Shown one piece after another: positions 1-51,800 of a stretch of DNA of 51,800 nucleotides. The translations under genes were made by a program, and so were the position numbers. The notes beneath the pieces were generated by a model, which was given only the letters and a program-made list of their open reading frames with translations, ran no database searches and was not told where the DNA came from. Within the stretch, counting starts at the first letter, position 1, and the number at the start of each line of letters is the position of its first letter. The DNA comes from Dehalococcoidia bacterium (GTDB lineage Bacteria; Chloroflexota; Dehalococcoidia; SHYB01; SHYL01): assembly GCA_009692825.1 (NCBI GenBank), contig SHYL01000004.1, positions 1-51,800 of the forward strand. The letters are read 5' to 3'.

Positions 1-1643
1 CAGGGCTGGGAGATGGCGCTGACGGGACCGGGGCCTTCAGGTGCAGAGAGCGGCAGATAGAATGCCGCGTAACTATCCAATGCTAGTCTTTGTATGTGAT
101 CTATGATGCTGTGCCTGTCGTCTGCATTCAAGGTAATAGATTCCTGATACAAGAGCTGGTCAATGTCTTTGCTCTGAGACGCGCTGTAATTGCGTGGTCC
201 GCGGCTTTGCCAGAAGTCTTTCAGGTTGTCGGGGTCCGGGTAATCGTCTATCGGTGTATAAAGGACCGCGATGTCATACTTAAACAGAATCAGCTCCTGA
301 TTGAACTCACCCGGATATTTTCTAACCTCTATCTGTGCGTCCAACCCAATTTCCTTGAGGTTATCCATCAATATCTGGCCTTTTACGTCAGGCCCGTATT
401 TCTTATTTGGGAAGAGGTATTTGCCCTGGCCGACCATTATCCTGACCGAAGTACCCTCTTGAATACCTGCTTCAGCCAGCAGGCGTTTAGCTTCACGAAT
501 CTTTCCGTCCCGGTCCCTGTTATTCTCCTTGCGCAGCGAGAGCGTGTCTTCAGCGAGTCCCCATTTTGTGAGTCCCATGGGAGAGTTAAGCTGAATTTTG
601 CCTGAATATGGGTTCGCTTTAGCCATGGCGTCATTGTCTATCGCCAGGCGGATCGCTTCTCGCACACGGATATCATCGAAGGGCGCGCGCGTGGTGTTAA
701 GCACTACTTCCGGACCGCTAACGGTGTCAATCGGCCGCCACAGTACTACTTTGCTGTTCAGCTTGGTCAGCTGCTCTACCTGGTCCCAATCGATGGGTTG
801 AAACATAAGATCAATCTGCCCGAAACTCATGGCTAGCAGCAACGTTTGAGGGTCGTTGATAGGGGAAAGCCTTATACCATCGAGGTAGGGTAAGCCTTTG
901 TCCCAGTAGTTCTTGTTTTTTACGAATTCAGCGCCCACATCGGGGGAGTAGCTCTTGTATATATACGGTCCGCTGCCCACAACAACGACGGCCAGGCCTT
1001 CAGGCGATGCTGAAGCAATATGCTTTGGAACGATGCGCATGTACGGGCTGGCGAGTGTATTGAGCGCGGAAGCCCAGGGCTCCTTGGTAATGATACGCAC
1101 GGTGTAGTCATCCGGCGTTTCCACTCGATCTATGGAGGAAAGCCTATTCCTCAAGATTGATGTGGTCCCTGAGAGCGGGGAGGCGGACCTGCTTATGCTG
1201 AAGTGTACGTCCTCAGACGTAAGCGGCTGCCCGTCATGGAATTTCGCATTCGGCTGTAGATGCATGACGAGCGTATGGTCGTCCGCGAATTCCCAACGCG
1301 TGGCAAGGTCGCCGACGATGGTACGGTTAGGGGGCGCGCCGGAGTACCGGACTAAGCCATCGTAAGCGGGCTGTATAAGCGCCTGCCCGAGGATGTCAGA
1401 CTGAGTGAAAGGGTCGGAAGATTTAGGCACGGTGCCTGTATACGCGACCTTCAGGATGCCGCCGCCGCTGGCTTTGTTGGGTGGTTTACCTTCCTGCTGT
1501 CCTGACGTAGAAGGGGTTACGCTTCCGGGCCCAGGGGTCTTGCCTTCGTTTTTGGGCGTGTCGCTACCGGAGCACGCCGAGATAAAAGCGAGGCTAAAAA
1601 TTGAAATTATGAGAGCCGTCAGGAAAAGTCGATTTTTCTCCAT
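1..1643 (-). CDS. ABC transporter substrate-binding lipoprotein, family 5 (peptide type), C-terminus beyond window
   Basis: Read on the minus strand from the ATG at 1643, the frame stays open to base 1 (about 547 codons), so the C-terminus lies outside the window. Residues 1-24 form a lipoprotein signal (hydrophobic stretch, lipobox FISAC, acylated Cys24), followed by a Ser/Thr/Pro/Gly-rich linker to about residue 60. The rest has the order of the SBP_bac_5 family (DppA/OppA-like): an N-terminal lobe with FHDGQPLTSEDV, then KNKNYWDKG, and a later VREAIRLAID segment that is highly typical of the family. It should bind a peptide or similar solute outside the membrane for an ABC importer. No permease gene is visible, so the substrate cannot be assigned. 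Confidence 0.93.
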   Translation of the reverse strand, partial: MEKNRLFLTALIISIFSLAFISACSGSDTPKNEGKTPGPGSVTPSTSGQQEGKPPNKASGGGILKVAYTGTVPKSSDPFTQSDILGQALIQPAYDGLVRYSGAPPNRTIVGDLATRWEFADDHTLVMHLQPNAKFHDGQPLTSEDVHFSISRSASPLSGTTSILRNRLSSIDRVETPDDYTVRIITKEPWASALNTLASPYMRIVPKHIASASPEGLAVVVVGSGPYIYKSYSPDVGAEFVKNKNYWDKGLPYLDGIRLSPINDPQTLLLAMSFGQIDLMFQPIDWDQVEQLTKLNSKVVLWRPIDTVSGPEVVLNTTRAPFDDIRVREAIRLAIDNDAMAKANPYSGKIQLNSPMGLTKWGLAEDTLSLRKENNRDRDGKIREAKRLLAEAGIQEGTSVRIMVGQGKYLFPNKKYGPDVKGQILMDNLKEIGLDAQIEVRKYPGEFNQELILFKYDIAVLYTPIDDYPDPDNLKDFWQSRGPRNYSASQSKDIDQLLYQESITLNADDRHSIIDHIQRLALDSYAAFYLPLSAPEGPGPVSAISQP

Positions 1644-1840
1644 CAGGCATCTATCCTAGAATAAATCAAATAAACCAATCCAAAGCTTGTCACCTGTCAA
1701 AATATTGTACGCCTTCAGGAGGCATATGGATGTAAACGTATTCAATACTCCGTTGTTATTTTCCTTAAGCACGGTTGACTCAATAATCAACATTCGTAAA
1801 TAAGATACAGCGCGGCAGTGCAAACGAGCGCTGGGGAGAA

Positions 1841-2083
1841 CTATTTTTTCTTTACGTAGCAGGTGTATTTACCGTTGGTGACGCTGATGTCCAGCAATTC
1901 GTTGCGTGTCTGCGTGCACCATGCCTGCATATCGCCTCGAACGGCTTCGTCATCAGACACTACTTCTATCACCTGGCCGGACTGCATGAGGTCGATAGCT
2001 TTGGCTGTCTCCCAGATGGGTACCGGGCAAAATAGACCCAGTGTATCCAGTCGTACGTCAGGTGTGATTGATCTACCGACCAT
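1841..2083 (-). CDS. TusA/SirA-family sulfur carrier protein
   Basis: 80 residues, the usual size of TusA-like proteins. The diagnostic CPxP motif is present as LGLFCPVPI with Cys19 as the expected persulfide-carrying residue; the rest fits the two-layer alpha/beta fold (GQVIEVVSDDEAVRGDMQAW). TusA proteins pass sulfane sulfur between partners in tRNA thiolation, molybdenum cofactor synthesis or sulfur oxidation/reduction. A DsrE-like protein is encoded 390 bases upstream on the same strand, and TusA and DsrE families often work as a relay. Start ATG has only a weak ribosome site (GCAGCGGG). Which pathway it serves cannot be told from this locus. Confidence 0.88.
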   Translation of the reverse strand: MVGRSITPDVRLDTLGLFCPVPIWETAKAIDLMQSGQVIEVVSDDEAVRGDMQAWCTQTRNELLDISVTNGKYTCYVKKK

Positions 2084-2196
2084 CCCGCTGCCCCCTTCCT
2101 ACCGGGAAGGTGGTTAGAAAATAGGTTAGCGAGGTACCCTGGCTTCGTACAAAAAGTCTGGATCTGGTCGCTCGAAGGTTTTTGTAAGCGTACCAA

Positions 2197-2299
2197 CCAT
2201 CCTCTTGTTCCCCTTTCATTTCGGGAAGGGGATGGAATTTAGCCTGGAGGACACCCCCAGTTCCCCCGTCAGGAAGGGTTGCACCCTTCTGTGCATCCC
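2197..2299 (+). repeat. Dispersed hairpin repeat, copy A (full length)
   Basis: About 103 bases made of two modules: CCATCC followed by an inverted repeat around TTTCATTTCGGGAAGGGG, then a core reading GACACCCCCAGTTCCCCCGTC that ends in a hairpin AAGGGT-tgc-ACCCTT. The same order of modules recurs at 6531-6629, and the second module alone at 2346-2397. Sits in a 385-base gap (2084-2468) between the TusA and DsrE genes that otherwise holds no convincing gene. Confidence 0.75.
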
Positions 2300-2345
2300 G
2301 CAGGAACCAATATTTAGTGCTAGCCATTAGCGTTTCTGTGCAAAG

Positions 2346-2397
2346 CTGGGACACCCTGAAACCCCCGTCAAGAGGGTTTCACCCTTCTGAACTACCC
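2346..2397 (+). repeat. Dispersed hairpin repeat, copy B (3' module only)
   Basis: Starts CTGGGACACCCTGAAACCCCC, continues CGTCAAGAGGGTTTCACCC and ends TTCTGAACTACCC. It matches the second module of the copies at 2197-2299 and 6531-6629, including the internal AGAGGGT/ACCCTTCT hairpin, with about one base in five different. Confidence 0.7.
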
Positions 2398-2468
2398 TAA
2401 GAAATTTTTCGATTGATTTCCATGCAGTCGAGTTGATATATCTACGAGAATAATGTTCAGAGTGAGCC

Positions 2469-2882
2469 CTAGAACGTGAGAACCTTGTCGGCATCGTTCA
2501 TTTCTTCCAGGAGGAAGGATGTGAGACCGCGAGGCTCATCGATTTCAGGAACGAGCGCGTCCTTGTTTACGCCGCACAGGAACATAGAGGATGTACAGGC
2601 GTACAGCTTAACATCGCCCAGGCGCTTAACTTCCTGCCACAGTCCCTGCAGATCTCCTACTTTAGCGGACTGAAAGCGCTTGAAGGCTTCCTGGGCCGGC
2701 TCTTTATAGCCAGATGAGAGGTTAAAATCATTGATGTGTGCCTTAGTCATCTTAAGCACGGCCTCGTCGCGGAAAAAAATACGGACCTGTATCTCGCAAA
2801 CGGCGGCGGCCATGGCGAATGTGGCCACCTGCTCGATATTATTGAAGGAACCGTTAGATACGATGATAGCTAATTTTTTCAT
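2469..2882 (-). CDS. DsrE/DsrF-like family protein
   Basis: 137 residues from the ATG at 2882; the frame is open further upstream, but the MKKLAIIVSNGS start gives a clean N-terminal beta strand as in the family. Two cysteines, Cys96 and Cys103 (YACTSSMFLCG), lie where DsrE-like proteins carry the sulfur-accepting cysteine. The predicted role is sulfur transfer in the cytoplasm, probably with the TusA-like protein encoded downstream on the same strand. No DsrF/DsrH partner or dissimilatory sulfite reductase gene is present, so this looks like a two-gene sulfur relay rather than a piece of the Dsr system. Function inferred from family only. Confidence 0.82.
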   Translation of the reverse strand: MKKLAIIVSNGSFNNIEQVATFAMAAAVCEIQVRIFFRDEAVLKMTKAHINDFNLSSGYKEPAQEAFKRFQSAKVGDLQGLWQEVKRLGDVKLYACTSSMFLCGVNKDALVPEIDEPRGLTSFLLEEMNDADKVLTF

Positions 2883-2979
2883 TTGGTTTGATTCTACCAC
2901 GCTCGAAAACACGGAGTTACATCTATTGTTAGATAGCGCCTGCATGGTATTCTTAAATCGAGTTGCCTAATAAATAGGA

Positions 2980-3537
2980 GTGGTAAGCAGTCTGCGGTTA
3001 ATTTTTCTAGCGCTGATGGCATCGTTGGTGCTATTTTTGTGCTCGCGCTCAGAAGGCAATCAGACGCCCGTACCACAGAACTGTCAGACGCCTGCACAAC
3101 TGGCTACGGCGACACCTAATACGCAGCCGACTCCAACAGCTTCTCCTACGACTGTAACCTCGGCAACCCATACGTGAAGAGCGACAGCATCGCACTATTC
3201 GGCAATTCGCTTGGTTCGATAGCAGGCACGGCTGTGCCGTTAACGGGGGGGGGTAAGCTTGAAGGCAGTGGTGGCGTCATCCGGATATATCATTTCCTAT
3301 CTCCCAATAGGCGTTCAGGGGCTGGTTCCGCCAGTCTTAATACTGCTGGGGACGGCTGATGTGGTCATTCCTCTGCAGGACGCCAGGAGATTCGAAAACG
3401 CGCTGCGAGCTGACGGCAAGCAGGTGGAGGTGAAGTACTATGAAGGCGTGCCTCACGAGATACTGAACGATCCGAAGTGGGGGGACCAGTCACGAGCAGA
3501 CGCGGTGGAGTTTCTCAAGAGAAAGCTGGCGGAATAG
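2980..3537 (+). pseudogene. Decayed secreted alpha/beta hydrolase (dienelactone hydrolase type)
   Basis: Three pieces of one gene can be followed through frame changes. From the GTG at 2980 there is a lipoprotein signal (VLFLCSRSE, Cys22) and a Thr/Pro-rich linker. A second frame at about 3150-3230 reads NPYVKSDSIALFGNSLGS, the nucleophile elbow (G-x-S-x-G) of alpha/beta hydrolases. A third frame, 3259-3537, carries VPPVLILLGTADVVIPL with the catalytic-acid region and YYEGVPHEI with the catalytic-His region, ending in a normal stop. Much of the sequence between the linker and the elbow is missing, as is part after the elbow. At least two frameshifts plus deletions make a functional product unlikely. 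Confidence 0.8.
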
Positions 3538-3543
3538 GCTCGG

Positions 3544-4434
3544 CTAGCCTGAGATGTCGAACAGGTCACACACGAACAGCTCGATATATTTCCCCTCCTG
3601 GCCATTGATGAGAGCCTTTTGCTCTTCCGGATCCTCTCCAAACTCAATCCCTTTAGCAAAGTCAGCCTCGGCATCCTTTTGCTTTTTGAGCATGAGGTAG
3701 GATAATCCTCTTCCTGTATAGGCACTTCCTCTTCGAGCACCTACGTCGGATGAGTCGCTATCTATAACTTTGGTGAAGTCTGAAACGGCTTGTTCATATT
3801 TTTTGAGGAGTCTCTGGCTTTCCGCACTATTCAGGTAGGTTATGGGGTAATCAGGATATATATCCAGCTCGTAACCGAAGTCTGCAACGGCATTGTCATA
3901 CAGTTCCAGCTTATGCAGCGCGACGCCACGATTGTTGTGAACGCACTGCAGCCTGGGCAGCAGTTCTAGGGATTGCGTAAAGTCGCTGACGGCTTTCTGA
4001 AGATTTCCCAGGCGAAGATGGTCTGTGCCGCGAAAAAAATAGCCGAGGGCCGTAGGGTCCAGGGAGACTAACTTGTCGTGGTCATTGAGCGCCAGCTGGT
4101 ATTTTCCGAGTATCGATTCGACCGTGCCGCGATTGCCATAAGCCTGCGTGAAGAATGGGTTGAGGTCGATGGCCTTTCCAAAGTCGACAAGAGATTTGTA
4201 GTACTCCCCTGTTTGAGCGTAGCACATACCTCTCCGGTGGTATGCCTCCGCGTACTTGGGGTCGAGCTTGATGGTCTTGTCAAACTCAGCGATGGCTTTG
4301 TAGCACAGCTCCTGCCTCTGAAATTCGAGGCCTGCGGAGTACGGAGTTTCGCCCGGACTTCCACCGCCGCAGCTCAGGGATAGGATTGCGACGACGATGG
4401 CGCCGAGGATCAGAGGCAACGTTCCATTTTTCAT
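3544..4434 (-). CDS. Tetratricopeptide-repeat lipoprotein
   Basis: 296 residues. The first 22 form a lipoprotein signal (hydrophobic IVVAILSLSC, Cys22), so the protein should be anchored on the outer face of the membrane. The rest is about seven TPR units of 34 residues; units such as AEAYHRRGMCYAQTGEYYKS and TQAYGNRGTVESILGKYQLA show the W/L/G/Y/A/P pattern, each ending in xxLDP or similar. TPR proteins are protein-interaction scaffolds; no enzymatic domain is present. Convergent with the decayed hydrolase (6 bases between stops). It lies downstream of the 16S unit on the same strand, but a terminator at 4465-4491 separates them. Specific role unknown. Confidence 0.9.
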   Translation of the reverse strand: MKNGTLPLILGAIVVAILSLSCGGGSPGETPYSAGLEFQRQELCYKAIAEFDKTIKLDPKYAEAYHRRGMCYAQTGEYYKSLVDFGKAIDLNPFFTQAYGNRGTVESILGKYQLALNDHDKLVSLDPTALGYFFRGTDHLRLGNLQKAVSDFTQSLELLPRLQCVHNNRGVALHKLELYDNAVADFGYELDIYPDYPITYLNSAESQRLLKKYEQAVSDFTKVIDSDSSDVGARRGSAYTGRGLSYLMLKKQKDAEADFAKGIEFGEDPEEQKALINGQEGKYIELFVCDLFDISG

Positions 4435-4464
4435 CGTGAGGAATTGTACAGCTAATAAAAAGTA

Positions 4465-4491
4465 AACAAAAAACGCTCCAAGTTCGGAGCG
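4465..4491 (-). terminator. Intrinsic terminator of the 16S rRNA transcript
   Basis: On the minus strand the stem CGCTCC/GGAGCG (4474-4479 with 4486-4491) is followed directly by TTTTTTGTT. It lies just past the 16S trailer and before the TPR gene, so the rRNA transcript ends here and cannot continue into a 23S gene. Confidence 0.85.
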
Positions 4492-4500
4492 CTTAAAGTT

Positions 4501-4527
4501 TTTAACGACTGAATAGTGTAAAGAAGA
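4501..4527 (-). other. 16S trailer half of the pre-rRNA processing stem
   Basis: This 27-base segment is the complement of 6265-6291 in the 16S leader. In the minus-strand transcript the two would pair over 27 positions with one A-C mismatch and one G-U pair, looping out the whole 16S gene. Long leader/trailer stems of this type are the usual RNase III substrate in pre-16S maturation. Confidence 0.85.
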
Positions 4528-4648
4528 GGGCTCATACCGGCCCTATGTCTCCCGATATTATTCAAGAGAACCGACCTAGAAGTCCTGATAGAGGCCACCC
4601 CGAGTTTTTAAGTCGGAGAGCATTGGCCTATTACCAAGGGTACTCCCT

Positions 4649-6158
<1,510 letters not shown>

Positions 6159-6264
6159 TTTTACAGAGTGACGTTTTTAGACTCTGCTCTAATTTTCTAA
6201 ACACTGTTAAAACCCATAGTATCTATCCTTGCGGAGAGATATTTCTGGGGGATTTGGTACGATT

Positions 6265-6291
6265 TCTTCCTTACACTATTCAGTTGTTAAA
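6265..6291 (-). other. 16S leader half of the pre-rRNA processing stem
   Basis: Complementary partner of 4501-4527; in RNA it begins UUUAACAACUGAAUAGUG. It lies about 107 bases upstream of the mature 16S 5' end. The rest of the leader (6159-6400) shows no gene. Confidence 0.85.
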
Positions 6292-6403
6292 GATCTAACC
6301 CGGTCTTTTTTGGAGCCCCTCGGAGAGAGTGAAAGTTATACTTTCCTTTTCGTTCCGGATGGGATTAGAGACAAGGACAACCATATTTCTATGGGGCTCA
6401 TGT

Positions 6404-6432
6404 ATAGTACAAACCCAAAAATGGCTTGTCAA
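6404..6432 (-). promoter_or_regulatory. Strong sigma-70-type promoter of the 16S unit
   Basis: On the minus strand: -35 TTGACA (6432-6427), 17-base spacer, -10 TACTAT (6409-6404). This is a near-consensus promoter; transcription should start near 6397, giving a leader of about 240 bases before the 16S. Confidence 0.85.
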
Positions 6433-6530
6433 GGGTAATCTGGTATTACCGTCAAGCTAAGATTTTATTGCATTTCTAAGAAACGATTTTGAGTAGCAAA
6501 CCATGCTTAAGCAAAGCTTATGCAAAAAAT

Positions 6531-6629
6531 CCATCCCCTAACCCATTCCACAATTGGAAGGGGAACTATTAAGGACCAGGGGACACCCCTGAACCCCGTC
6601 AGAGCGGCCTGCTGCCCTCTGAACTCTCG
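6531..6629 (+). repeat. Dispersed hairpin repeat, copy C (full length)
   Basis: Same two-module order as the copy at 2197-2299: CCATCCCCT, an imperfect hairpin CCATTCCacaattGGAAGGGG, then GGGGACACCCCTGAACCCC and a terminal AGAGCGGC/GCCCTCT hairpin. It ends 10 bases before the start codon of the broken DUF488 gene, so it has replaced or displaced that gene's normal upstream region. Confidence 0.75.
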
Positions 6630-6639
6630 CTAGGAATTT

Positions 6640-7196
6640 ATGCCTAATGAGTCAGTAATCTACACAGTGGGACATTCTAACCGCAGCGCTGAAGATTTTG
6701 TTGCGATCCTGATGGCTTGGAAGATAAAGACGATTGTCGACATACGGACGATTCCGAAGTCACGGTTTAATCCGTAGTTCAATACTGACCGGCCAAGCAA
6801 AAATCTCGAGGCTAAAGGCATCGAATATCAACACATGCTATCGCTGGGCGGACTACGGAAGAGTATCGGCGAGGCGTCTCTGGATATGGCGTGGGAGAAC
6901 GCGAGTTTCCGCGGCTACGCGGACTATATGCGACGGCTGAATTTTACGCCGGGCTCGCTACCCTAATAGAGATTGCGTCGAAGTCGAGAGTCGCTATCAT
7001 GTACGCGGAGGCTGTACCATGGCGATGCCACCGCTCGCTGGTATCGGACGCGCTTACGGTACGCGGTGTGGAGTTGCAGCATATGCTAGCGACTAGGAAG
7101 GCTCAGCCGCACCGTATGACGCCGTTCGCTAGGGTGGACGGTACGCAGGTGACGTATCCACCGATGATTTTAGTAGCGTTATATATCAATACCTAA
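6640..7196 (+). pseudogene. DUF488 family gene, broken by a nonsense codon and a frameshift
   Basis: From the ATG at 6640 the frame reads YTVGHSNRSAEDF and VDIRTIPKSRFNP, the N-terminus of DUF488 proteins, then hits TAG at codon 46 (6775-6777) where the family has Gln (NPQFN). The same frame continues with LEAKGIEYQHMLSLGGLRKS and FRGYADYM. Near 6928 one base appears lost, and the homologous reading continues in another frame as AEFYAGLATLIEIASKSR, AEAVPWRCHRSLVSDAL and MTPFARVDG, stopping at 7196. With both repaired the protein would be about 185 residues, the normal size. DUF488 proteins are small cytoplasmic proteins of uncertain function. Two independent lesions argue for real decay. Confidence 0.88.
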
Positions 7197-7228
7197 CTGG
7201 TAAATGCGTAAGTTGTTGGAATTGTGAG

Positions 7229-7735
7229 ATGAATAAGAAACAAACAGGTATAAAAAATTCCTTGAAGGCCTCGGCGCCGTTTCAAGGCTTGAGCGATGAT
7301 GAAATGGATATCTTTACTAGTTCATGCAAAAAGCTGACAGTGACTAAAGGTACAGGTGTTTTTAACGAAGGCCAGCCTGCTCGAGACCTCTACATAGTCA
7401 CGTCAGGAAGAATAGCGCTGGAAATGAGGTTGAACAGGCCAGACGGCAGCGTAACACCAGTCATTACTGTATCAAGTCTTGGTCCGGGCGAATCCTTCGG
7501 CTGGTCAGCCATGATCGAGCCTCAAGTATTTACTCTCACAGCCGCAGCAGTGGAGAACAGTGAGCTTTTATCCCTGGAGGGTAAGAAGCTGATAGGCATC
7601 CTAGGCCGCAATAAAGAGACCGGGTATAAGGTGATGCTTAATGTGGCCAAGCTACTCGCCTGGAGGCTCTCCGATACGAGGGAAGCGTTCGTGTACGAGC
7701 GCAGCTGGCTATGGCGAGAAAAAGGCGAACGATAG
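7229..7735 (+). CDS. Cyclic nucleotide-binding (cNMP/CRP-type) domain protein without DNA-binding domain
   Basis: 168 residues. Residues of about 17-135 match the CRP/FNR-type sensor fold: PFQGLSDDEMDIF, then GTGVFNEGQPARDLYIVTSGRIAL (the GxxxxxxxxYxxxxGxxxL pattern) and LGPGESFGWSAM in the phosphate-binding-cassette region, with TLTAAAVENSELLSLEG after it. The usual PBC Arg is not obvious, so the ligand may differ from cAMP. The remaining 35 residues are helical and too short for a winged-helix domain, so it is probably not a transcription factor. Follows the broken DUF488 gene and converges with an unknown gene; partner unknown. Confidence 0.85.
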   Translation: MNKKQTGIKNSLKASAPFQGLSDDEMDIFTSSCKKLTVTKGTGVFNEGQPARDLYIVTSGRIALEMRLNRPDGSVTPVITVSSLGPGESFGWSAMIEPQVFTLTAAAVENSELLSLEGKKLIGILGRNKETGYKVMLNVAKLLAWRLSDTREAFVYERSWLWREKGER

Positions 7736-7755
7736 CCGGACGCTGATAGTTTAGC

Positions 7756-8163
7756 TCAGCGTGAGTAGAGCGATAGATATTCGCCTTGATTAACGTAGGT
7801 AATGTTGAAGTAGACGTTTGATTCGGGTACCAGCGCATCTGCCGGCCACTTGTCCTGAGTGAGTGTGCCAGTGATTTCTTCTGACGAACGTTTCACAAAA
7901 TCAGGCCATGTTTCGCCAGACTCTTTAACGATTCCAGCATATCCATGAGTCTCGGAACCGCGCGATGTCTTAATAAATCCGATGATGGTGCCGCCCTCTA
8001 TTATCCACGCTTCCCAGCCCAACGTCGCAAAGCTGTTGTTCCTCAGCCACTCTAATGCCTTCAGTGTATGCTCTCTTTTCCAGGCGAACTCTCCATCCCT
8101 ATTTACAAAAGCGAATCTATTTAAATCCGGGAACATTTTCATACGTGATTTATCGCTTTGCAT
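7756..8163 (-). CDS. Unknown protein, paralog of the product at 9030-9374
   Basis: 135 residues, ATG start with AAAGGAAG 8 bases upstream. I do not recognise the family. No signal peptide or membrane segment. It shares a clear backbone with the protein encoded at 9030-9374: EFAWKR near the N-terminus, then GSExHGxAGI, ETWxxFVxRS, DxWPxDA and a C-terminal ESNxYFNxTYV. The conserved His, Trp and Tyr/Asn could form a small ligand-binding or enzymatic site, but this is speculation. Divergent from the histidine phosphatase gene (130 bases between starts) and convergent with the cyclic-nucleotide-binding gene. Confidence 0.75.
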   Translation of the reverse strand: MQSDKSRMKMFPDLNRFAFVNRDGEFAWKREHTLKALEWLRNNSFATLGWEAWIIEGGTIIGFIKTSRGSETHGYAGIVKESGETWPDFVKRSSEEITGTLTQDKWPADALVPESNVYFNITYVNQGEYLSLYSR

Positions 8164-8292
8164 TCAATGCTTCCTTTCACCTCACGGTAGTCCAGTCCAG
8201 CAGTACATCAGTATCTTAAATACTCTTCGCATGAATTGAAATCTAAAATAGATGTCTAAATACGGTACCTGCGTACTAAGGGGAGTTTGTTA

Positions 8293-9009
8293 ATGCGTGC
8301 TATTTCATTCTTCCAAGGCGCTATGCGACGCTCACGGCTTGCGCTGATAACTTTGACAGCGTTAGCAACTTTTTTAATGATTGCGTGCAGCTCGACGCCC
8401 GCACAACGTCCAACCGTAACCGCCGCAGCGCCAACGGCTGTGCCTTCTAACGCGGCGGTGAGCGAAACTGATGCACTGTTGACAACCTTATCGCATGGAG
8501 GGTTCGTGATCTTTCTGCGGCATGGAAACACTGACCGCACAATTCAACCAAGTCTGACCGGTCCGTCATGGTGGAAAAGCTGTGACCCGCCTGCATCCAG
8601 GCAGCTTTCAGACAAAGGGCGAGAACAGGCGCGAACCATTGGCAAGGCGCTGAACGCGCGTGATATTCTGGTAGGCACTGTATATTCCAGCGAGTATTGC
8701 CGTGCCATAGAAACTGCGCGGCTCGCGTTTGGTCGGACGGAAACGGTTTTTGAATTGAACTGGCTAACGTCAGACGGGGATGAACCAAGTGATTTGGGCC
8801 TGAATCGATTGGTTATGAAGCAGCTTATTTCAACTCAGCCTCCATCAGGTAAGAATACGGTAATCGTTGGCCACTCTTTCAACCTGGAAGGCGTCTCTAC
8901 GGTCGTGATTGAAGAGGGAGACGCCGTTATATTCCAGCCGATTGGTAACGGTAATTTCAACGTTATCGGGAAGATGACCGCGGAACAGCTAAGCGAGTAC
9001 CTTAAATAG
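8293..9009 (+). CDS. Histidine phosphatase superfamily lipoprotein
   Basis: 238 residues from ATG 8293, chosen over the TTG two codons earlier because AGGGGAG sits 7-8 bases upstream. Residues 11-32 are a lipoprotein signal (LATFLMIAC, Cys32), followed by an Ala/Pro/Thr linker, so the domain works outside the membrane. The phosphatase core shows LRHGNTD with catalytic His77, LSDKGREQARTIG, VYSSEYCRAIETA, and the second active-site histidine in VIVGHSFN near the C-terminus. Family members remove phosphate from sugars, proteins or phospholipid-linked substrates; the substrate cannot be told. Genes for two related unknown proteins flank it on the other strand. Confidence 0.9.
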   Translation: MRAISFFQGAMRRSRLALITLTALATFLMIACSSTPAQRPTVTAAAPTAVPSNAAVSETDALLTTLSHGGFVIFLRHGNTDRTIQPSLTGPSWWKSCDPPASRQLSDKGREQARTIGKALNARDILVGTVYSSEYCRAIETARLAFGRTETVFELNWLTSDGDEPSDLGLNRLVMKQLISTQPPSGKNTVIVGHSFNLEGVSTVVIEEGDAVIFQPIGNGNFNVIGKMTAEQLSEYLK

Positions 9010-9029
9010 ATACGTGTTCATTGCTATGG

Positions 9030-9374
9030 TTATCCGTTCCGATCCACGTAAGTAAGGTTGAAGTACAAATTCGATTCATGATCCGTCGCATCTTTCGGCC
9101 ATTCGTCTGTCACAATAGTTCTGGTCATTTCTTGAGCTGAACGTTCTACAAATTTATCCCAGGTTTCGCTTGACTTCTTATGAATTCCAGCATGGCCATG
9201 AATCTCAGAGCCTTTTGGAGTCTCTATATCACCGTAAGCGGTTTCTCCTTCAACGATTGAATCATCTGAATCATTTATCGCATAAGTTCTTTTCCATGCG
9301 AATTCATCGCCGCTGGATATGACGTATTGCCTATTTCTTGAAGTAAATGTGATCTGAGTTAGTGCGGGGCGCAT
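9030..9374 (-). CDS. Unknown protein, paralog of the product at 7756-8163
   Basis: 114 residues from ATG 9374 (GGGG 5 bases upstream); a TTG five codons earlier would put the start inside the neighbouring terminator stem. Unrecognised family, no signal peptide. Backbone shared with the 7756-8163 product: DEFAWKR, GSEIHGHAGI, SETWDKFVERS, DEWPKDA, ESNLYFNLTYV. Its middle part is shorter by about 20 residues. Convergent with the histidine phosphatase (20 bases apart). Two diverged copies around one gene suggest an old local duplication. Confidence 0.72.
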   Translation of the reverse strand: MRPALTQITFTSRNRQYVISSGDEFAWKRTYAINDSDDSIVEGETAYGDIETPKGSEIHGHAGIHKKSSETWDKFVERSAQEMTRTIVTDEWPKDATDHESNLYFNLTYVDRNG

Positions 9375-9387
9375 ATATGCCCCAAAC

Positions 9388-9420
9388 AAAAATGCGGCGG
9401 GTTTTAGGCCGCCGCATTTT
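9388..9420. terminator. Bidirectional intrinsic terminator after ligB
   Basis: Stem AAAATGCGGCGG / CCGCCGCATTTT (9389-9400 with 9409-9420) with an 8-base loop. T-runs follow on both strands (TTTT on plus, TTTTTGTTT on minus). On the minus strand it ends the ligA-ligB transcript just before the unknown gene at 9030-9374. Confidence 0.85.
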
Positions 9421-9446
9421 CTAATTCAGGATTGAATAGGAAGCTA

Positions 9447-10268
9447 TTAGGCTTCCCAGACTACAACGCCGGTGCCTGTGATCCACTCTACGACTGGTTC
9501 GTAGGCGAGGACTTTTGCCTTGGTGCCCTTCATGGCGCCCATGGCGGCGACCCAGCTGCGAATCTCGTGTGCGCCGTTGCCGCTTTTGCCCATACGCTCC
9601 GATGTGTAAGCGTTGATGTTTTCGACACGGTCGTGCTCGAGGTTCTCAAGAAACTCGTGATCGAAGTCTGTATCTATCCAGCCTGACCTCGGTGTGCCGA
9701 CATCATGCGCGATGCCGCCAGCGCCGATAATCATGACGCGCTCGCCTTTTGGCCTGGAGTTGATGAACGTCCTCACGAAGTTGCCGAACTGGTAGAGCCT
9801 GCGCGTTGTCGGCATAGGCTCTGTGATAGCGTTGATAAGTATCGGCACCAGAGGAATGTTGTGCTCCGGGTTAAAGGTGTGATACGGAATCGCGTGGCCG
9901 TGGTCTATCAGCGTGTTCTGCTGAGGCACTGGGTCAAAACCGTTTTCGTATGCGGCCTTCAGAAGGCTCATTGCGAAATCAGCATGTCCAGGGATCTGGC
10001 CTTTTGGAATCTTGATCATGTCTCCGTCGACCGGTCCGTAGTGGCTTGCGCCGACGCCGATCGCTAACGGGGGGTATGGATCGTAATAGTTGCACCAGTG
10101 GTCATTACTGAACTCTACGATAAGGTCCGGCTTAAGTGTTTGGACTGCACTGCGAATCTTCATCCAGGCGTTCCAGCAGTTTTCGACCTGCTTCAGCGGA
10201 GGTCTGTCAATCTGACTTGTCTGGCCTGGGGAATGTGAAGTTCCTACTCCAAGAACAATCTGTCCCAT
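9447..10268 (-). CDS. Class III extradiol ring-cleavage dioxygenase, catalytic (LigB-type) subunit
   Basis: 273 residues, matching the beta subunit of LigAB-type dioxygenases. Likely Fe(II) ligands are His12 (GTSHSPG), His57 (FSNDHW) and Glu235 (GAHEIRSW); His188 (GGIAHDVGTP) is in the place of the catalytic base. It should split a catecholic ring next to the hydroxyls using oxygen; protocatechuate, gallate or another catechol are possible substrates. The gene for the small LigA-type subunit is 9 bases upstream on the same strand. No ring-opening follow-up enzymes (hydrolase, dehydrogenase, aldolase) are near, so a complete catabolic route is not shown. Signal peptide absent, so cytoplasmic. 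Confidence 0.92.
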   Translation of the reverse strand: MGQIVLGVGTSHSPGQTSQIDRPPLKQVENCWNAWMKIRSAVQTLKPDLIVEFSNDHWCNYYDPYPPLAIGVGASHYGPVDGDMIKIPKGQIPGHADFAMSLLKAAYENGFDPVPQQNTLIDHGHAIPYHTFNPEHNIPLVPILINAITEPMPTTRRLYQFGNFVRTFINSRPKGERVMIIGAGGIAHDVGTPRSGWIDTDFDHEFLENLEHDRVENINAYTSERMGKSGNGAHEIRSWVAAMGAMKGTKAKVLAYEPVVEWITGTGVVVWEA

Positions 10269-10277
10269 ATTTTCTCC

Positions 10278-10619
10278 TTACCTTCCTACGGGTGTTTGCG
10301 TAATTAATCCCAATTCTGTCGCGATTTTGTCAGAGAATTTCTTGCGCTCTTCGGCTTCTTCCGGAGTTGGTGTCCCGGAGGTGTTGCCATACTTTGCCAT
10401 TGGCTCCAGTCCCATCGCGCGTGAGCCTGAACCAAGCAGGTGAGCGTGCAGACCAGCATCATAGAATGGTCGCGCGACCTTGTCTCTGATAGGTCCGCGG
10501 TCTTCTTCTGTGAGTCCGAACCTGTCCATCATGGCTTCCGGGTCTTTTTTCCACTCGGCGATACCGGGCGGGGTTTTCAATATGTACATCAACTTACCGA
10601 CTTGATAAACGTTCAACAT
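10278..10619 (-). CDS. LigA-type (alpha) subunit of extradiol dioxygenase
   Basis: 113 residues, typical of the small all-helical LigA subunit that caps the active site of the beta subunit. Contains the family region FGLTEEDRGPIRDK followed by DAGLHAHLLGSGSRAMG. First gene of a two-gene unit with the LigB-type subunit (9-base gap). AGGAGG lies 11 bases before the ATG, a slightly long spacing. Confidence 0.88.
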   Translation of the reverse strand: MLNVYQVGKLMYILKTPPGIAEWKKDPEAMMDRFGLTEEDRGPIRDKVARPFYDAGLHAHLLGSGSRAMGLEPMAKYGNTSGTPTPEEAEERKKFSDKIATELGLITQTPVGR

Positions 10620-10653
10620 TAGGTTAGCTTCCTCCTAGTCGTTAGGTGAGTAG

Positions 10654-10674
10654 ATTATACCTCTTTCAAGGTAT
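10654..10674 (-). promoter_or_regulatory. -10 element with overlapping inverted repeat before ligA
   Basis: TATAAT on the minus strand (10659-10654) overlaps the inverted repeat ATACCT-6-AGGTAT (10657-10674). No good -35 is found at 17 bases, which would fit an activator-dependent or repressed promoter. A regulator-binding role is inference. Confidence 0.45.
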
Positions 10675-10746
10675 GATACGCCTGCTATTAAGGTAGCAGC
10701 ATTATAAAGGGATGGCTAGTTTAAAAGCAATAAGGCTGAAGCAGGA

Positions 10747-10929
10747 TCAATTGGGCTCAGACATGAACAAGAGTACCACACCCGCAACAGCACTTACGAT
10801 CGCGGTAAGCCCAAATCCCCAGGACGCTCAGTATCCGGAAATGCCAAATAGGCTTAACAGAACCGTTATCGCAAAGCAGAGCCCCGAAATCGCGAAAGCT
10901 ATCAGATACATAACAGCGTCACGCGGCAT
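10747..10929 (-). pseudogene. Small two-helix membrane ORF interrupted by TGA
   Basis: From the ATG at 10929 (inside the end of the MFS gene, other frame) the minus strand reads AVMYLIAFAISGLCFAITVL, then TGA at codon 34 (10830-10828), and continues in the same frame with FGLTAIVSAVAGVVLLF to a stop at 10749-10747. Both halves look like membrane helices. Could be the remains of a 60-residue membrane protein or of a longer transporter end. No family recognised; weak case. Confidence 0.35.
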
Positions 10930-12169
10930 TCCTGAATGACTTAATGAAGATGAAATACAGCGTCAGCAGTGTACATGAGATAGCGCCAAACGTGATGAAC
11001 GCAGCGTCGATGCCCCACCTGTCGGATACGAGGCCGTAGAAGATGACGCCTACGGTTCCCATGCTGCTGGCGAGCGATGCAGTGCCGGCCACTCTTCCCT
11101 GAAGCTCTCTGGGCACAACTTTCATGATGGCGCTCTGGTTTGAAGGCATGAACTGAGAGCTGAGTGCGCCGAACATGAGCAGTGCCAGTATGGCTACGAC
11201 GAATGAGTCCGAGAAGCCCATGATGATTATCGCGATGCCGGGCGACATCGTGGATATATAGATGAGACGCCCCTTGTACTTGTAGTCGCCAAGAGAGGCT
11301 GCGTAAAAGCCGCCGAAGAGCGTAAGTGTTCCCGGCAACGCAGCGAGGATAGCCAGCGTTCCAACGCCCATGCCGAGCGATTGTTTCACATATACAGGCA
11401 TCATCAGCTGGAAGGCCATTGCAAACATGACGCACGTGAGCTGTACAAGCATGAGCGCTCGTACCTGCTGGTTTTTCGCTACGAACTGTAGTCCAACCTT
11501 GAAGCTGCTAAAGAAGGACTCGCCAACCTTACTGTCTCTTATGCGTATGGGCTTTATAAACATAACCATAACGATCGGCAGTACGAGTGCAACGGCCATC
11601 ATAAAGTATGCGCCCTGGACTCCTACGAACTTGATCATGATTCCCGCAAGGCCGGGGCCCAATATTCTGCTGGTGCCTATGAGCACTGAGCCAAGCGCGA
11701 TGGCGTTCATCAGGCCCTCTTTTGGAACGAGCGCGGGTATCGCTGCCTGCCTGCCGATCTGGTCCATCGTCATGGCCGCGCCAGCGATGACAGCGCTGGC
11801 CATGATGTGCCACAGGGCTATATGGCCTGTTATGATAAGGACACCAAGAAGTGCGAAGAAGATGACGTTGACTAAGTTGGCCGCCAGGATAAGTATGCGG
11901 CGGTCGATTCGGTCGCCCAGAACGCCTGCAACGGGGGTAATCGCGAACTGGCCTATGGTGCGGGTTACATGCACAAGGCCTATCTCTGTAGCTGAACCGC
12001 CCATCTCCAGGATGAGCCAGCTACGCGCGAGGATTTCGGCTTGTTGAGAGAAGCCTGCGCTTACCTGTGAAACCCACAGAAAACGAAAGTCTCGGTACTG
12101 GAGTGCCGAAAACATTCTCTTAACGAGAGGTTCAGCAGTTTGTGCTTGCTGTTTATCTGTGATGGCCAA
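10919..12169 (-). CDS. Major facilitator superfamily transporter (MFS_3/EntS-like)
   Basis: 416 residues with about 12 membrane helices. The N-terminus FSALQYRDFRFLWVSQVSAGFSQQ is the usual start of the MFS_3 exporter group, and LGDRIDRR after helix 2 corresponds to the MFS signature loop between helices 2 and 3. It is expected to export a small hydrophobic compound, drug or siderophore by proton antiport; no substrate is indicated. Starts with TTG; AAGGT lies about 10 bases upstream. Divergent from proS. The incomplete transporter at the right end of the window (51546 onward) begins in the same style. Confidence 0.9.
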   Translation of the reverse strand: MAITDKQQAQTAEPLVKRMFSALQYRDFRFLWVSQVSAGFSQQAEILARSWLILEMGGSATEIGLVHVTRTIGQFAITPVAGVLGDRIDRRILILAANLVNVIFFALLGVLIITGHIALWHIMASAVIAGAAMTMDQIGRQAAIPALVPKEGLMNAIALGSVLIGTSRILGPGLAGIMIKFVGVQGAYFMMAVALVLPIVMVMFIKPIRIRDSKVGESFFSSFKVGLQFVAKNQQVRALMLVQLTCVMFAMAFQLMMPVYVKQSLGMGVGTLAILAALPGTLTLFGGFYAASLGDYKYKGRLIYISTMSPGIAIIIMGFSDSFVVAILALLMFGALSSQFMPSNQSAIMKVVPRELQGRVAGTASLASSMGTVGVIFYGLVSDRWGIDAAFITFGAISCTLLTLYFIFIKSFRNAA

Positions 12170-12290
12170 TCAAGATTACCTTTTTAGTTTTCGAATTATA
12201 CGCCCTGTATTAAGTTTCTTATCTTGGGTTACCTGTATGGGTCAACGCGCCCAATTCAGAATGACATAGGGATTGTTATACTTTTCCATC

Positions 12291-14003
12291 ATGAATAAAG
12301 TAGTAGCTACCGCTGTACGCTTTTCCCAGCTTTTCGGCAAGACGATGCGGCAGGCCCCCGCAGGCGCGGATACCGCTGCACACCAGCTCATGCTAAGGGC
12401 AGGCATGATTAATCAGCTGGCGGCCGGCACTTACACGATACTGCCGTTCGGATTACATGCCTACCAGAACGTGGAGCGAATCATAAGGGAAGAGATGGCT
12501 GCAGGAGGTGCACAGGAGATATTGATGCCTGCGCTCCAACCGATAGAGCTGTGGGAGCAGTCAGGTCGAAAAGATGCCTTCGGGCCGACCCTGTTCCAGG
12601 TGAAGGACCGCAAGGACCGTATGCTGGCGCTCGGACCGACGCACGAAGAGGTCGTTACGACCCTTGTCGGCCAGACGATACAGAGCTACCGAGACCTGCC
12701 CTTGATCCTGTACCAGATACAGACCAAGTTCCGCGATGAGGCACGCCCACGCGCAGGACTGGTACGCGTCCGCGAGTTCGCGATGAAGGACGCATATAGC
12801 TTCGACCAGAACGAGGCTGGTTTGGAAGACAGCTATGACAGGATGTACAAGGCATACGCCAATATCTACAAACGCTGCGGCGTCCCGGCCATACCGGTGG
12901 ACGCGGACTCCGGCGCTATCGGCGGCAAGGCGTCAGTGGAGTGGATACTCAAGAGCGATACAGGCGAAGACGAAGTAATAAAGTGCCCCAGCTGTGCCTA
13001 TGCTGCGAATGCGGAAAAGGCTTCCGGCACTGTACCACAGAGAGTTAAGGAAGACGAAAAGCCTACCGAAGAGGTCGCGACGCCCGGCAAGTCGACCATA
13101 ATCGACGTGAGCGCTTTCCTAAAAATCGAGTACAGCCAGACACTGAAAGCTGTCTTTTACTCAGCCGATAAGCAGGTCATTTTTGTCATCATACGCGGAG
13201 ACCTTGATGTGAACGAGATCAAGCTGAAAAACCTGCTCAAGGCTACAGAGTTGAGGATCGCCAATGACCAGGAAGTCGCCAGGGCAGGGCTAGTCCCGGG
13301 ATACGCATCGCCTATAGGTGTGTCAGGCGTGAAGATTATCGCAGACGAATCGATAAAGATGGGAAGCAATTTTGTGACGGGTGCTAACAAGGTTGGATTC
13401 CACATCAAGAACGTCAATTACCCCAGGGATTTCAAGGCGGATGCAGTGACCGACATAGCGAAGATATCTGCAGGCCACGGCTGTCCCAAGTGCGGCGCCA
13501 AGCTGGAGTCATTCAGAGGCGTTGAAGTTGGACATTTGTTCAAGCTGGGTACGGTATACAGCCAGAAGATGGGCGCGTTTTTCCTCGACAAGGACGGCGC
13601 AAGAGTGCCAGCGCTCATGGGTTGCTATGGTATAGGCGTCGGGAGGCTGCTGGCGATGGTAGTCGAGCAGAACCGCGACGAAAAGGGCATTATTTGGCCT
13701 AAAGAGGTCGCGCCGTTTGATGTTCACCTGGTTGCACTCAATATCGAGCAGGAACCAGTACGCCAGGCAGCCGAAAAACTGCTGAGCGAACTTCAAGGTG
13801 CTGGCTTGTCTGTGCTGTATGACGACCGGTCTGAGACGCCCGGCGTGAAATTTAACGATGCTGATCTGCTGGGTTTACCCATACGCGTGACAGTGAGCCC
13901 ACGAACCCTGCAAAAGAGCAGCGCTGAGCTTAAACTGAGGACTGAATCGCAGAACAGGTTGGTCGGTCTGGGAGAGGCGTTAGCAAGCATAAAGGGGAGC
14001 TAA
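12291..14003 (+). CDS. proS: Prolyl-tRNA synthetase
   Basis: 570 residues from ATG 12291 (MNKVVATAVRFSQLFGKTM), the length of bacterial-type ProRS. Class II motif 1 region (PFGLHAYQNVERIIREEM), motif 2 (LILYQIQTKFRDEARPRAGLVRVREF) and motif 3 (GCYGIGVGRLLAMVVEQ) are in order. Residues of about 225-385 form the insertion (YbaK-like) editing domain typical of this type, and the last 95 residues the anticodon-binding domain (VLYDDRSETPGVKFNDADLLG). Charges tRNA-Pro with proline. Followed by its own terminator at 14014-14043. Confidence 0.97.
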   Translation: MNKVVATAVRFSQLFGKTMRQAPAGADTAAHQLMLRAGMINQLAAGTYTILPFGLHAYQNVERIIREEMAAGGAQEILMPALQPIELWEQSGRKDAFGPTLFQVKDRKDRMLALGPTHEEVVTTLVGQTIQSYRDLPLILYQIQTKFRDEARPRAGLVRVREFAMKDAYSFDQNEAGLEDSYDRMYKAYANIYKRCGVPAIPVDADSGAIGGKASVEWILKSDTGEDEVIKCPSCAYAANAEKASGTVPQRVKEDEKPTEEVATPGKSTIIDVSAFLKIEYSQTLKAVFYSADKQVIFVIIRGDLDVNEIKLKNLLKATELRIANDQEVARAGLVPGYASPIGVSGVKIIADESIKMGSNFVTGANKVGFHIKNVNYPRDFKADAVTDIAKISAGHGCPKCGAKLESFRGVEVGHLFKLGTVYSQKMGAFFLDKDGARVPALMGCYGIGVGRLLAMVVEQNRDEKGIIWPKEVAPFDVHLVALNIEQEPVRQAAEKLLSELQGAGLSVLYDDRSETPGVKFNDADLLGLPIRVTVSPRTLQKSSAELKLRTESQNRLVGLGEALASIKGS

Positions 14004-14013
14004 AACCATCTCA

Positions 14014-14043
14014 GAAAAATCACAATTTCCGAAGTGATTTTTT
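14014..14043 (+). terminator. Intrinsic terminator after proS
   Basis: Stem AAAATCAC / GTGATTTT around loop AATTTCCGAA, followed by TTTT, starting 11 bases after the proS stop. Confidence 0.75.
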
Positions 14044-14055
14044 AGAGCATATTTC

Positions 14056-14085
14056 TTGCCATAACAATATGCCTTCTGCTATACT
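14056..14085 (+). promoter_or_regulatory. Promoter of the nusA operon
   Basis: TTGCCA (14056-14061), 18-base spacer, TATACT (14080-14085). Directly follows the proS terminator; start expected near 14092, leaving a leader of about 70 bases before nusA. Confidence 0.7.
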
Positions 14086-14112
14086 CTAGGCAGTAAATAG
14101 GTATCGTCTTTA

Positions 14113-14143
14113 GAAAGTGGGGAACACCCACTTTCTTTGTTCT
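14113..14143 (+). terminator. Attenuator-like hairpin in the nusA leader
   Basis: Perfect 9-bp stem GAAAGTGGG / CCCACTTTC (14113-14121 with 14127-14135), loop GAACA, then TTTGTTCTT. It lies between the promoter at 14056-14085 and the nusA start, so it would act on transcription of the operon. Ribosome site ACGGAG follows at about 14145. Confidence 0.65.
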
Positions 14144-14162
14144 TACGGAGAAAGAGAAAGCT

Positions 14163-15587
14163 ATGAAAAGCGATTTCTTAATAGCAATAACTCAATTGGC
14201 GGCCGAAAGGAAGCTTCCCCAGCAAGTGGTGCTGACGGCTATCCAAAATGCGCTTGCGTCCGCATATAAAAAAGACGCGCTGATCAACGCCAACATCTCA
14301 GTACGCATTTTGCCTAACTCCGGTGAGGTGAAGGTGTGCAGGCTTATGAACGTAGTTGATGCGGTAACCGATCCCGACAAAGAGATGACGCTGGACGCCG
14401 CCAAGCGCATCAAGAGAGACGCTAAGGTCGGCGAGATCATCGAGATTGAGTCGACGCCAGCGAACGCCGGCAGAATAGCTGCGCAGACTGCCAAACAGGT
14501 CGTAGTGCAGAGGCTCCGCGAAGCTGAGCGCGATATCGTATTTGAAGAGTTTGCTGCCAAGGAAGATGCAGTTCTAAGCTGTGTCATTCAGCGCATCGAG
14601 GGCAGGAACATATTTGTAGAGCTCGGTCGCGCCGAAGCACTTCTGCCGCCTACGGAGCAAGTGCCTACCGAGCACTACCGCACTGGCCAGCGGATGAAGG
14701 TCTATATCCAGGAAGTCAGCCGCAACAATAAGGGGCCACAGGTCATAGTGTCGCGTGCCCACAAGAATCTCCTAAAGCGCTTGTTTGAGCTTGAAGTGCC
14801 TGAAATAACCAATGGCCTGGTTGAAATCAAATCGATTGCCAGAGAGCCTGGGTTCCGCAGCAAGGTATCCGTTGCGGCGAGGCAGGATGGTATCGATGCT
14901 GTTGGCGCATGCGTTGGGCTGAGAGGCATGAGGATTCAGAATATCGTCAACGAGATGCACGGCGAAAAAGTAGACGTGGTCGAATGGAACAAAGACCCCG
15001 CCATTTATATCGCCAAGGCGCTTAGCCCGGCGCAAGTCCTGCACGTTATCGTCAATAACGATGACACGTCATCGATAGTGGTAGTGCCTGACAGGCAACT
15101 CTCTCTTGCCATAGGCAAAGAGGGTCAGAACGCTAGGCTGGCCGCAAAGCTGACCGGCTGGCGCATAGATATCAAGAGCGCGACGCAGGCAGAAGAAGAG
15201 AAGATTCAGAAGCCGGCGCCTCCCGAACCCGTGGCGGTCATCGAGGTTGAAGCCCCAGCGCCGGTACGAGTACAGCCTGCCGTACAGAGGCTTGTAGAAT
15301 CGCCGCGGCCTGAGCCTCAGAAAGAGGCTGAGCCGGTCGGTATCAGCATCAAGGGAGCACTCACTAAGGAAGAGACGTGGAAAGCTCCTGTCGTTCCAAG
15401 TGCTCCACAGGTGAGATTTGCCGAAGAGATACTAGGACGCAGCAATCCAAATGCGCCCAAAGGCAAGGACAAGAAGGCCCCCGGCAACCCCGGTAAAGTC
15501 CGCGAGGACGATAAGGCCAAGAAGAGCGGAAGCGGAAAACGCATACGCTATGATGTCGAGGAGATCGACGCAGACGAAGCAGAGTAG
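14163..15587 (+). CDS. nusA: Transcription termination/antitermination factor NusA
   Basis: 474 residues. N-terminal RNA-polymerase-binding domain (1-130, ending with the VVQRLREAERD segment), S1 domain (about 135-200, RIEGRNIFVELGRAEALLPPTEQ), then two KH domains (about 200-345) with VGLRGMRIQNIVNEMHGEKVD and LAIGKEGQNARLAAKLTGW. From about residue 350 there is a low-complexity, Pro/Glu- then Lys-rich tail of some 120 residues in place of the acidic repeats of enterobacterial NusA. First gene of nusA-ylxR-infB-rbfA-truB. rimP, usually upstream, is absent here; proS with its terminator is there instead. Confidence 0.97.
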   Translation: MKSDFLIAITQLAAERKLPQQVVLTAIQNALASAYKKDALINANISVRILPNSGEVKVCRLMNVVDAVTDPDKEMTLDAAKRIKRDAKVGEIIEIESTPANAGRIAAQTAKQVVVQRLREAERDIVFEEFAAKEDAVLSCVIQRIEGRNIFVELGRAEALLPPTEQVPTEHYRTGQRMKVYIQEVSRNNKGPQVIVSRAHKNLLKRLFELEVPEITNGLVEIKSIAREPGFRSKVSVAARQDGIDAVGACVGLRGMRIQNIVNEMHGEKVDVVEWNKDPAIYIAKALSPAQVLHVIVNNDDTSSIVVVPDRQLSLAIGKEGQNARLAAKLTGWRIDIKSATQAEEEKIQKPAPPEPVAVIEVEAPAPVRVQPAVQRLVESPRPEPQKEAEPVGISIKGALTKEETWKAPVVPSAPQVRFAEEILGRSNPNAPKGKDKKAPGNPGKVREDDKAKKSGSGKRIRYDVEEIDADEAE

Positions 15588-15595
15588 GCCTGCCC

Positions 15596-15886
15596 GTGAA
15601 CCAGGCTAAGCCCCAGCGTACCTGCATCAGCTGCGGGACTGAGACGGACAAGAAACAGCTTTTAAGACTGGTCCGCGGCGTCGACGGGAAAGTTGCGATA
15701 GATCTCAAGGGTAAGGCGAACGGCAGAGGCGCTTATCTGTGCTACAAGAAACAATGCTGGGAAAAGGCATTGAAAAAAGATAAACTGGAACATATCTTCA
15801 AGGGAAAAGTTGAAGAATCCAGCCTTGATATACTGCGTGTTAGTTACGTGAAATTGTTAAGCGATGAACATACTCAAACAGCCTGA
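15596..15886 (+). CDS. ylxR: YlxR (DUF448) RNA-binding protein
   Basis: 96 residues, GTG start 8 bases after the nusA stop. Contains PQRTCISCGTETDKKQLLRLVRG and KANGRGAYLC, the hallmark of the YlxR family, including the Cys pair and the GRGAYLC loop. Found between nusA and infB in many bacteria; a nucleic-acid-binding role, possibly regulation of transcription, is known for some members. The ylxQ gene that often follows is absent here. Confidence 0.92.
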   Translation: MNQAKPQRTCISCGTETDKKQLLRLVRGVDGKVAIDLKGKANGRGAYLCYKKQCWEKALKKDKLEHIFKGKVEESSLDILRVSYVKLLSDEHTQTA

Positions 15887-15921
15887 CGAGCGGCAGTGGG
15901 CCCGCTCAATACAAAGGAACT

Positions 15922-18327
15922 ATGAATACCAAGAAAACGGGTCCCTCCGCCGGGTCTGGTGACAAACGAAGTAAGCCACCCAAGGCAAAAGCCGGAGAGC
16001 CAGCAGTTGAAACGAAGAAGACTGCCGATACCTCTTCGCCCGCGAAGAAGGTAACCGCGCCTGCTGCGACTACAAAGGCAGCTCCAAAAACGAGCCCTAA
16101 ACCCCGAGTCCAGGTTGAAAAGAAACCAGCAAATACAGAGACCGCAGCCGTCCCTCCAAAAGCTAAAGCGTCTCCCCCTCCTGCTCCAGCTGTAGTCCAG
16201 AAGCCAATTGCGAAAGCTGTGCCAAGTGCCTCACCGACGCCTACGCCGGCCCCACCCAAGGCACCACGGCCAGCCGCAGCGCAACCCATTTCACGACCGC
16301 CTGCTCAAGCGGCAAGACCCGTCGCTCCTGTAATGCCACCTAGGCCTCCAGTACAGGCTGAACCACCCGCGGCAGCAAGGCCTGCCGCACCGCCGACGCC
16401 TGTAACCCCACCTCCTGCTCCACAGCAGGCAAGGCCGGCGACACCAGTTCAACCTGCAGCGCAAGTTCCCGCCAGGCCAGCAGTCGTGGAACAGCCAGCG
16501 CCTCCGAAACCGGCAGCAGCAGTGCAGGCCGCCGTTCCTCCGAAGCCTAAGGTTGTCCTAGAGGTTCCGCAGACGCTTACGGTTAAGCAGTTCGCGGATA
16601 TGTTGAACATAAGCGGCGTAGAAGTGATCAAGCACCTGATGCGCAACGGCGTGATGGCCAGCATAAACCAGGTCATCGACTACGATACCGCGGCAATTAT
16701 GGCCGTGGACCTTGGTGTAGAGGTCAAGGAAGCACCCAAGCCTATCGAAGAGGCACAGGCAGCAGCTATGGAGTCAGGCAAGATAGTTGAGGAAGACCCC
16801 AGTAAGCTCAAGCCAAGACCTCCAGTGGTCACAATCCTGGGCCACGTCGACCATGGAAAGACGACCCTCCTGGACGCTATCAGGAAGACGAATGTTACAG
16901 CGAGCGAGGCTGGCGGAATCACGCAGCACATCGGCGCATATCAGATTGAAGTAAACGGACAGAAGATAACATTCCTGGATACACCAGGCCACGAAGCGTT
17001 CACGTCTATGCGCGCGCGCGGCGCTAAGGCTACCGACATCGCCGTGCTGGTGGTTGCCGCAGACGACGGCGTCATGCCGCAAACAGTTGAGGCGATAAAT
17101 CACGCACGCGCGGCCAATGTGCCTTTGCTAGTTGCTATAAACAAGATGGACAAACCCGGCGCGACGCCTGAGCGCATCATGCAGCAGCTGTCCGATTACG
17201 GTGTGCTCGTCGAGAAATGGGGTGGAGACGTGATCGCGGTCCCCGTTTCAGCGAAGACGAAGGTGGGAATCAACGATTTGCTGGATAATATTCTGGTGCT
17301 TGCTGAAGTGCAGCAGCTAAAAGCCAACCCTGACCGCCCGGCTGTAGGCGTCGTAATAGAAGCCGAGCTGAGCAAGACAAAGGGTCCTCTTGCGACCGTG
17401 CTGGTGCAGGCAGGCACTCTAAACGTCGGCGACACGATAGTTGCCGGCCCATCGTGGGGACGCATCAAGGCTCTCACAGCAGATACAGGCAGGAGAGTCA
17501 AGACAGCGCCGCCCGCATTCCCGGTCGAAGTGCTCGGCATGAGCTCTGTGCCCCGCGCAGGCGATACGTTCATGGTGCTCAAGGATGAGAAGGCCGCCAA
17601 AAACTACACTGCGAAATATGCTGAAAGAGACCATAAAGCCGCAGCTTCCGCCAGGCCTGTTACGCTGGAAGATGTATTTGCCCAGATCAAGGCTGGGCAG
17701 GTCAAAGAACTTAACCTTATCCTAAAGACGGACGTTCAGGGCAGCATCGAGCCAATCAAGACCTCTCTCGAAAAGCTGTCTTCAGAAGTGTCCAAGGTAA
17801 AGATCATCCACACGGGCATCGGTAGCATCACTGATACGGATGTGCTGCTTGCGATCGCTTCAAGGGCTATCATCTTGGGATTCAACAGCAAGGTTGAGGC
17901 AGGCGCTGCTCACATCGCTGAGACGGAAGGCGTCGACATACGCCTGTATGACATCATCTATAAGATGATTGAGGACATTCAGAACGCGCTGGAAGGCTTG
18001 CTCGAAGCTAAGATTATCGATGTAACAGATGGGCATTCGGAAGTCAGGCAGATATTCCCAATGGGCAAAAAGGGCTTTATTGCCGGTGTATTCGTGCGTG
18101 ACGGCAAGGTATCGCGCAACTCTACGGTCCGCGTCATAAGGGGCGGGAAATCGCTCTTCGAAGGCCCTGTCTCACAGCTTAAGCGCTTCAAAGATGATGT
18201 GACAGAAGTAACAAGCGGACTTGAGTGCGGCATATATGCTGAAGGCTTCGGCGAATACCAGTCTGGTGATATCATCGAGTCCTTCCACAAGGAAAAAGCC
18301 GGACGCCCCGTCAGGGTCGGCAGCTAA
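15922..18327 (+). CDS. infB: Translation initiation factor IF-2
   Basis: 801 residues. Residues 1 to about 210 are a Lys- then Pro/Ala-rich unstructured region, unusually proline-dense. An IF2_N domain follows ([20 protein letters not shown]). The G domain begins with G1 at residue 307 (GHVDHGKTT), G3 DTPGHEAF, G4 NKMD and the SAK loop; domains II, III ([16 protein letters not shown]) and IV follow. GTPase that brings initiator tRNA to the 30S subunit. ATG with AAAGGA just upstream, 35 bases after ylxR. Confidence 0.98.
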
Positions 18328-18345
18328 GCTCCAAGGAGGTCTCCC

Positions 18346-18702
18346 ATGTCAAGAAGGAATGAGAGAGTCAACGAGCTTTTGCGCGAGCAGCTGAGCGAGC
18401 TTATCCAGCGCCAGCTCAAGGACCCGCGCCTGAACCAGTTGATCACGATCACGGAAGTTGTCACTTCAGTGGATATGAGATATGCCAAGGTTTACGTCAG
18501 CATCATGGCGCCTACTGATGAGGAGAGAGATACCGCGATGGAAGGTCTTAATGCGGCCACGGGCTACCTCCACCGGGAGCTTACGCGAAGGCTGGATATG
18601 CGCTCTGTGCCTGAAGTCACCTTTATATATGACGATTCACTTGAGCGGGGAGCCTACCTTACAAAGCTGATAAACGAAGTGAGCCAGGAAAACAAAAGCT
18701 AG
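18346..18702 (+). CDS. rbfA: Ribosome-binding factor A
   Basis: 118 residues with the KH-type fold of RbfA: MSRRNERVNELLREQLSELI at the start, VVTSVDMRYAKVYVSIM and the C-terminal VPEVTFIYDDSLERG. Assists late 30S maturation at the 16S 5' helix region. AAGGAGG ribosome site; 18 bases after infB in the same operon. Confidence 0.97.
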   Translation: MSRRNERVNELLREQLSELIQRQLKDPRLNQLITITEVVTSVDMRYAKVYVSIMAPTDEERDTAMEGLNAATGYLHRELTRRLDMRSVPEVTFIYDDSLERGAYLTKLINEVSQENKS

Positions 18703-18761
18703 GCTTCTGCTTCCTTACGCCCACCTTTAATGTTGTCTAATTTGGACCATCACTACATCAC

Positions 18762-19649
18762 TTGGACGCCATACTTAACATAAATAAGCAACCTGGCTGG
18801 ACGTCGTTTGACGTGGTGGCCAAAGTAAGGCGTATCATGAATGAGAAGCGCGTTGGGCATGCAGGGACGCTCGATCCATTCGCTACAGGCGTTCTCCCCG
18901 TTTACATAGGGACCGCCACCTCCCTTATCCAGTATTCAGACATAGACTTCAAGAGATACAGGGCAACTGTGTGCTTTGGGGCAGAGACTGATACTTACGA
19001 CGTTACAGGCAACGTAGTTTCGAAGGGCGATGCTTCTAGCGCCACGAAAAAGCGCTTAGAAGAGCTGCTGCCCAGATACACAGGACGGATATCTCAGGTC
19101 CCTCCAGCCTACAGCGCCTTGAAGATAGGCGGCACTTCTGCTTATAAGCTGGCCAGAAGAGGCAATGCCCCTGTCATGGCGGCGAGGGAAGTCGATATAT
19201 ACGCAATCACAATAGTCGAATGGCGACAGGGTGAGACGATACTGGACGTGGAATGCGGCTCCGGCACATACATACGCTCGCTGGCGCACGATATCGGGCA
19301 AGATTTGGGCTGCGGTGCGCACTTGACGGCGCTGGAGCGCAGGGCAGTCGGGCCGTTTCAGGTAGAGCAGGCGAGGACTGTAGATGAAGTCGCAGCCAGC
19401 TTTGCCAGCGGCAGACAGGCGGACCTGCTCTTAAGCGCAGACTTCCCTCTCCGATTGCCCAGGTTAGACATCACACCTGAGCAGCTGAAGGACCTGCGAT
19501 TTGGCCGAACTATCGTCGTCAAAGACGATACCCATGGCAAAGGCCCACTTTACAGTGCGTACCTTGCGGGAGGGGCATTTATGGGCATTCTAAGGCGTTT
19601 GCCGGCAGGGGATGTCGCTGTTGTAAAACTCATTGGGGCCAGCGCTTAA
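18762..19649 (+). CDS. truB: tRNA pseudouridine(55) synthase
   Basis: 295 residues, TTG start. Catalytic Asp38 lies in GHAGTLDPFATGVL; the family segments GRISQVPPAYSALKIGG and VECGSGTYIRSLAHDIG are present. Forms pseudouridine 55 in the T-loop of tRNAs. Last gene of the nusA operon. The TTG is supported by the canonical N-terminus (ILNINKQPGWTSFDVV) starting four residues later. Confidence 0.96.
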   Translation: MDAILNINKQPGWTSFDVVAKVRRIMNEKRVGHAGTLDPFATGVLPVYIGTATSLIQYSDIDFKRYRATVCFGAETDTYDVTGNVVSKGDASSATKKRLEELLPRYTGRISQVPPAYSALKIGGTSAYKLARRGNAPVMAAREVDIYAITIVEWRQGETILDVECGSGTYIRSLAHDIGQDLGCGAHLTALERRAVGPFQVEQARTVDEVAASFASGRQADLLLSADFPLRLPRLDITPEQLKDLRFGRTIVVKDDTHGKGPLYSAYLAGGAFMGILRRLPAGDVAVVKLIGASA

Positions 19650-19751
19650 ATTTCCAGTTTTTAAAATCTTCAGGCATGACGTTTTCAAGCTAAACAGGCG
19701 TAAACGCAGAATTTTGATTCATGAATTGCCCAAAATTGGCCTCAAATCCAC

Positions 19752-19781
19752 TTGACAGCTAGCTTCACTTAGCTTTATAGT
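19752..19781 (+). promoter_or_regulatory. Promoter of the DUF5679 gene
   Basis: TTGACA (19752-19757), 18-base spacer, TATAGT (19776-19781). Lies in the 232-base gap between truB and the small zinc-ribbon gene; leader of about 95 bases. No other feature seen in the gap. Confidence 0.7.
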
Positions 19782-19881
19782 CGAACGTAGCAAGCGTAAA
19801 TAGCTTTGTTTCCACCTTGAATTGTCAACGGAAAGCGGGTCGATACGCTAGCCACCTTATTGGAAAAGGAGGTGATATTCA

Positions 19882-20025
19882 ATGGCAACAGCATATTGTG
19901 TAAAGTGTCGCAAGAGCGTCAGCATGAAGAACGAGAAGAGCGTCAAGCTGAAGAACGGCAGACCGGCAATGCAGGGGGTATGCCCCAGCTGCGGGACGAA
20001 GGTTTTCAGAATCGGCCGCGGTTAA
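19882..20025 (+). CDS. Small zinc-ribbon protein (DUF5679)
   Basis: 47 residues: MATAYCVKCRKSV at the start, a Lys-rich middle, and VCPSCGTKVFRIGRG at the end. Cys6, Cys9, Cys34 and Cys37 form a zinc ribbon. The gene has its own strong promoter, a perfect AAGGAGGTGAT ribosome site and a strong terminator, so it should be highly expressed. Small basic zinc ribbons of this kind are common in Dehalococcoidia and related Chloroflexota; a nucleic-acid or ribosome association is plausible from its basic charge but is inference. Confidence 0.85.
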   Translation: MATAYCVKCRKSVSMKNEKSVKLKNGRPAMQGVCPSCGTKVFRIGRG

Positions 20026-20042
20026 ATTAAAGTGATACGGAG

Positions 20043-20078
20043 AAACAGGGAGACAGATTTCTGTCTCCCTGTTTTTTT
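20043..20078 (+). terminator. Strong intrinsic terminator after the DUF5679 gene
   Basis: 14-bp stem AAACAGGGAGACAG / CTGTCTCCCTGTTT with loop ATTT and a run of seven T overlapping its end. Confidence 0.92.
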
Positions 20079-20173
20079 GTTTCGTGGATGATGATGCTCA
20101 CGGCTGTATAATTAGCTATCAATTATTCCCGCCATAAAGGTACAGATTAGGCGGCCCCAGGTGCCGCCGAACT

Positions 20174-21469
20174 ATGATAGATGTCAATCCAGGCACGATA
20201 ACTTTACTAGTAATACTGTTAGCAATATCCGCATTCTTCAGCGCGTCCGAAACCGCTTATATTTCACTGCAGTGGCTTAAGCTTAACCACCTCGTAGAAA
20301 CCAACGTTCCCGGCGCAAATCTGGTTAAAAAACTGCTAAGCAATCCCGAACGCCTGCTTACTGTGATGCTCCTGGGCAGCAACGTTGTGAATACGGCAAT
20401 GGCTGCATTGGTAACAGCTATGATCGCGGGTCACATTGAAAATGACACGCTGGGAATAGTGTTATCCACTCTTATCGTTACAGTCTTCCTACTGATATTT
20501 GGCGAGATGGTGCCGAAGACTTTTGCGGTCGGCCACGCACAATCGGTCGCATTCTTCAATGCGAGGGTACTCGAAATCCTTGAATTTGTTCTTCATCCGA
20601 TAGTGGTGGTGCTACAAGGCGTAACTCTGCTTCTAACGAGACCGCTTGGTATAAAAAATAAACCAACCCTGGTATCTCAGGACGAGATCAAAACATTGAT
20701 ATCTACGAGTGAAGAAGCAGGAGTTGTAGAGCCGCACAAGGCTGAGATGATCCATAACGTTCTCGCGTTTGGAGATACGCTGGTCAAGAATGTTATGGTA
20801 CAGCGAGGTGATGTGGTTGCGCTCGAAAAAGGCATAGATTTCAAAAAGTTCCTTGAGGTTTTTGCAGAATCTCCCCATAATGAATTTCCTGTTTATGAAG
20901 AAGACTTGGACAATATCGTGGGTGTGCTTAACCTGAAAGACGTGTTAAAAGAAGAGGCGCTCGGGCATATCGATCATGCATCAGACCTGACGACCCTCAT
21001 GAGAAAACCTCACTTTGTGCCTGAAAACAATACAGTAGACCGCCTATTTATAGAGATGCGCGACCTCAGGCTGCAAATGGCCCTGGTAGTGGACGAATAC
21101 GGCTCATTTTCAGGCCTCATAACGCTGAAGCAGGTGATGGAAGAGATAGTGGGGTATCTCGGCGATGAAATCCTGGAGGATAGACAGTTTGAGCGTATCA
21201 ATGAGAATACAATCCAGATCGACGGCGATATGCACATCGATGACTTCAATGAGAATGTGCCCTTACAGCTGCCTGAAGGGGAATACGAGACGGTTGCAGG
21301 ATTCATGCTTCACAAGCTCGGCCGAATCCCGACCCATGGCGATTCATTGAAGGTATCCGATTCAAAGCTGATGGTGTCTGAGATGAACGGCCGCAGGATA
21401 GAGAAGATAATGCTCATCATGGGGCCCTCGTTAACGATAACCACAGATCCCAAGCAGGCACAACAATAG
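20174..21469 (+). CDS. CNNM/CorC-HlyC family membrane protein
   Basis: 431 residues. The DUF21 (CNNM) membrane domain spans residues 1 to about 190, beginning ITLLVILLAISAFFSASETAYISL with the FSxSExA motif typical of the family. A CBS-domain pair follows (about 200-325; VMVQRGDVVALEKG, FPVYEEDLDNIVGVLNLKD), then a C-terminal CorC_HlyC domain (about 340-425; TIQIDGDMHIDDFNE and HKLGRIPTHGD). Homologs take part in magnesium (or other divalent cation) efflux. Transcribed alone or with thrS 71 bases downstream. Confidence 0.92.
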   Translation: MIDVNPGTITLLVILLAISAFFSASETAYISLQWLKLNHLVETNVPGANLVKKLLSNPERLLTVMLLGSNVVNTAMAALVTAMIAGHIENDTLGIVLSTLIVTVFLLIFGEMVPKTFAVGHAQSVAFFNARVLEILEFVLHPIVVVLQGVTLLLTRPLGIKNKPTLVSQDEIKTLISTSEEAGVVEPHKAEMIHNVLAFGDTLVKNVMVQRGDVVALEKGIDFKKFLEVFAESPHNEFPVYEEDLDNIVGVLNLKDVLKEEALGHIDHASDLTTLMRKPHFVPENNTVDRLFIEMRDLRLQMALVVDEYGSFSGLITLKQVMEEIVGYLGDEILEDRQFERINENTIQIDGDMHIDDFNENVPLQLPEGEYETVAGFMLHKLGRIPTHGDSLKVSDSKLMVSEMNGRRIEKIMLIMGPSLTITTDPKQAQQ

Positions 21470-21540
21470 ATCCCCAGTCTCATCTGATAGATAGCTAAAA
21501 TGTATAAAATATCCGTGTTCGTCATAAATCTGGAGTTGCT

Positions 21541-23316
21541 ATGAGCCCATCACTTTCAGGAAAAGAAGGTTCCCACTCGAAGTCGAGCGATCCGCTGTCC
21601 GAGAAGCGGGAGCGCATCCGCCACTCTGCATCCCACGTGATGGCTGACGCCCTGCGCTCGTTTTACCCGGAGGTGCAGCTGGCGATAGGCCCGCCTACTG
21701 ACGATGGGTTTTACTACGACGTCCTGCTGCCGCCCGGCACGCCTCAGCTGACTCTCGAGGACCTGCCGAAGATAGAAGAGAAGATGCGGCAGATCATCAA
21801 GGCTGACCATAAGTTCATATATAAAGAGATAGACAGGAAAGAAGCGCTTGAGCTGTTCGCAAAGGCGCCATTTAAAAAGCAGATCATCGAAGGAATACCT
21901 GCTGAAGAGAAACTGAGCCTGTATTCACACGGCGGATTTACCGATCTGTGCGAAGGCCCGCATGTAAACAGCACCGGCGAGATAAAAGCGTTCAAGCTGA
22001 TGAGCGTCGCTGGCGCGTACTGGCGAGGCGATGAGCATAACGCTATGCTCCAGCGCATCTACGGCACGGCGTTTGAGAGCCAGGCCGCGCTTGATGACCA
22101 CCTCAAGAACCTTGAAGAGGCCCTGAAACGAGACCACCGCAAGCTTGGCAAAGACCTCGAGCTTTTCATGTTCGACCCTGTCGCGCCTGCCAGTCCATTT
22201 TTCTTGCCTAAAGGCGCTATCGTTTACAACGAGCTCATTAAATACATACGCGAGCTGTATAAGAAATACGGATACCAGGAAGTCATCACGCCGCAGATTT
22301 TCTCGACTGACCTCTGGAAACGCTCAGGCCACTACGACAACTACATCGAGAACATGTACATGTTTGAGGCGGATGACAGGGAGTTCGGCGTCAAGCCGAT
22401 GAATTGCCCTGCGCACGCGATGATGTACTCTATACGTATACATTCCTATAGAGAGCTGCCCATAAGGTTTGCTGACTTCGGAAGGCTTCATAGGTTTGAG
22501 CGTTCAGGGGTTACCCATGGACTGACCCGTGTACGAAGTTTTGCGCAGGACGACGCGCATATATTTGCCAGACCGGACCAGGTGCAGGCAGAAATTACTG
22601 TATTTCTGAACCAGTTCATGGAAACGTATCACATGTTTGGCTTCGGCGATATCTTCATACGCCTGTCGCTACGGCCAGAAAAGCGCACCGGCACTGATGA
22701 GATGTGGGACCGAGCTGAAGCCGCGCTGGAGAATGCGTTAAAGGCTAACAACCTGAAGTACGCGCCAACTCCCGGCGAAGGCGCATTTTACGGCCCCAAG
22801 CTGGACTTTCTTGTTAAGGATGCCATTGGACGAGAATGGCAGCTCGGAACGCTGCAGCTGGACTATTCACTGCCGGAAAGGTTCAACCTGGAATACGCGG
22901 CCGAGGACGGCTCCATCATGAGGCCGGTTGTCATACACCGCGCATGGCTGGGGTCAATCGAGCGGTTCCTGGGCATACTGATCGAACATTTAGCGGGGGC
23001 GTTTCCCGTATGGCTTTCACCAGTTCAGGTAGTGTTAGTGCCGATAGCGGACCGCCATACCGAATACGCCTTCAAAGTGGTGAGTGAGCTGGTGGAGGCA
23101 GGTGTCCGGGCTGAGGTAGACGACCGCAAAGAGCGCATGAACCTCAAAATACGCGACGCACAGCTTAAGAAGGTGCCTTACATCCTTGTGGTTGGCGATA
23201 AAGAAGCCGAGGCCGGGACTGCGTCAGTTAGGATGCGGACGGGCGAGGATAAAGGCGCGAAGTCTGTAGCAGACGTCAAGGCTGAGATTATGCAGATGAT
23301 CAACGAGCGGAAGTAA
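21541..23316 (+). CDS. thrS: Threonyl-tRNA synthetase
   Basis: 591 residues, shorter than the 640 of the E. coli enzyme because the N-terminal TGS (N1) domain is missing; the protein begins directly before the editing domain (IRHSASHVMADALRSFYPEVQLAIGPPTDDGFYYD). Editing histidines are in RHSASHVM. The catalytic core has the zinc/substrate site MNCPAHAMMY, motif 2 FADFGRLHRFERSGVTHGLTRVR and motif 3 HRAWLGSIERFLGILIEH; the anticodon-binding domain ends the protein. ThrRS lacking TGS occurs in several lineages. No leader attenuator of T-box type is seen in the 71 upstream bases. Confidence 0.97.
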   Translation: MSPSLSGKEGSHSKSSDPLSEKRERIRHSASHVMADALRSFYPEVQLAIGPPTDDGFYYDVLLPPGTPQLTLEDLPKIEEKMRQIIKADHKFIYKEIDRKEALELFAKAPFKKQIIEGIPAEEKLSLYSHGGFTDLCEGPHVNSTGEIKAFKLMSVAGAYWRGDEHNAMLQRIYGTAFESQAALDDHLKNLEEALKRDHRKLGKDLELFMFDPVAPASPFFLPKGAIVYNELIKYIRELYKKYGYQEVITPQIFSTDLWKRSGHYDNYIENMYMFEADDREFGVKPMNCPAHAMMYSIRIHSYRELPIRFADFGRLHRFERSGVTHGLTRVRSFAQDDAHIFARPDQVQAEITVFLNQFMETYHMFGFGDIFIRLSLRPEKRTGTDEMWDRAEAALENALKANNLKYAPTPGEGAFYGPKLDFLVKDAIGREWQLGTLQLDYSLPERFNLEYAAEDGSIMRPVVIHRAWLGSIERFLGILIEHLAGAFPVWLSPVQVVLVPIADRHTEYAFKVVSELVEAGVRAEVDDRKERMNLKIRDAQLKKVPYILVVGDKEAEAGTASVRMRTGEDKGAKSVADVKAEIMQMINERK

Positions 23317-23399
23317 GCTCCGCACACTTTTGTCCGCCATAAATCTCTTCTTTTGATTAGCGTGGGTATGACGCGCCAGCGTCTAATACTTTTTTCGGT

Positions 23400-23561
23400 T
23401 TATTTTTTGGCTAAGTTGCCAGCTGCCTTCTTCATTTCTTTGGCAGCCTGAACAGGCTCTTTCGCCACGCCTTTTGCTACCCCCTCAACTACTTCTCTTG
23501 TTTCTTTGATAGCTTTGAATGTTTTCTTTTCAGCATCGTCTACTCATTTGTTGCCAGCCAT
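23400..23561 (-). pseudogene. Small Lys/Ala-rich protein gene with an in-frame TGA at codon 6
   Basis: On the minus strand an ATG at 23561, preceded by AAAGAGGT at normal distance, opens MAGNK, then TGA (23546-23544), then a fully open 47-codon frame VDDAEKKTFKAIKETREVVE... ending ...AAGNLAKK and TAA at 23400. The part after the TGA is a highly charged amphipathic helix with the repeat EGVAKGVAKEPVQAAKEM. There is no alternative start after the TGA. Either a single nonsense mutation (TGG, CGA or GGA to TGA), read-through, or a sequence error. Family not recognised. Confidence 0.6.
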
Positions 23562-23663
23562 TTTTATACCTCTTTCTTTTTATTCATTCTTTTATTGCAT
23601 GAAAATTATCGGATTCGCATGATAACGTCACCGCTGCATCTTGGGTAACCCAGAATGAAAGCG

Positions 23664-23690
23664 AAGGGGCCGATTTAATCGGCCCCTTTT
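23664..23690. terminator. Hairpin 7 bases past the dnaK stop
   Basis: Stem AAGGGGCCGATT / AATCGGCCCCTT followed by TTTTATTTG on the plus strand. It probably ends dnaK transcription on the minus strand, where the T-run after the stem is weaker (TTCGCTTTC), and may stop plus-strand read-through from thrS. Confidence 0.65.
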
Positions 23691-23696
23691 ATTTGA

Positions 23697-25607
23697 TTAG
23701 ACTTCCCTGAACTCGCCCTCTACTGTTCCTGGCGGCGGGTGGGGTTTCCCACCGTCACCTGGAGGCGGCGGTGTGCCGTCAGGTCCGGGCCCGCCCGCGG
23801 GTGCTGAGCCGTAGACGGCCTGGCCTATCTTCTGCATGGCGTCCTGGAGAGTAGCCAGAGTAGATTTGATCTTGGGAAAGTCATTGGCTTGCAACGCCGC
23901 TTTGACTTCAGAGATCTTCCCTTCTACATCAGACTTGATGTCGGCAGGAACTTTGTCCGCACTTTCCTTGAGTGTTTTCTCAAGCTGATAGACCATGTTG
24001 TCTGCGAGGTTTCGAGTCTCTGCGTTCTCACGCTTCTGCTTATCGTCAGCGGCATGAGCTTCTGCTTCTTTAACAAGCTTTTCAACTTCATCCTTGTTCA
24101 GGCCTGAGCCGGCCTGGATAGTTATCTTCTGCAGCTTGCCGGTTGCCTTGTCCTTGGCAGAGACGTTTAAGATGCCGTTAGCGTCGATATCGAACGTGAC
24201 TTCTACCTGCGGCATGCCTCGTGGTGCGGGCAGGATGCCGTCCAGCACGAACCGTCCGAGGCTCTTGTTTTCGCCGGCCATAGTTCGTTCGCCCTGGAGG
24301 ACGTGGATCTCAACGCTCGCCTGGTTGTCAGCGGCGGTTGAGAATACCTCGCTCTTGGACGTAGGGATAGTCGTGTTGCGCTGGATAAGAGGCGTGAGCA
24401 CGCCGCCAAGCGTCTCAACTCCCAGCGTAAGGGGCGTGACGTCCAGCAAGAGGATGTCTTTGACTTCGCCTTTCAATACGCCTGCCTGAATCGCGGCACC
24501 GAGTGCCACGACTTCGTCAGGGTTTACTCCCTTGTGCGGCTCTTTCTTGAACAGCTTACGAACCTTTTCAATGACAGCCGGCATACGTGTCATGCCGCCC
24601 ACGAGTATTACTTCATCGATGTGGTCGTAGGTGACGCCGGCGTCTTTGATAGCCTGCTCGACAGGTGCTACGCTGCGGTCGATAAGGTCACCGACGATCT
24701 GTTCCATCTTGGCCCTTGGCAGTGTTATTACTAAATGTTTGGGGCCTGTAGCGTCTGCTGTAATAAACGGCAGATTGATCTCCGTCTGCTGGACGCTGGA
24801 GAGCTCAATCTTGGCCTTTTCTGCAGCTTCACGTATGCGCTGGAGGGCAAGCCTGTCCTGGCGGAGGTCGATACCATTGTTCTTTTTAAACTCATCGATG
24901 AGCCAGTCCATGATGCGCTGGTCGAAGTCGTCGCCACCCAGGTGCGTGTCGCCATTTGTAGACTTCACTTCAAATACGCCATCTCCCAGCTGTAGGACGG
25001 AGATGTCGAACGTGCCGCCGCCGAGGTCGTAGACGGCTACGATCTCATCCTTCTTCTTGCCGAGGCCATACGCCAGCGCAGACGCGGTTGGCTCATTGAC
25101 GATACGCAGGACTTCAAGACCGGCGATTTTGCCGGCGTCTTTCGTCGCCTGACGCTGGGTGTCGTTGAAGTAGGCAGGCACAGTTATGACGGCTTGGGTT
25201 ATCTTTTCTCCCAGCTTGGCTTCAGCATCAAGCTTCATCTTCTGCAGGATCATGGCTGAAATTTCGGCTGGGGAATATGTCTTATCGCCCATCGTGACCA
25301 TCACATCGCCGTTTGGAGCAGGGTTCAGCTTGTAAGGCACCAGTTTCCTGTCGCGCTCAACTGTAGGCTCTGTGGATTTTCGTCCTATGAAGCGCTTGAT
25401 GGAAAATACCGTATTTTCCGGGTTCACGACCGCCTGCCGCTTTGCCATCTGGCCGACGTATCGCTCACCGGTCTTGGGGTTTATCGCGACTACAGACGGC
25501 GTTGTGCGTCCGCCTTCAGCATTCTCGATCACGACAGGCTCGCCGCCTTCCATGATCGCCATGCATGAGTTTGTGGTTCCAAGGTCTATTCCAAGTACTT
25601 TAGGCAT
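23697..25607 (-). CDS. dnaK: Molecular chaperone DnaK (Hsp70)
   Basis: 636 residues from the ATG at 25607 ([15 protein letters not shown]); an ATG four codons earlier overlaps the GGAGG ribosome site and is unlikely to be used. ATPase domain (1-380) shows [27 protein letters not shown] and [12 protein letters not shown]; the substrate-binding domain begins with [17 protein letters not shown], and the tail is Pro/Gly-rich ([16 protein letters not shown]) ending EGEFREV. ATP-driven chaperone. grpE and dnaJ are not in this window. The upstream MerR-type gene (HspR-like repressor) is broken, which may have freed dnaK from repression. Confidence 0.98.
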
Positions 25608-25626
25608 AAAATCCTCCATTCAAATA

Positions 25627-25940
25627 TTAACTAGGTTTGGCCGCTGGTGCCATGAATTCGATCAGGCTATCAAACAGCGTTTCAATTTCTTGTTTAAGTT
25701 CTTTCCCTTTTTTATCTTCCGCAAGTGCTGCTTTCATGCCCAGAAGCTGGTTTAGAACCCTGAGCGAGAGATCGACCCCTGCTTAATCAAGCACAGCTGT
25801 TTAATATCCTTTTCAGAATAGAGCCTGCGAATAGGTCCCATCCTGGCAGGCGCTATAAGCCCGAAGCGTTCGTACTTGTGCAGAGACTACGTATGCACCT
25901 CTGGCAACCTTGTGTAACGATTAGAGATATACCTCTTCAT
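25627..25940 (-). pseudogene. Broken MerR/HspR-type heat-shock regulator gene
   Basis: From ATG 25940 the minus strand reads MKRYISNRYTRLPEVHT, TAG (25889-25887), then in frame SLHKYERFGLIAPARMGPIR and RLYSEKDIKQLCLIKQ, the winged-helix pattern of MerR/HspR (H-x-Q-T/S-L-x-x-YE-R-x-GL). The stop replaces the Gln expected in HxQSL. After IKQ the homologous text jumps frame and reads GVDLSLRVLNQLLGMKAALA, then a coiled-coil tail ending FMAPAAKPS and TAA at 25627. Nonsense plus frameshift, so no repressor is made. The 20-base gap to dnaK and shared strand fit the known hspR-dnaK pairing in other bacteria. Confidence 0.8.
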
Positions 25941-25953
25941 GCATTCTCCCTCT

Positions 25954-25973
25954 AGTGTACTGATACTTACACT
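25954..25973. promoter_or_regulatory. Inverted repeat upstream of the broken hspR
   Basis: AGTGTA-8-TACACT, centred 23 bases upstream of the hspR start. Could be the former HspR operator, although it does not match the known CTTGAGT-N7-ACTCAAG (HAIR) consensus. No good promoter hexamers found nearby. The stretch 25974-26082 shows no feature. Confidence 0.3.
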
Positions 25974-26082
25974 TTGATGTCCCTGGTGTTGTATCAGATA
26001 ACAAAAATGAATCGAGATGAGAAGTGTCAAGTAGTTCATGCCTAATATGCCATTATTCGATATGTGAAGTTAGAATATATGT

Positions 26083-26107
26083 ATTGTCTATTGACTTACT
26101 AGACAAT
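26083..26107 (+). promoter_or_regulatory. Palindrome overlapping a -35 element, before the small zinc ribbon gene
   Basis: ATTGTCTA-9-TAGACAAT is a perfect 8-bp inverted repeat; the spacer contains TTGACT (26091-26096), a possible -35, with TAAACT 17 bases downstream as a weak -10. A repressor bound here would block polymerase. Drives the gene at 26202, about 80 bases downstream. Confidence 0.5.
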
Positions 26108-26201
26108 GAATAATAAACTCATAAACACTGAATTTACGTTTGTATAGGTATAGCAGGATTGAGAACTGAATGAAGGATTGGAATTGATGAAAGGAGAAGC
26201 A

Positions 26202-26396
26202 ATGTTAGACTTGAGAAGTTGCCCACGATGCAAAGGTGATATGTATGTAGAGAGCGATTTGTACGGAAAGTACCGGCAATGCTGGCAGTGTGGATTCCTT
26301 GAGGATGTTTCCCAGGAAGTAGTTTCCAGGAAGATCAAGGGCCGCGAGCTCGTAGGTATAGCTTCAACTAAGCGCTTCAGTAAGAAAGTAGCCTAG
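26202..26396 (+). CDS. Small zinc-ribbon protein
   Basis: 64 residues from ATG 26202, chosen because AAAGGAG lies 7 bases upstream; two earlier in-frame ATGs lack such a site. Cys7-x2-Cys10 (RSCPRCKGDM) and Cys27-x2-Cys30 (QCWQCGF) make a zinc ribbon of the kind found in archaeal/bacterial transcription-related proteins, followed by a basic tail (SRKIKGREL, KRFSKKVA). Single-gene unit with a palindromic operator candidate and its own terminator. Function unknown; nucleic-acid binding is a reasonable guess. Confidence 0.8.
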   Translation: MLDLRSCPRCKGDMYVESDLYGKYRQCWQCGFLEDVSQEVVSRKIKGRELVGIASTKRFSKKVA

Positions 26397-26415
26397 CTCT
26401 CTAAACTCTAAAGCT

Positions 26416-26446
26416 AAAAGCCCCCGATAAATTCGGGGGCTTTTTT
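26416..26446 (+). terminator. Intrinsic terminator after the zinc-ribbon gene
   Basis: Stem AAAAGCCCCCG / CGGGGGCTTTT with a 7-base loop and a run of six T. Confidence 0.92.
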
Positions 26447-26498
26447 ATTTCTAGAATTGTGATTGGTTGAAACGTTCGAGAAGCTGTGGAATCTTTAG

Positions 26499-27110
26499 TC
26501 AGCTGAACCGCTGTTCTTTAAATGGGTCTCCATCATTGTGATAGCCGTTCACTTCCCAGAAGCCGGGATAATCCTGATCCATAAATTCGAGGCCGCGCAC
26601 CCACTTAGCACTCTTCCATGCGTAGCGTTTGGGCACAACGAGACGCAGCGGCCAGCCATGCGCAGGCTCCAGGTCCTTGCCGTCATGCTTGTAGGCGAAC
26701 AGCACGTCGTTATCCAGTAGTACTTTCAGTGGCAGGTTTGTCGTGTATCCCTCGTCGGCATGCATCATGACGTACTTAGCTTCGGGCTTCAAGGTTATCA
26801 GCTTCATCACTTCACTTATGCTGACGCCTTCCCAGACGTTATTAAGCCTGCTCCACTGCGTAACGCAATGAAAATCGGCGGTAACCTGCACTTTTGGCAG
26901 AGACATGAACTTCTCGTAGGTAAGGGTGACAGGCTTCTCGACGGCTCCCGAAAGCTTGAAATCCCATGTTTTAGGATTAAATGATGGGATGTCGCCGTGT
27001 GTGAGGACGGGGAATTTATCCGTAACAGCCTGGCCGGGAGGCACCCGCTCGGCTATTTCAGGCCTGGGCGCTTTTATGTTTGACTGTGTGCTTTTTTTGA
27101 ATGGTTTCAT
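26499..27110 (-). CDS. Molybdopterin-dependent oxidoreductase, sulfite-oxidase fold (YedY/MsrP-like)
   Basis: 203 residues from ATG 27110, which has CCGGAGG just upstream; the frame extends further but without a ribosome site. Matches the Oxidored_molyb domain: the molybdenum-ligating Cys82 is in DFHCVTQWS, followed by WEGVSISEVM, YTTNLPL, HGWPLRLVVPKRYAWKSAKWV, all hallmarks of the family. No Tat or Sec signal is visible, unlike E. coli MsrP, so it is probably cytoplasmic. The dimerisation domain of true sulfite oxidases is missing. Substrate unknown. moaA, needed for its cofactor, is at 39758. Confidence 0.9.
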   Translation of the reverse strand: MKPFKKSTQSNIKAPRPEIAERVPPGQAVTDKFPVLTHGDIPSFNPKTWDFKLSGAVEKPVTLTYEKFMSLPKVQVTADFHCVTQWSRLNNVWEGVSISEVMKLITLKPEAKYVMMHADEGYTTNLPLKVLLDNDVLFAYKHDGKDLEPAHGWPLRLVVPKRYAWKSAKWVRGLEFMDQDYPGFWEVNGYHNDGDPFKEQRFS

Positions 27111-27226
27111 CAGGGCCTCCGGAGGCAACTTACAAAAATTGTAACACGCAAAGCTGGTGCGAACGCAGGCAAACGCTATCATTTATGCAATGATTGAATT
27201 AAGGTTCCGTACAGGCGAGGCGCTAA

Positions 27227-29233
27227 ATGCCTGAAGTTGGCTACGCTTGTCTTGTTATTGCGCTCATTTCCTCCGTCTTCGGTGTATTTGCCTCTCTCAT
27301 AGGCATGCGCATTCGAGACAATTTCCTCATCGCCGCCAGCAGAAGTATCGCGCTGCTGACATTCGCCGCGATGTCTACCTCGATGGTCATGCTCTGGCTG
27401 CTTCTACTCACGCATAATTTCCAGGCCAAATACGTCCACGATTTCACCAGCAGCGTAATGCCCGCCCACTATACGTTCGCCGCGTTCTGGGCTGGAAACG
27501 CAGGGTCGCTGATGTTCATGACGTGGGTGCTGTCAGCGTTTGCGGCAGCAGTTACGTTTTTCAATCGGAAGACTAAGCGGGAGTCCATGCCGTACACAAC
27601 GGCCGTGATGCTTACCGTAACGGCTATGCTCACGTCCATGCTGGTACTCAAGGCTCACCTGTTCCTGCAGTTTCCGTTCAAGCCTAACGAAGGACTTGGG
27701 CTCAACCCGATCCTTGAAAACCCATTCATGGTGATACACCCGCCGCTGTTGCTATCAAGCTTTATGGCGTTTTCTGTGCCCTTCGCGCTGACTATAGGAG
27801 CGCTGGCGGCAGGCACGCTAGATAAGGACTGGCTGGCCAGCGTTAGGCGGTGGGGATTGCTGGCATGGCTTATATCAGGCGTCGGCAATATCCTGGGCAT
27901 GGTGTGGGCGTACAACGAGCTAGACCTTGCGTGGGGCGGCTACTGGGGATGGGACCCCGTGGAGAACGCGGCGATAATCCCGTGGTTCCTGGGTACTGCA
28001 TATATACATATGCTGGTGCTGGTGAAGCAGCGGAAGGATATGTTCAAGGCGTGGAGTGTTTTTCTAATCCTACTTACATTTAATCTGGCGTTTTACGGCA
28101 CGTTCCTCGGCAGGACGGGCTTCCTCCAGTCTGTTCATACATTCGGCGCGTCAGGGCTCGGCCCTTATCTGCTTTCGTTCGAGGTCGGGATGGCGGTGCT
28201 TTCGCTGGGACTTTTGTATTTGAAGCGGAGCCTGTTCATGCCTGCAGGGCATACCCTTTCATGGTTTTCCAAGGAAGGCGCGTTTGCGCTGAACAACTTC
28301 CTGCTGGTGGCGGTCGCAGCAATAATCTTCTGGGGAACCCTCTTTCCCGTTGTATATGAGCTGTTTACCGGCAAAACCATCGTTGTAGATGCGAGCTTTT
28401 ACAACAAGACGCTGGCAGTGCCGCTTCTTTTGCTTCTCCTGCTCATGGGTGTAGGCCCGTTCATGATGTGGAGATTCACAACCATTCAAAAGGCTAAGAG
28501 CCAGTTCACGTTCCCTCTGATGGCCGGGGCGCTGGTAATTATCGGTCTGCTTGGTGCTGGCATAAGGGAGTTGATAGCAATCGTAGGATTTGCGGCGTGT
28601 ACGGTGGTGATGGCATCGGTGGTGCAGGAGTGGCTGACACTGACGTTATGGCGCATGAAAAAGAGGAAAGAATCTGTATTTACGGCGTTCAAAACGCTCA
28701 TGTTTGCAAACAGGTCTAAGTATGGCGGATACGTTGTGCATATAGGCGTAACCGTGCTTAGCAGCGGGATACTCGCGTCGTCATTTTTCAGCGTGACTAG
28801 CACCGCAGACTTGGTACCCGGCGAACGGATGCCAATAAATGACCACTACGAGGCGCTGTACAAGTTCCCGGTGCAGGACTTCGGGAAGGATCGAGATATT
28901 TACTCCGCCGAGGTGCAGATCATAGAAACAAGCTCAGGAAAAGTAGTCGCTACGGCGCACCCCAAGGCGATAAATAAGCTGAATTTTGGGCTGATAGTCA
29001 TCGAGCCTGACATCAAGATGGGATTTCTAAAGGACGTCAAAGTTGTTATGAAACAGCTCTTTGAAAGCGATGTAGTTGAGCTTGAGGTCCAGATAAAACC
29101 GATGGTTATGTGGATATGGATAGGCGGCGGAATCATATTCCTGGGCGGCATATTCGCTTTCTGGCCTGACAATAAGAACCGCAAGGACCCTGACGAAGAG
29201 CAGGAAATAGACAGCAAGCTGGCTGAAGTATGA
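27227..29233 (+). CDS. ccmF: Cytochrome c haem lyase subunit CcmF
   Basis: 668 residues with about 14 membrane helices. The haem-handling WWD segment WGGYWGWDPVEN starts at Trp236; family segments HFLxxPPLLLxSF (here MVIHPPLLLSSF), LGRTGFLQSVHTF and the large C-terminal periplasmic domain are present. Within system I it ligates haem from holo-CcmE to apocytochrome c on the outer side of the membrane. First gene of the ccm cluster, which continues to ccmE and then into the cytochrome bc genes. Stop overlaps the next start by 4 bases. Confidence 0.96.
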   Translation: MPEVGYACLVIALISSVFGVFASLIGMRIRDNFLIAASRSIALLTFAAMSTSMVMLWLLLLTHNFQAKYVHDFTSSVMPAHYTFAAFWAGNAGSLMFMTWVLSAFAAAVTFFNRKTKRESMPYTTAVMLTVTAMLTSMLVLKAHLFLQFPFKPNEGLGLNPILENPFMVIHPPLLLSSFMAFSVPFALTIGALAAGTLDKDWLASVRRWGLLAWLISGVGNILGMVWAYNELDLAWGGYWGWDPVENAAIIPWFLGTAYIHMLVLVKQRKDMFKAWSVFLILLTFNLAFYGTFLGRTGFLQSVHTFGASGLGPYLLSFEVGMAVLSLGLLYLKRSLFMPAGHTLSWFSKEGAFALNNFLLVAVAAIIFWGTLFPVVYELFTGKTIVVDASFYNKTLAVPLLLLLLLMGVGPFMMWRFTTIQKAKSQFTFPLMAGALVIIGLLGAGIRELIAIVGFAACTVVMASVVQEWLTLTLWRMKKRKESVFTAFKTLMFANRSKYGGYVVHIGVTVLSSGILASSFFSVTSTADLVPGERMPINDHYEALYKFPVQDFGKDRDIYSAEVQIIETSSGKVVATAHPKAINKLNFGLIVIEPDIKMGFLKDVKVVMKQLFESDVVELEVQIKPMVMWIWIGGGIIFLGGIFAFWPDNKNRKDPDEEQEIDSKLAEV

Positions 29234-30234
29234 AACGACTAATACTCGCTGCACTCCTTTTAAGCTTGGTGCTTTCACTTTCCATGCATCTCGTAGACGG
29301 ATTCGCGCAGGCTTCAAAAGGCACGATATCAATCATGGCCATAAACGGTACGTCCGGTGGTGACCAGCCTTCCGGCGCAACCGTATTGCTGCAGTCGGCG
29401 CGGGACGATAAGCTTGTAGAAGCGGGCAAAGCCACGCTCGACTCGTCAGGTATAGCCAATTTCAATGATTTTGATGTTTCACGCCTGTATGTCGCCACGA
29501 TAACTTACAAAAACGTGCCGTTTTTCAGCGATGTGATTCAATTCACAGCAGGGCAAAGCAGCGTTATGAGCCATGTTAGCGTCTATGAGTCCACGGGCGA
29601 TCCTGCTGTTATTAGCGATGCCAGAATCGCGATGTACATAAGCGAGAGAGACGGCATAGTTCAAGTGACCGAAGCGCACAGCGTGACGAATTCGAGCACG
29701 CTTGTATATGTGGGTTCTGCGCCGGGCGTAGCCGGCCGGTTCCAGACGGTGCGCATCGGACTGCCAACCGGCGCGTCGGTACCAACGTATGCCGCGGGAT
29801 TTTCGGAGACGACTGTACAGAGAGGTGGCAACGTGCTTACTGACACCCGCCCGATTTTGCCCGGCCGAAAAGAGTATGCGTTCAGCTACGACCTGGTATA
29901 TCTTTCAAACGACCTTGAAATGAGCAGGCGGTTTTTTGTGCCTACGTCCAGGTTTGAAGTTTTTCTGCCGAGCGGCGTATTAAACATGCAAGGCCCACAG
30001 CTTACAAAAGAGGACCAGATAGAGATAAGCGGCCGCAAGCTGGATAGGTATTCTGTTTCCTCTATTGGTACAGGGAGCAGCATCACGATGACGCTTGGCA
30101 ACCTGCCGTATCACGACTCGCTAACTCCCCTGCGCAACTGGATACTGATTCTCGGCGGATTAAGCGGAGTTGGCTTGATAGGGTGGAGAGTGTTTCGCAG
30201 GAAACGTACATTAGCTTTACAGGCAAATCAATAG
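29230..30234 (+). CDS. Unknown secreted, membrane-anchored protein in the ccm cluster
   Basis: 334 residues. N-terminal signal peptide (LILAALLLSLVLSLSMHLVDGFAQA), an extracellular part rich in beta strands, and one C-terminal membrane helix (NWILILGGLSGVGLIGW) followed by RRKR, so it is anchored with its bulk outside. The start of the mature part (GTISIMAINGTSGGDQPSGATVLLQ) resembles a carboxypeptidase-regulatory/Ig-like beta domain. There are no cysteines, which rules out a CcmG/CcmH thiol-redox role. Its start overlaps the ccmF stop (ATGA), so it is translated with ccmF. Perhaps an apocytochrome-holding or accessory subunit; this is inference. Confidence 0.85.
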   Translation: MKRLILAALLLSLVLSLSMHLVDGFAQASKGTISIMAINGTSGGDQPSGATVLLQSARDDKLVEAGKATLDSSGIANFNDFDVSRLYVATITYKNVPFFSDVIQFTAGQSSVMSHVSVYESTGDPAVISDARIAMYISERDGIVQVTEAHSVTNSSTLVYVGSAPGVAGRFQTVRIGLPTGASVPTYAAGFSETTVQRGGNVLTDTRPILPGRKEYAFSYDLVYLSNDLEMSRRFFVPTSRFEVFLPSGVLNMQGPQLTKEDQIEISGRKLDRYSVSSIGTGSSITMTLGNLPYHDSLTPLRNWILILGGLSGVGLIGWRVFRRKRTLALQANQ

Positions 30235-30272
30235 AAAAGGGGTTAAGTTTAATTTGTTAGAGGGCTACAGTT

Positions 30273-30590
30273 GTGCTTCTGATCATATCTAACGTATTTA
30301 TGACTTTTGCATGGTACGGGCATTTGAAATTTAAATTTTCCCCGCTATGGATAGTTATTTTCGCTAGCTGGGGCATAGCGTTTGTCGAATACTGTTTCCA
30401 GGTGCCGGCAAACAGGATATGGCACGAAAGGTTCTCGGCGGCGCAGCTAAAGATTATCCAGGAATTAATCACGCTAAGCGTCTTTTCAGTCTTTTCCGTC
30501 GTTTACCTGAAAGAGGCGCTGAGGTGGAACTATGTCGCAGCGTTTGGATTGATCTTACTTGCTGTGGTAGTCGCATTCAAAAAATGGTGA
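30273..30590 (+). CDS. DUF486/DMT-like small membrane protein
   Basis: 105 residues, four membrane helices, GTG start with GAGG 9 bases upstream. The segments LIISNVFMTFAWYGHLKF, WGIAFVEYCFQVPANRIWH and FSAAQLKIIQELITLSVFSV are the hallmark of DUF486, a small EamA-like family of unknown function. It sits between the ccmF pair and ccmA and its stop is 3 bases before the ccmA start, so it is in the operon. DUF486 is not a known part of cytochrome c maturation, which makes the position odd. Confidence 0.9.
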   Translation: MLLIISNVFMTFAWYGHLKFKFSPLWIVIFASWGIAFVEYCFQVPANRIWHERFSAAQLKIIQELITLSVFSVFSVVYLKEALRWNYVAAFGLILLAVVVAFKKW

Positions 30591-30593
30591 TAA

Positions 30594-31304
30594 GTGGTCG
30601 AAGTTAGGAACATATACAAATCGTATGGGTTGACTAGGGCGCTAAGGGGCGTCAGCTTCACCGTTCCACACGGCAACTTTATGGTGCTCGTCGGACCTAA
30701 CGGGTCCGGCAAAACTACGCTGCTTAAGGTGCTTTCGGGACTTACAAGGTCTGAGCATGGTTCGGTTGCGATCGATGGGCGTGATATACGCAACGATTCG
30801 TCTCAAGTCAGGCGGCGTACAGGCGTTGTACTGCACCAGAATATGCTGTACGGCGAGCTTACGGCGCGCGGTAACCTGAACTTCTATGCGCAGATGTACG
30901 GCCTGCGCAACCCGGACGAACGCATCCTCCAGGTCGTGGCGCAGATGGGCATGACTGCGCATATCGACCAGCGTGTGAGCAGCATGTCACACGGCATGGC
31001 AAAGCGAATCTCTATCGCGAGGGCGCTGCTTCACAATCCGGACGTATTGCTGCTCGATGAGCCGGAGACGGGACTCGATGAAGAAGGCATTGAGATTTTG
31101 AAAAACATCGTTATAGGCAAAAACGAAGCTGGTATCAGGAAGACGGTGTTGATGTCTACCCACAACATATCGCAATGGCTGGAGATAAGTGATCGTGTGC
31201 TTGTCATGGCTGCGGGACGTGTGGTGCATGACGGACCGTCCAGCATGTTAAGCGCGGCATCCCTACGGAAGGTTTACCAGGAGCTTGTCGAGGTGGAGCG
31301 CTGA
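30594..31304 (+). CDS. ccmA: Haem exporter ATP-binding protein CcmA
   Basis: 236 residues, GTG start. Walker A GPNGSGKTT (34-42), signature region MSHGMAKRISIARALL (the LSGGQ is replaced by MSHGM, as often in CcmA-like proteins), Walker B VLLLDEPETGLD, and the H-loop STHN. Works with CcmB and CcmC to release holo-CcmE. Its stop overlaps the ccmB start. Probably translated by coupling with the preceding gene, since the ribosome site is weak. Confidence 0.93.
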   Translation: MVEVRNIYKSYGLTRALRGVSFTVPHGNFMVLVGPNGSGKTTLLKVLSGLTRSEHGSVAIDGRDIRNDSSQVRRRTGVVLHQNMLYGELTARGNLNFYAQMYGLRNPDERILQVVAQMGMTAHIDQRVSSMSHGMAKRISIARALLHNPDVLLLDEPETGLDEEGIEILKNIVIGKNEAGIRKTVLMSTHNISQWLEISDRVLVMAAGRVVHDGPSSMLSAASLRKVYQELVEVER

Positions 31305-31975
31305 TGGAATTCGCGCGCCAGGTTTGGACGATCGTGTGGAAGGACATAATAGTAGAGGCGCGCTCGCGTCAGATCGTGGCGCCTGTGCTGGTATTCGCGG
31401 TCCTTGTGCTGGTCATATTTAACTTTGCGCTCAGCCCAACGTCCTCAAACATACCGCAACTCGCGCCCGGCGTCCTGTGGGTATCGTTTACATTTGCTGG
31501 CGTACTGAGCGTCAACAGGTCATTCGTGCTTGAAAACGAGAACGGCTCTATTCTCGGCCTAATGCTCTCGCCGGTGAGCCGTGAAGCGTTATTTACGGGT
31601 AAGATGCTCAGCAACCTTATTTTCATAGGTGCTGTTGAGCTTGTTACAGTGCCTGTTTTCTCAGTATTGTTCAACCAGGAGTTATTCCCGCCCATGCTTC
31701 TGGTGGTGCTGTTTCTGGCCACCTCGGGTTTCTCTGCGGTAGGCAGTATTTTCGCGGCGCTGGCTATAAACACACGTTTCAGAGAAATCATGCTTCCGCT
31801 GCTTATGTTCCCGGTAGTTGTGCCTGTTATAATTTCTGCAGTGAAGGCTACCGAAATCATTCTTACTTCATCTCCTGCAGGCGACATGATTAAATGGCTA
31901 GAGATGCTAGTGGCGTTCGACCTGATCTTCTTTCTTATTGCGGCTGTCGCGTTTGAATATGTAATAGAGGAATAA
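31304..31975 (+). CDS. ccmB: Haem exporter membrane protein CcmB
   Basis: 223 residues with six membrane helices; begins with the cytoplasmic VWTIVWKDIIVEARSRQIV typical of CcmB (family KDLxxExRxR) and has LAPGVLWVSFTFAGVLSVNRSF and the EREN-like LENENGSILGLMLSP motif. Permease partner of CcmA. Start overlaps the ccmA stop by one base. Confidence 0.94.
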   Translation: MEFARQVWTIVWKDIIVEARSRQIVAPVLVFAVLVLVIFNFALSPTSSNIPQLAPGVLWVSFTFAGVLSVNRSFVLENENGSILGLMLSPVSREALFTGKMLSNLIFIGAVELVTVPVFSVLFNQELFPPMLLVVLFLATSGFSAVGSIFAALAINTRFREIMLPLLMFPVVVPVIISAVKATEIILTSSPAGDMIKWLEMLVAFDLIFFLIAAVAFEYVIEE

Positions 31976-31977
31976 TT

Positions 31978-32721
31978 TTGACTACGAAACACCTCGAAAA
32001 AATCAATAGCCTTCTCCTGCCGGTCTGTTTTGCAGGCGTGCTTCTCGTGATGTACATGGCGCTGGGGTGGGCCCCGCTGGAGACAACAGAAGGCCATGTA
32101 CAGCGTATTTTCTACGTACACGTGCCGGTTAGCTGGTCAGCGTTTGTAGCGTTTTTCGTGGTGTTTGTCTCTAGTATTTTGTTTCTTATAAAGCGCAGTG
32201 AAAAATGGGACTGGCTCGCCGTATCCGCGGCAGAGCTTGGTTTACTGATGACCACACTCAGCCTGATAAGCGGCATCATCTGGGGAAGGCCTACATGGGG
32301 CGTCTGGTGGGTATGGGACCCACGGCTTACGTCTACGTTGCTGATGTGGATGATATACGTGGCCTACCTGATGGTGCGCGCCTACTCGTCGGAAGCCGGA
32401 CGAGGGTCACGGATGGCGGCCGTGATCGGAATCATTGGCTTCGCTGATGTGCCGGTGGTCTATTACTCAGTGGTCTGGTGGCAGAACATACACCCGCAGC
32501 CGCTCATAAGGCCCGGCAACCTTGAGCTTACTGGAAGCATGGCTCTGGTTCTGCTCACATCCACGATAGTTTTCACAATATTTCTTTTTTATCTTATTTC
32601 ACGAAGGTTCTTGCTGGAGAAAGCAACATCCGAGCTGGCGGTTATGAAGCGCACCCTTCGGGAAGAAGAACAGGATGCCAGGATCGCGAAAATAAAAATA
32701 GATAGGGCGGAAAATAAATGA
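31978..32721 (+). CDS. ccmC: Haem-handling protein CcmC
   Basis: 247 residues, six membrane helices, TTG start 2 bases after ccmB. WWD motif in the outer loop reads WGRPTWGVWWVWDPRLTS; the flanking haem-ligand histidines are in FYVHVPVSW and WWQNIHPQPL. Presents haem to CcmE. The C-terminal cytoplasmic tail is charged and longer than in E. coli. Stop overlaps the ccmD start. Confidence 0.95.
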   Translation: MTTKHLEKINSLLLPVCFAGVLLVMYMALGWAPLETTEGHVQRIFYVHVPVSWSAFVAFFVVFVSSILFLIKRSEKWDWLAVSAAELGLLMTTLSLISGIIWGRPTWGVWWVWDPRLTSTLLMWMIYVAYLMVRAYSSEAGRGSRMAAVIGIIGFADVPVVYYSVVWWQNIHPQPLIRPGNLELTGSMALVLLTSTIVFTIFLFYLISRRFLLEKATSELAVMKRTLREEEQDARIAKIKIDRAENK

Positions 32722-32966
32722 GACGCTTCGTTTTAGCGGCAGCATTTGCATCGATTCTGGTCATGCTGCCCGGCTACGCTTTTGCCAGCGCTTCCTTGCA
32801 GGTGGAGCAGCACCCGACAAACTTGCGCTACATATTTGCCGCGTTCATGGCGATATGGGCAGGCTATTTTCTATACGCATTGTTTATGGGGTGGCGCGAA
32901 CTCAAGCTCAGGCGCTATGTTGAAGAGCTGCAAACATTATTGAAAGACCGCGCTAAGAAATCCTGA
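32718..32966 (+). CDS. ccmD: CcmD-like small membrane protein
   Basis: 82 residues. An N-terminal hydrophobic stretch (LAAAFASILVMLPGYAFA) that may be a signal peptide, then one helix YIFAAFMAIWAGYFLYALFMGW and a charged tail LKLRRYVEELQTLLKD. This order (one membrane helix followed by Arg/Leu-rich cytoplasmic tail) and the position right after ccmC fit CcmD, which helps release holo-CcmE; sequence conservation in CcmD is low. Confidence 0.75.
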   Translation: MRRFVLAAAFASILVMLPGYAFASASLQVEQHPTNLRYIFAAFMAIWAGYFLYALFMGWRELKLRRYVEELQTLLKDRAKKS

Positions 32967-33059
32967 TTAAAATAGAGTTAAGCATGCCTTCAAAGAAGAT
33001 AAAGGCCAGCGCAAAGGTGGGGAATGGATAGAAGAAGCTTGCTCTCCCGCCCGGCACCA

Positions 33060-33569
33060 TTAGGAATAAGGATGGCAGGGACACCCGGAGCGATAAGAGG
33101 CTGGGGACGCTGCTTTGTTGTAATCCAGCCTTGTGATATCGCCGGACGCCTTACCTATGTATAGCTTGCCGTCGGGTCCGAAAGTCATAACTGCTAGGCC
33201 GTCGAACCTCTCGGGCAGCGCCTCAGCTGTAAATCCTCTCTGGAGTGTCAGGCCTGAGCTCGCATCTTTCACCAGGTCTGCAGGCTTAAGCGGCCCGGGT
33301 GCGGAATTGGCGACGGGCGGTGGAGATGGGGTTGCTGTAGGAGGCAATGGCGTTGACGTTGGCGTTGAAACTGAGGTTGGTATCGTGGTTGCAGGTGTGA
33401 CGGTAGGGGTAACGCCGGATACTGCGGTCGCTGACGGCGAAAGCGGGGTGCTGGTTGAAGGCACGTCCTCAGAACTGCAGGCAGCCGACAGGAACAAACA
33501 GGCGAACGAAATAATGTAAGTAAGTCTCAAATAATTCCTCACTGACTTCCATAGTATCAAGTTATCCAA
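33060..33569 (-). pseudogene. Truncated PQQ-dependent sugar dehydrogenase-type lipoprotein
   Basis: Minus strand, inside the ccm/bc cluster. Residues after a TTG or GTG start (33569 or 33542) form a lipoprotein signal with LSAAC and a Ser/Thr/Pro linker, then GFTAEALPERFDGLAVMTFG and PDGKLYIGKASGDITRLD, which is the opening blade of the glucose/sorbosone dehydrogenase beta-propeller. The remaining 300-400 residues of the propeller are missing; after ITRLDYNKA the reading loses similarity and stops. Most likely a 5' remnant left by deletion. Interrupts the ccmD-ccmE order. Confidence 0.72.
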
Positions 33570-33726
33570 TCGATTTAATTAAGGGAAATGAAGTAAACTC
33601 TCGATTGCAAAATTATGGGGGTATGTATATGATTTATGTGGATTTTTGGAAAGTGAAAAAAGACACATACCAGCTAAACTAAAGCTAAGCATATGCGCCG
33701 TTTTTCAGCAAATATTCGAGCGCTAA

Positions 33727-34155
33727 TTGCAAAAACAGGCAGAGAGTATTAAGAAGAGATTCGCTTGGACATCCCGGACCAGGAAGCTAGTCATAGTAGG
33801 GACAGTTATAGCCCTTGCGATAGGCTTCCTCACGTTCCAAACTTTTCAGAGCGCATCGGAGTTTGTAGTAAGCGTAAGCGATCTGAAAACAGCTTATGCA
33901 AGCGGGAATAACAAAGAGACGCGTGTTATAGGAAAAGTGATGGTCTCCAGCATAAATAGGAATACGGTTAACAAAACTATGGCCTTCTCGATAACGGACG
34001 GCGTAGTTACAATTCCTGTCATATATAGAGGCGGAGTAACCACCCAGTTCTATCAAGCCGATGCCGATGTCGTTATCGAGGGAAAGTTTGATAGCTCCAA
34101 CACTTTCGTTGCCAGCAACGTTATAAGCAGACACGCTTCGACATTTAAAGAGTAG
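33727..34155 (+). CDS. ccmE: Cytochrome c maturation chaperone CcmE
   Basis: 142 residues, TTG start. A cytoplasmic N-terminus, one membrane helix (KLVIVGTVIALAIGFLTFQT), then the OB-fold domain (VIGKVMVSSINRNTVNKTMAFSITD, IPVIYRGGVTTQFYQADADVVIEGKF). The haem-binding histidine is His136 in VISRHASTF, near the C-terminus as in other CcmE. The conserved HxxxY motif here reads HASTF, so the Tyr haem ligand is replaced by Phe. The usual C-terminal extension is absent; the protein ends two residues later. 17 bases before the flavoprotein gene, so co-transcribed with the bc operon. Confidence 0.9.
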   Translation: MQKQAESIKKRFAWTSRTRKLVIVGTVIALAIGFLTFQTFQSASEFVVSVSDLKTAYASGNNKETRVIGKVMVSSINRNTVNKTMAFSITDGVVTIPVIYRGGVTTQFYQADADVVIEGKFDSSNTFVASNVISRHASTFKE

Positions 34156-34172
34156 TCTTGATCAGGAGCAAT

Positions 34173-36269
34173 ATGACGGTCAACAATGAACAGAAATACA
34201 AGATAAGCGTAGTTGACGTCGATTATTACAAGGCTCAGATAGAGTGCCAGGCGGCCTGCCCAGTCCACACCGACGCACGCGGATATGTTCTTTCAGTTGC
34301 GAGCGGCGATTATCAGAAGGGCTACGTTCAGGCCAGACAGCCGAACCCATTTGCTTCCACATGCGGACAGGTCTGCAACGCGCCTTGCGAAAAGGCATGC
34401 AGGCGCGGCGAATTCGGCAACCCCGTAGCGATCAGAGCGCTGAAGCGCTTCCTCACCGAGCAGTACGGAGTCGAGGCGCAGGCAGGTATCGACGGACGTT
34501 CCGTTGGTCTTAAGCTGATGGACATGGTCGCACCGGAGAACTCACACACCTGGGAGAGCTTCGCAACGTTCAAGCAGGCAGGCGAAGACGTCAAGCGCAA
34601 GCAGGCCAAAATTGCTGTTATAGGCGCAGGGCCCGCAGGATTTACAGCTTGCCATGACCTCTCGATCCTCGGCTACAAGGTAACACTCCTCGAAGCGACG
34701 TCATTTCTGGGTGGAATGCACGTGCTGGGCGTGCCTGAATACCGTCTGGATAGACGCATGGTCGCGAGAGAAGTGGAAGACATCCTCTCGCTCGGCAATA
34801 TCGAAGTTAAGACAAATATGACGCTGGGCAAAGATTTCACAATCAAGGACTTGAAGGCGCAGGGATTCGAAGCGATCATCATCGCAATCGGCCTTTGGCG
34901 CAGCCGCGGCATACCGATACCGGGCGCGGAGACTCCAGGCGTTTTGAAGGCTCTTGAAGAATTCATACCTCAGACGAATACGCAGGTCCCGGTAATAGTG
35001 GGCAAGAAGATAGCGGTCATCGGCGGGGGCAATACGGCAATGGACGTCATCCGCACCGCGCTGCGGTTAGGCCCCGATGGAGTAATGGCTAAAGGCCCGG
35101 ATATCGATCAGGCGAGACGCGTGCGAGAGCTCCGCGAAAAGCCTCCTCTTCTGCGCGGTTATGCCGAGCAGAAAGACAAATTGATGGGCATCACAGGCAA
35201 GGGTGTTCCCAGAGTGCCTGAAAGGGAAGTACATGACCTTGTAGTTGAGGCGTGGGACGAAATGCTTGCCGACGAAGTTGAAAAAGAGGATGCGCTGGAA
35301 GAGGGAGTGATCTTCCACAACCGCGTAGGCCCTAAGAGGATCATCGTAAGAGACGGTAAAGTCTCAGGCGTTGAAGTGGCACGCGTAGCGCGTGTATATG
35401 ATGACCAGAACAGATTTAACCCGCAGTTCGTGCCGAACTCTGAGCATGTTATCGAGTGCGACACCGTTATCCTGGCAATCGGTCAGATGGCCGACCTGGG
35501 ATGGATACAGAAAGAGGACGGCGTTGAAATCAGCCGCAGAGGCTCGATAGTTATTGATAACGCCACGTATGCAACGACTGCCCCCGGCATATACGCCATC
35601 GGCGATATAAGCATCGGTCCCCGCCTGATCATCGACGCGGTGGCGGATGGACACAAGGTCTCCAAAGCGGTCGACGAATATTTACAGCAGAAGCGCGCTG
35701 TTATCGTGAAGCGCGGCTTTATGGAAAAGATTCCATACAACAATCTTCCGCACTATGGAATGCTGAACGTTCAATACGAGCGCCCTCCAATAGTGCCACT
35801 GCACGCCCGCATAGGCGTTGCTGAAATCGAGAAGGCATACACGGAGCAGATGGCCCGCAAGCAGGCAGAACGCTGCTTCATGTGTCACGTCCAGACTGTG
35901 TTCAAGGGCAGCTTGTGTATAATGTGCAACGGCTGTGTGGACATCTGTCCCGAGAACTGCCTGAAAATGGTGAGTCTCGCAGATATAGAGGGCGATGATA
36001 AGCTCGATGAAGTTATCAAGAACGAGTACGGACACTCGCTCAGTGAGTTCAAGCAGCAAGGCATAGATATCGGGTTGATAGCCGGACAGGGCAGTGTGAT
36101 GTTGAAAGACGACACGGCCTGCACGCGATGCGCATTATGCGCCAAGCGATGCCCGACGGAAGCTATCACGATGGAAGCCTTCTGGTTTGAAGAGAGCTTA
36201 GAATTCGAAAATGCCAAAATCGATCACGCGAGCAAAACCAAAGAACTTAATGCTGGTGCTATAAGATGA
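34173..36269 (+). CDS. Iron-sulfur flavoprotein, GltD/NfnB-like pyridine-nucleotide oxidoreductase with ferredoxin tail
   Basis: 698 residues from ATG 34173 (AGGAG 8 bases upstream). N-terminal domain with cysteines 25, 29, 64, 68, 72 and 76 (CQAACPVH, CGQVCNAPCEKACRRG) as in the Fer4_20 domain of GltD and dihydropyrimidine dehydrogenase. Then an FAD site (IAVIGAGPAGFTA, about 146) and an NAD(P) site (IAVIGGGNTAMDV, about 275) and the second FAD contact YAIGDIS. The C-terminus adds ferredoxin-like cysteines: CFMCHVQTVF, CIMCNGCVDICPENC and CTRCALCAKRCP. No signal, so cytoplasmic. Its stop overlaps the cytochrome b start (ATGA), so it belongs to the bc operon and probably exchanges electrons between NAD(P)H or ferredoxin and the quinone pool. 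No glutamate synthase large subunit is near. Confidence 0.9.
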   Translation: MTVNNEQKYKISVVDVDYYKAQIECQAACPVHTDARGYVLSVASGDYQKGYVQARQPNPFASTCGQVCNAPCEKACRRGEFGNPVAIRALKRFLTEQYGVEAQAGIDGRSVGLKLMDMVAPENSHTWESFATFKQAGEDVKRKQAKIAVIGAGPAGFTACHDLSILGYKVTLLEATSFLGGMHVLGVPEYRLDRRMVAREVEDILSLGNIEVKTNMTLGKDFTIKDLKAQGFEAIIIAIGLWRSRGIPIPGAETPGVLKALEEFIPQTNTQVPVIVGKKIAVIGGGNTAMDVIRTALRLGPDGVMAKGPDIDQARRVRELREKPPLLRGYAEQKDKLMGITGKGVPRVPEREVHDLVVEAWDEMLADEVEKEDALEEGVIFHNRVGPKRIIVRDGKVSGVEVARVARVYDDQNRFNPQFVPNSEHVIECDTVILAIGQMADLGWIQKEDGVEISRRGSIVIDNATYATTAPGIYAIGDISIGPRLIIDAVADGHKVSKAVDEYLQQKRAVIVKRGFMEKIPYNNLPHYGMLNVQYERPPIVPLHARIGVAEIEKAYTEQMARKQAERCFMCHVQTVFKGSLCIMCNGCVDICPENCLKMVSLADIEGDDKLDEVIKNEYGHSLSEFKQQGIDIGLIAGQGSVMLKDDTACTRCALCAKRCPTEAITMEAFWFEESLEFENAKIDHASKTKELNAGAIR

Positions 36270-37066
36270 TTTTGAAGCCTCCGCCGATAGTGGAAAAGAT
36301 GTTAGGCATTGTGCGCAGCAGCACCGTTTGGCGCAGTTTCTGGAGACAGGGCTACCCGAGCAATGATGAAAACCGCGCTCTTATCATGTTCAATAGCTTG
36401 TTCCTCCATCTTCACCCCGTAAAAGTAAAAGGCCATACCCTCAAAATTACTTACACATGGGGTCTTGGATTCATAGCCTTCTGGTTATTCGTGATCCTCA
36501 CGATAACCGGTGTGGTTTTAATGTTTTTCTATGTTCCATCCACTACCCGTGCGTACCAGGATATACAGGCGCTGGAAACCACGATTCCGTTCGGAATCGT
36601 GCTCCGCAACATGCACAGGTGGGCCGCTCACTTGATGGTATTGATAGTGTTTTTACACATGTGCCGTGTTTTCTATACCGGCGGTTACAAGGCTCCGAGA
36701 GAGTGGAACTGGGTAGTCGGTGTTAACATGCTTGTGCTTACAAGCATGCTTAGCTTTACCGGTTACCTGCTGCCGTGGGATGATCTAGCGATATCAGCTA
36801 TCAAGATCGGCTCGCAGATCGCAGCCGTGACTCCGTTCATAGGCCAGTGGGTACGCGGTCTGATGATTGGGGCCACCCCCACAGAAGAAGTTGGACAGAA
36901 TGCGCTTCTCCGCTTCTACGTGCTTCACGTTATGATTCTGCCAATCGTTCTGTATCTGCTCATATTCTTCCACTTCTGGCGCATACGCAAAGACGGTGGA
37001 CTCTCACTGCCAGAAAAGACGGCTGAAGAGCCTGCGGACAACGGCAAGAAAGTCTTAGTTAATTAA
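36266..37066 (+). CDS. Cytochrome b6-type subunit of a bc complex
   Basis: 266 residues, four main membrane helices, with an extended N-terminus of about 60 residues. Haem b ligand pairs are His117/His131 (NMHRWAAH, FLHMCRVF) and His221/His236 (VLHVMILP, FFHFWRIR). The 15-residue step of the second pair is the b6 type, not the mitochondrial 14. VFYTGGYKAPREWNWVVGV and GYLLPWDDLAIS align with b6 GGFKxPRExxWxxGV and GYSLPWDQ; here Gln is Asp. Complete haem c-binding Cys near the N-terminus, as in b6f haem ci, is not seen. Start overlaps the flavoprotein stop. Confidence 0.94.
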   Translation: MILKPPPIVEKMLGIVRSSTVWRSFWRQGYPSNDENRALIMFNSLFLHLHPVKVKGHTLKITYTWGLGFIAFWLFVILTITGVVLMFFYVPSTTRAYQDIQALETTIPFGIVLRNMHRWAAHLMVLIVFLHMCRVFYTGGYKAPREWNWVVGVNMLVLTSMLSFTGYLLPWDDLAISAIKIGSQIAAVTPFIGQWVRGLMIGATPTEEVGQNALLRFYVLHVMILPIVLYLLIFFHFWRIRKDGGLSLPEKTAEEPADNGKKVLVN

Positions 37067-37086
37067 TTGTTTGAGAAGAAGATAAG

Positions 37087-37920
37087 ATGACAACCAGGGA
37101 CACAAGACAAGAGTTTTTCCCGAAGGACCCAAAGAAGACGTACGGTCTGATGGAACTGATGAAGGGCACTGCGCCTCTCGTGGGCAAAGGCGGACCTGAA
37201 GATACATTCTTCTCATGGCCGCACCTGCTCATCCTTGAGCTTCTGGCTATGCTGGGAACTACATTTGTACTGATCCTACTGTCTATCTACGTACGTGCTC
37301 CGCTTCGCGAGATAGCGGACCCTGATAAGGTCCAACTCGTTGAGAAGGCCCCGTGGTACTTCCTGAATATTCAGGAGTTGCTCAGGCATATGAACCCTGC
37401 ACTCGCCGGCGTGATAATCCCCAACATAGCGCTTGGTCTTGTCATGGCGATCCCATATATCGACCGCTCCAACAAAGACGTAGGCGTTTGGTTCGCTGGA
37501 ACCAAGGGCGCCAAGATTGCTCTTTTTGGCTTCCTGTACGCGTCAGTAATGATGGTTGCGCTCGTGGTATTCAATGAAAAATTCCACTGGCATGGCGGCA
37601 CCGGTGTAAACGCGTTGTTTATGCAGGCTGAGACGGTAAAAGGCATTACAACATACGTAACAAGGTTCCCATCAGCCATAGCCCAGGATATAGTTGTTGG
37701 ACAAGCGATCCCATGCGCTCTTATATTTTTCCTCAGCTTAATGCTTGGTGTAGGCACGTGGAAGATTGCAAAGGCGAATACGCGCGAAATCATAATCGCG
37801 CTCTTTAGTGCGTTTGTTGCTGCGTATTTTGTACTTATGATCATCGGAATTTTCTTCAGAGGCGAGTCCTTCTCATTTATAAGCCCGCTTAATCTGCCTC
37901 CAGGCGCGATATCGTTCTAG
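37087..37920 (+). CDS. Cytochrome bc complex subunit IV-like membrane protein (cytochrome b C-terminal part)
   Basis: 277 residues. N-terminal 55 soluble residues, then membrane helices. It aligns with subunit IV (PetD) through LSIYVRAPLREIADPDKVQ and KAPWYFLNIQELLRHMNPALAGVIIPNI; the PEWY quinol-site motif is APWY here, without the Glu. It carries extra helices at the C-terminus (about 195-277), making it larger than PetD, closer to the longer versions in Gram-positive and Chloroflexota bc complexes. Lies 20 bases after the b6 gene. Confidence 0.88.
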   Translation: MTTRDTRQEFFPKDPKKTYGLMELMKGTAPLVGKGGPEDTFFSWPHLLILELLAMLGTTFVLILLSIYVRAPLREIADPDKVQLVEKAPWYFLNIQELLRHMNPALAGVIIPNIALGLVMAIPYIDRSNKDVGVWFAGTKGAKIALFGFLYASVMMVALVVFNEKFHWHGGTGVNALFMQAETVKGITTYVTRFPSAIAQDIVVGQAIPCALIFFLSLMLGVGTWKIAKANTREIIIALFSAFVAAYFVLMIIGIFFRGESFSFISPLNLPPGAISF

Positions 37921-37940
37921 GTTACTGAGGAGAAATTGAA

Positions 37941-38486
37941 ATGGCGCATTTAAAAACCTCACAAAACGGCGGAGTGCGGGTCACTCGGCGAGAGTTTCTC
38001 AGCTGGACGTGGTGGGGCATTGTAGGACTTATCGCGCTCGAATCAACGGTTGGTCTGTTGTGGGCACTATGGGCGAAGAAACCCAAGGTTAAACCGGGGC
38101 AGTTTGGTTCTAACCTTTCGGCTGGCAATATCAATGAAATGCAAGTGGGCGATATAAAGCTTGTGGAAAAAGGGAAATTCTTTATATCTAAAGTAGAGGA
38201 GAACGGTGTCCTCGCTCTATACCGCAAATGTCCACACCTGGGCTGTCCGGTCCCCTGGGCACCAGACGAGCCGACGTGGGATAGCATCCAGGCGCAAGGG
38301 AAATTCCACTGCCGGTGCCACGGTTCTGAATATGACCGCTTCGGTGTTAAGCACGCAGGCCCCGCTCCGAGGCCGATGGACCTAATGGCTGGCGAGATTG
38401 ACGCGCAGGGCAACATCCTGATAGATACGGGCAACATTTCTACAAGGTCAGGCTATAACGAAAGCCAGCTTATAAGGAAAGCTTAA
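37941..38486 (+). CDS. Rieske [2Fe-2S] iron-sulfur protein
   Basis: 181 residues. N-terminus VTRREFLSWTWWGIVGLIAL is a twin-arginine-type signal/anchor. The cluster ligands are in KCPHLGCPVPW and HCRCHGSEYDRFG (Cys and His of both boxes), with the extra disulfide cysteines present; PAPRPMDLMAG follows as the usual Pro loop. Accepts an electron from quinol at the Qo site and passes it to cytochrome c. Its stop overlaps the cytochrome c start (TAATG). Confidence 0.95.
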   Translation: MAHLKTSQNGGVRVTRREFLSWTWWGIVGLIALESTVGLLWALWAKKPKVKPGQFGSNLSAGNINEMQVGDIKLVEKGKFFISKVEENGVLALYRKCPHLGCPVPWAPDEPTWDSIQAQGKFHCRCHGSEYDRFGVKHAGPAPRPMDLMAGEIDAQGNILIDTGNISTRSGYNESQLIRKA

Positions 38487-39064
38487 TGGACGAACTTTCT
38501 AAAAAATTTCTTATCGGCCTGGTTTTGACTATGGCTATTATCGTGATCCTTCCTATATATGCGATCCGTGAGACCAAGCGGCATACATCTGCGGCTGAGC
38601 GCTTCACCGAGGCTGCGGTCGAGCGCGGAGCGATTACGTTCGCCACCACGTGCTCGGGCTGTCATGGTATCCAGGGCGGCGGGAAGGTCGAAAGCCCTTC
38701 ATTCATAGGATTCCCGTTGAACCCGGAGTTCCGAGAAAAAGCAGGTCTCGTGATAAAGCTGCCCGGAGGCGACTCATATGTTATCGATGAAGACGTAGCA
38801 CGGAAGGTGATTCACCGCGGCCGCATCGGCGGCGACCCTACCAATTCACTTTCCCCGGAAGAGAAGAAACTCACACTACCAAACCTGAATATGCCTGCCT
38901 GGGGACTCGATGACGGCGGTCCAATCAAGGATTTTGCGATCGAAGACCTGATTGCTCTATTACAGCATTGGAATCAGGGTGCGATGGATGAAGCTCTTAG
39001 TCATCTGCCCGCCGCCCAGCTGGATGGTTTGAAAGCGCAGGCGGCTGCAGGGCAGAACCGCTAG
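38486..39064 (+). CDS. Membrane-anchored monohaem cytochrome c
   Basis: 192 residues. Uncleaved N-terminal helix (FLIGLVLTMAIIVILPIYAI) anchors it. One haem site CSGCH (Cys56, Cys59, His60); the sixth ligand is probably the Met in LPNLNMPAWG. A long insert between these contains EEKKLTLPNL. It is the likely electron acceptor of the Rieske protein and the last gene of the operon; it is also the only c-type cytochrome in the window that needs the ccm genes upstream. Confidence 0.92.
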   Translation: MDELSKKFLIGLVLTMAIIVILPIYAIRETKRHTSAAERFTEAAVERGAITFATTCSGCHGIQGGGKVESPSFIGFPLNPEFREKAGLVIKLPGGDSYVIDEDVARKVIHRGRIGGDPTNSLSPEEKKLTLPNLNMPAWGLDDGGPIKDFAIEDLIALLQHWNQGAMDEALSHLPAAQLDGLKAQAAAGQNR

Positions 39065-39102
39065 AGAGATTCTCTAGCTCATTCGACTAAAGGATTAAAT
39101 CG

Positions 39103-39708
39103 ATGGCATCGCCGACTCGCCTCCTCTTAGCTACAAATAACCTAGAGAAGGCACGCGAGCTATCCAAGCTGCTGAAAGACGTTCCATATCAAATCGTTAC
39201 ACCATCAGAACTCGGCCTGAAACTTGACGTTAGAGAGACAGGCGCTACGCTTGAGGCAAATGCTGAGCTTAAAGCGAAAGCCTTTGCGCAAGCCAGCGGC
39301 CTACTTTCAATAGCCGACGACTCCGGTCTCGAGGTCGATGCGCTTAATGGCGAGCCCGGTGTCAGGACTGCGCGATACGCCGGTGAGAATAAGACCGATG
39401 CCCAGCGCAACCAGCACCTGCTCGCGAAGCTGAAGGGCGTCCCTCTTAATAGACGCACCGCCAGGTTCAGGTCTGTGATAGCAATCGCTCCGCCAAAAGG
39501 GATCACTAGGTTCTGCGAAGGACGAGTTGAGGGATTGATCGTTATTGAGCCAAAGGGCGATAAGGGTTGGGGACACGACCCGATTTTCTACCTGCCCGGC
39601 ATCGGAAAAACGATGGGTGAGATTTCAAGCTCACTCAAAGGGAAATACAGCCATAGGGGTAGAGCGGCTAGGAAGGCTGCAACGCTTCTTAAGAAATTAG
39701 TTGATTAA
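39103..39708 (+). CDS. rdgB: Non-canonical purine NTP pyrophosphatase (RdgB/HAM1)
   Basis: 201 residues. Begins LLLATNNLEKARELSKLL (substrate-binding TNNxxK), followed by ETGATLEANAELKAKAF, IADDSGLEVDALNGEPGVRTARYAG with the catalytic Asp, and GWGHDPIFYLPG plus the final SHRGRAARK. Hydrolyses dITP/XTP to monophosphates, keeping the nucleotide pool clean. Starts 38 bases after the cytochrome c gene. Confidence 0.96.
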   Translation: MASPTRLLLATNNLEKARELSKLLKDVPYQIVTPSELGLKLDVRETGATLEANAELKAKAFAQASGLLSIADDSGLEVDALNGEPGVRTARYAGENKTDAQRNQHLLAKLKGVPLNRRTARFRSVIAIAPPKGITRFCEGRVEGLIVIEPKGDKGWGHDPIFYLPGIGKTMGEISSSLKGKYSHRGRAARKAATLLKKLVD

Positions 39709-39757
39709 AGCGGTCAACAATTGACACCTAGCTTCAATAGTCGCACAATTTAACGGT

Positions 39758-40786
39758 ATGCCCAATACAAAAGCCTCCATTAAAGACACGCGCAATCGCC
39801 CGATGCGTGACCTGCGCATTTCGGTGACTGACCGATGTAACTTCCGCTGCCCTTACTGCATGCCCGCGGAGATATACGGTGAGCGCTATCATTTCATGCC
39901 CAGAGAGCAAATGCTCTCGTTTGAAGAGATAAACAGACTGGCAAGGATTTTCGTGAAGCTTGGAGTGAATAAGCTTCGTCTCACAGGAGGGGAGCCTCTG
40001 ATACGCAACGACCTCCACAAGCTCGTCGGTCTGCTGTCCACCATTGTAGACGTTGATGACCTTACGCTTACCACCAACGGTTATTTACTTGCAGAGCAGG
40101 CGAAGTCATTGAAGGATGCCGGACTGCGGCGTATCACCGTAAGCCTAGATAGCCTTGATGACGAGGTGTTTGCGAAGATGAACGGACGCGGATACGGCAC
40201 CAAGAGAGTGCTGGAAGGGATCGCAGCCGCTGAAAGAGTCAGCCTTTCGCCTATAAAACTGAACACAGTCGTTCAGAAAGGCGTGAACGACCACACGGTC
40301 GTCGAACTTGCGAGGCATTTCAAAGGAACAGGCCATATATTGCGATTTATCGAGTACATGGACGTGGGTAATCTCAACGGCTGGAAGCTTGACCAGGTAG
40401 TGCCTTCGAAAGAGATCGTCCGAATGATAAGCGAGCAGATGCCGCTTGAGCCTGCCGAGGCTAACTACGTCGGGGAAGTGGCGGCGCGCTACCGATACCT
40501 GGACGGCACCGGGGAGATCGGTGTCATTTCCTCCGTTACACAGCCGTTTTGCGGCGACTGCACACGAGCACGTCTTTCTACGGACGGGAAGCTTTTCACG
40601 TGCCTGTTCGGCAGCCAGGGCACTGATCTGAAGACGCCGATGCGAAAAGGCGCTACTGACCATGAACTTGAGGTGCTGATTGCAAATGTATGGCTCGGCA
40701 GGACGGACCGTTATTCTGAGCTCAGAGCGCATCTTACTGCTAAACCAGGCTCTGAAAAAATCGAGATGTTTCAAATAGGCGGATAG
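39758..40786 (+). CDS. moaA: GTP 3',8-cyclase MoaA (molybdenum cofactor synthesis)
   Basis: 342 residues. N-terminal radical-SAM site CNFRCPYCMP (CxxxCxxC) preceded by DLRISVTDR; GGEPLIR SAM-binding motif; C-terminal second 4Fe-4S site CGDCTRARLSTDGKLFTCLFG; the terminal GG tail reads FQIGG. First step of molybdopterin synthesis. Serves cofactor-dependent enzymes such as the one encoded at 26499-27110. Other moa/moe genes are not in this window. Confidence 0.97.
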   Translation: MPNTKASIKDTRNRPMRDLRISVTDRCNFRCPYCMPAEIYGERYHFMPREQMLSFEEINRLARIFVKLGVNKLRLTGGEPLIRNDLHKLVGLLSTIVDVDDLTLTTNGYLLAEQAKSLKDAGLRRITVSLDSLDDEVFAKMNGRGYGTKRVLEGIAAAERVSLSPIKLNTVVQKGVNDHTVVELARHFKGTGHILRFIEYMDVGNLNGWKLDQVVPSKEIVRMISEQMPLEPAEANYVGEVAARYRYLDGTGEIGVISSVTQPFCGDCTRARLSTDGKLFTCLFGSQGTDLKTPMRKGATDHELEVLIANVWLGRTDRYSELRAHLTAKPGSEKIEMFQIGG

Positions 40787-40844
40787 CTCTCGCCTTCTGA
40801 TAGAATTCCCATGTTTCTTCGTTAATTTGCTAGAGGAGTGAAGT

Positions 40845-41375
40845 ATGCCTACGACCAAAGAGCTGGACCTAAAAAAATACATACGGGATATACCGGACTT
40901 CCCACAAAAAGGCGTCCTTTTTAAGGATATCACCCCACTCCTGGGTGAGCCTAAAGCTCTGAAAGCCGCTATCGATAAGTTTGCCGCTCTCTATAAAGAC
41001 CAGAAAATAGAGACGGTCGTAGGGATAGAATCCAGAGGATTCATATTCGGTGCTCCGTTATCTTACAAATTAGGCGTGCCTTTTGTCCCTGTGCGTAAAA
41101 AAGGAAAGCTCCCTTCAAAGACAATTTCTGCTGAGTATTCACTTGAATACGGAACAAGCGTCGTTGAGATGCACGAAGACGCGATCAAGTCAGGCAAAAA
41201 CGTACTGATAATAGATGACCTCCTGGCTACGGGTGGGACTGCCGCTGCCGCAGCGAGCCTTGTAAAAAGCCTCGGATGCAAAGTTGTCGGACTGGGGTTC
41301 CTTATAGAGCTGAAAGCACTAAAAGGACGTGAAAGGCTCAAAGGCTACAAAGTAAATTCACTGATCCAGTACTAG
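40845..41375 (+). CDS. apt: Adenine phosphoribosyltransferase
   Basis: 176 residues. IRDIPDFPQKGVLFKDITPLL at the start, GIESRGFIFGAPLSYKLGVPFVP in the middle and the PRPP-binding loop VLIIDDLLATGGTAAAA. Converts adenine to AMP; adenine is a product of MtnP two genes downstream. AGAGGAG before the ATG. Two bases separate it from mtnA. Confidence 0.96.
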   Translation: MPTTKELDLKKYIRDIPDFPQKGVLFKDITPLLGEPKALKAAIDKFAALYKDQKIETVVGIESRGFIFGAPLSYKLGVPFVPVRKKGKLPSKTISAEYSLEYGTSVVEMHEDAIKSGKNVLIIDDLLATGGTAAAAASLVKSLGCKVVGLGFLIELKALKGRERLKGYKVNSLIQY

Positions 41376-41376
41376 C

Positions 41377-42408
41377 ATGAAGACGATAGAGTGGGTCAAC
41401 GGCAAGCTGCGTATCATCGATCAAACGCGTTTACCATACGAAACCGTATATATTGAACTTACCGACATCCCCGACGTAGTAGAGTCCATAAAATCTCTCA
41501 GGATACGTGGCGCGCCTGCGCTCGGTGTCATGGCTGCGTATGGGCTTTGCATCGGTGCAGCCAAAATTGATGCTTCTGATAAATCTTCATTCATTAAGCA
41601 GCTTGAAAAAACATCCGCAGAAATATTGGCCAGCCGTCCGACAGCTGTAAACATACGCTGGGCGCTTGACCACATGCGCACCATCGCCGCCAAGGCGAAA
41701 ACGCCGCGCGATGCAGTCGAATCGCTGCTTGAGGAAGCGAAGAGGATGCATTCGCAGGACGTGGCAATAAATAAGCGGATGGGCAAGTTTGGCGCTGACC
41801 TTATTCCGGACGGCGCTACTGTTCTTACGCACTGCAACACCGGATCGCTTGCCACCGCCGATTTTGGCACGGCGCTTGGAGTGATACGTTCAGCGGTGGC
41901 GCAGGGCAAAAAGATACAGGTTTATGCTACAGAAACACGGCCGCTGCTTCAGGGCGCGCGCCTGACCGCCTGGGAGCTCATGCAGGACGGTATACCGTCG
42001 ACATTGATCACAGACTCTATGGCGGGCCATTTCATGAGCAAAGGGGCCATTACTTGCGCAATCGTTGGCGCAGACAGGATAACCGCTAACGGCGACACTG
42101 CGAACAAGATCGGTACTTATTCCCTGGCCGTCCTGGCGCATGAGCACAACATACCGTTTTATATAGCGGCTCCGATAAGCACGATAGACCCGACACTGAA
42201 GACCGGCACCTCGATTCCCATAGAAGAGCGTAAGCCTGAAGAAGTGCTCGGTTTTGGCGGCGTGCAGACCGCACCCAAGGGCATGCGCGTAGCAAACCCA
42301 GCGTTTGACGTTACGCCGTCTAGGTACATCGCCGCGATCGTTACCGAGCGAGGCATACTACGCAAGCCTTACGCGCAATCGATCTCAAAAGCGCTAAAGC
42401 CCGCGTAA
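41377..42408 (+). CDS. mtnA: Methylthioribose-1-phosphate isomerase
   Basis: 343 residues of the eIF2B-like aldose isomerase family. RIRGAPALGVMAAYG and THCNTGSLATADFGTALGV (catalytic Cys) and VGADRITANGDTANKIGTY (catalytic Asp) identify MtnA rather than eIF2B. Converts methylthioribose-1-phosphate to the ribulose form in the methylthioadenosine salvage path. Follows apt by one base and precedes mtnP by 14, so all three form one unit. Later salvage enzymes (mtnB, mtnC, mtnD) are not here. Confidence 0.95.
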   Translation: MKTIEWVNGKLRIIDQTRLPYETVYIELTDIPDVVESIKSLRIRGAPALGVMAAYGLCIGAAKIDASDKSSFIKQLEKTSAEILASRPTAVNIRWALDHMRTIAAKAKTPRDAVESLLEEAKRMHSQDVAINKRMGKFGADLIPDGATVLTHCNTGSLATADFGTALGVIRSAVAQGKKIQVYATETRPLLQGARLTAWELMQDGIPSTLITDSMAGHFMSKGAITCAIVGADRITANGDTANKIGTYSLAVLAHEHNIPFYIAAPISTIDPTLKTGTSIPIEERKPEEVLGFGGVQTAPKGMRVANPAFDVTPSRYIAAIVTERGILRKPYAQSISKALKPA

Positions 42409-42422
42409 AGATAAGGAGAAAT

Positions 42423-43286
42423 ATGCCTGCAGCTCGTATCGGCGTTATCGGTGGAAGCGGCCTGTATCAGATAGACGGCATGACCGACGCGCAAGAAATC
42501 GATATTGAGACTCCGTTCGGCAAGCCAAGCGATTCAATAATGGTCGGAACGCTGGAAGGCCAGCGCATTGCATTCCTGCCCAGGCACGGCAAAGGCCACC
42601 GAATCAGCCCCAGCGAACTGCCGGTAAAGGCGAATATTTTCGCCTTGAAGACGTTGGGCGTCGAACACCTCATCTCCATAAGCGCTGTGGGCAGCCTGCG
42701 TGAGGATATCAAGCCGCTTGACCTCGTAGTGCCGGACCAGCTCATCGATAGGACTCGCGGTAGGCCGAGCACATTTTTTGGGAACGGAATCGCTGTTCAT
42801 GTGGGCATGGCTGACCCGTTCTGTCCGGTGCTCAGCGGTCTGCTGGCCAAAACAGCCAAAGGCGCAGGCGCGACCGTTCACGAAGGCGGCACGTACGTGG
42901 TTATGGAAGGCCCGCAGTTCTCCACGCGCGCGGAGTCGAACCTGTATCGCTCATGGGGCGCAAGTGTTATCGGCATGACTGCGCTGCCTGAGGCAAAGCT
43001 AGCCCGCGAAGCAGAAATATGCTATTCGATACTCGCTTGTTCAACGGATTACGACTGCTGGCATGAATCGCACGAGAGCGTCACGGTTGAAATGGTGATA
43101 CGCAACCTGCTTCAGAATGTCAGCACCGCGAAGTCGATATTGAAAAACCTGCTGCCACGGATCCCGGCTGTCCGCACATGCTTATGCGCTTCTGCGTTAC
43201 AGAACGCAATCATCACGTCTCCGGAGCGTATTCCAGCCAAAACGAAAACGCAATTAGAGCCGCTGCTTGGCAAGTACCTGAAATAA
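42423..43286 (+). CDS. mtnP: S-methyl-5'-thioadenosine phosphorylase
   Basis: 287 residues of the PNP/MTAP family: IGVIGGSGLYQIDGM at the start, FLPRHGKGHRISPSELPVKANIFALK, ISISAVGSLRED, and VMEGPQFSTRAESNLYRSWGASVIGMT; CYSILACSTDYDCWH fits MTAP rather than purine nucleoside phosphorylase (Asp pair recognising adenine). Splits methylthioadenosine into adenine and methylthioribose-1-phosphate, feeding apt and mtnA. AAGGAG before the ATG. Confidence 0.93.
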   Translation: MPAARIGVIGGSGLYQIDGMTDAQEIDIETPFGKPSDSIMVGTLEGQRIAFLPRHGKGHRISPSELPVKANIFALKTLGVEHLISISAVGSLREDIKPLDLVVPDQLIDRTRGRPSTFFGNGIAVHVGMADPFCPVLSGLLAKTAKGAGATVHEGGTYVVMEGPQFSTRAESNLYRSWGASVIGMTALPEAKLAREAEICYSILACSTDYDCWHESHESVTVEMVIRNLLQNVSTAKSILKNLLPRIPAVRTCLCASALQNAIITSPERIPAKTKTQLEPLLGKYLK

Positions 43287-43343
43287 AATCACTTCCTGAA
43301 TAGCTATAATAATCCTGCTAAATCAAAGATAAGGAGGGACGCC

Positions 43344-43688
43344 TTGGTTACCAGAAGAAGCCGTCCAAATGAACCATTCACACGCCTTTCCGCTGAGCAA
43401 GCTAAAAAGATGCTTGATTCCAAAAATGGGACCGTTATCGTTGACGTACGCGAGCCTGATGAAACAAAGACAGGCCACGTTCCAGGTGCAGTGCTTATGC
43501 CCGTAAATAGTGTATTTTCACGCACAGCCGAGCTGCCCAAAGATAAAGACATCATTTTTGTATGCGCAGTCGGTCAGCGAAGCGCTCTCGCTGCCGAGAT
43601 TGCCGCAGCCATGGGGCTCACAAAGCTGTTCAACATTGAGGGTGGAACAGAGGCGTGGAAAGCAGCGGGTTATCCGCTCGAGAAGTAG
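43344..43688 (+). CDS. Rhodanese-like single-domain sulfurtransferase
   Basis: 114 residues, TTG start after AAGGAGGGACGCC. A complete rhodanese domain: VIVDVREPDETKTGHVPGAV with active-site Cys74 in VCAVGQRSAL, and AGYPL at the end. The loop CAVGQRS resembles cytoplasmic sulfurtransferases that carry persulfide. Located in the methylthioadenosine block; a role in moving sulfur is likely but the acceptor is unknown. Confidence 0.92.
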   Translation: MVTRRSRPNEPFTRLSAEQAKKMLDSKNGTVIVDVREPDETKTGHVPGAVLMPVNSVFSRTAELPKDKDIIFVCAVGQRSALAAEIAAAMGLTKLFNIEGGTEAWKAAGYPLEK

Positions 43689-43715
43689 CCTTTTACGCTG
43701 AGATACGAATAGCTG

Positions 43716-45293
43716 ATGGCAGACCTTCCAGAATTTGTGCAGGGCCTTCTGAAGCCTGTAGCTTACCCACACCCAGTTTCTCACGTAGAGCTAGTGCAAA
43801 CACATATCTCATACGTCTTCATTACCGACAGCTTCGTATACAAGGTCAAAAAACAAGTGGATTTTGGCTTTGTTAATTTCAGTACTTTAGAGAAACGCCG
43901 TTACTTTTGTTCCCAGGAGGTTGAACTAAACAAACGGTTGTCGCCTGATGTTTACCTCGGCGTCGAAGAGATCAGGGAGAATAACGGTACGTTTTCCATA
44001 GGCGGCGCAGGCACTACCGTTGAATATGCTGTGAAGATGCGCCTGCTGCCCAGGGACCGGATCATGAGCGCAATGCTCGCGCGTAATGAGGTCACGCAAA
44101 ACCATGTAGAAGACATCGCAAGCATCCTCGCGAAGTTCCACGTGAAAGCGGCCACATCGCCAGAAATATCTGCATTCGGCAAACTGGACGGTCTGGGTGT
44201 TGGACGTAACGTACTGGAGAACTTCGAGCAGACCGAAAAATACATCGGCAAGACCATAAGTAGAGCGCGCTGGCGAAGAGTAAAAGAATACGCCCAGGGA
44301 TTCATGGACAATAATCGGAATCTTTTTGAGCATAGGGTAAATTCTGGCAAGATACGCGACTGTCATGGTGATACGCACTCGGCGCAGATATTTTTAGCCG
44401 ATAAGGTCTACATACTGGACTGCATAGAGTTCAACGATCGCTTTCGATATGGGGACGTCATAAATGACGTGGCGTTCCTGGCGATGGACCTGGACTATAG
44501 CGGCAGGCCTGACCTGTCCGCCGCCTTCGTCTCAAAATACGAAAGAGATTCGGTAGATCTTGAAGGCCTTAGGCTGCTCGATTTTTATAAGTGCTACCTG
44601 GGATTTGTGCGCGCAAAAGTATCCAATTTCCAGCTTGACGACCCGCATCTTGGGGATAAGGAACGAGCCGCAGCCGCCAAAAATGCAGAAGACTATTTTG
44701 ACCTCGCGGAGCATTACGCCTACCGGTCTAAAAGGCCGCTGATGATAGTGATGTCCGGTCTTTCTGGCAGCGGAAAAAGTTCCGTTGCGCGCAGGCTTGG
44801 CGCTACGTTTAATGCGAAGGTGATCCTGTCGGACATACTGCGCAAGACACTTGCCGGCGTTCCGCTTACAGAGCATAGGACCGAGCAGTTTGGCGGAGGC
44901 ATATACACGCCGGAGATGACAAAACGCACCTATGATGAGATGTATCGCCAGGCGAAAGAAGAAATTTCCACAGGTCGTAGCGTAGTGCTTGACGCGGCGT
45001 TCTTGAGGCGGGACGAGCGCCTGCAGGCCAGGAAATCGGCCGACGACGTTAACGCAGAGTTCTATATGATAGAGTGCGTTTGCTCAGACGATGAGGTAAG
45101 ACGCAGGCTCGACAGGCGTGTACGCTCCGGCTCATCGCCGTCAGACGCAACATTCGATACTTACCAGATGCAAAAAAAGAATGCTGAACCGGTGATTGAA
45201 ATGCCTAGGTTCAGGCATATCCTAGCAGATACTACCGTATCCACCCAGTCGGCGCTGGAAAAGATAGAAGCAAGACTGAAAGAGTTTATCTAG
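43716..45293 (+). CDS. Fusion of aminoglycoside phosphotransferase-like kinase and AAA/P-loop kinase domain
   Basis: 525 residues. The N-terminal half (1 to about 320) is APH-like: IRDCHGDTHSAQIFL holds the catalytic HGD, and YILDCIEFNDRFRYGDVINDVAFL the metal-binding Asp. The C-terminal part (about 340-525) is a nucleotide kinase-like P-loop domain with GLSGSGKSSVARRLG and a lid region SVVLDAAFLRRDERL. The combination is widespread and usually annotated as a bifunctional protein without known substrate. It stands between the rhodanese and ahcY genes, so a phosphorylated nucleoside or methylthioribose substrate is possible, but this is inference from position. Confidence 0.9.
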   Translation: MADLPEFVQGLLKPVAYPHPVSHVELVQTHISYVFITDSFVYKVKKQVDFGFVNFSTLEKRRYFCSQEVELNKRLSPDVYLGVEEIRENNGTFSIGGAGTTVEYAVKMRLLPRDRIMSAMLARNEVTQNHVEDIASILAKFHVKAATSPEISAFGKLDGLGVGRNVLENFEQTEKYIGKTISRARWRRVKEYAQGFMDNNRNLFEHRVNSGKIRDCHGDTHSAQIFLADKVYILDCIEFNDRFRYGDVINDVAFLAMDLDYSGRPDLSAAFVSKYERDSVDLEGLRLLDFYKCYLGFVRAKVSNFQLDDPHLGDKERAAAAKNAEDYFDLAEHYAYRSKRPLMIVMSGLSGSGKSSVARRLGATFNAKVILSDILRKTLAGVPLTEHRTEQFGGGIYTPEMTKRTYDEMYRQAKEEISTGRSVVLDAAFLRRDERLQARKSADDVNAEFYMIECVCSDDEVRRRLDRRVRSGSSPSDATFDTYQMQKKNAEPVIEMPRFRHILADTTVSTQSALEKIEARLKEFI

Positions 45294-45315
45294 AGAATAA
45301 GTTTAGGAGAGATCA

Positions 45316-46584
45316 ATGGCTGTCAAAAATGGTGACGTAAAAGATGTAAAGTTGGCTAACCTTGGCAAAGAACATGTTCAGTGGGCCGAGATGGAGATGC
45401 CTGTTCTTCGGCAGATAAGGAAGAGGTTCCTTAGGGAAAAGCCGCTTAAGGGATTGAAAATCTCCGCGTGCCTGCACGTTACCTCTGAGACTGCGAATCT
45501 CGCGCTGACGCTGCGTGACGGCGGCGCTGACCTGACCCTGTGTGCCAGCAATCCGCTAAGCACACAGGATGACGTCGCGGCGTACCTGACAGGCGCGGAA
45601 AAAATACCTACGTTTGCAATAAAGGGTGAAGACCAGAAGACCTATTACAGCCATATCAATTCAGCGCTTGATGCCAAGCCTAACCTCACGATGGATGACG
45701 GCGCCGACCTTGTCGCCACTATCCACACGAAGCAGAAGGTCCTACTTAAAGACATCATGGCAGGCACAGAAGAGACTACCACGGGTGTTATACGTCTGCG
45801 CAGCATGGAGGCAGCCAAGAAGCTCATGTACCCGATCGTTGCCGTAAACGAGGCTATGACGAAGCACTTCTTCGATAATCGCTACGGCACAGGCCAGAGC
45901 ACTATCGATGGCATCACGCGCGCCACGAACATTCTGTGGGCCGGCAAGAACGTCGTGGTTGCCGGTTACGGCTGGTGCGGCAGAGGTGTCGCGTCCAGGG
46001 CAAGAGGCCTTGGCGGCCAGGTCATCGTGACTGAGGTAGATCCCATAAGAGCGCTTGAGGCAGTAATGGACGGCTACCGTGTTATGGCCATGCCGGAAGC
46101 CGCCAAAATAGGCGATTTCTTTATCACAGTAACCGGTGATATCAACGTTATCGATATAGACGACTTCCTGTCTATGAAAGATGGAGCTGTGGTCGCGAAC
46201 AGCGGACACTTCAATGTTGAGATAAACATCAAGGCACTGGAAGACCTTGCCAAAGAAAAGAGACATGCGCGCCCGTTTGTGGATGAATACACGTTGTCCA
46301 GCGGCAGACGCATTTATCTGCTGGCGGAAGGCCGCCTTGTAAACCTTTCAGCCGCTGAAGGACATCCTGCCAGCGTCATGGACATGAGCTTCGCGAACCA
46401 GGCACTGTGCGCTGAGTACGTGTACAAGAATTACAAGAAGCTTGAAAAGAAGGTCTACGTTGTTCCTGAGAATATCGATAAAGAAGTCGGCAGGCTGAAG
46501 CTTCAGGCAATGGGCGTAAAGATAGATGTGCTTACTAAGGAACAGGAAAAATACCTGTCTGGATGGGCAGAAGGGACTTCCTAG
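45316..46584 (+). CDS. ahcY: Adenosylhomocysteinase
   Basis: 422 residues. NAD-binding segment [20 protein letters not shown] and the family text [42 protein letters not shown] and [23 protein letters not shown] are all present. Splits S-adenosylhomocysteine to adenosine and homocysteine, keeping methyltransferases active. GGAGAG ribosome site. Its TAG shares the CTAG tetranucleotide with the znuB stop on the other strand, leaving no spacer. Confidence 0.97.
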
Positions 46585-47414
46585 CCCTGACTTTTCAGCG
46601 GAGCGCTCTTTCTGGTCTTTAAGGCTTTTAATCCTGAGACTATTGCCAGCAAACTGAGCGCGGTAAGCACTATCGCGCCGCTTGCGGCTATGTCCTGGTA
46701 GAAGGACACCGTCAGCCCGGTAAAGACGCTTACCATGCCAATGGCCCCGGCGACCAGTAATGTAGTTCTGAACCCGCGTCCAAGCTGAAGGCTGGCAAGC
46801 ACCGGGAACACTATGAGCGCGCCAACGAGCAGACCGCCCACAATACGCATAGCCAGTGTCACCGTTATGCCCGTCAGTACCGCTAAGACTATGTTCACCC
46901 TGTTCACAGGCACACCGGATACGCGTGCCATATCAGGGTCAAACGTGGACTGCACCAGCTCGCTGTACAGAAGCCAAACGATTGCCAGCACCGCGACGCC
47001 GAGCCCGACGCTTGCCCATACGTCACCCTTACCCACAGTGACAACGCTGCCGAACAGGTAGCCGAACAGGTCTATGCCCACACCGTTGCCTATGCTGAGG
47101 ATGATCAGAGCGAGCGACAGTGATGTGTAGAGGACAAGCGCGAGGGCGCTGTCGCTGGCCATAAACCGCGATGTCCGCAACCGCTCAAGTATCACGGCTG
47201 CAATAGCAGATGTGATTATGGCTACCAGCACGGGGAAGTGGCCCAGGAAGATGCCGATCGCTGCGCCGGTGATAGCCACGTGAGCCAGGGTATCTGCGAT
47301 GAGCGACAGCCGGCGCAGAACGAGGAATGTTCCGAGAAGCGGCGCCGCCAGCCCGACGATACCCCCTGCTATGAACGCGCGCACCATGAAGCTGTACTGG
47401 AATATTTCAGGCAT
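46581..47414 (-). CDS. znuB: Zinc ABC transporter permease ZnuB
   Basis: 277 residues, about eight membrane helices. The ABC-3 family pattern is clear: [41 protein letters not shown], then [14 protein letters not shown] and GIVFP-like [19 protein letters not shown]. Imports zinc (or manganese) with ZnuC and ZnuA. Start is 2 bases after the znuC stop. Convergent with ahcY, sharing stop bases. Confidence 0.93.
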
Positions 47415-47416
47415 CT

Positions 47417-48190
47417 TTACTCATGTCTGTGTACAACCATATCCACTTTGTGGCCGTAGAGTGCACTCAGGTCTTTATCTGACAGTTCATTAACATCCGT
47501 ATATGACTGCAAACGGCAGTTCATGCAGGCTATTTTATCGGCTTCGTGGAGGACCACGCCTATATCATGTGATACTAGTATCACCGTTACTTTCCTGGTC
47601 TCACGCAGATGGCGTATCAGGGTGTAGAACTGCTCCTGTCCTGCCTGGTCCACTCCGGACGTTGGTTCATCCATTATCAGAAGCTCAGGCTGGTGCACCA
47701 TGGCGCGCCCTATCAGCACACGCTGCTGCTGGCCGCCAGATAGCTCGCTTATAAGTCTGTGCCGCAAGTCCCACATATCGACGAGGAGCAGGGCCTTCTC
47801 GGCTGCAGGCGATATGCCGCGCCTGAATATAGCTGTATGGTCGATCCCCTTGTACTCGCCAAGCTTTACGATGTCCGCAACGGTGGCTGGGAAGCGCACG
47901 CGGAAAGCGCTGGCGAACTGAGGCACATATCCGATACGGTGCCATGACCTGAACCGCTTGATGTCCTCACCGAACAGGAGAACTCGGCCGCTCTGAGGCT
48001 TTTCGAGTCCCATAGCCAGCTTAATAAGGGTGGTCTTACCGCTCCCGTTGGGTCCTATGAGCGCTACGAAATTACCGCGCTCTATTGAGAAGGTGACGTC
48101 CTCCACGGCGTGCGCTTCGTTGTAACCGAACGTTACGTGTTCAAAAGTTACGTGCGATTCGGGTAGATTGTTCGTAATACTTATCGGCAT
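47417..48190 (-). CDS. znuC: Zinc ABC transporter ATP-binding protein ZnuC
   Basis: 257 residues. Walker A GPNGSGKTT, signature LSGGQQQRVLIGRAMV, Walker B LLIMDEPTSGVD and H-loop VSHDIG. The C-terminus MNCRLQSYTDVNELSD and HKVDMVVHRHE carry Cys and His as in ZnuC. ATG start overlaps the znuA end by 10 bases, so it is translationally coupled. Confidence 0.93.
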   Translation of the reverse strand: MPISITNNLPESHVTFEHVTFGYNEAHAVEDVTFSIERGNFVALIGPNGSGKTTLIKLAMGLEKPQSGRVLLFGEDIKRFRSWHRIGYVPQFASAFRVRFPATVADIVKLGEYKGIDHTAIFRRGISPAAEKALLLVDMWDLRHRLISELSGGQQQRVLIGRAMVHQPELLIMDEPTSGVDQAGQEQFYTLIRHLRETRKVTVILVSHDIGVVLHEADKIACMNCRLQSYTDVNELSDKDLSALYGHKVDMVVHRHE

Positions 48191-49128
48191 CCGAGCGCCA
48201 GCCTTAAATTTGCAAGGTTGTTTTTCATCACGGTGACATAGTTATCTCCAGCGTTTAGCTCTTTTTCGGTCAATCCTTCAAGCGGATTCAATACAAGGGT
48301 CTCAATTCCAGCCTCATCAGCAAGTGTTTTTGAGATTCTTGGACTGACCAGGGTTTCAAAGAATATATGGGTAGCTTTCTTAGCTTTGAGTTCTTCTAAT
48401 ACCTTGCGAAGCCGCGCGGGACTGGGTTCAGCGTCAGGCGTAATGCCTGAAACGGCAAGCTGTTTCAATTCGTAACGTTGTGCCAGATAGGCGAAAGCCG
48501 CGTGTGAAGTCACTATCGTTGTCCGGTCGCAGTTTGAAAGTCCGTTTTTGAATTCCGTATCTAATGTATGCAGGTCTATTTTGAGTGTATCAAGATTTGT
48601 TTTGTAAGCAGCCGCATTAGCAGGATCTGCCTTTGCCATGCCGGCATAAATAGCATCCGCTTCCTGAGCATATCGTATTGGGTCAAGCCAAACGTGCGGG
48701 TCTTTGCCGGAAATCTCCTCATCGTTTGAATCACGCAGCTCCTGTCCAGTTATCCCTTTTACAACAATAGTTTTGGTGGTGTTCATATCAGAAACAACTC
48801 TATCCGCCCACTTTTCAACGATTCCCTGGTAAATAAATACCTTTGCATTTTGTATCGCCGCTATCTCCTTTGGCGAAGGCTCCCAGTTGTGAGGCTCCGC
48901 TCCGGCCGGGACAAGGGTTTTTACGCTGACCTGACTGCCTCCGATTCTTTCTGCGAGAAACTGCACGGGATAAAAGGATGTGACGACTGAAGTCTTGCCG
49001 GTCTCTATAGGACTTTCTGCTGAGCATGCGGCAAACGAAAATACGATTAATAATGCGGCCGCAACAGGTTTAGGCCAGAGCCTCACTTTGTACACTATGA
49101 TACTAAGTCTCAATGTATTTCGTAGCAA
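48181..49128 (-). CDS. znuA: Zinc-binding lipoprotein ZnuA (cluster A-I metal SBP)
   Basis: 315 residues from TTG 49128, supported by AGGAG 6 bases upstream. Lipoprotein signal ends at ALLIVFSFAAC. Metal ligands expected at the His in AGAEPHNWEPSP, DPHVWLDP and VVTSHAAFAYLAQRY, plus the Asp/Glu in DAGIETL region. The His-rich loop of enterobacterial ZnuA is absent. Binds zinc (or Mn) outside the membrane for ZnuBC. 31 bases after the Zur-like gene on the same strand. Confidence 0.93.
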   Translation of the reverse strand: MLRNTLRLSIIVYKVRLWPKPVAAALLIVFSFAACSAESPIETGKTSVVTSFYPVQFLAERIGGSQVSVKTLVPAGAEPHNWEPSPKEIAAIQNAKVFIYQGIVEKWADRVVSDMNTTKTIVVKGITGQELRDSNDEEISGKDPHVWLDPIRYAQEADAIYAGMAKADPANAAAYKTNLDTLKIDLHTLDTEFKNGLSNCDRTTIVTSHAAFAYLAQRYELKQLAVSGITPDAEPSPARLRKVLEELKAKKATHIFFETLVSPRISKTLADEAGIETLVLNPLEGLTEKELNAGDNYVTVMKNNLANLRLALGCR

Positions 49129-49159
49129 AACCGACTCCTATTTTGTTTTGAATTAGCTA

Positions 49160-49615
49160 CTAACTGTGCTGGTGTTCAGCGCGGATGCTGTCCACTTTGG
49201 CGCCTGCGGCCCTGCATGCTGCGCAGAGAACGAAAACTTCGATGCGGTGCCCGACCACTGTGTCGCCATCGTCGTCTTCCATACTCTTGAGCGCCCGCTC
49301 AATGACCGTCTGCCTGAACTCGCGGACCGATCCGCAATGCACGCATATGATGTGGTGATGGTGAGCCATGCCGGATACCGTGTACCGGGGCGCGCCTGAA
49401 TCCATTGCGAGCTTGCAGAGTACGCCCTGGTCTACCAGCAGACGGATCGTTCGGTAGACGGTCGCGCGCCCTGCTTCACGTACCTCGGTCACCAGCTCTT
49501 CAGCGGTGAACCCTTCCTCGTGTTTTATGAGGCTATCGACCAGCTTTACGCGGCTGCCCGTGATGCGGAAGCCGTTGTCTTCTAACTTTTGAATTATCGA
49601 TTCACGCAGTGTCAT
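49160..49615 (-). CDS. Fur-family metalloregulator, probably Zur
   Basis: 151 residues. Winged helix in 1-80 (GRATVYRTIRLLVDQG is the recognition region), then a metal-binding core with AHHHHIICVHCG (His85-88, Cys91, Cys94) and a second Cys pair CAAC (131/134) that makes the structural zinc site. Position directly upstream of znuA on the same strand makes zinc the best metal guess; Fur or PerR cannot be excluded by sequence. Transcribed from the promoter at 49646-49673. Confidence 0.9.
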   Translation of the reverse strand: MTLRESIIQKLEDNGFRITGSRVKLVDSLIKHEEGFTAEELVTEVREAGRATVYRTIRLLVDQGVLCKLAMDSGAPRYTVSGMAHHHHIICVHCGSVREFRQTVIERALKSMEDDDGDTVVGHRIEVFVLCAACRAAGAKVDSIRAEHQHS

Positions 49616-49627
49616 TTGATACTCAGT

Positions 49628-49644
49628 TTCATCAATTGAATGAA
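49628..49644. promoter_or_regulatory. Candidate autoregulatory operator at the zur transcription start
   Basis: Near-palindrome TTCATCAATTGAATGAA, lying between the -10 of the zur promoter and its start codon. A regulator bound here would block transcription of zur-znu. Confidence 0.45.
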
Positions 49645-49645
49645 T

Positions 49646-49673
49646 ACTATATTCGCATCTGATGTGCTGTCAA
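49646..49673 (-). promoter_or_regulatory. Promoter of the zur-znuACB unit
   Basis: On the minus strand: TTGACA (49673-49668), 16-base spacer, TATAGT (49651-49646). Transcription start near 49640, 25 bases before the zur ATG. Confidence 0.75.
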
Positions 49674-49687
49674 GAGGAAATGCCCGC

Positions 49688-49715
49688 TGCAAACGATATT
49701 AAGTATCGTATTGCA
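49688..49715. promoter_or_regulatory. Long palindrome between zur and the cobalamin-binding-type gene
   Basis: Arms TGCAA.CGATA and TATCG.TTGCA around ATTAAG, with one unpaired base in each arm. It lies 15 bases upstream of the zur -35 and 24 bases before the divergent ATG at 49740, so it could control both directions. AT-rich centre and length of about 28 bases are in the range of Fur/Zur-type sites. Confidence 0.6.
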
Positions 49716-49739
49716 GCATATTTTGACTGGGCTTAAACT

Positions 49740-50657
49740 ATGCGTATGCGTGTCATATCCCTCTTACCAAGTGCAACCGAGATAGTCTGCGCGCTTGGTC
49801 AGCAGGGGAGCCTTGTTGGCCGTTCCCACGAATGCGATTTCCCATCCGGCGTAAGCGCTCTGCCCATCTGCTCCAGACCAAAGTTTGTCACGGATGGAAC
49901 GAGCTACGGGCTGAACCAGCGCGTGATTGCGATTCTCCAGGAAGCCGCGTCCATATACAGGCTGGATGCGAAACTAATGAATAGGCTGAAGCCTGACCTG
50001 ATCATCACGCAGTCGCAATGCGATGTGTGCGCTATCAGCCAGAAGGAAGTTGAGGCTGCCGTCTGTCAGCTCATCGGGACACAGCCGCGAATCATTTCAC
50101 TCGAGCCTAACGCGTTGAGCGATGTTTACCGCGATATATCATCGATTGCGGTAGCGCTGGATGTTCCTGCCGCTGGCGAATCGCTTATTCAGTCCATGAT
50201 GCAAGGGATGGCGCTGGTGAAAACAAGGACTGCTAAGCTGCCGAGGCCGAGAGTCGTCTGTATAGAATGGCTGGACCCGATAATGGCGGCAGGCAACTGG
50301 ATGCCTGAACTCGTGGAGATAGCAGGGGGGCATAACTTGTTTGGCAGCGCCGGCAAGCATTCTCCGTGGATCCAGTGGCCGGATGTCATTACAAACGATC
50401 CTGACTTACTCTTTATTTCGCCCTGCGGCTATGACCTCGCGAGAACCCGAAAAGAGATGGCTTTGCTTGAAGATAAACCCGGCTGGGGAAAGCTAAAAGC
50501 GGTAAGAAATGGGAAAGTGTATATAGCCGACGGCAACCAATATTTCAATAGGCCGGGACCAAGACTGGTGGATTCGCTGAAAATTATGGCTGAGATATTT
50601 CATCCCGTTGGATTCAAGCATGAATACGAAGGAAGTGGATGGCAAAACTGGCGATAA
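49740..50657 (+). CDS. BtuF-like cobalamin-binding/ABC substrate-binding fold protein without signal peptide
   Basis: 305 residues. Segment order of the class III substrate-binding fold: VISLLPSATEIVCALGQQGSLVGRSHECDFP, DLIITQSQCDVC, RVVCIEWLDPIMAAGNWMPELVEIAGG, then DPDLLFISPCGYD and a C-terminal VYIADGNQYFNRPGPRLVDSL. These are the features of the BtuF/cobalamin-binding group. There is no signal peptide or lipobox, so it is probably cytoplasmic, as in many homologs that stand alone. Cobalamin binding is likely by family, and cobamides are common in Dehalococcoidia, but the ligand is unproven. Divergent from zur with a shared palindrome. Confidence 0.85.
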   Translation: MRMRVISLLPSATEIVCALGQQGSLVGRSHECDFPSGVSALPICSRPKFVTDGTSYGLNQRVIAILQEAASIYRLDAKLMNRLKPDLIITQSQCDVCAISQKEVEAAVCQLIGTQPRIISLEPNALSDVYRDISSIAVALDVPAAGESLIQSMMQGMALVKTRTAKLPRPRVVCIEWLDPIMAAGNWMPELVEIAGGHNLFGSAGKHSPWIQWPDVITNDPDLLFISPCGYDLARTRKEMALLEDKPGWGKLKAVRNGKVYIADGNQYFNRPGPRLVDSLKIMAEIFHPVGFKHEYEGSGWQNWR

Positions 50658-50823
50658 GGTAAGCGGTAAGTGATGCCCGGGTGAAGATTACGAATTCACA
50701 CTGACACAAGCGGGGAAGGCACACCTTGCAAACATGAAGAATGGGGACAGGTCTATTTAGTACAATGCCGTAATACTCCCTTGAACTTCATGGGTACTCA
50801 ATTATTGGAAGGACAAGGATTCA

Positions 50824-51390
50824 ATGCCAGCAGACTATAGATCTGAAGTGGAAGCCCAAGCGCTTAATGAACGTCCGGCCGCCATTATCGAGGCGGCAGA
50901 CGATGCCATTATCGGCAAAGACCTCAACGCAATCGTAACAAGCTGGAACCCCGGGGCGGAGCGATTGTACGGCTATACAGCACTGGAAATGATAGGGCAG
51001 TCCATGAAACGCTTGGAGCCGTCGGAGAAAGTTGGCGAGATCGTTTCGATAATGACCCGAATCAGAAAAGGCGATAGGATAGCCCACTTTGAAACGGTCC
51101 GCGTGCGCAAATACGGCACACGTGTATCGATTTCAAAAAGCGTTTCCCCTATACGGAACAGCAAGGGTGTGATTATCGGCGCAATGAATATCACTCACGA
51201 TATGACTGTTCAAAACAAACGAAATGAAACACGGCTGGAATTAGAGAAGTTTTCTTCATCGCGCCGCCTCGCAGAGAATGTATCTGCAGAGCTGAATGAC
51301 AGGTTGGAGACCATCAAGAATGTGCACACTATGCTGATGAAAGTATTCCAAAGGATTCCAGCGACCGGAAACTGCTGGAGATTGCAGTAG
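50824..51390 (+). CDS. PAS-domain protein, probably frameshifted near its 3' end
   Basis: 188 residues as read; ATG 50824 follows GGAAGGACAAGG. Residues 18-130 form a PAS domain (AIIEAADDAIIGKDLNAIVTSWNPGAERLYGY, TALEMIGQSM, GTRVSISKSVSPIRNSKGVIIGAMNITHD), a ligand or redox sensor fold. Then a helix (LELEKFSSSRRLAENVSAEL, DRLETIKNVHTMLMK). After MLMK the frame gives an unlikely tail and stops at 51390; one frame over, the reading continues SIPKDSSDRKLLEIAVEETE to TAA at 51434, resembling a dimerisation helix. A single missing A in the AAAGT run at about 51331 would explain this. No histidine kinase domain follows. Confidence 0.75.
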   Translation: MPADYRSEVEAQALNERPAAIIEAADDAIIGKDLNAIVTSWNPGAERLYGYTALEMIGQSMKRLEPSEKVGEIVSIMTRIRKGDRIAHFETVRVRKYGTRVSISKSVSPIRNSKGVIIGAMNITHDMTVQNKRNETRLELEKFSSSRRLAENVSAELNDRLETIKNVHTMLMKVFQRIPATGNCWRLQ

Positions 51391-51471
51391 AAGAGACTGA
51401 GAAAATATTGAATTACAGCCGCCGTGTATCGTAACGTCAGTTACACGCTCCTCTTATCCTTTGGATATTTC

Positions 51472-51507
51472 AAAAGTTATTAGCTGTATAAAAGTTATTA
51501 GCTATAT
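51472..51507 (+). repeat. 18-base tandem duplication before the MFS gene
   Basis: AAAAGTTATTAGCTGTAT (51472-51489) is followed at once by AAAAGTTATTAGCTATAT (51490-51507), one base different. The second copy leads into TATAAT (51505-51510), a likely -10 for the gene starting at 51546. Confidence 0.85.
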
Positions 51508-51545
51508 AATCAGACACATGCCCGCTTGCAGGAAAATATCCTAAC

Positions 51546-51800
51546 TTGGAAACCGACCACTCTACACCCGATAGAGCGCATTTAGCTGCATCTGCTGAGC
51601 AAACACGGTACAGAGTCAGTATTTCATCCACCTTCGAGTCTTTGCGGGTAAGGGACTATCGCTACTATTTCATCTCCAGCTTAGCTTTCATGTCGTGTAT
51701 GAATATTCAGATGGTCGCCAGCGGATGGTTTACATATAAGCTGACCGGCTCGAGCGCGCTGCTGGGAATCACTCTGCTTGCCAATGCGATTCCAGGTATC
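51546..51800 (+). CDS. Major facilitator superfamily transporter, N-terminal part (runs off window)
   Basis: TTG at 51546, 85 codons open to the window end. After about 30 residues it reads FESLRVRDYRYYFISSLAFMS, NIQMVASGWFTYKLTGSSAL and LGITLLANAIPG, the typical start of MFS_3-type exporters and similar to the transporter at 10919-12169. About one and a half membrane helices are visible; substrate unknown. The tandem repeat with TATAAT lies just upstream. Confidence 0.8.
   Translation, partial: METDHSTPDRAHLAASAEQTRYRVSISSTFESLRVRDYRYYFISSLAFMSCMNIQMVASGWFTYKLTGSSALLGITLLANAIPGI

Follow-up and report, generated by a model that had tools for sequence, protein, structure and literature searches.

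A Chloroflexota Rieske/cytochrome b operon with a GltD/Nfn-type flavoprotein may encode a complex of the anammox type

We describe a five-gene operon of a Dehalococcoidia bacterium that, on balance, appears to encode a complex III (menaquinol:cytochrome c oxidoreductase) built from Rieske protein and cytochrome b as in anammox bacteria, with an NAD(P) oxidoreductase as its cytoplasmic subunit. At the level of sequence, the five subunits, the conservation of the operon, the cofactor motifs, the presence of just one cytochrome b in the assembly, an aa3 oxidase and menaquinone synthesis are established. Physical or functional coupling of the flavoprotein to cytochrome b is likely; given such coupling, operation in the reverse, NADH-forming direction comes close to an even proposition. 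The pairing of flavoprotein and cytochrome b proposed in a first-pass annotation is confirmed and recurs as a conserved operon. It is still best read as connecting cytoplasmic NAD(P)H with the quinone/cytochrome b complex.

Organization of the operon

The genes for the flavoprotein, cytochrome b, subunit-IV-like protein, Rieske protein and cytochrome c stand in a tight row in the same operon, according to open reading frame calls on the window, the 51,800-nucleotide stretch of DNA analysed here (Table 1). These calls and the Pfam matches reproduce the five frames exactly as first described, including the ATGA overlap of the flavoprotein and cytochrome b; the Rieske and cytochrome c frames also overlap (TAATG). 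The flavoprotein start is placed at the ATG at 34173, where an AGGAG lies 5 bases 5′ of the ATG, and an alternative in-frame TTG at 34158 lacks that AGGAG spacing. Genes of the ccm set lie upstream in the matching orientation, with 17 bp between the end of ccmE and the flavoprotein start, and ccmE is also found upstream of the homologous operon in three relatives (L063, L072 and L073).

Table 1. Genes of the operon and of the adjoining ccm region, in window coordinates
Feature	Position	Strand	Description
ccm genes	27227..34155	+	upstream of flavoprotein
ccmF	27227 (start)	+	
ccmA	30594 (start)	+	
ccmB	31304 (start)	+	
ccmC	31978 (start)	+	
ccmD-like	32718 (start)	+	
ccmE	33727-34155	+	
GltD/Nfn-type iron-sulfur flavoprotein	34173..36269	+	698 aa; Fer4_20, FAD, NAD(P) domain, ferredoxin tail
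b6-type cytochrome b	36266..37066	+	266 aa; Pfam Cytochrome_B
Subunit-IV-like membrane protein	37087..37920	+	277 aa; Pfam Cytochrom_B_C
Membrane-anchored Tat-type Rieske protein	37941..38486	+	181 aa; Pfam Rieske
Membrane-anchored monohaem cytochrome c	38486..39064	+	192 aa; Cytochrome_CBB3/Cytochrom_C

Properties of the subunits

The flavoprotein matches Pyr_redox_2, Fer4_20 and Fer4_7/Fer4 in Pfam. Its cysteines fall into an N-terminal Fer4_20 set (C25, C29, C64, C68, C72, C76) and a C-terminal 2x[4Fe-4S] ferredoxin tail (C582, C585, C588, C592; C650, C653, C656, C660) that is conserved, with an additional pair at C568/C571. An AlphaFold2 model (pLDDT 85.2, pTM 0.86) has the fold of Nfn, StnABC and GltD, and its closest structural match is NfnABC (9bov). 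The NAD(P) domain keeps GGGNTA and has lost the NADP 'YRR' motif. With this loss and the degenerate NAD(P) site of family f41, a pyridine-nucleotide function is not universal.

Cytochrome b, whose best match in the PDB is b6, has the haem ligand histidines H117, H131, H221 and H236, and its N-terminal segment carries H48/H50, conserved in most relatives. The cysteine for haem cN is absent from the window protein, where G66 aligns with C35 of b6, although more distant clades (L076-L078 and L084-L089) have it. The subunit-IV-like protein is present as first annotated; it has, however, five hydrophobic segments rather than the three of b6f, and reads APWY where PEWY is expected. A search for literature on the PEWY/PDWY motif returned nothing usable.

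The Rieske protein has a Tat motif (RREFL) and the cluster boxes CPHLGC and CHGSEY; it retains both potential-raising residues, Ser and Tyr, in the second box, and is predicted to be of high potential. Its two best PDB matches are the Kuenenia Rieske proteins 9rk4 and 9rk3. The cytochrome c has a single CxxCH motif (CSGCH); relatives have one to four.

Proposed electron path and direction

The host assembly is 76% complete, and the operon's cytochrome b is the only one found in it. An aa3 oxidase is encoded, and a match to MqnC above the cut-off indicates menaquinone. Alternative complex III is rejected, as no NrfD was found in this genome. The first-pass annotation had pictured electrons passing through the flavoprotein instead of through complex I; this does not fit the genome, which has complex I genes, including nuoEFG.

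If the reading of an anammox-type complex is correct, the flavoprotein would bind the membrane part, and FAD and roughly four [4Fe-4S] clusters would connect the NAD(P)-oxidoreductase subunit to the haem of cytochrome b on the negative side, giving a putative electron path bP - bN - FeS clusters - FAD - NAD. In the direction proposed for Kuenenia, menaquinol would be bifurcated: one electron would pass to the predicted high-potential Rieske protein, cytochrome c, the aa3 oxidase and O2, and the other to NAD+. Support for this reading comes from the combination of menaquinone with a Rieske protein that nevertheless retains Ser and Tyr, the same mismatch that backs the Kuenenia proposal. A RuBisCO-family protein exists in the genome, but methionine-salvage-type genes occur in the window and the protein may be RuBisCO-like; autotrophy is therefore not used here as a cause of reverse flow.

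The same complex could also run forward, a somewhat unlikely alternative in which NADH (or formate in relatives) would be oxidised in the cytoplasm, electrons would enter at haem bN and reduce menaquinone at the negative side, and the quinol would be re-oxidised via the Rieske protein to cytochrome c. Such an enzyme would amount to a fused alternative NADH dehydrogenase and complex III. Its energetics are downhill, and narG adjoins the operon in one relative (L065) as an electron sink. It is also favoured by a clade of five genomes whose flavoprotein lacks exactly the NAD(P) domain; in four of the five, a formate-dehydrogenase-like gene was identified immediately upstream, overlapping or adjoining the flavoprotein gene. 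That gene is most simply an electron-input module, and the variant is no less compatible with electron input than with output. On the other hand, a complex I that includes nuoEFG is already encoded, a forward complex would have no need for a predicted high-potential Rieske protein or for the loss of haem cN, and Hauser et al. (2025; PMC12954380) reject such a direction for Kuenenia on the grounds of energy loss.

The coincidence of the missing NAD(P) domain with the formate-dehydrogenase-like neighbour suggests exchangeable cytoplasmic modules. We tentatively raise the possibility that complex III of these Chloroflexota is a platform on which an FAD/FeS wire attached to cytochrome b takes either its own NAD(P)H domain or, in proteins lacking that domain, a formate-dehydrogenase-like molybdenum subunit. 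If this is true, the clade would have a cytochrome bc complex linked to formate, and we found no description of such a type; the natural absence of the domain offers a ready comparison for the direction of electron flow.

Genomic association of the flavoprotein with cytochrome b

Besides this genome, at least 36 from Chloroflexota have the two genes side by side, a recurrence that argues against chance. By the first-pass annotation's own criterion, its reading would fall if the flavoprotein gene sat chiefly beside gltB in relatives or apart from bc genes, and this is not the case. At the class level, cytochrome b is directly downstream in 15/15 matches of the same architecture with enough contig, one clade is detached, and no gltB partner was found in the window or in the gene neighbourhoods of relatives. 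Across the phylum, 45 genomes have both the flavoprotein and a strong cytochrome b, six have the flavoprotein without a strong cytochrome b (three of these being large multidomain proteins and two being bc-linked with a divergent cytochrome b), and cytochrome b alone accounts for 51/251 (Fisher p 1.5e-16 for co-occurrence, not corrected for phylogeny). One scan of genome contigs gave a single locus, again from Chloroflexota and apparently on a contig already represented among these genomes (G286).

Could the flavoprotein instead be a soluble oxidoreductase of the NAD(P)H:ferredoxin type, sharing its expression with an ordinary complex III but forming no stable complex with it? We consider this improbable. 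Its fold, shared with Nfn, StnABC and GltD, would suit such an enzyme, as would the detached clade, which is sited among unrelated genes, and the cytochrome b operons that have no flavoprotein neighbour, seven of them in genomes with no flavoprotein at E<=1e-40. These cases indicate that coupling is not obligatory. They also lead us to reject the idea that the N-terminal extension of cytochrome b is a dock for the flavoprotein, since the extension is found in these operons as well. Against a soluble enzyme, the order of flavoprotein and cytochrome b is strict across clades despite flavoprotein identities of about 30%, and nearly every genome with a detached homologue also has this cytochrome b. 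In Kuenenia, moreover, the order is the same (4570-4571-4572) and all subunits of Kuste4569-4574 are reported to co-migrate (PMC12954380). That an ordinary GltD or NfnB lies by chance beside a bc operon is refuted in practice: TIGR01316, TIGR01317 and TIGR01318 match weakly, with scores far under their cut-offs (217.8 vs 471.75; 180.6 vs 447.7), the 2x[4Fe-4S] C-terminal tail is conserved, and the gene that stays linked to it is that of cytochrome b.

An anammox-type complex is favoured by the conservation of the operon, its overlapping frames and the phylum-wide co-occurrence; by the likeness of the Rieske protein, flavoprotein fold and five-helix subunit IV to those of Kuenenia; by the sole cytochrome b, the aa3 oxidase and a complex I with nuoEFG; and by the formate-dehydrogenase-like neighbour where the NAD(P) domain is naturally missing.

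Comparison with known systems

The bifurcating transhydrogenases NfnABC and StnABC (9bov, 9n5u, 8oh5) are the best match of the flavoprotein in sequence and fold, but they are soluble enzymes that have different partner subunits and lack cytochrome b, and 9bov has a large molybdopterin-oxidoreductase-like C-terminal part that is missing from the window protein. No NfnB/C partner genes adjoin the flavoprotein in the window or in relatives' loci. The b-type cytochrome pair ExtP/ExtQ (NF040969/NF040970) differs in that the window proteins score under both cut-offs (265.7 vs 290; 50 vs 150), and the first 40 residues of the window protein lie outside the ExtP model, which starts at residue 41. The iron-sulfur flavoprotein DsrL has a GltD-like core and a C-terminal ferredoxin domain, as does the window flavoprotein; its partner is DsrAB, and none of the neighbouring genes annotated in the window is a dsr gene.

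Although the first-pass annotation knew of no described complex with these parts, the core parts are shared by two Rieske/cytochrome b complexes of Kuenenia stuttgartiensis, Kuste4569-4574 and Kustd1480-1485, which contain a GltD/Nfn-fold NAD(P) oxidoreductase (PMC12954380). Following a proposal by Kartal et al., a mechanism, Rieske crystal structures and AF3 models have been published for them, and NAD(P)H formation is the role proposed for the arrangement (Hauser et al. 2025, PMC12954380). For Chloroflexota versions, our literature search yielded nothing usable.

Both systems have a b6-like four-helix cytochrome b with a separate five-helix subunit-IV-like protein, in the order flavoprotein-cytochrome b-subunit IV (Kuste4570-4572). 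Both have an FeS-cluster NAD(P) oxidoreductase of the GltD/Nfn fold, related through the shared structural homologue NfnABC rather than by direct sequence alignment (the DALI match of Hauser et al. for Kuste4570 is the NfnABC protein of entry 9bp5; PMC12954380). The window Rieske protein is closest in the PDB to Kuste4569/Kustd1480, the Kuenenia complexes being represented there by their Rieske domains only, and menaquinone is combined with a high-potential Rieske protein, predicted in the window and measured in Kuenenia. For the anammox type, an extra haem b is proposed between the cytochrome b monomers, on a conserved histidine that precedes helix A; H48/H50 may be candidates for such a site in the window, but the H-to-R spacing differs (about 190 vs 204).

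The Kuenenia complexes differ in having hexa/octahaem proteins, where the window has one monohaem cytochrome c, and an HAO-like subunit, which the window operon lacks; their Rieske gene is upstream rather than downstream. The window cytochrome b has no haem-cN cysteine and is the only one found in its genome, which has an aerobic aa3 oxidase. With the loss of YRR, these features make the Chloroflexota form a variant of the anammox type. As far as we have found, anammox bacteria, in which experiments are hard, are the only organisms for which direct electron exchange between complex III and NAD(P)H has been proposed. Here such a complex is the sole complex III detected, in a Chloroflexota respiratory chain of aerobic type, and 36 or more related genomes have the pair of flavoprotein and cytochrome b. 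This suggests that the idea reaches beyond an anammox peculiarity, and the Chloroflexota versions, with a monohaem cytochrome c and no haem cN, are simpler for testing it.

Results

The five open reading frames of the first-pass annotation were recovered at matching coordinates on a single strand. The flavoprotein and cytochrome b frames share ATGA, the Rieske and cytochrome c frames share TAATG, and the flavoprotein ATG (34173) lies 17 bp after the ccmE stop, with AGGAG 5 bases 5′ of it. The flavoprotein structure is predicted with confidence (pLDDT 85.2, pTM 0.86). The gene annotated as subunit IV encodes a Cytochrom_B_C domain; its product has five hydrophobic segments and not three. The number of CxxCH motifs in cytochrome c is one in the window and 1 to 4 in relatives. 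The genes downstream of the operon were named by eye from their translations. Combined with a RuBisCO-family protein encoded at another place in the genome (L140), they fit methionine salvage.

Features of the window and of homologous Chloroflexota loci (L-numbers); domains are from the domain search
Feature	Position	Remark
Flavoprotein	34173-36269 (+)	Fer4_20, Pyr_redox_2, ferredoxin-type 4Fe-4S
Cytochrome b	36266-37066 (+)	Cytochrome_B
Subunit IV	37087-37920 (+)	Cytochrom_B_C
Rieske protein	37941-38486 (+)	Rieske
Cytochrome c	38486-39064 (+)	cytochrome c
Downstream genes	39103-43688	Ham1/RdgB-like, MoaA-like, Apt-like, MtnA-like, MTA phosphorylase-like, rhodanese
Sulfite-oxidase-family molybdopterin protein	26499-27182 (-)	Oxidored_molyb; adjoins ccm genes
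334-aa secreted/membrane protein	29230-30234	ccm cluster, between ccmF and ccmA; no Pfam or NCBIfam match
ORF in gap between ccmD and ccmE	33060-33569 (-)	opposite strand
Flavoprotein variant pair, examples	L075:1180-5227; L072:3867-8195	
Fused (bc1-like) cytochrome b and subunit IV	L060:10063-11619; L071:6277-7938; L081:8657-10255	single open frame; split in window
NarG-type nitrate reductase alpha gene, genome G516	L065:632-5190	TIGR01580, 1521 bits; directly 3′ of bc operon, as is a gene with two CxxCH

The neighbourhood of flavoprotein and cytochrome b is not due to chance. Across 393 genomes of the class there are 27 flavoprotein matches, the window counted; besides the window, 15 have cytochrome b directly 3′, 3 lie at a contig end, and 8 are GltD-type proteins that are larger, or differ in another way, and have no cytochrome b directly 3′. 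The pair was also seen at nine fetched loci of other classes (L081-L089), and searching with cytochrome b as the starting point brought twelve further genomes that have it. In all, the two genes are adjacent in at least 36 genomes beside the window, and the close clade keeps the gene order flavoprotein, cytochrome b, subunit IV, Rieske, cytochrome c. Of 251 genomes sampled from the phylum, 45 have both proteins, 6 the flavoprotein alone and 51 cytochrome b alone, at thresholds of E<=1e-40 for the flavoprotein and E<=2e-70 for a strong cytochrome b (Fisher p 1.5e-16, phylogeny not corrected for). Detached flavoproteins form one clade in the tree and have unrelated genes as neighbours; their host genomes mostly also carry this cytochrome b.

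Cytochrome b has a 60-residue stretch at its N-terminus, which had been put forward as a dock for the flavoprotein. The conserved motif of this stretch, VWRS.FR.GYP....N....FLHLHPV, occurs equally in operons with unrelated upstream genes, and seven motif-bearing operons come from genomes without a detected flavoprotein (E<=1e-40). The motif is a family trait rather than a docking signature.

Five genomes of the class, forming one clade (L071-L075; families f15, f87 and f98; SH-aLRT 93), have a flavoprotein from which the NAD(P) domain is precisely absent. In the alignment the first FAD half joins the second directly (GVFALGD), and the FAD motifs and ferredoxin tail are intact. The L072 model is moderate (pLDDT 72.1), its best folds again being NfnABC/StnABC. 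A formate-dehydrogenase-alpha-like gene was found directly upstream, by scan or alignment, in L071, L072, L073 and L075; in L074 the contig begins inside the upstream ORF. The L075 gene overlaps the flavoprotein gene. Where complete, the encoded proteins have a NuoG-like FeS N-terminus. TIGR01591 scores are 732 bits for L075 and 664 bits for L072 (cut-off 666), and L071 is a C-terminal fragment. At the active-site position L075 has the cysteine (RQCH), and L072 and L073 have serine (RLSH), so that formate oxidation by these proteins cannot be taken for granted.

The window flavoprotein retains the NAD(P) glycine motif (GGGNTA), carries VVEAWDEM in place of the NADP-typical YRR motif, and has an insert of ~45 low-confidence residues. 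We infer that its nucleotide would be NADH and not NADPH. In family f41 (L081-L083) the glycine motif is degenerate. Because the NAD(P) domain can be absent or its glycine motif degenerate, the conserved function seems, from these comparisons, to be that of an FAD/FeS wire to cytochrome b, with an exchangeable cytoplasmic end.

The haem-cN cysteine of b6 (C35) aligns with G66 in the window cytochrome b. It is absent also from the close clade and L081-L083, whereas the distant clades L076-L078 and L084-L089 have it, an apparent loss or gain inside one operon family. At the quinol site, every aligned relative lacks the glutamate of PEWY (APWY or similar). The Rieske box, CHGSEY, retains the potential-raising serine and tyrosine discussed by Hauser et al. 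2025 (PMC12954380), although the genome makes menaquinone (MqnC above its cut-off).

Discussion

The operon is most likely the organism's complex III, since its cytochrome b is the only one in the assembly (~76% complete), no NrfD was found there, and an aa3 oxidase is present. The earlier suggestion that it acts in place of complex I does not hold, because the genome has a complex I operon, with nuoE, nuoF and a nuoG-like gene elsewhere.

As to mechanism, we favour a complex of the anammox type, in which haem bN would exchange electrons with NAD(H) through an FeS/FAD chain. For the direction of flow we lean towards bifurcation of menaquinol, with NAD+ reduction that would be powered by oxygen, because a high-potential Rieske signature occurs in a menaquinone organism, haem cN is lacking and complex I is present. 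Nearly as likely is forward flow, in which electrons would enter from NADH or, in the sister clade, from formate.

Two complexes of the anammox bacterium Kuenenia stuttgartiensis, Kuste4569-4574 and Kustd1480-1485, have been described by Hauser et al. 2025 (PMC12954380). Both contain a b6-like cytochrome b, a five-helix subunit IV, a Rieske protein and an NAD(P) oxidoreductase, and the authors take up an idea proposed by Kartal et al., namely NAD(P)H production powered by the bifurcation of quinol (PMC12954380). The best PDB matches of the window Rieske protein are 9rk4 (6.2e-13) and then 9rk3 (5.1e-11), with the entry names 'similar to the Rieske protein II of bc1 complex' and 'similar to Rieske 2Fe-2S'; we take these to be the two Kuenenia Rieske structures of Hauser et al. 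The top fold match of the flavoprotein model is NfnABC 9bov (8.8e-41), the same protein as 9bp5, the homologue that Hauser et al. found for Kuste4570 (PMC12954380). The operon resembles the Kuenenia complexes in detail, and its placement among the anammox-type complexes is based on the Rieske match, the common homologue NfnABC and the shared architecture. Since the Kuenenia complexes match it, the first-pass annotation was wrong to regard the core as undescribed; its statement stands only for this precise set of five, in which the cytochrome c is monohaem.
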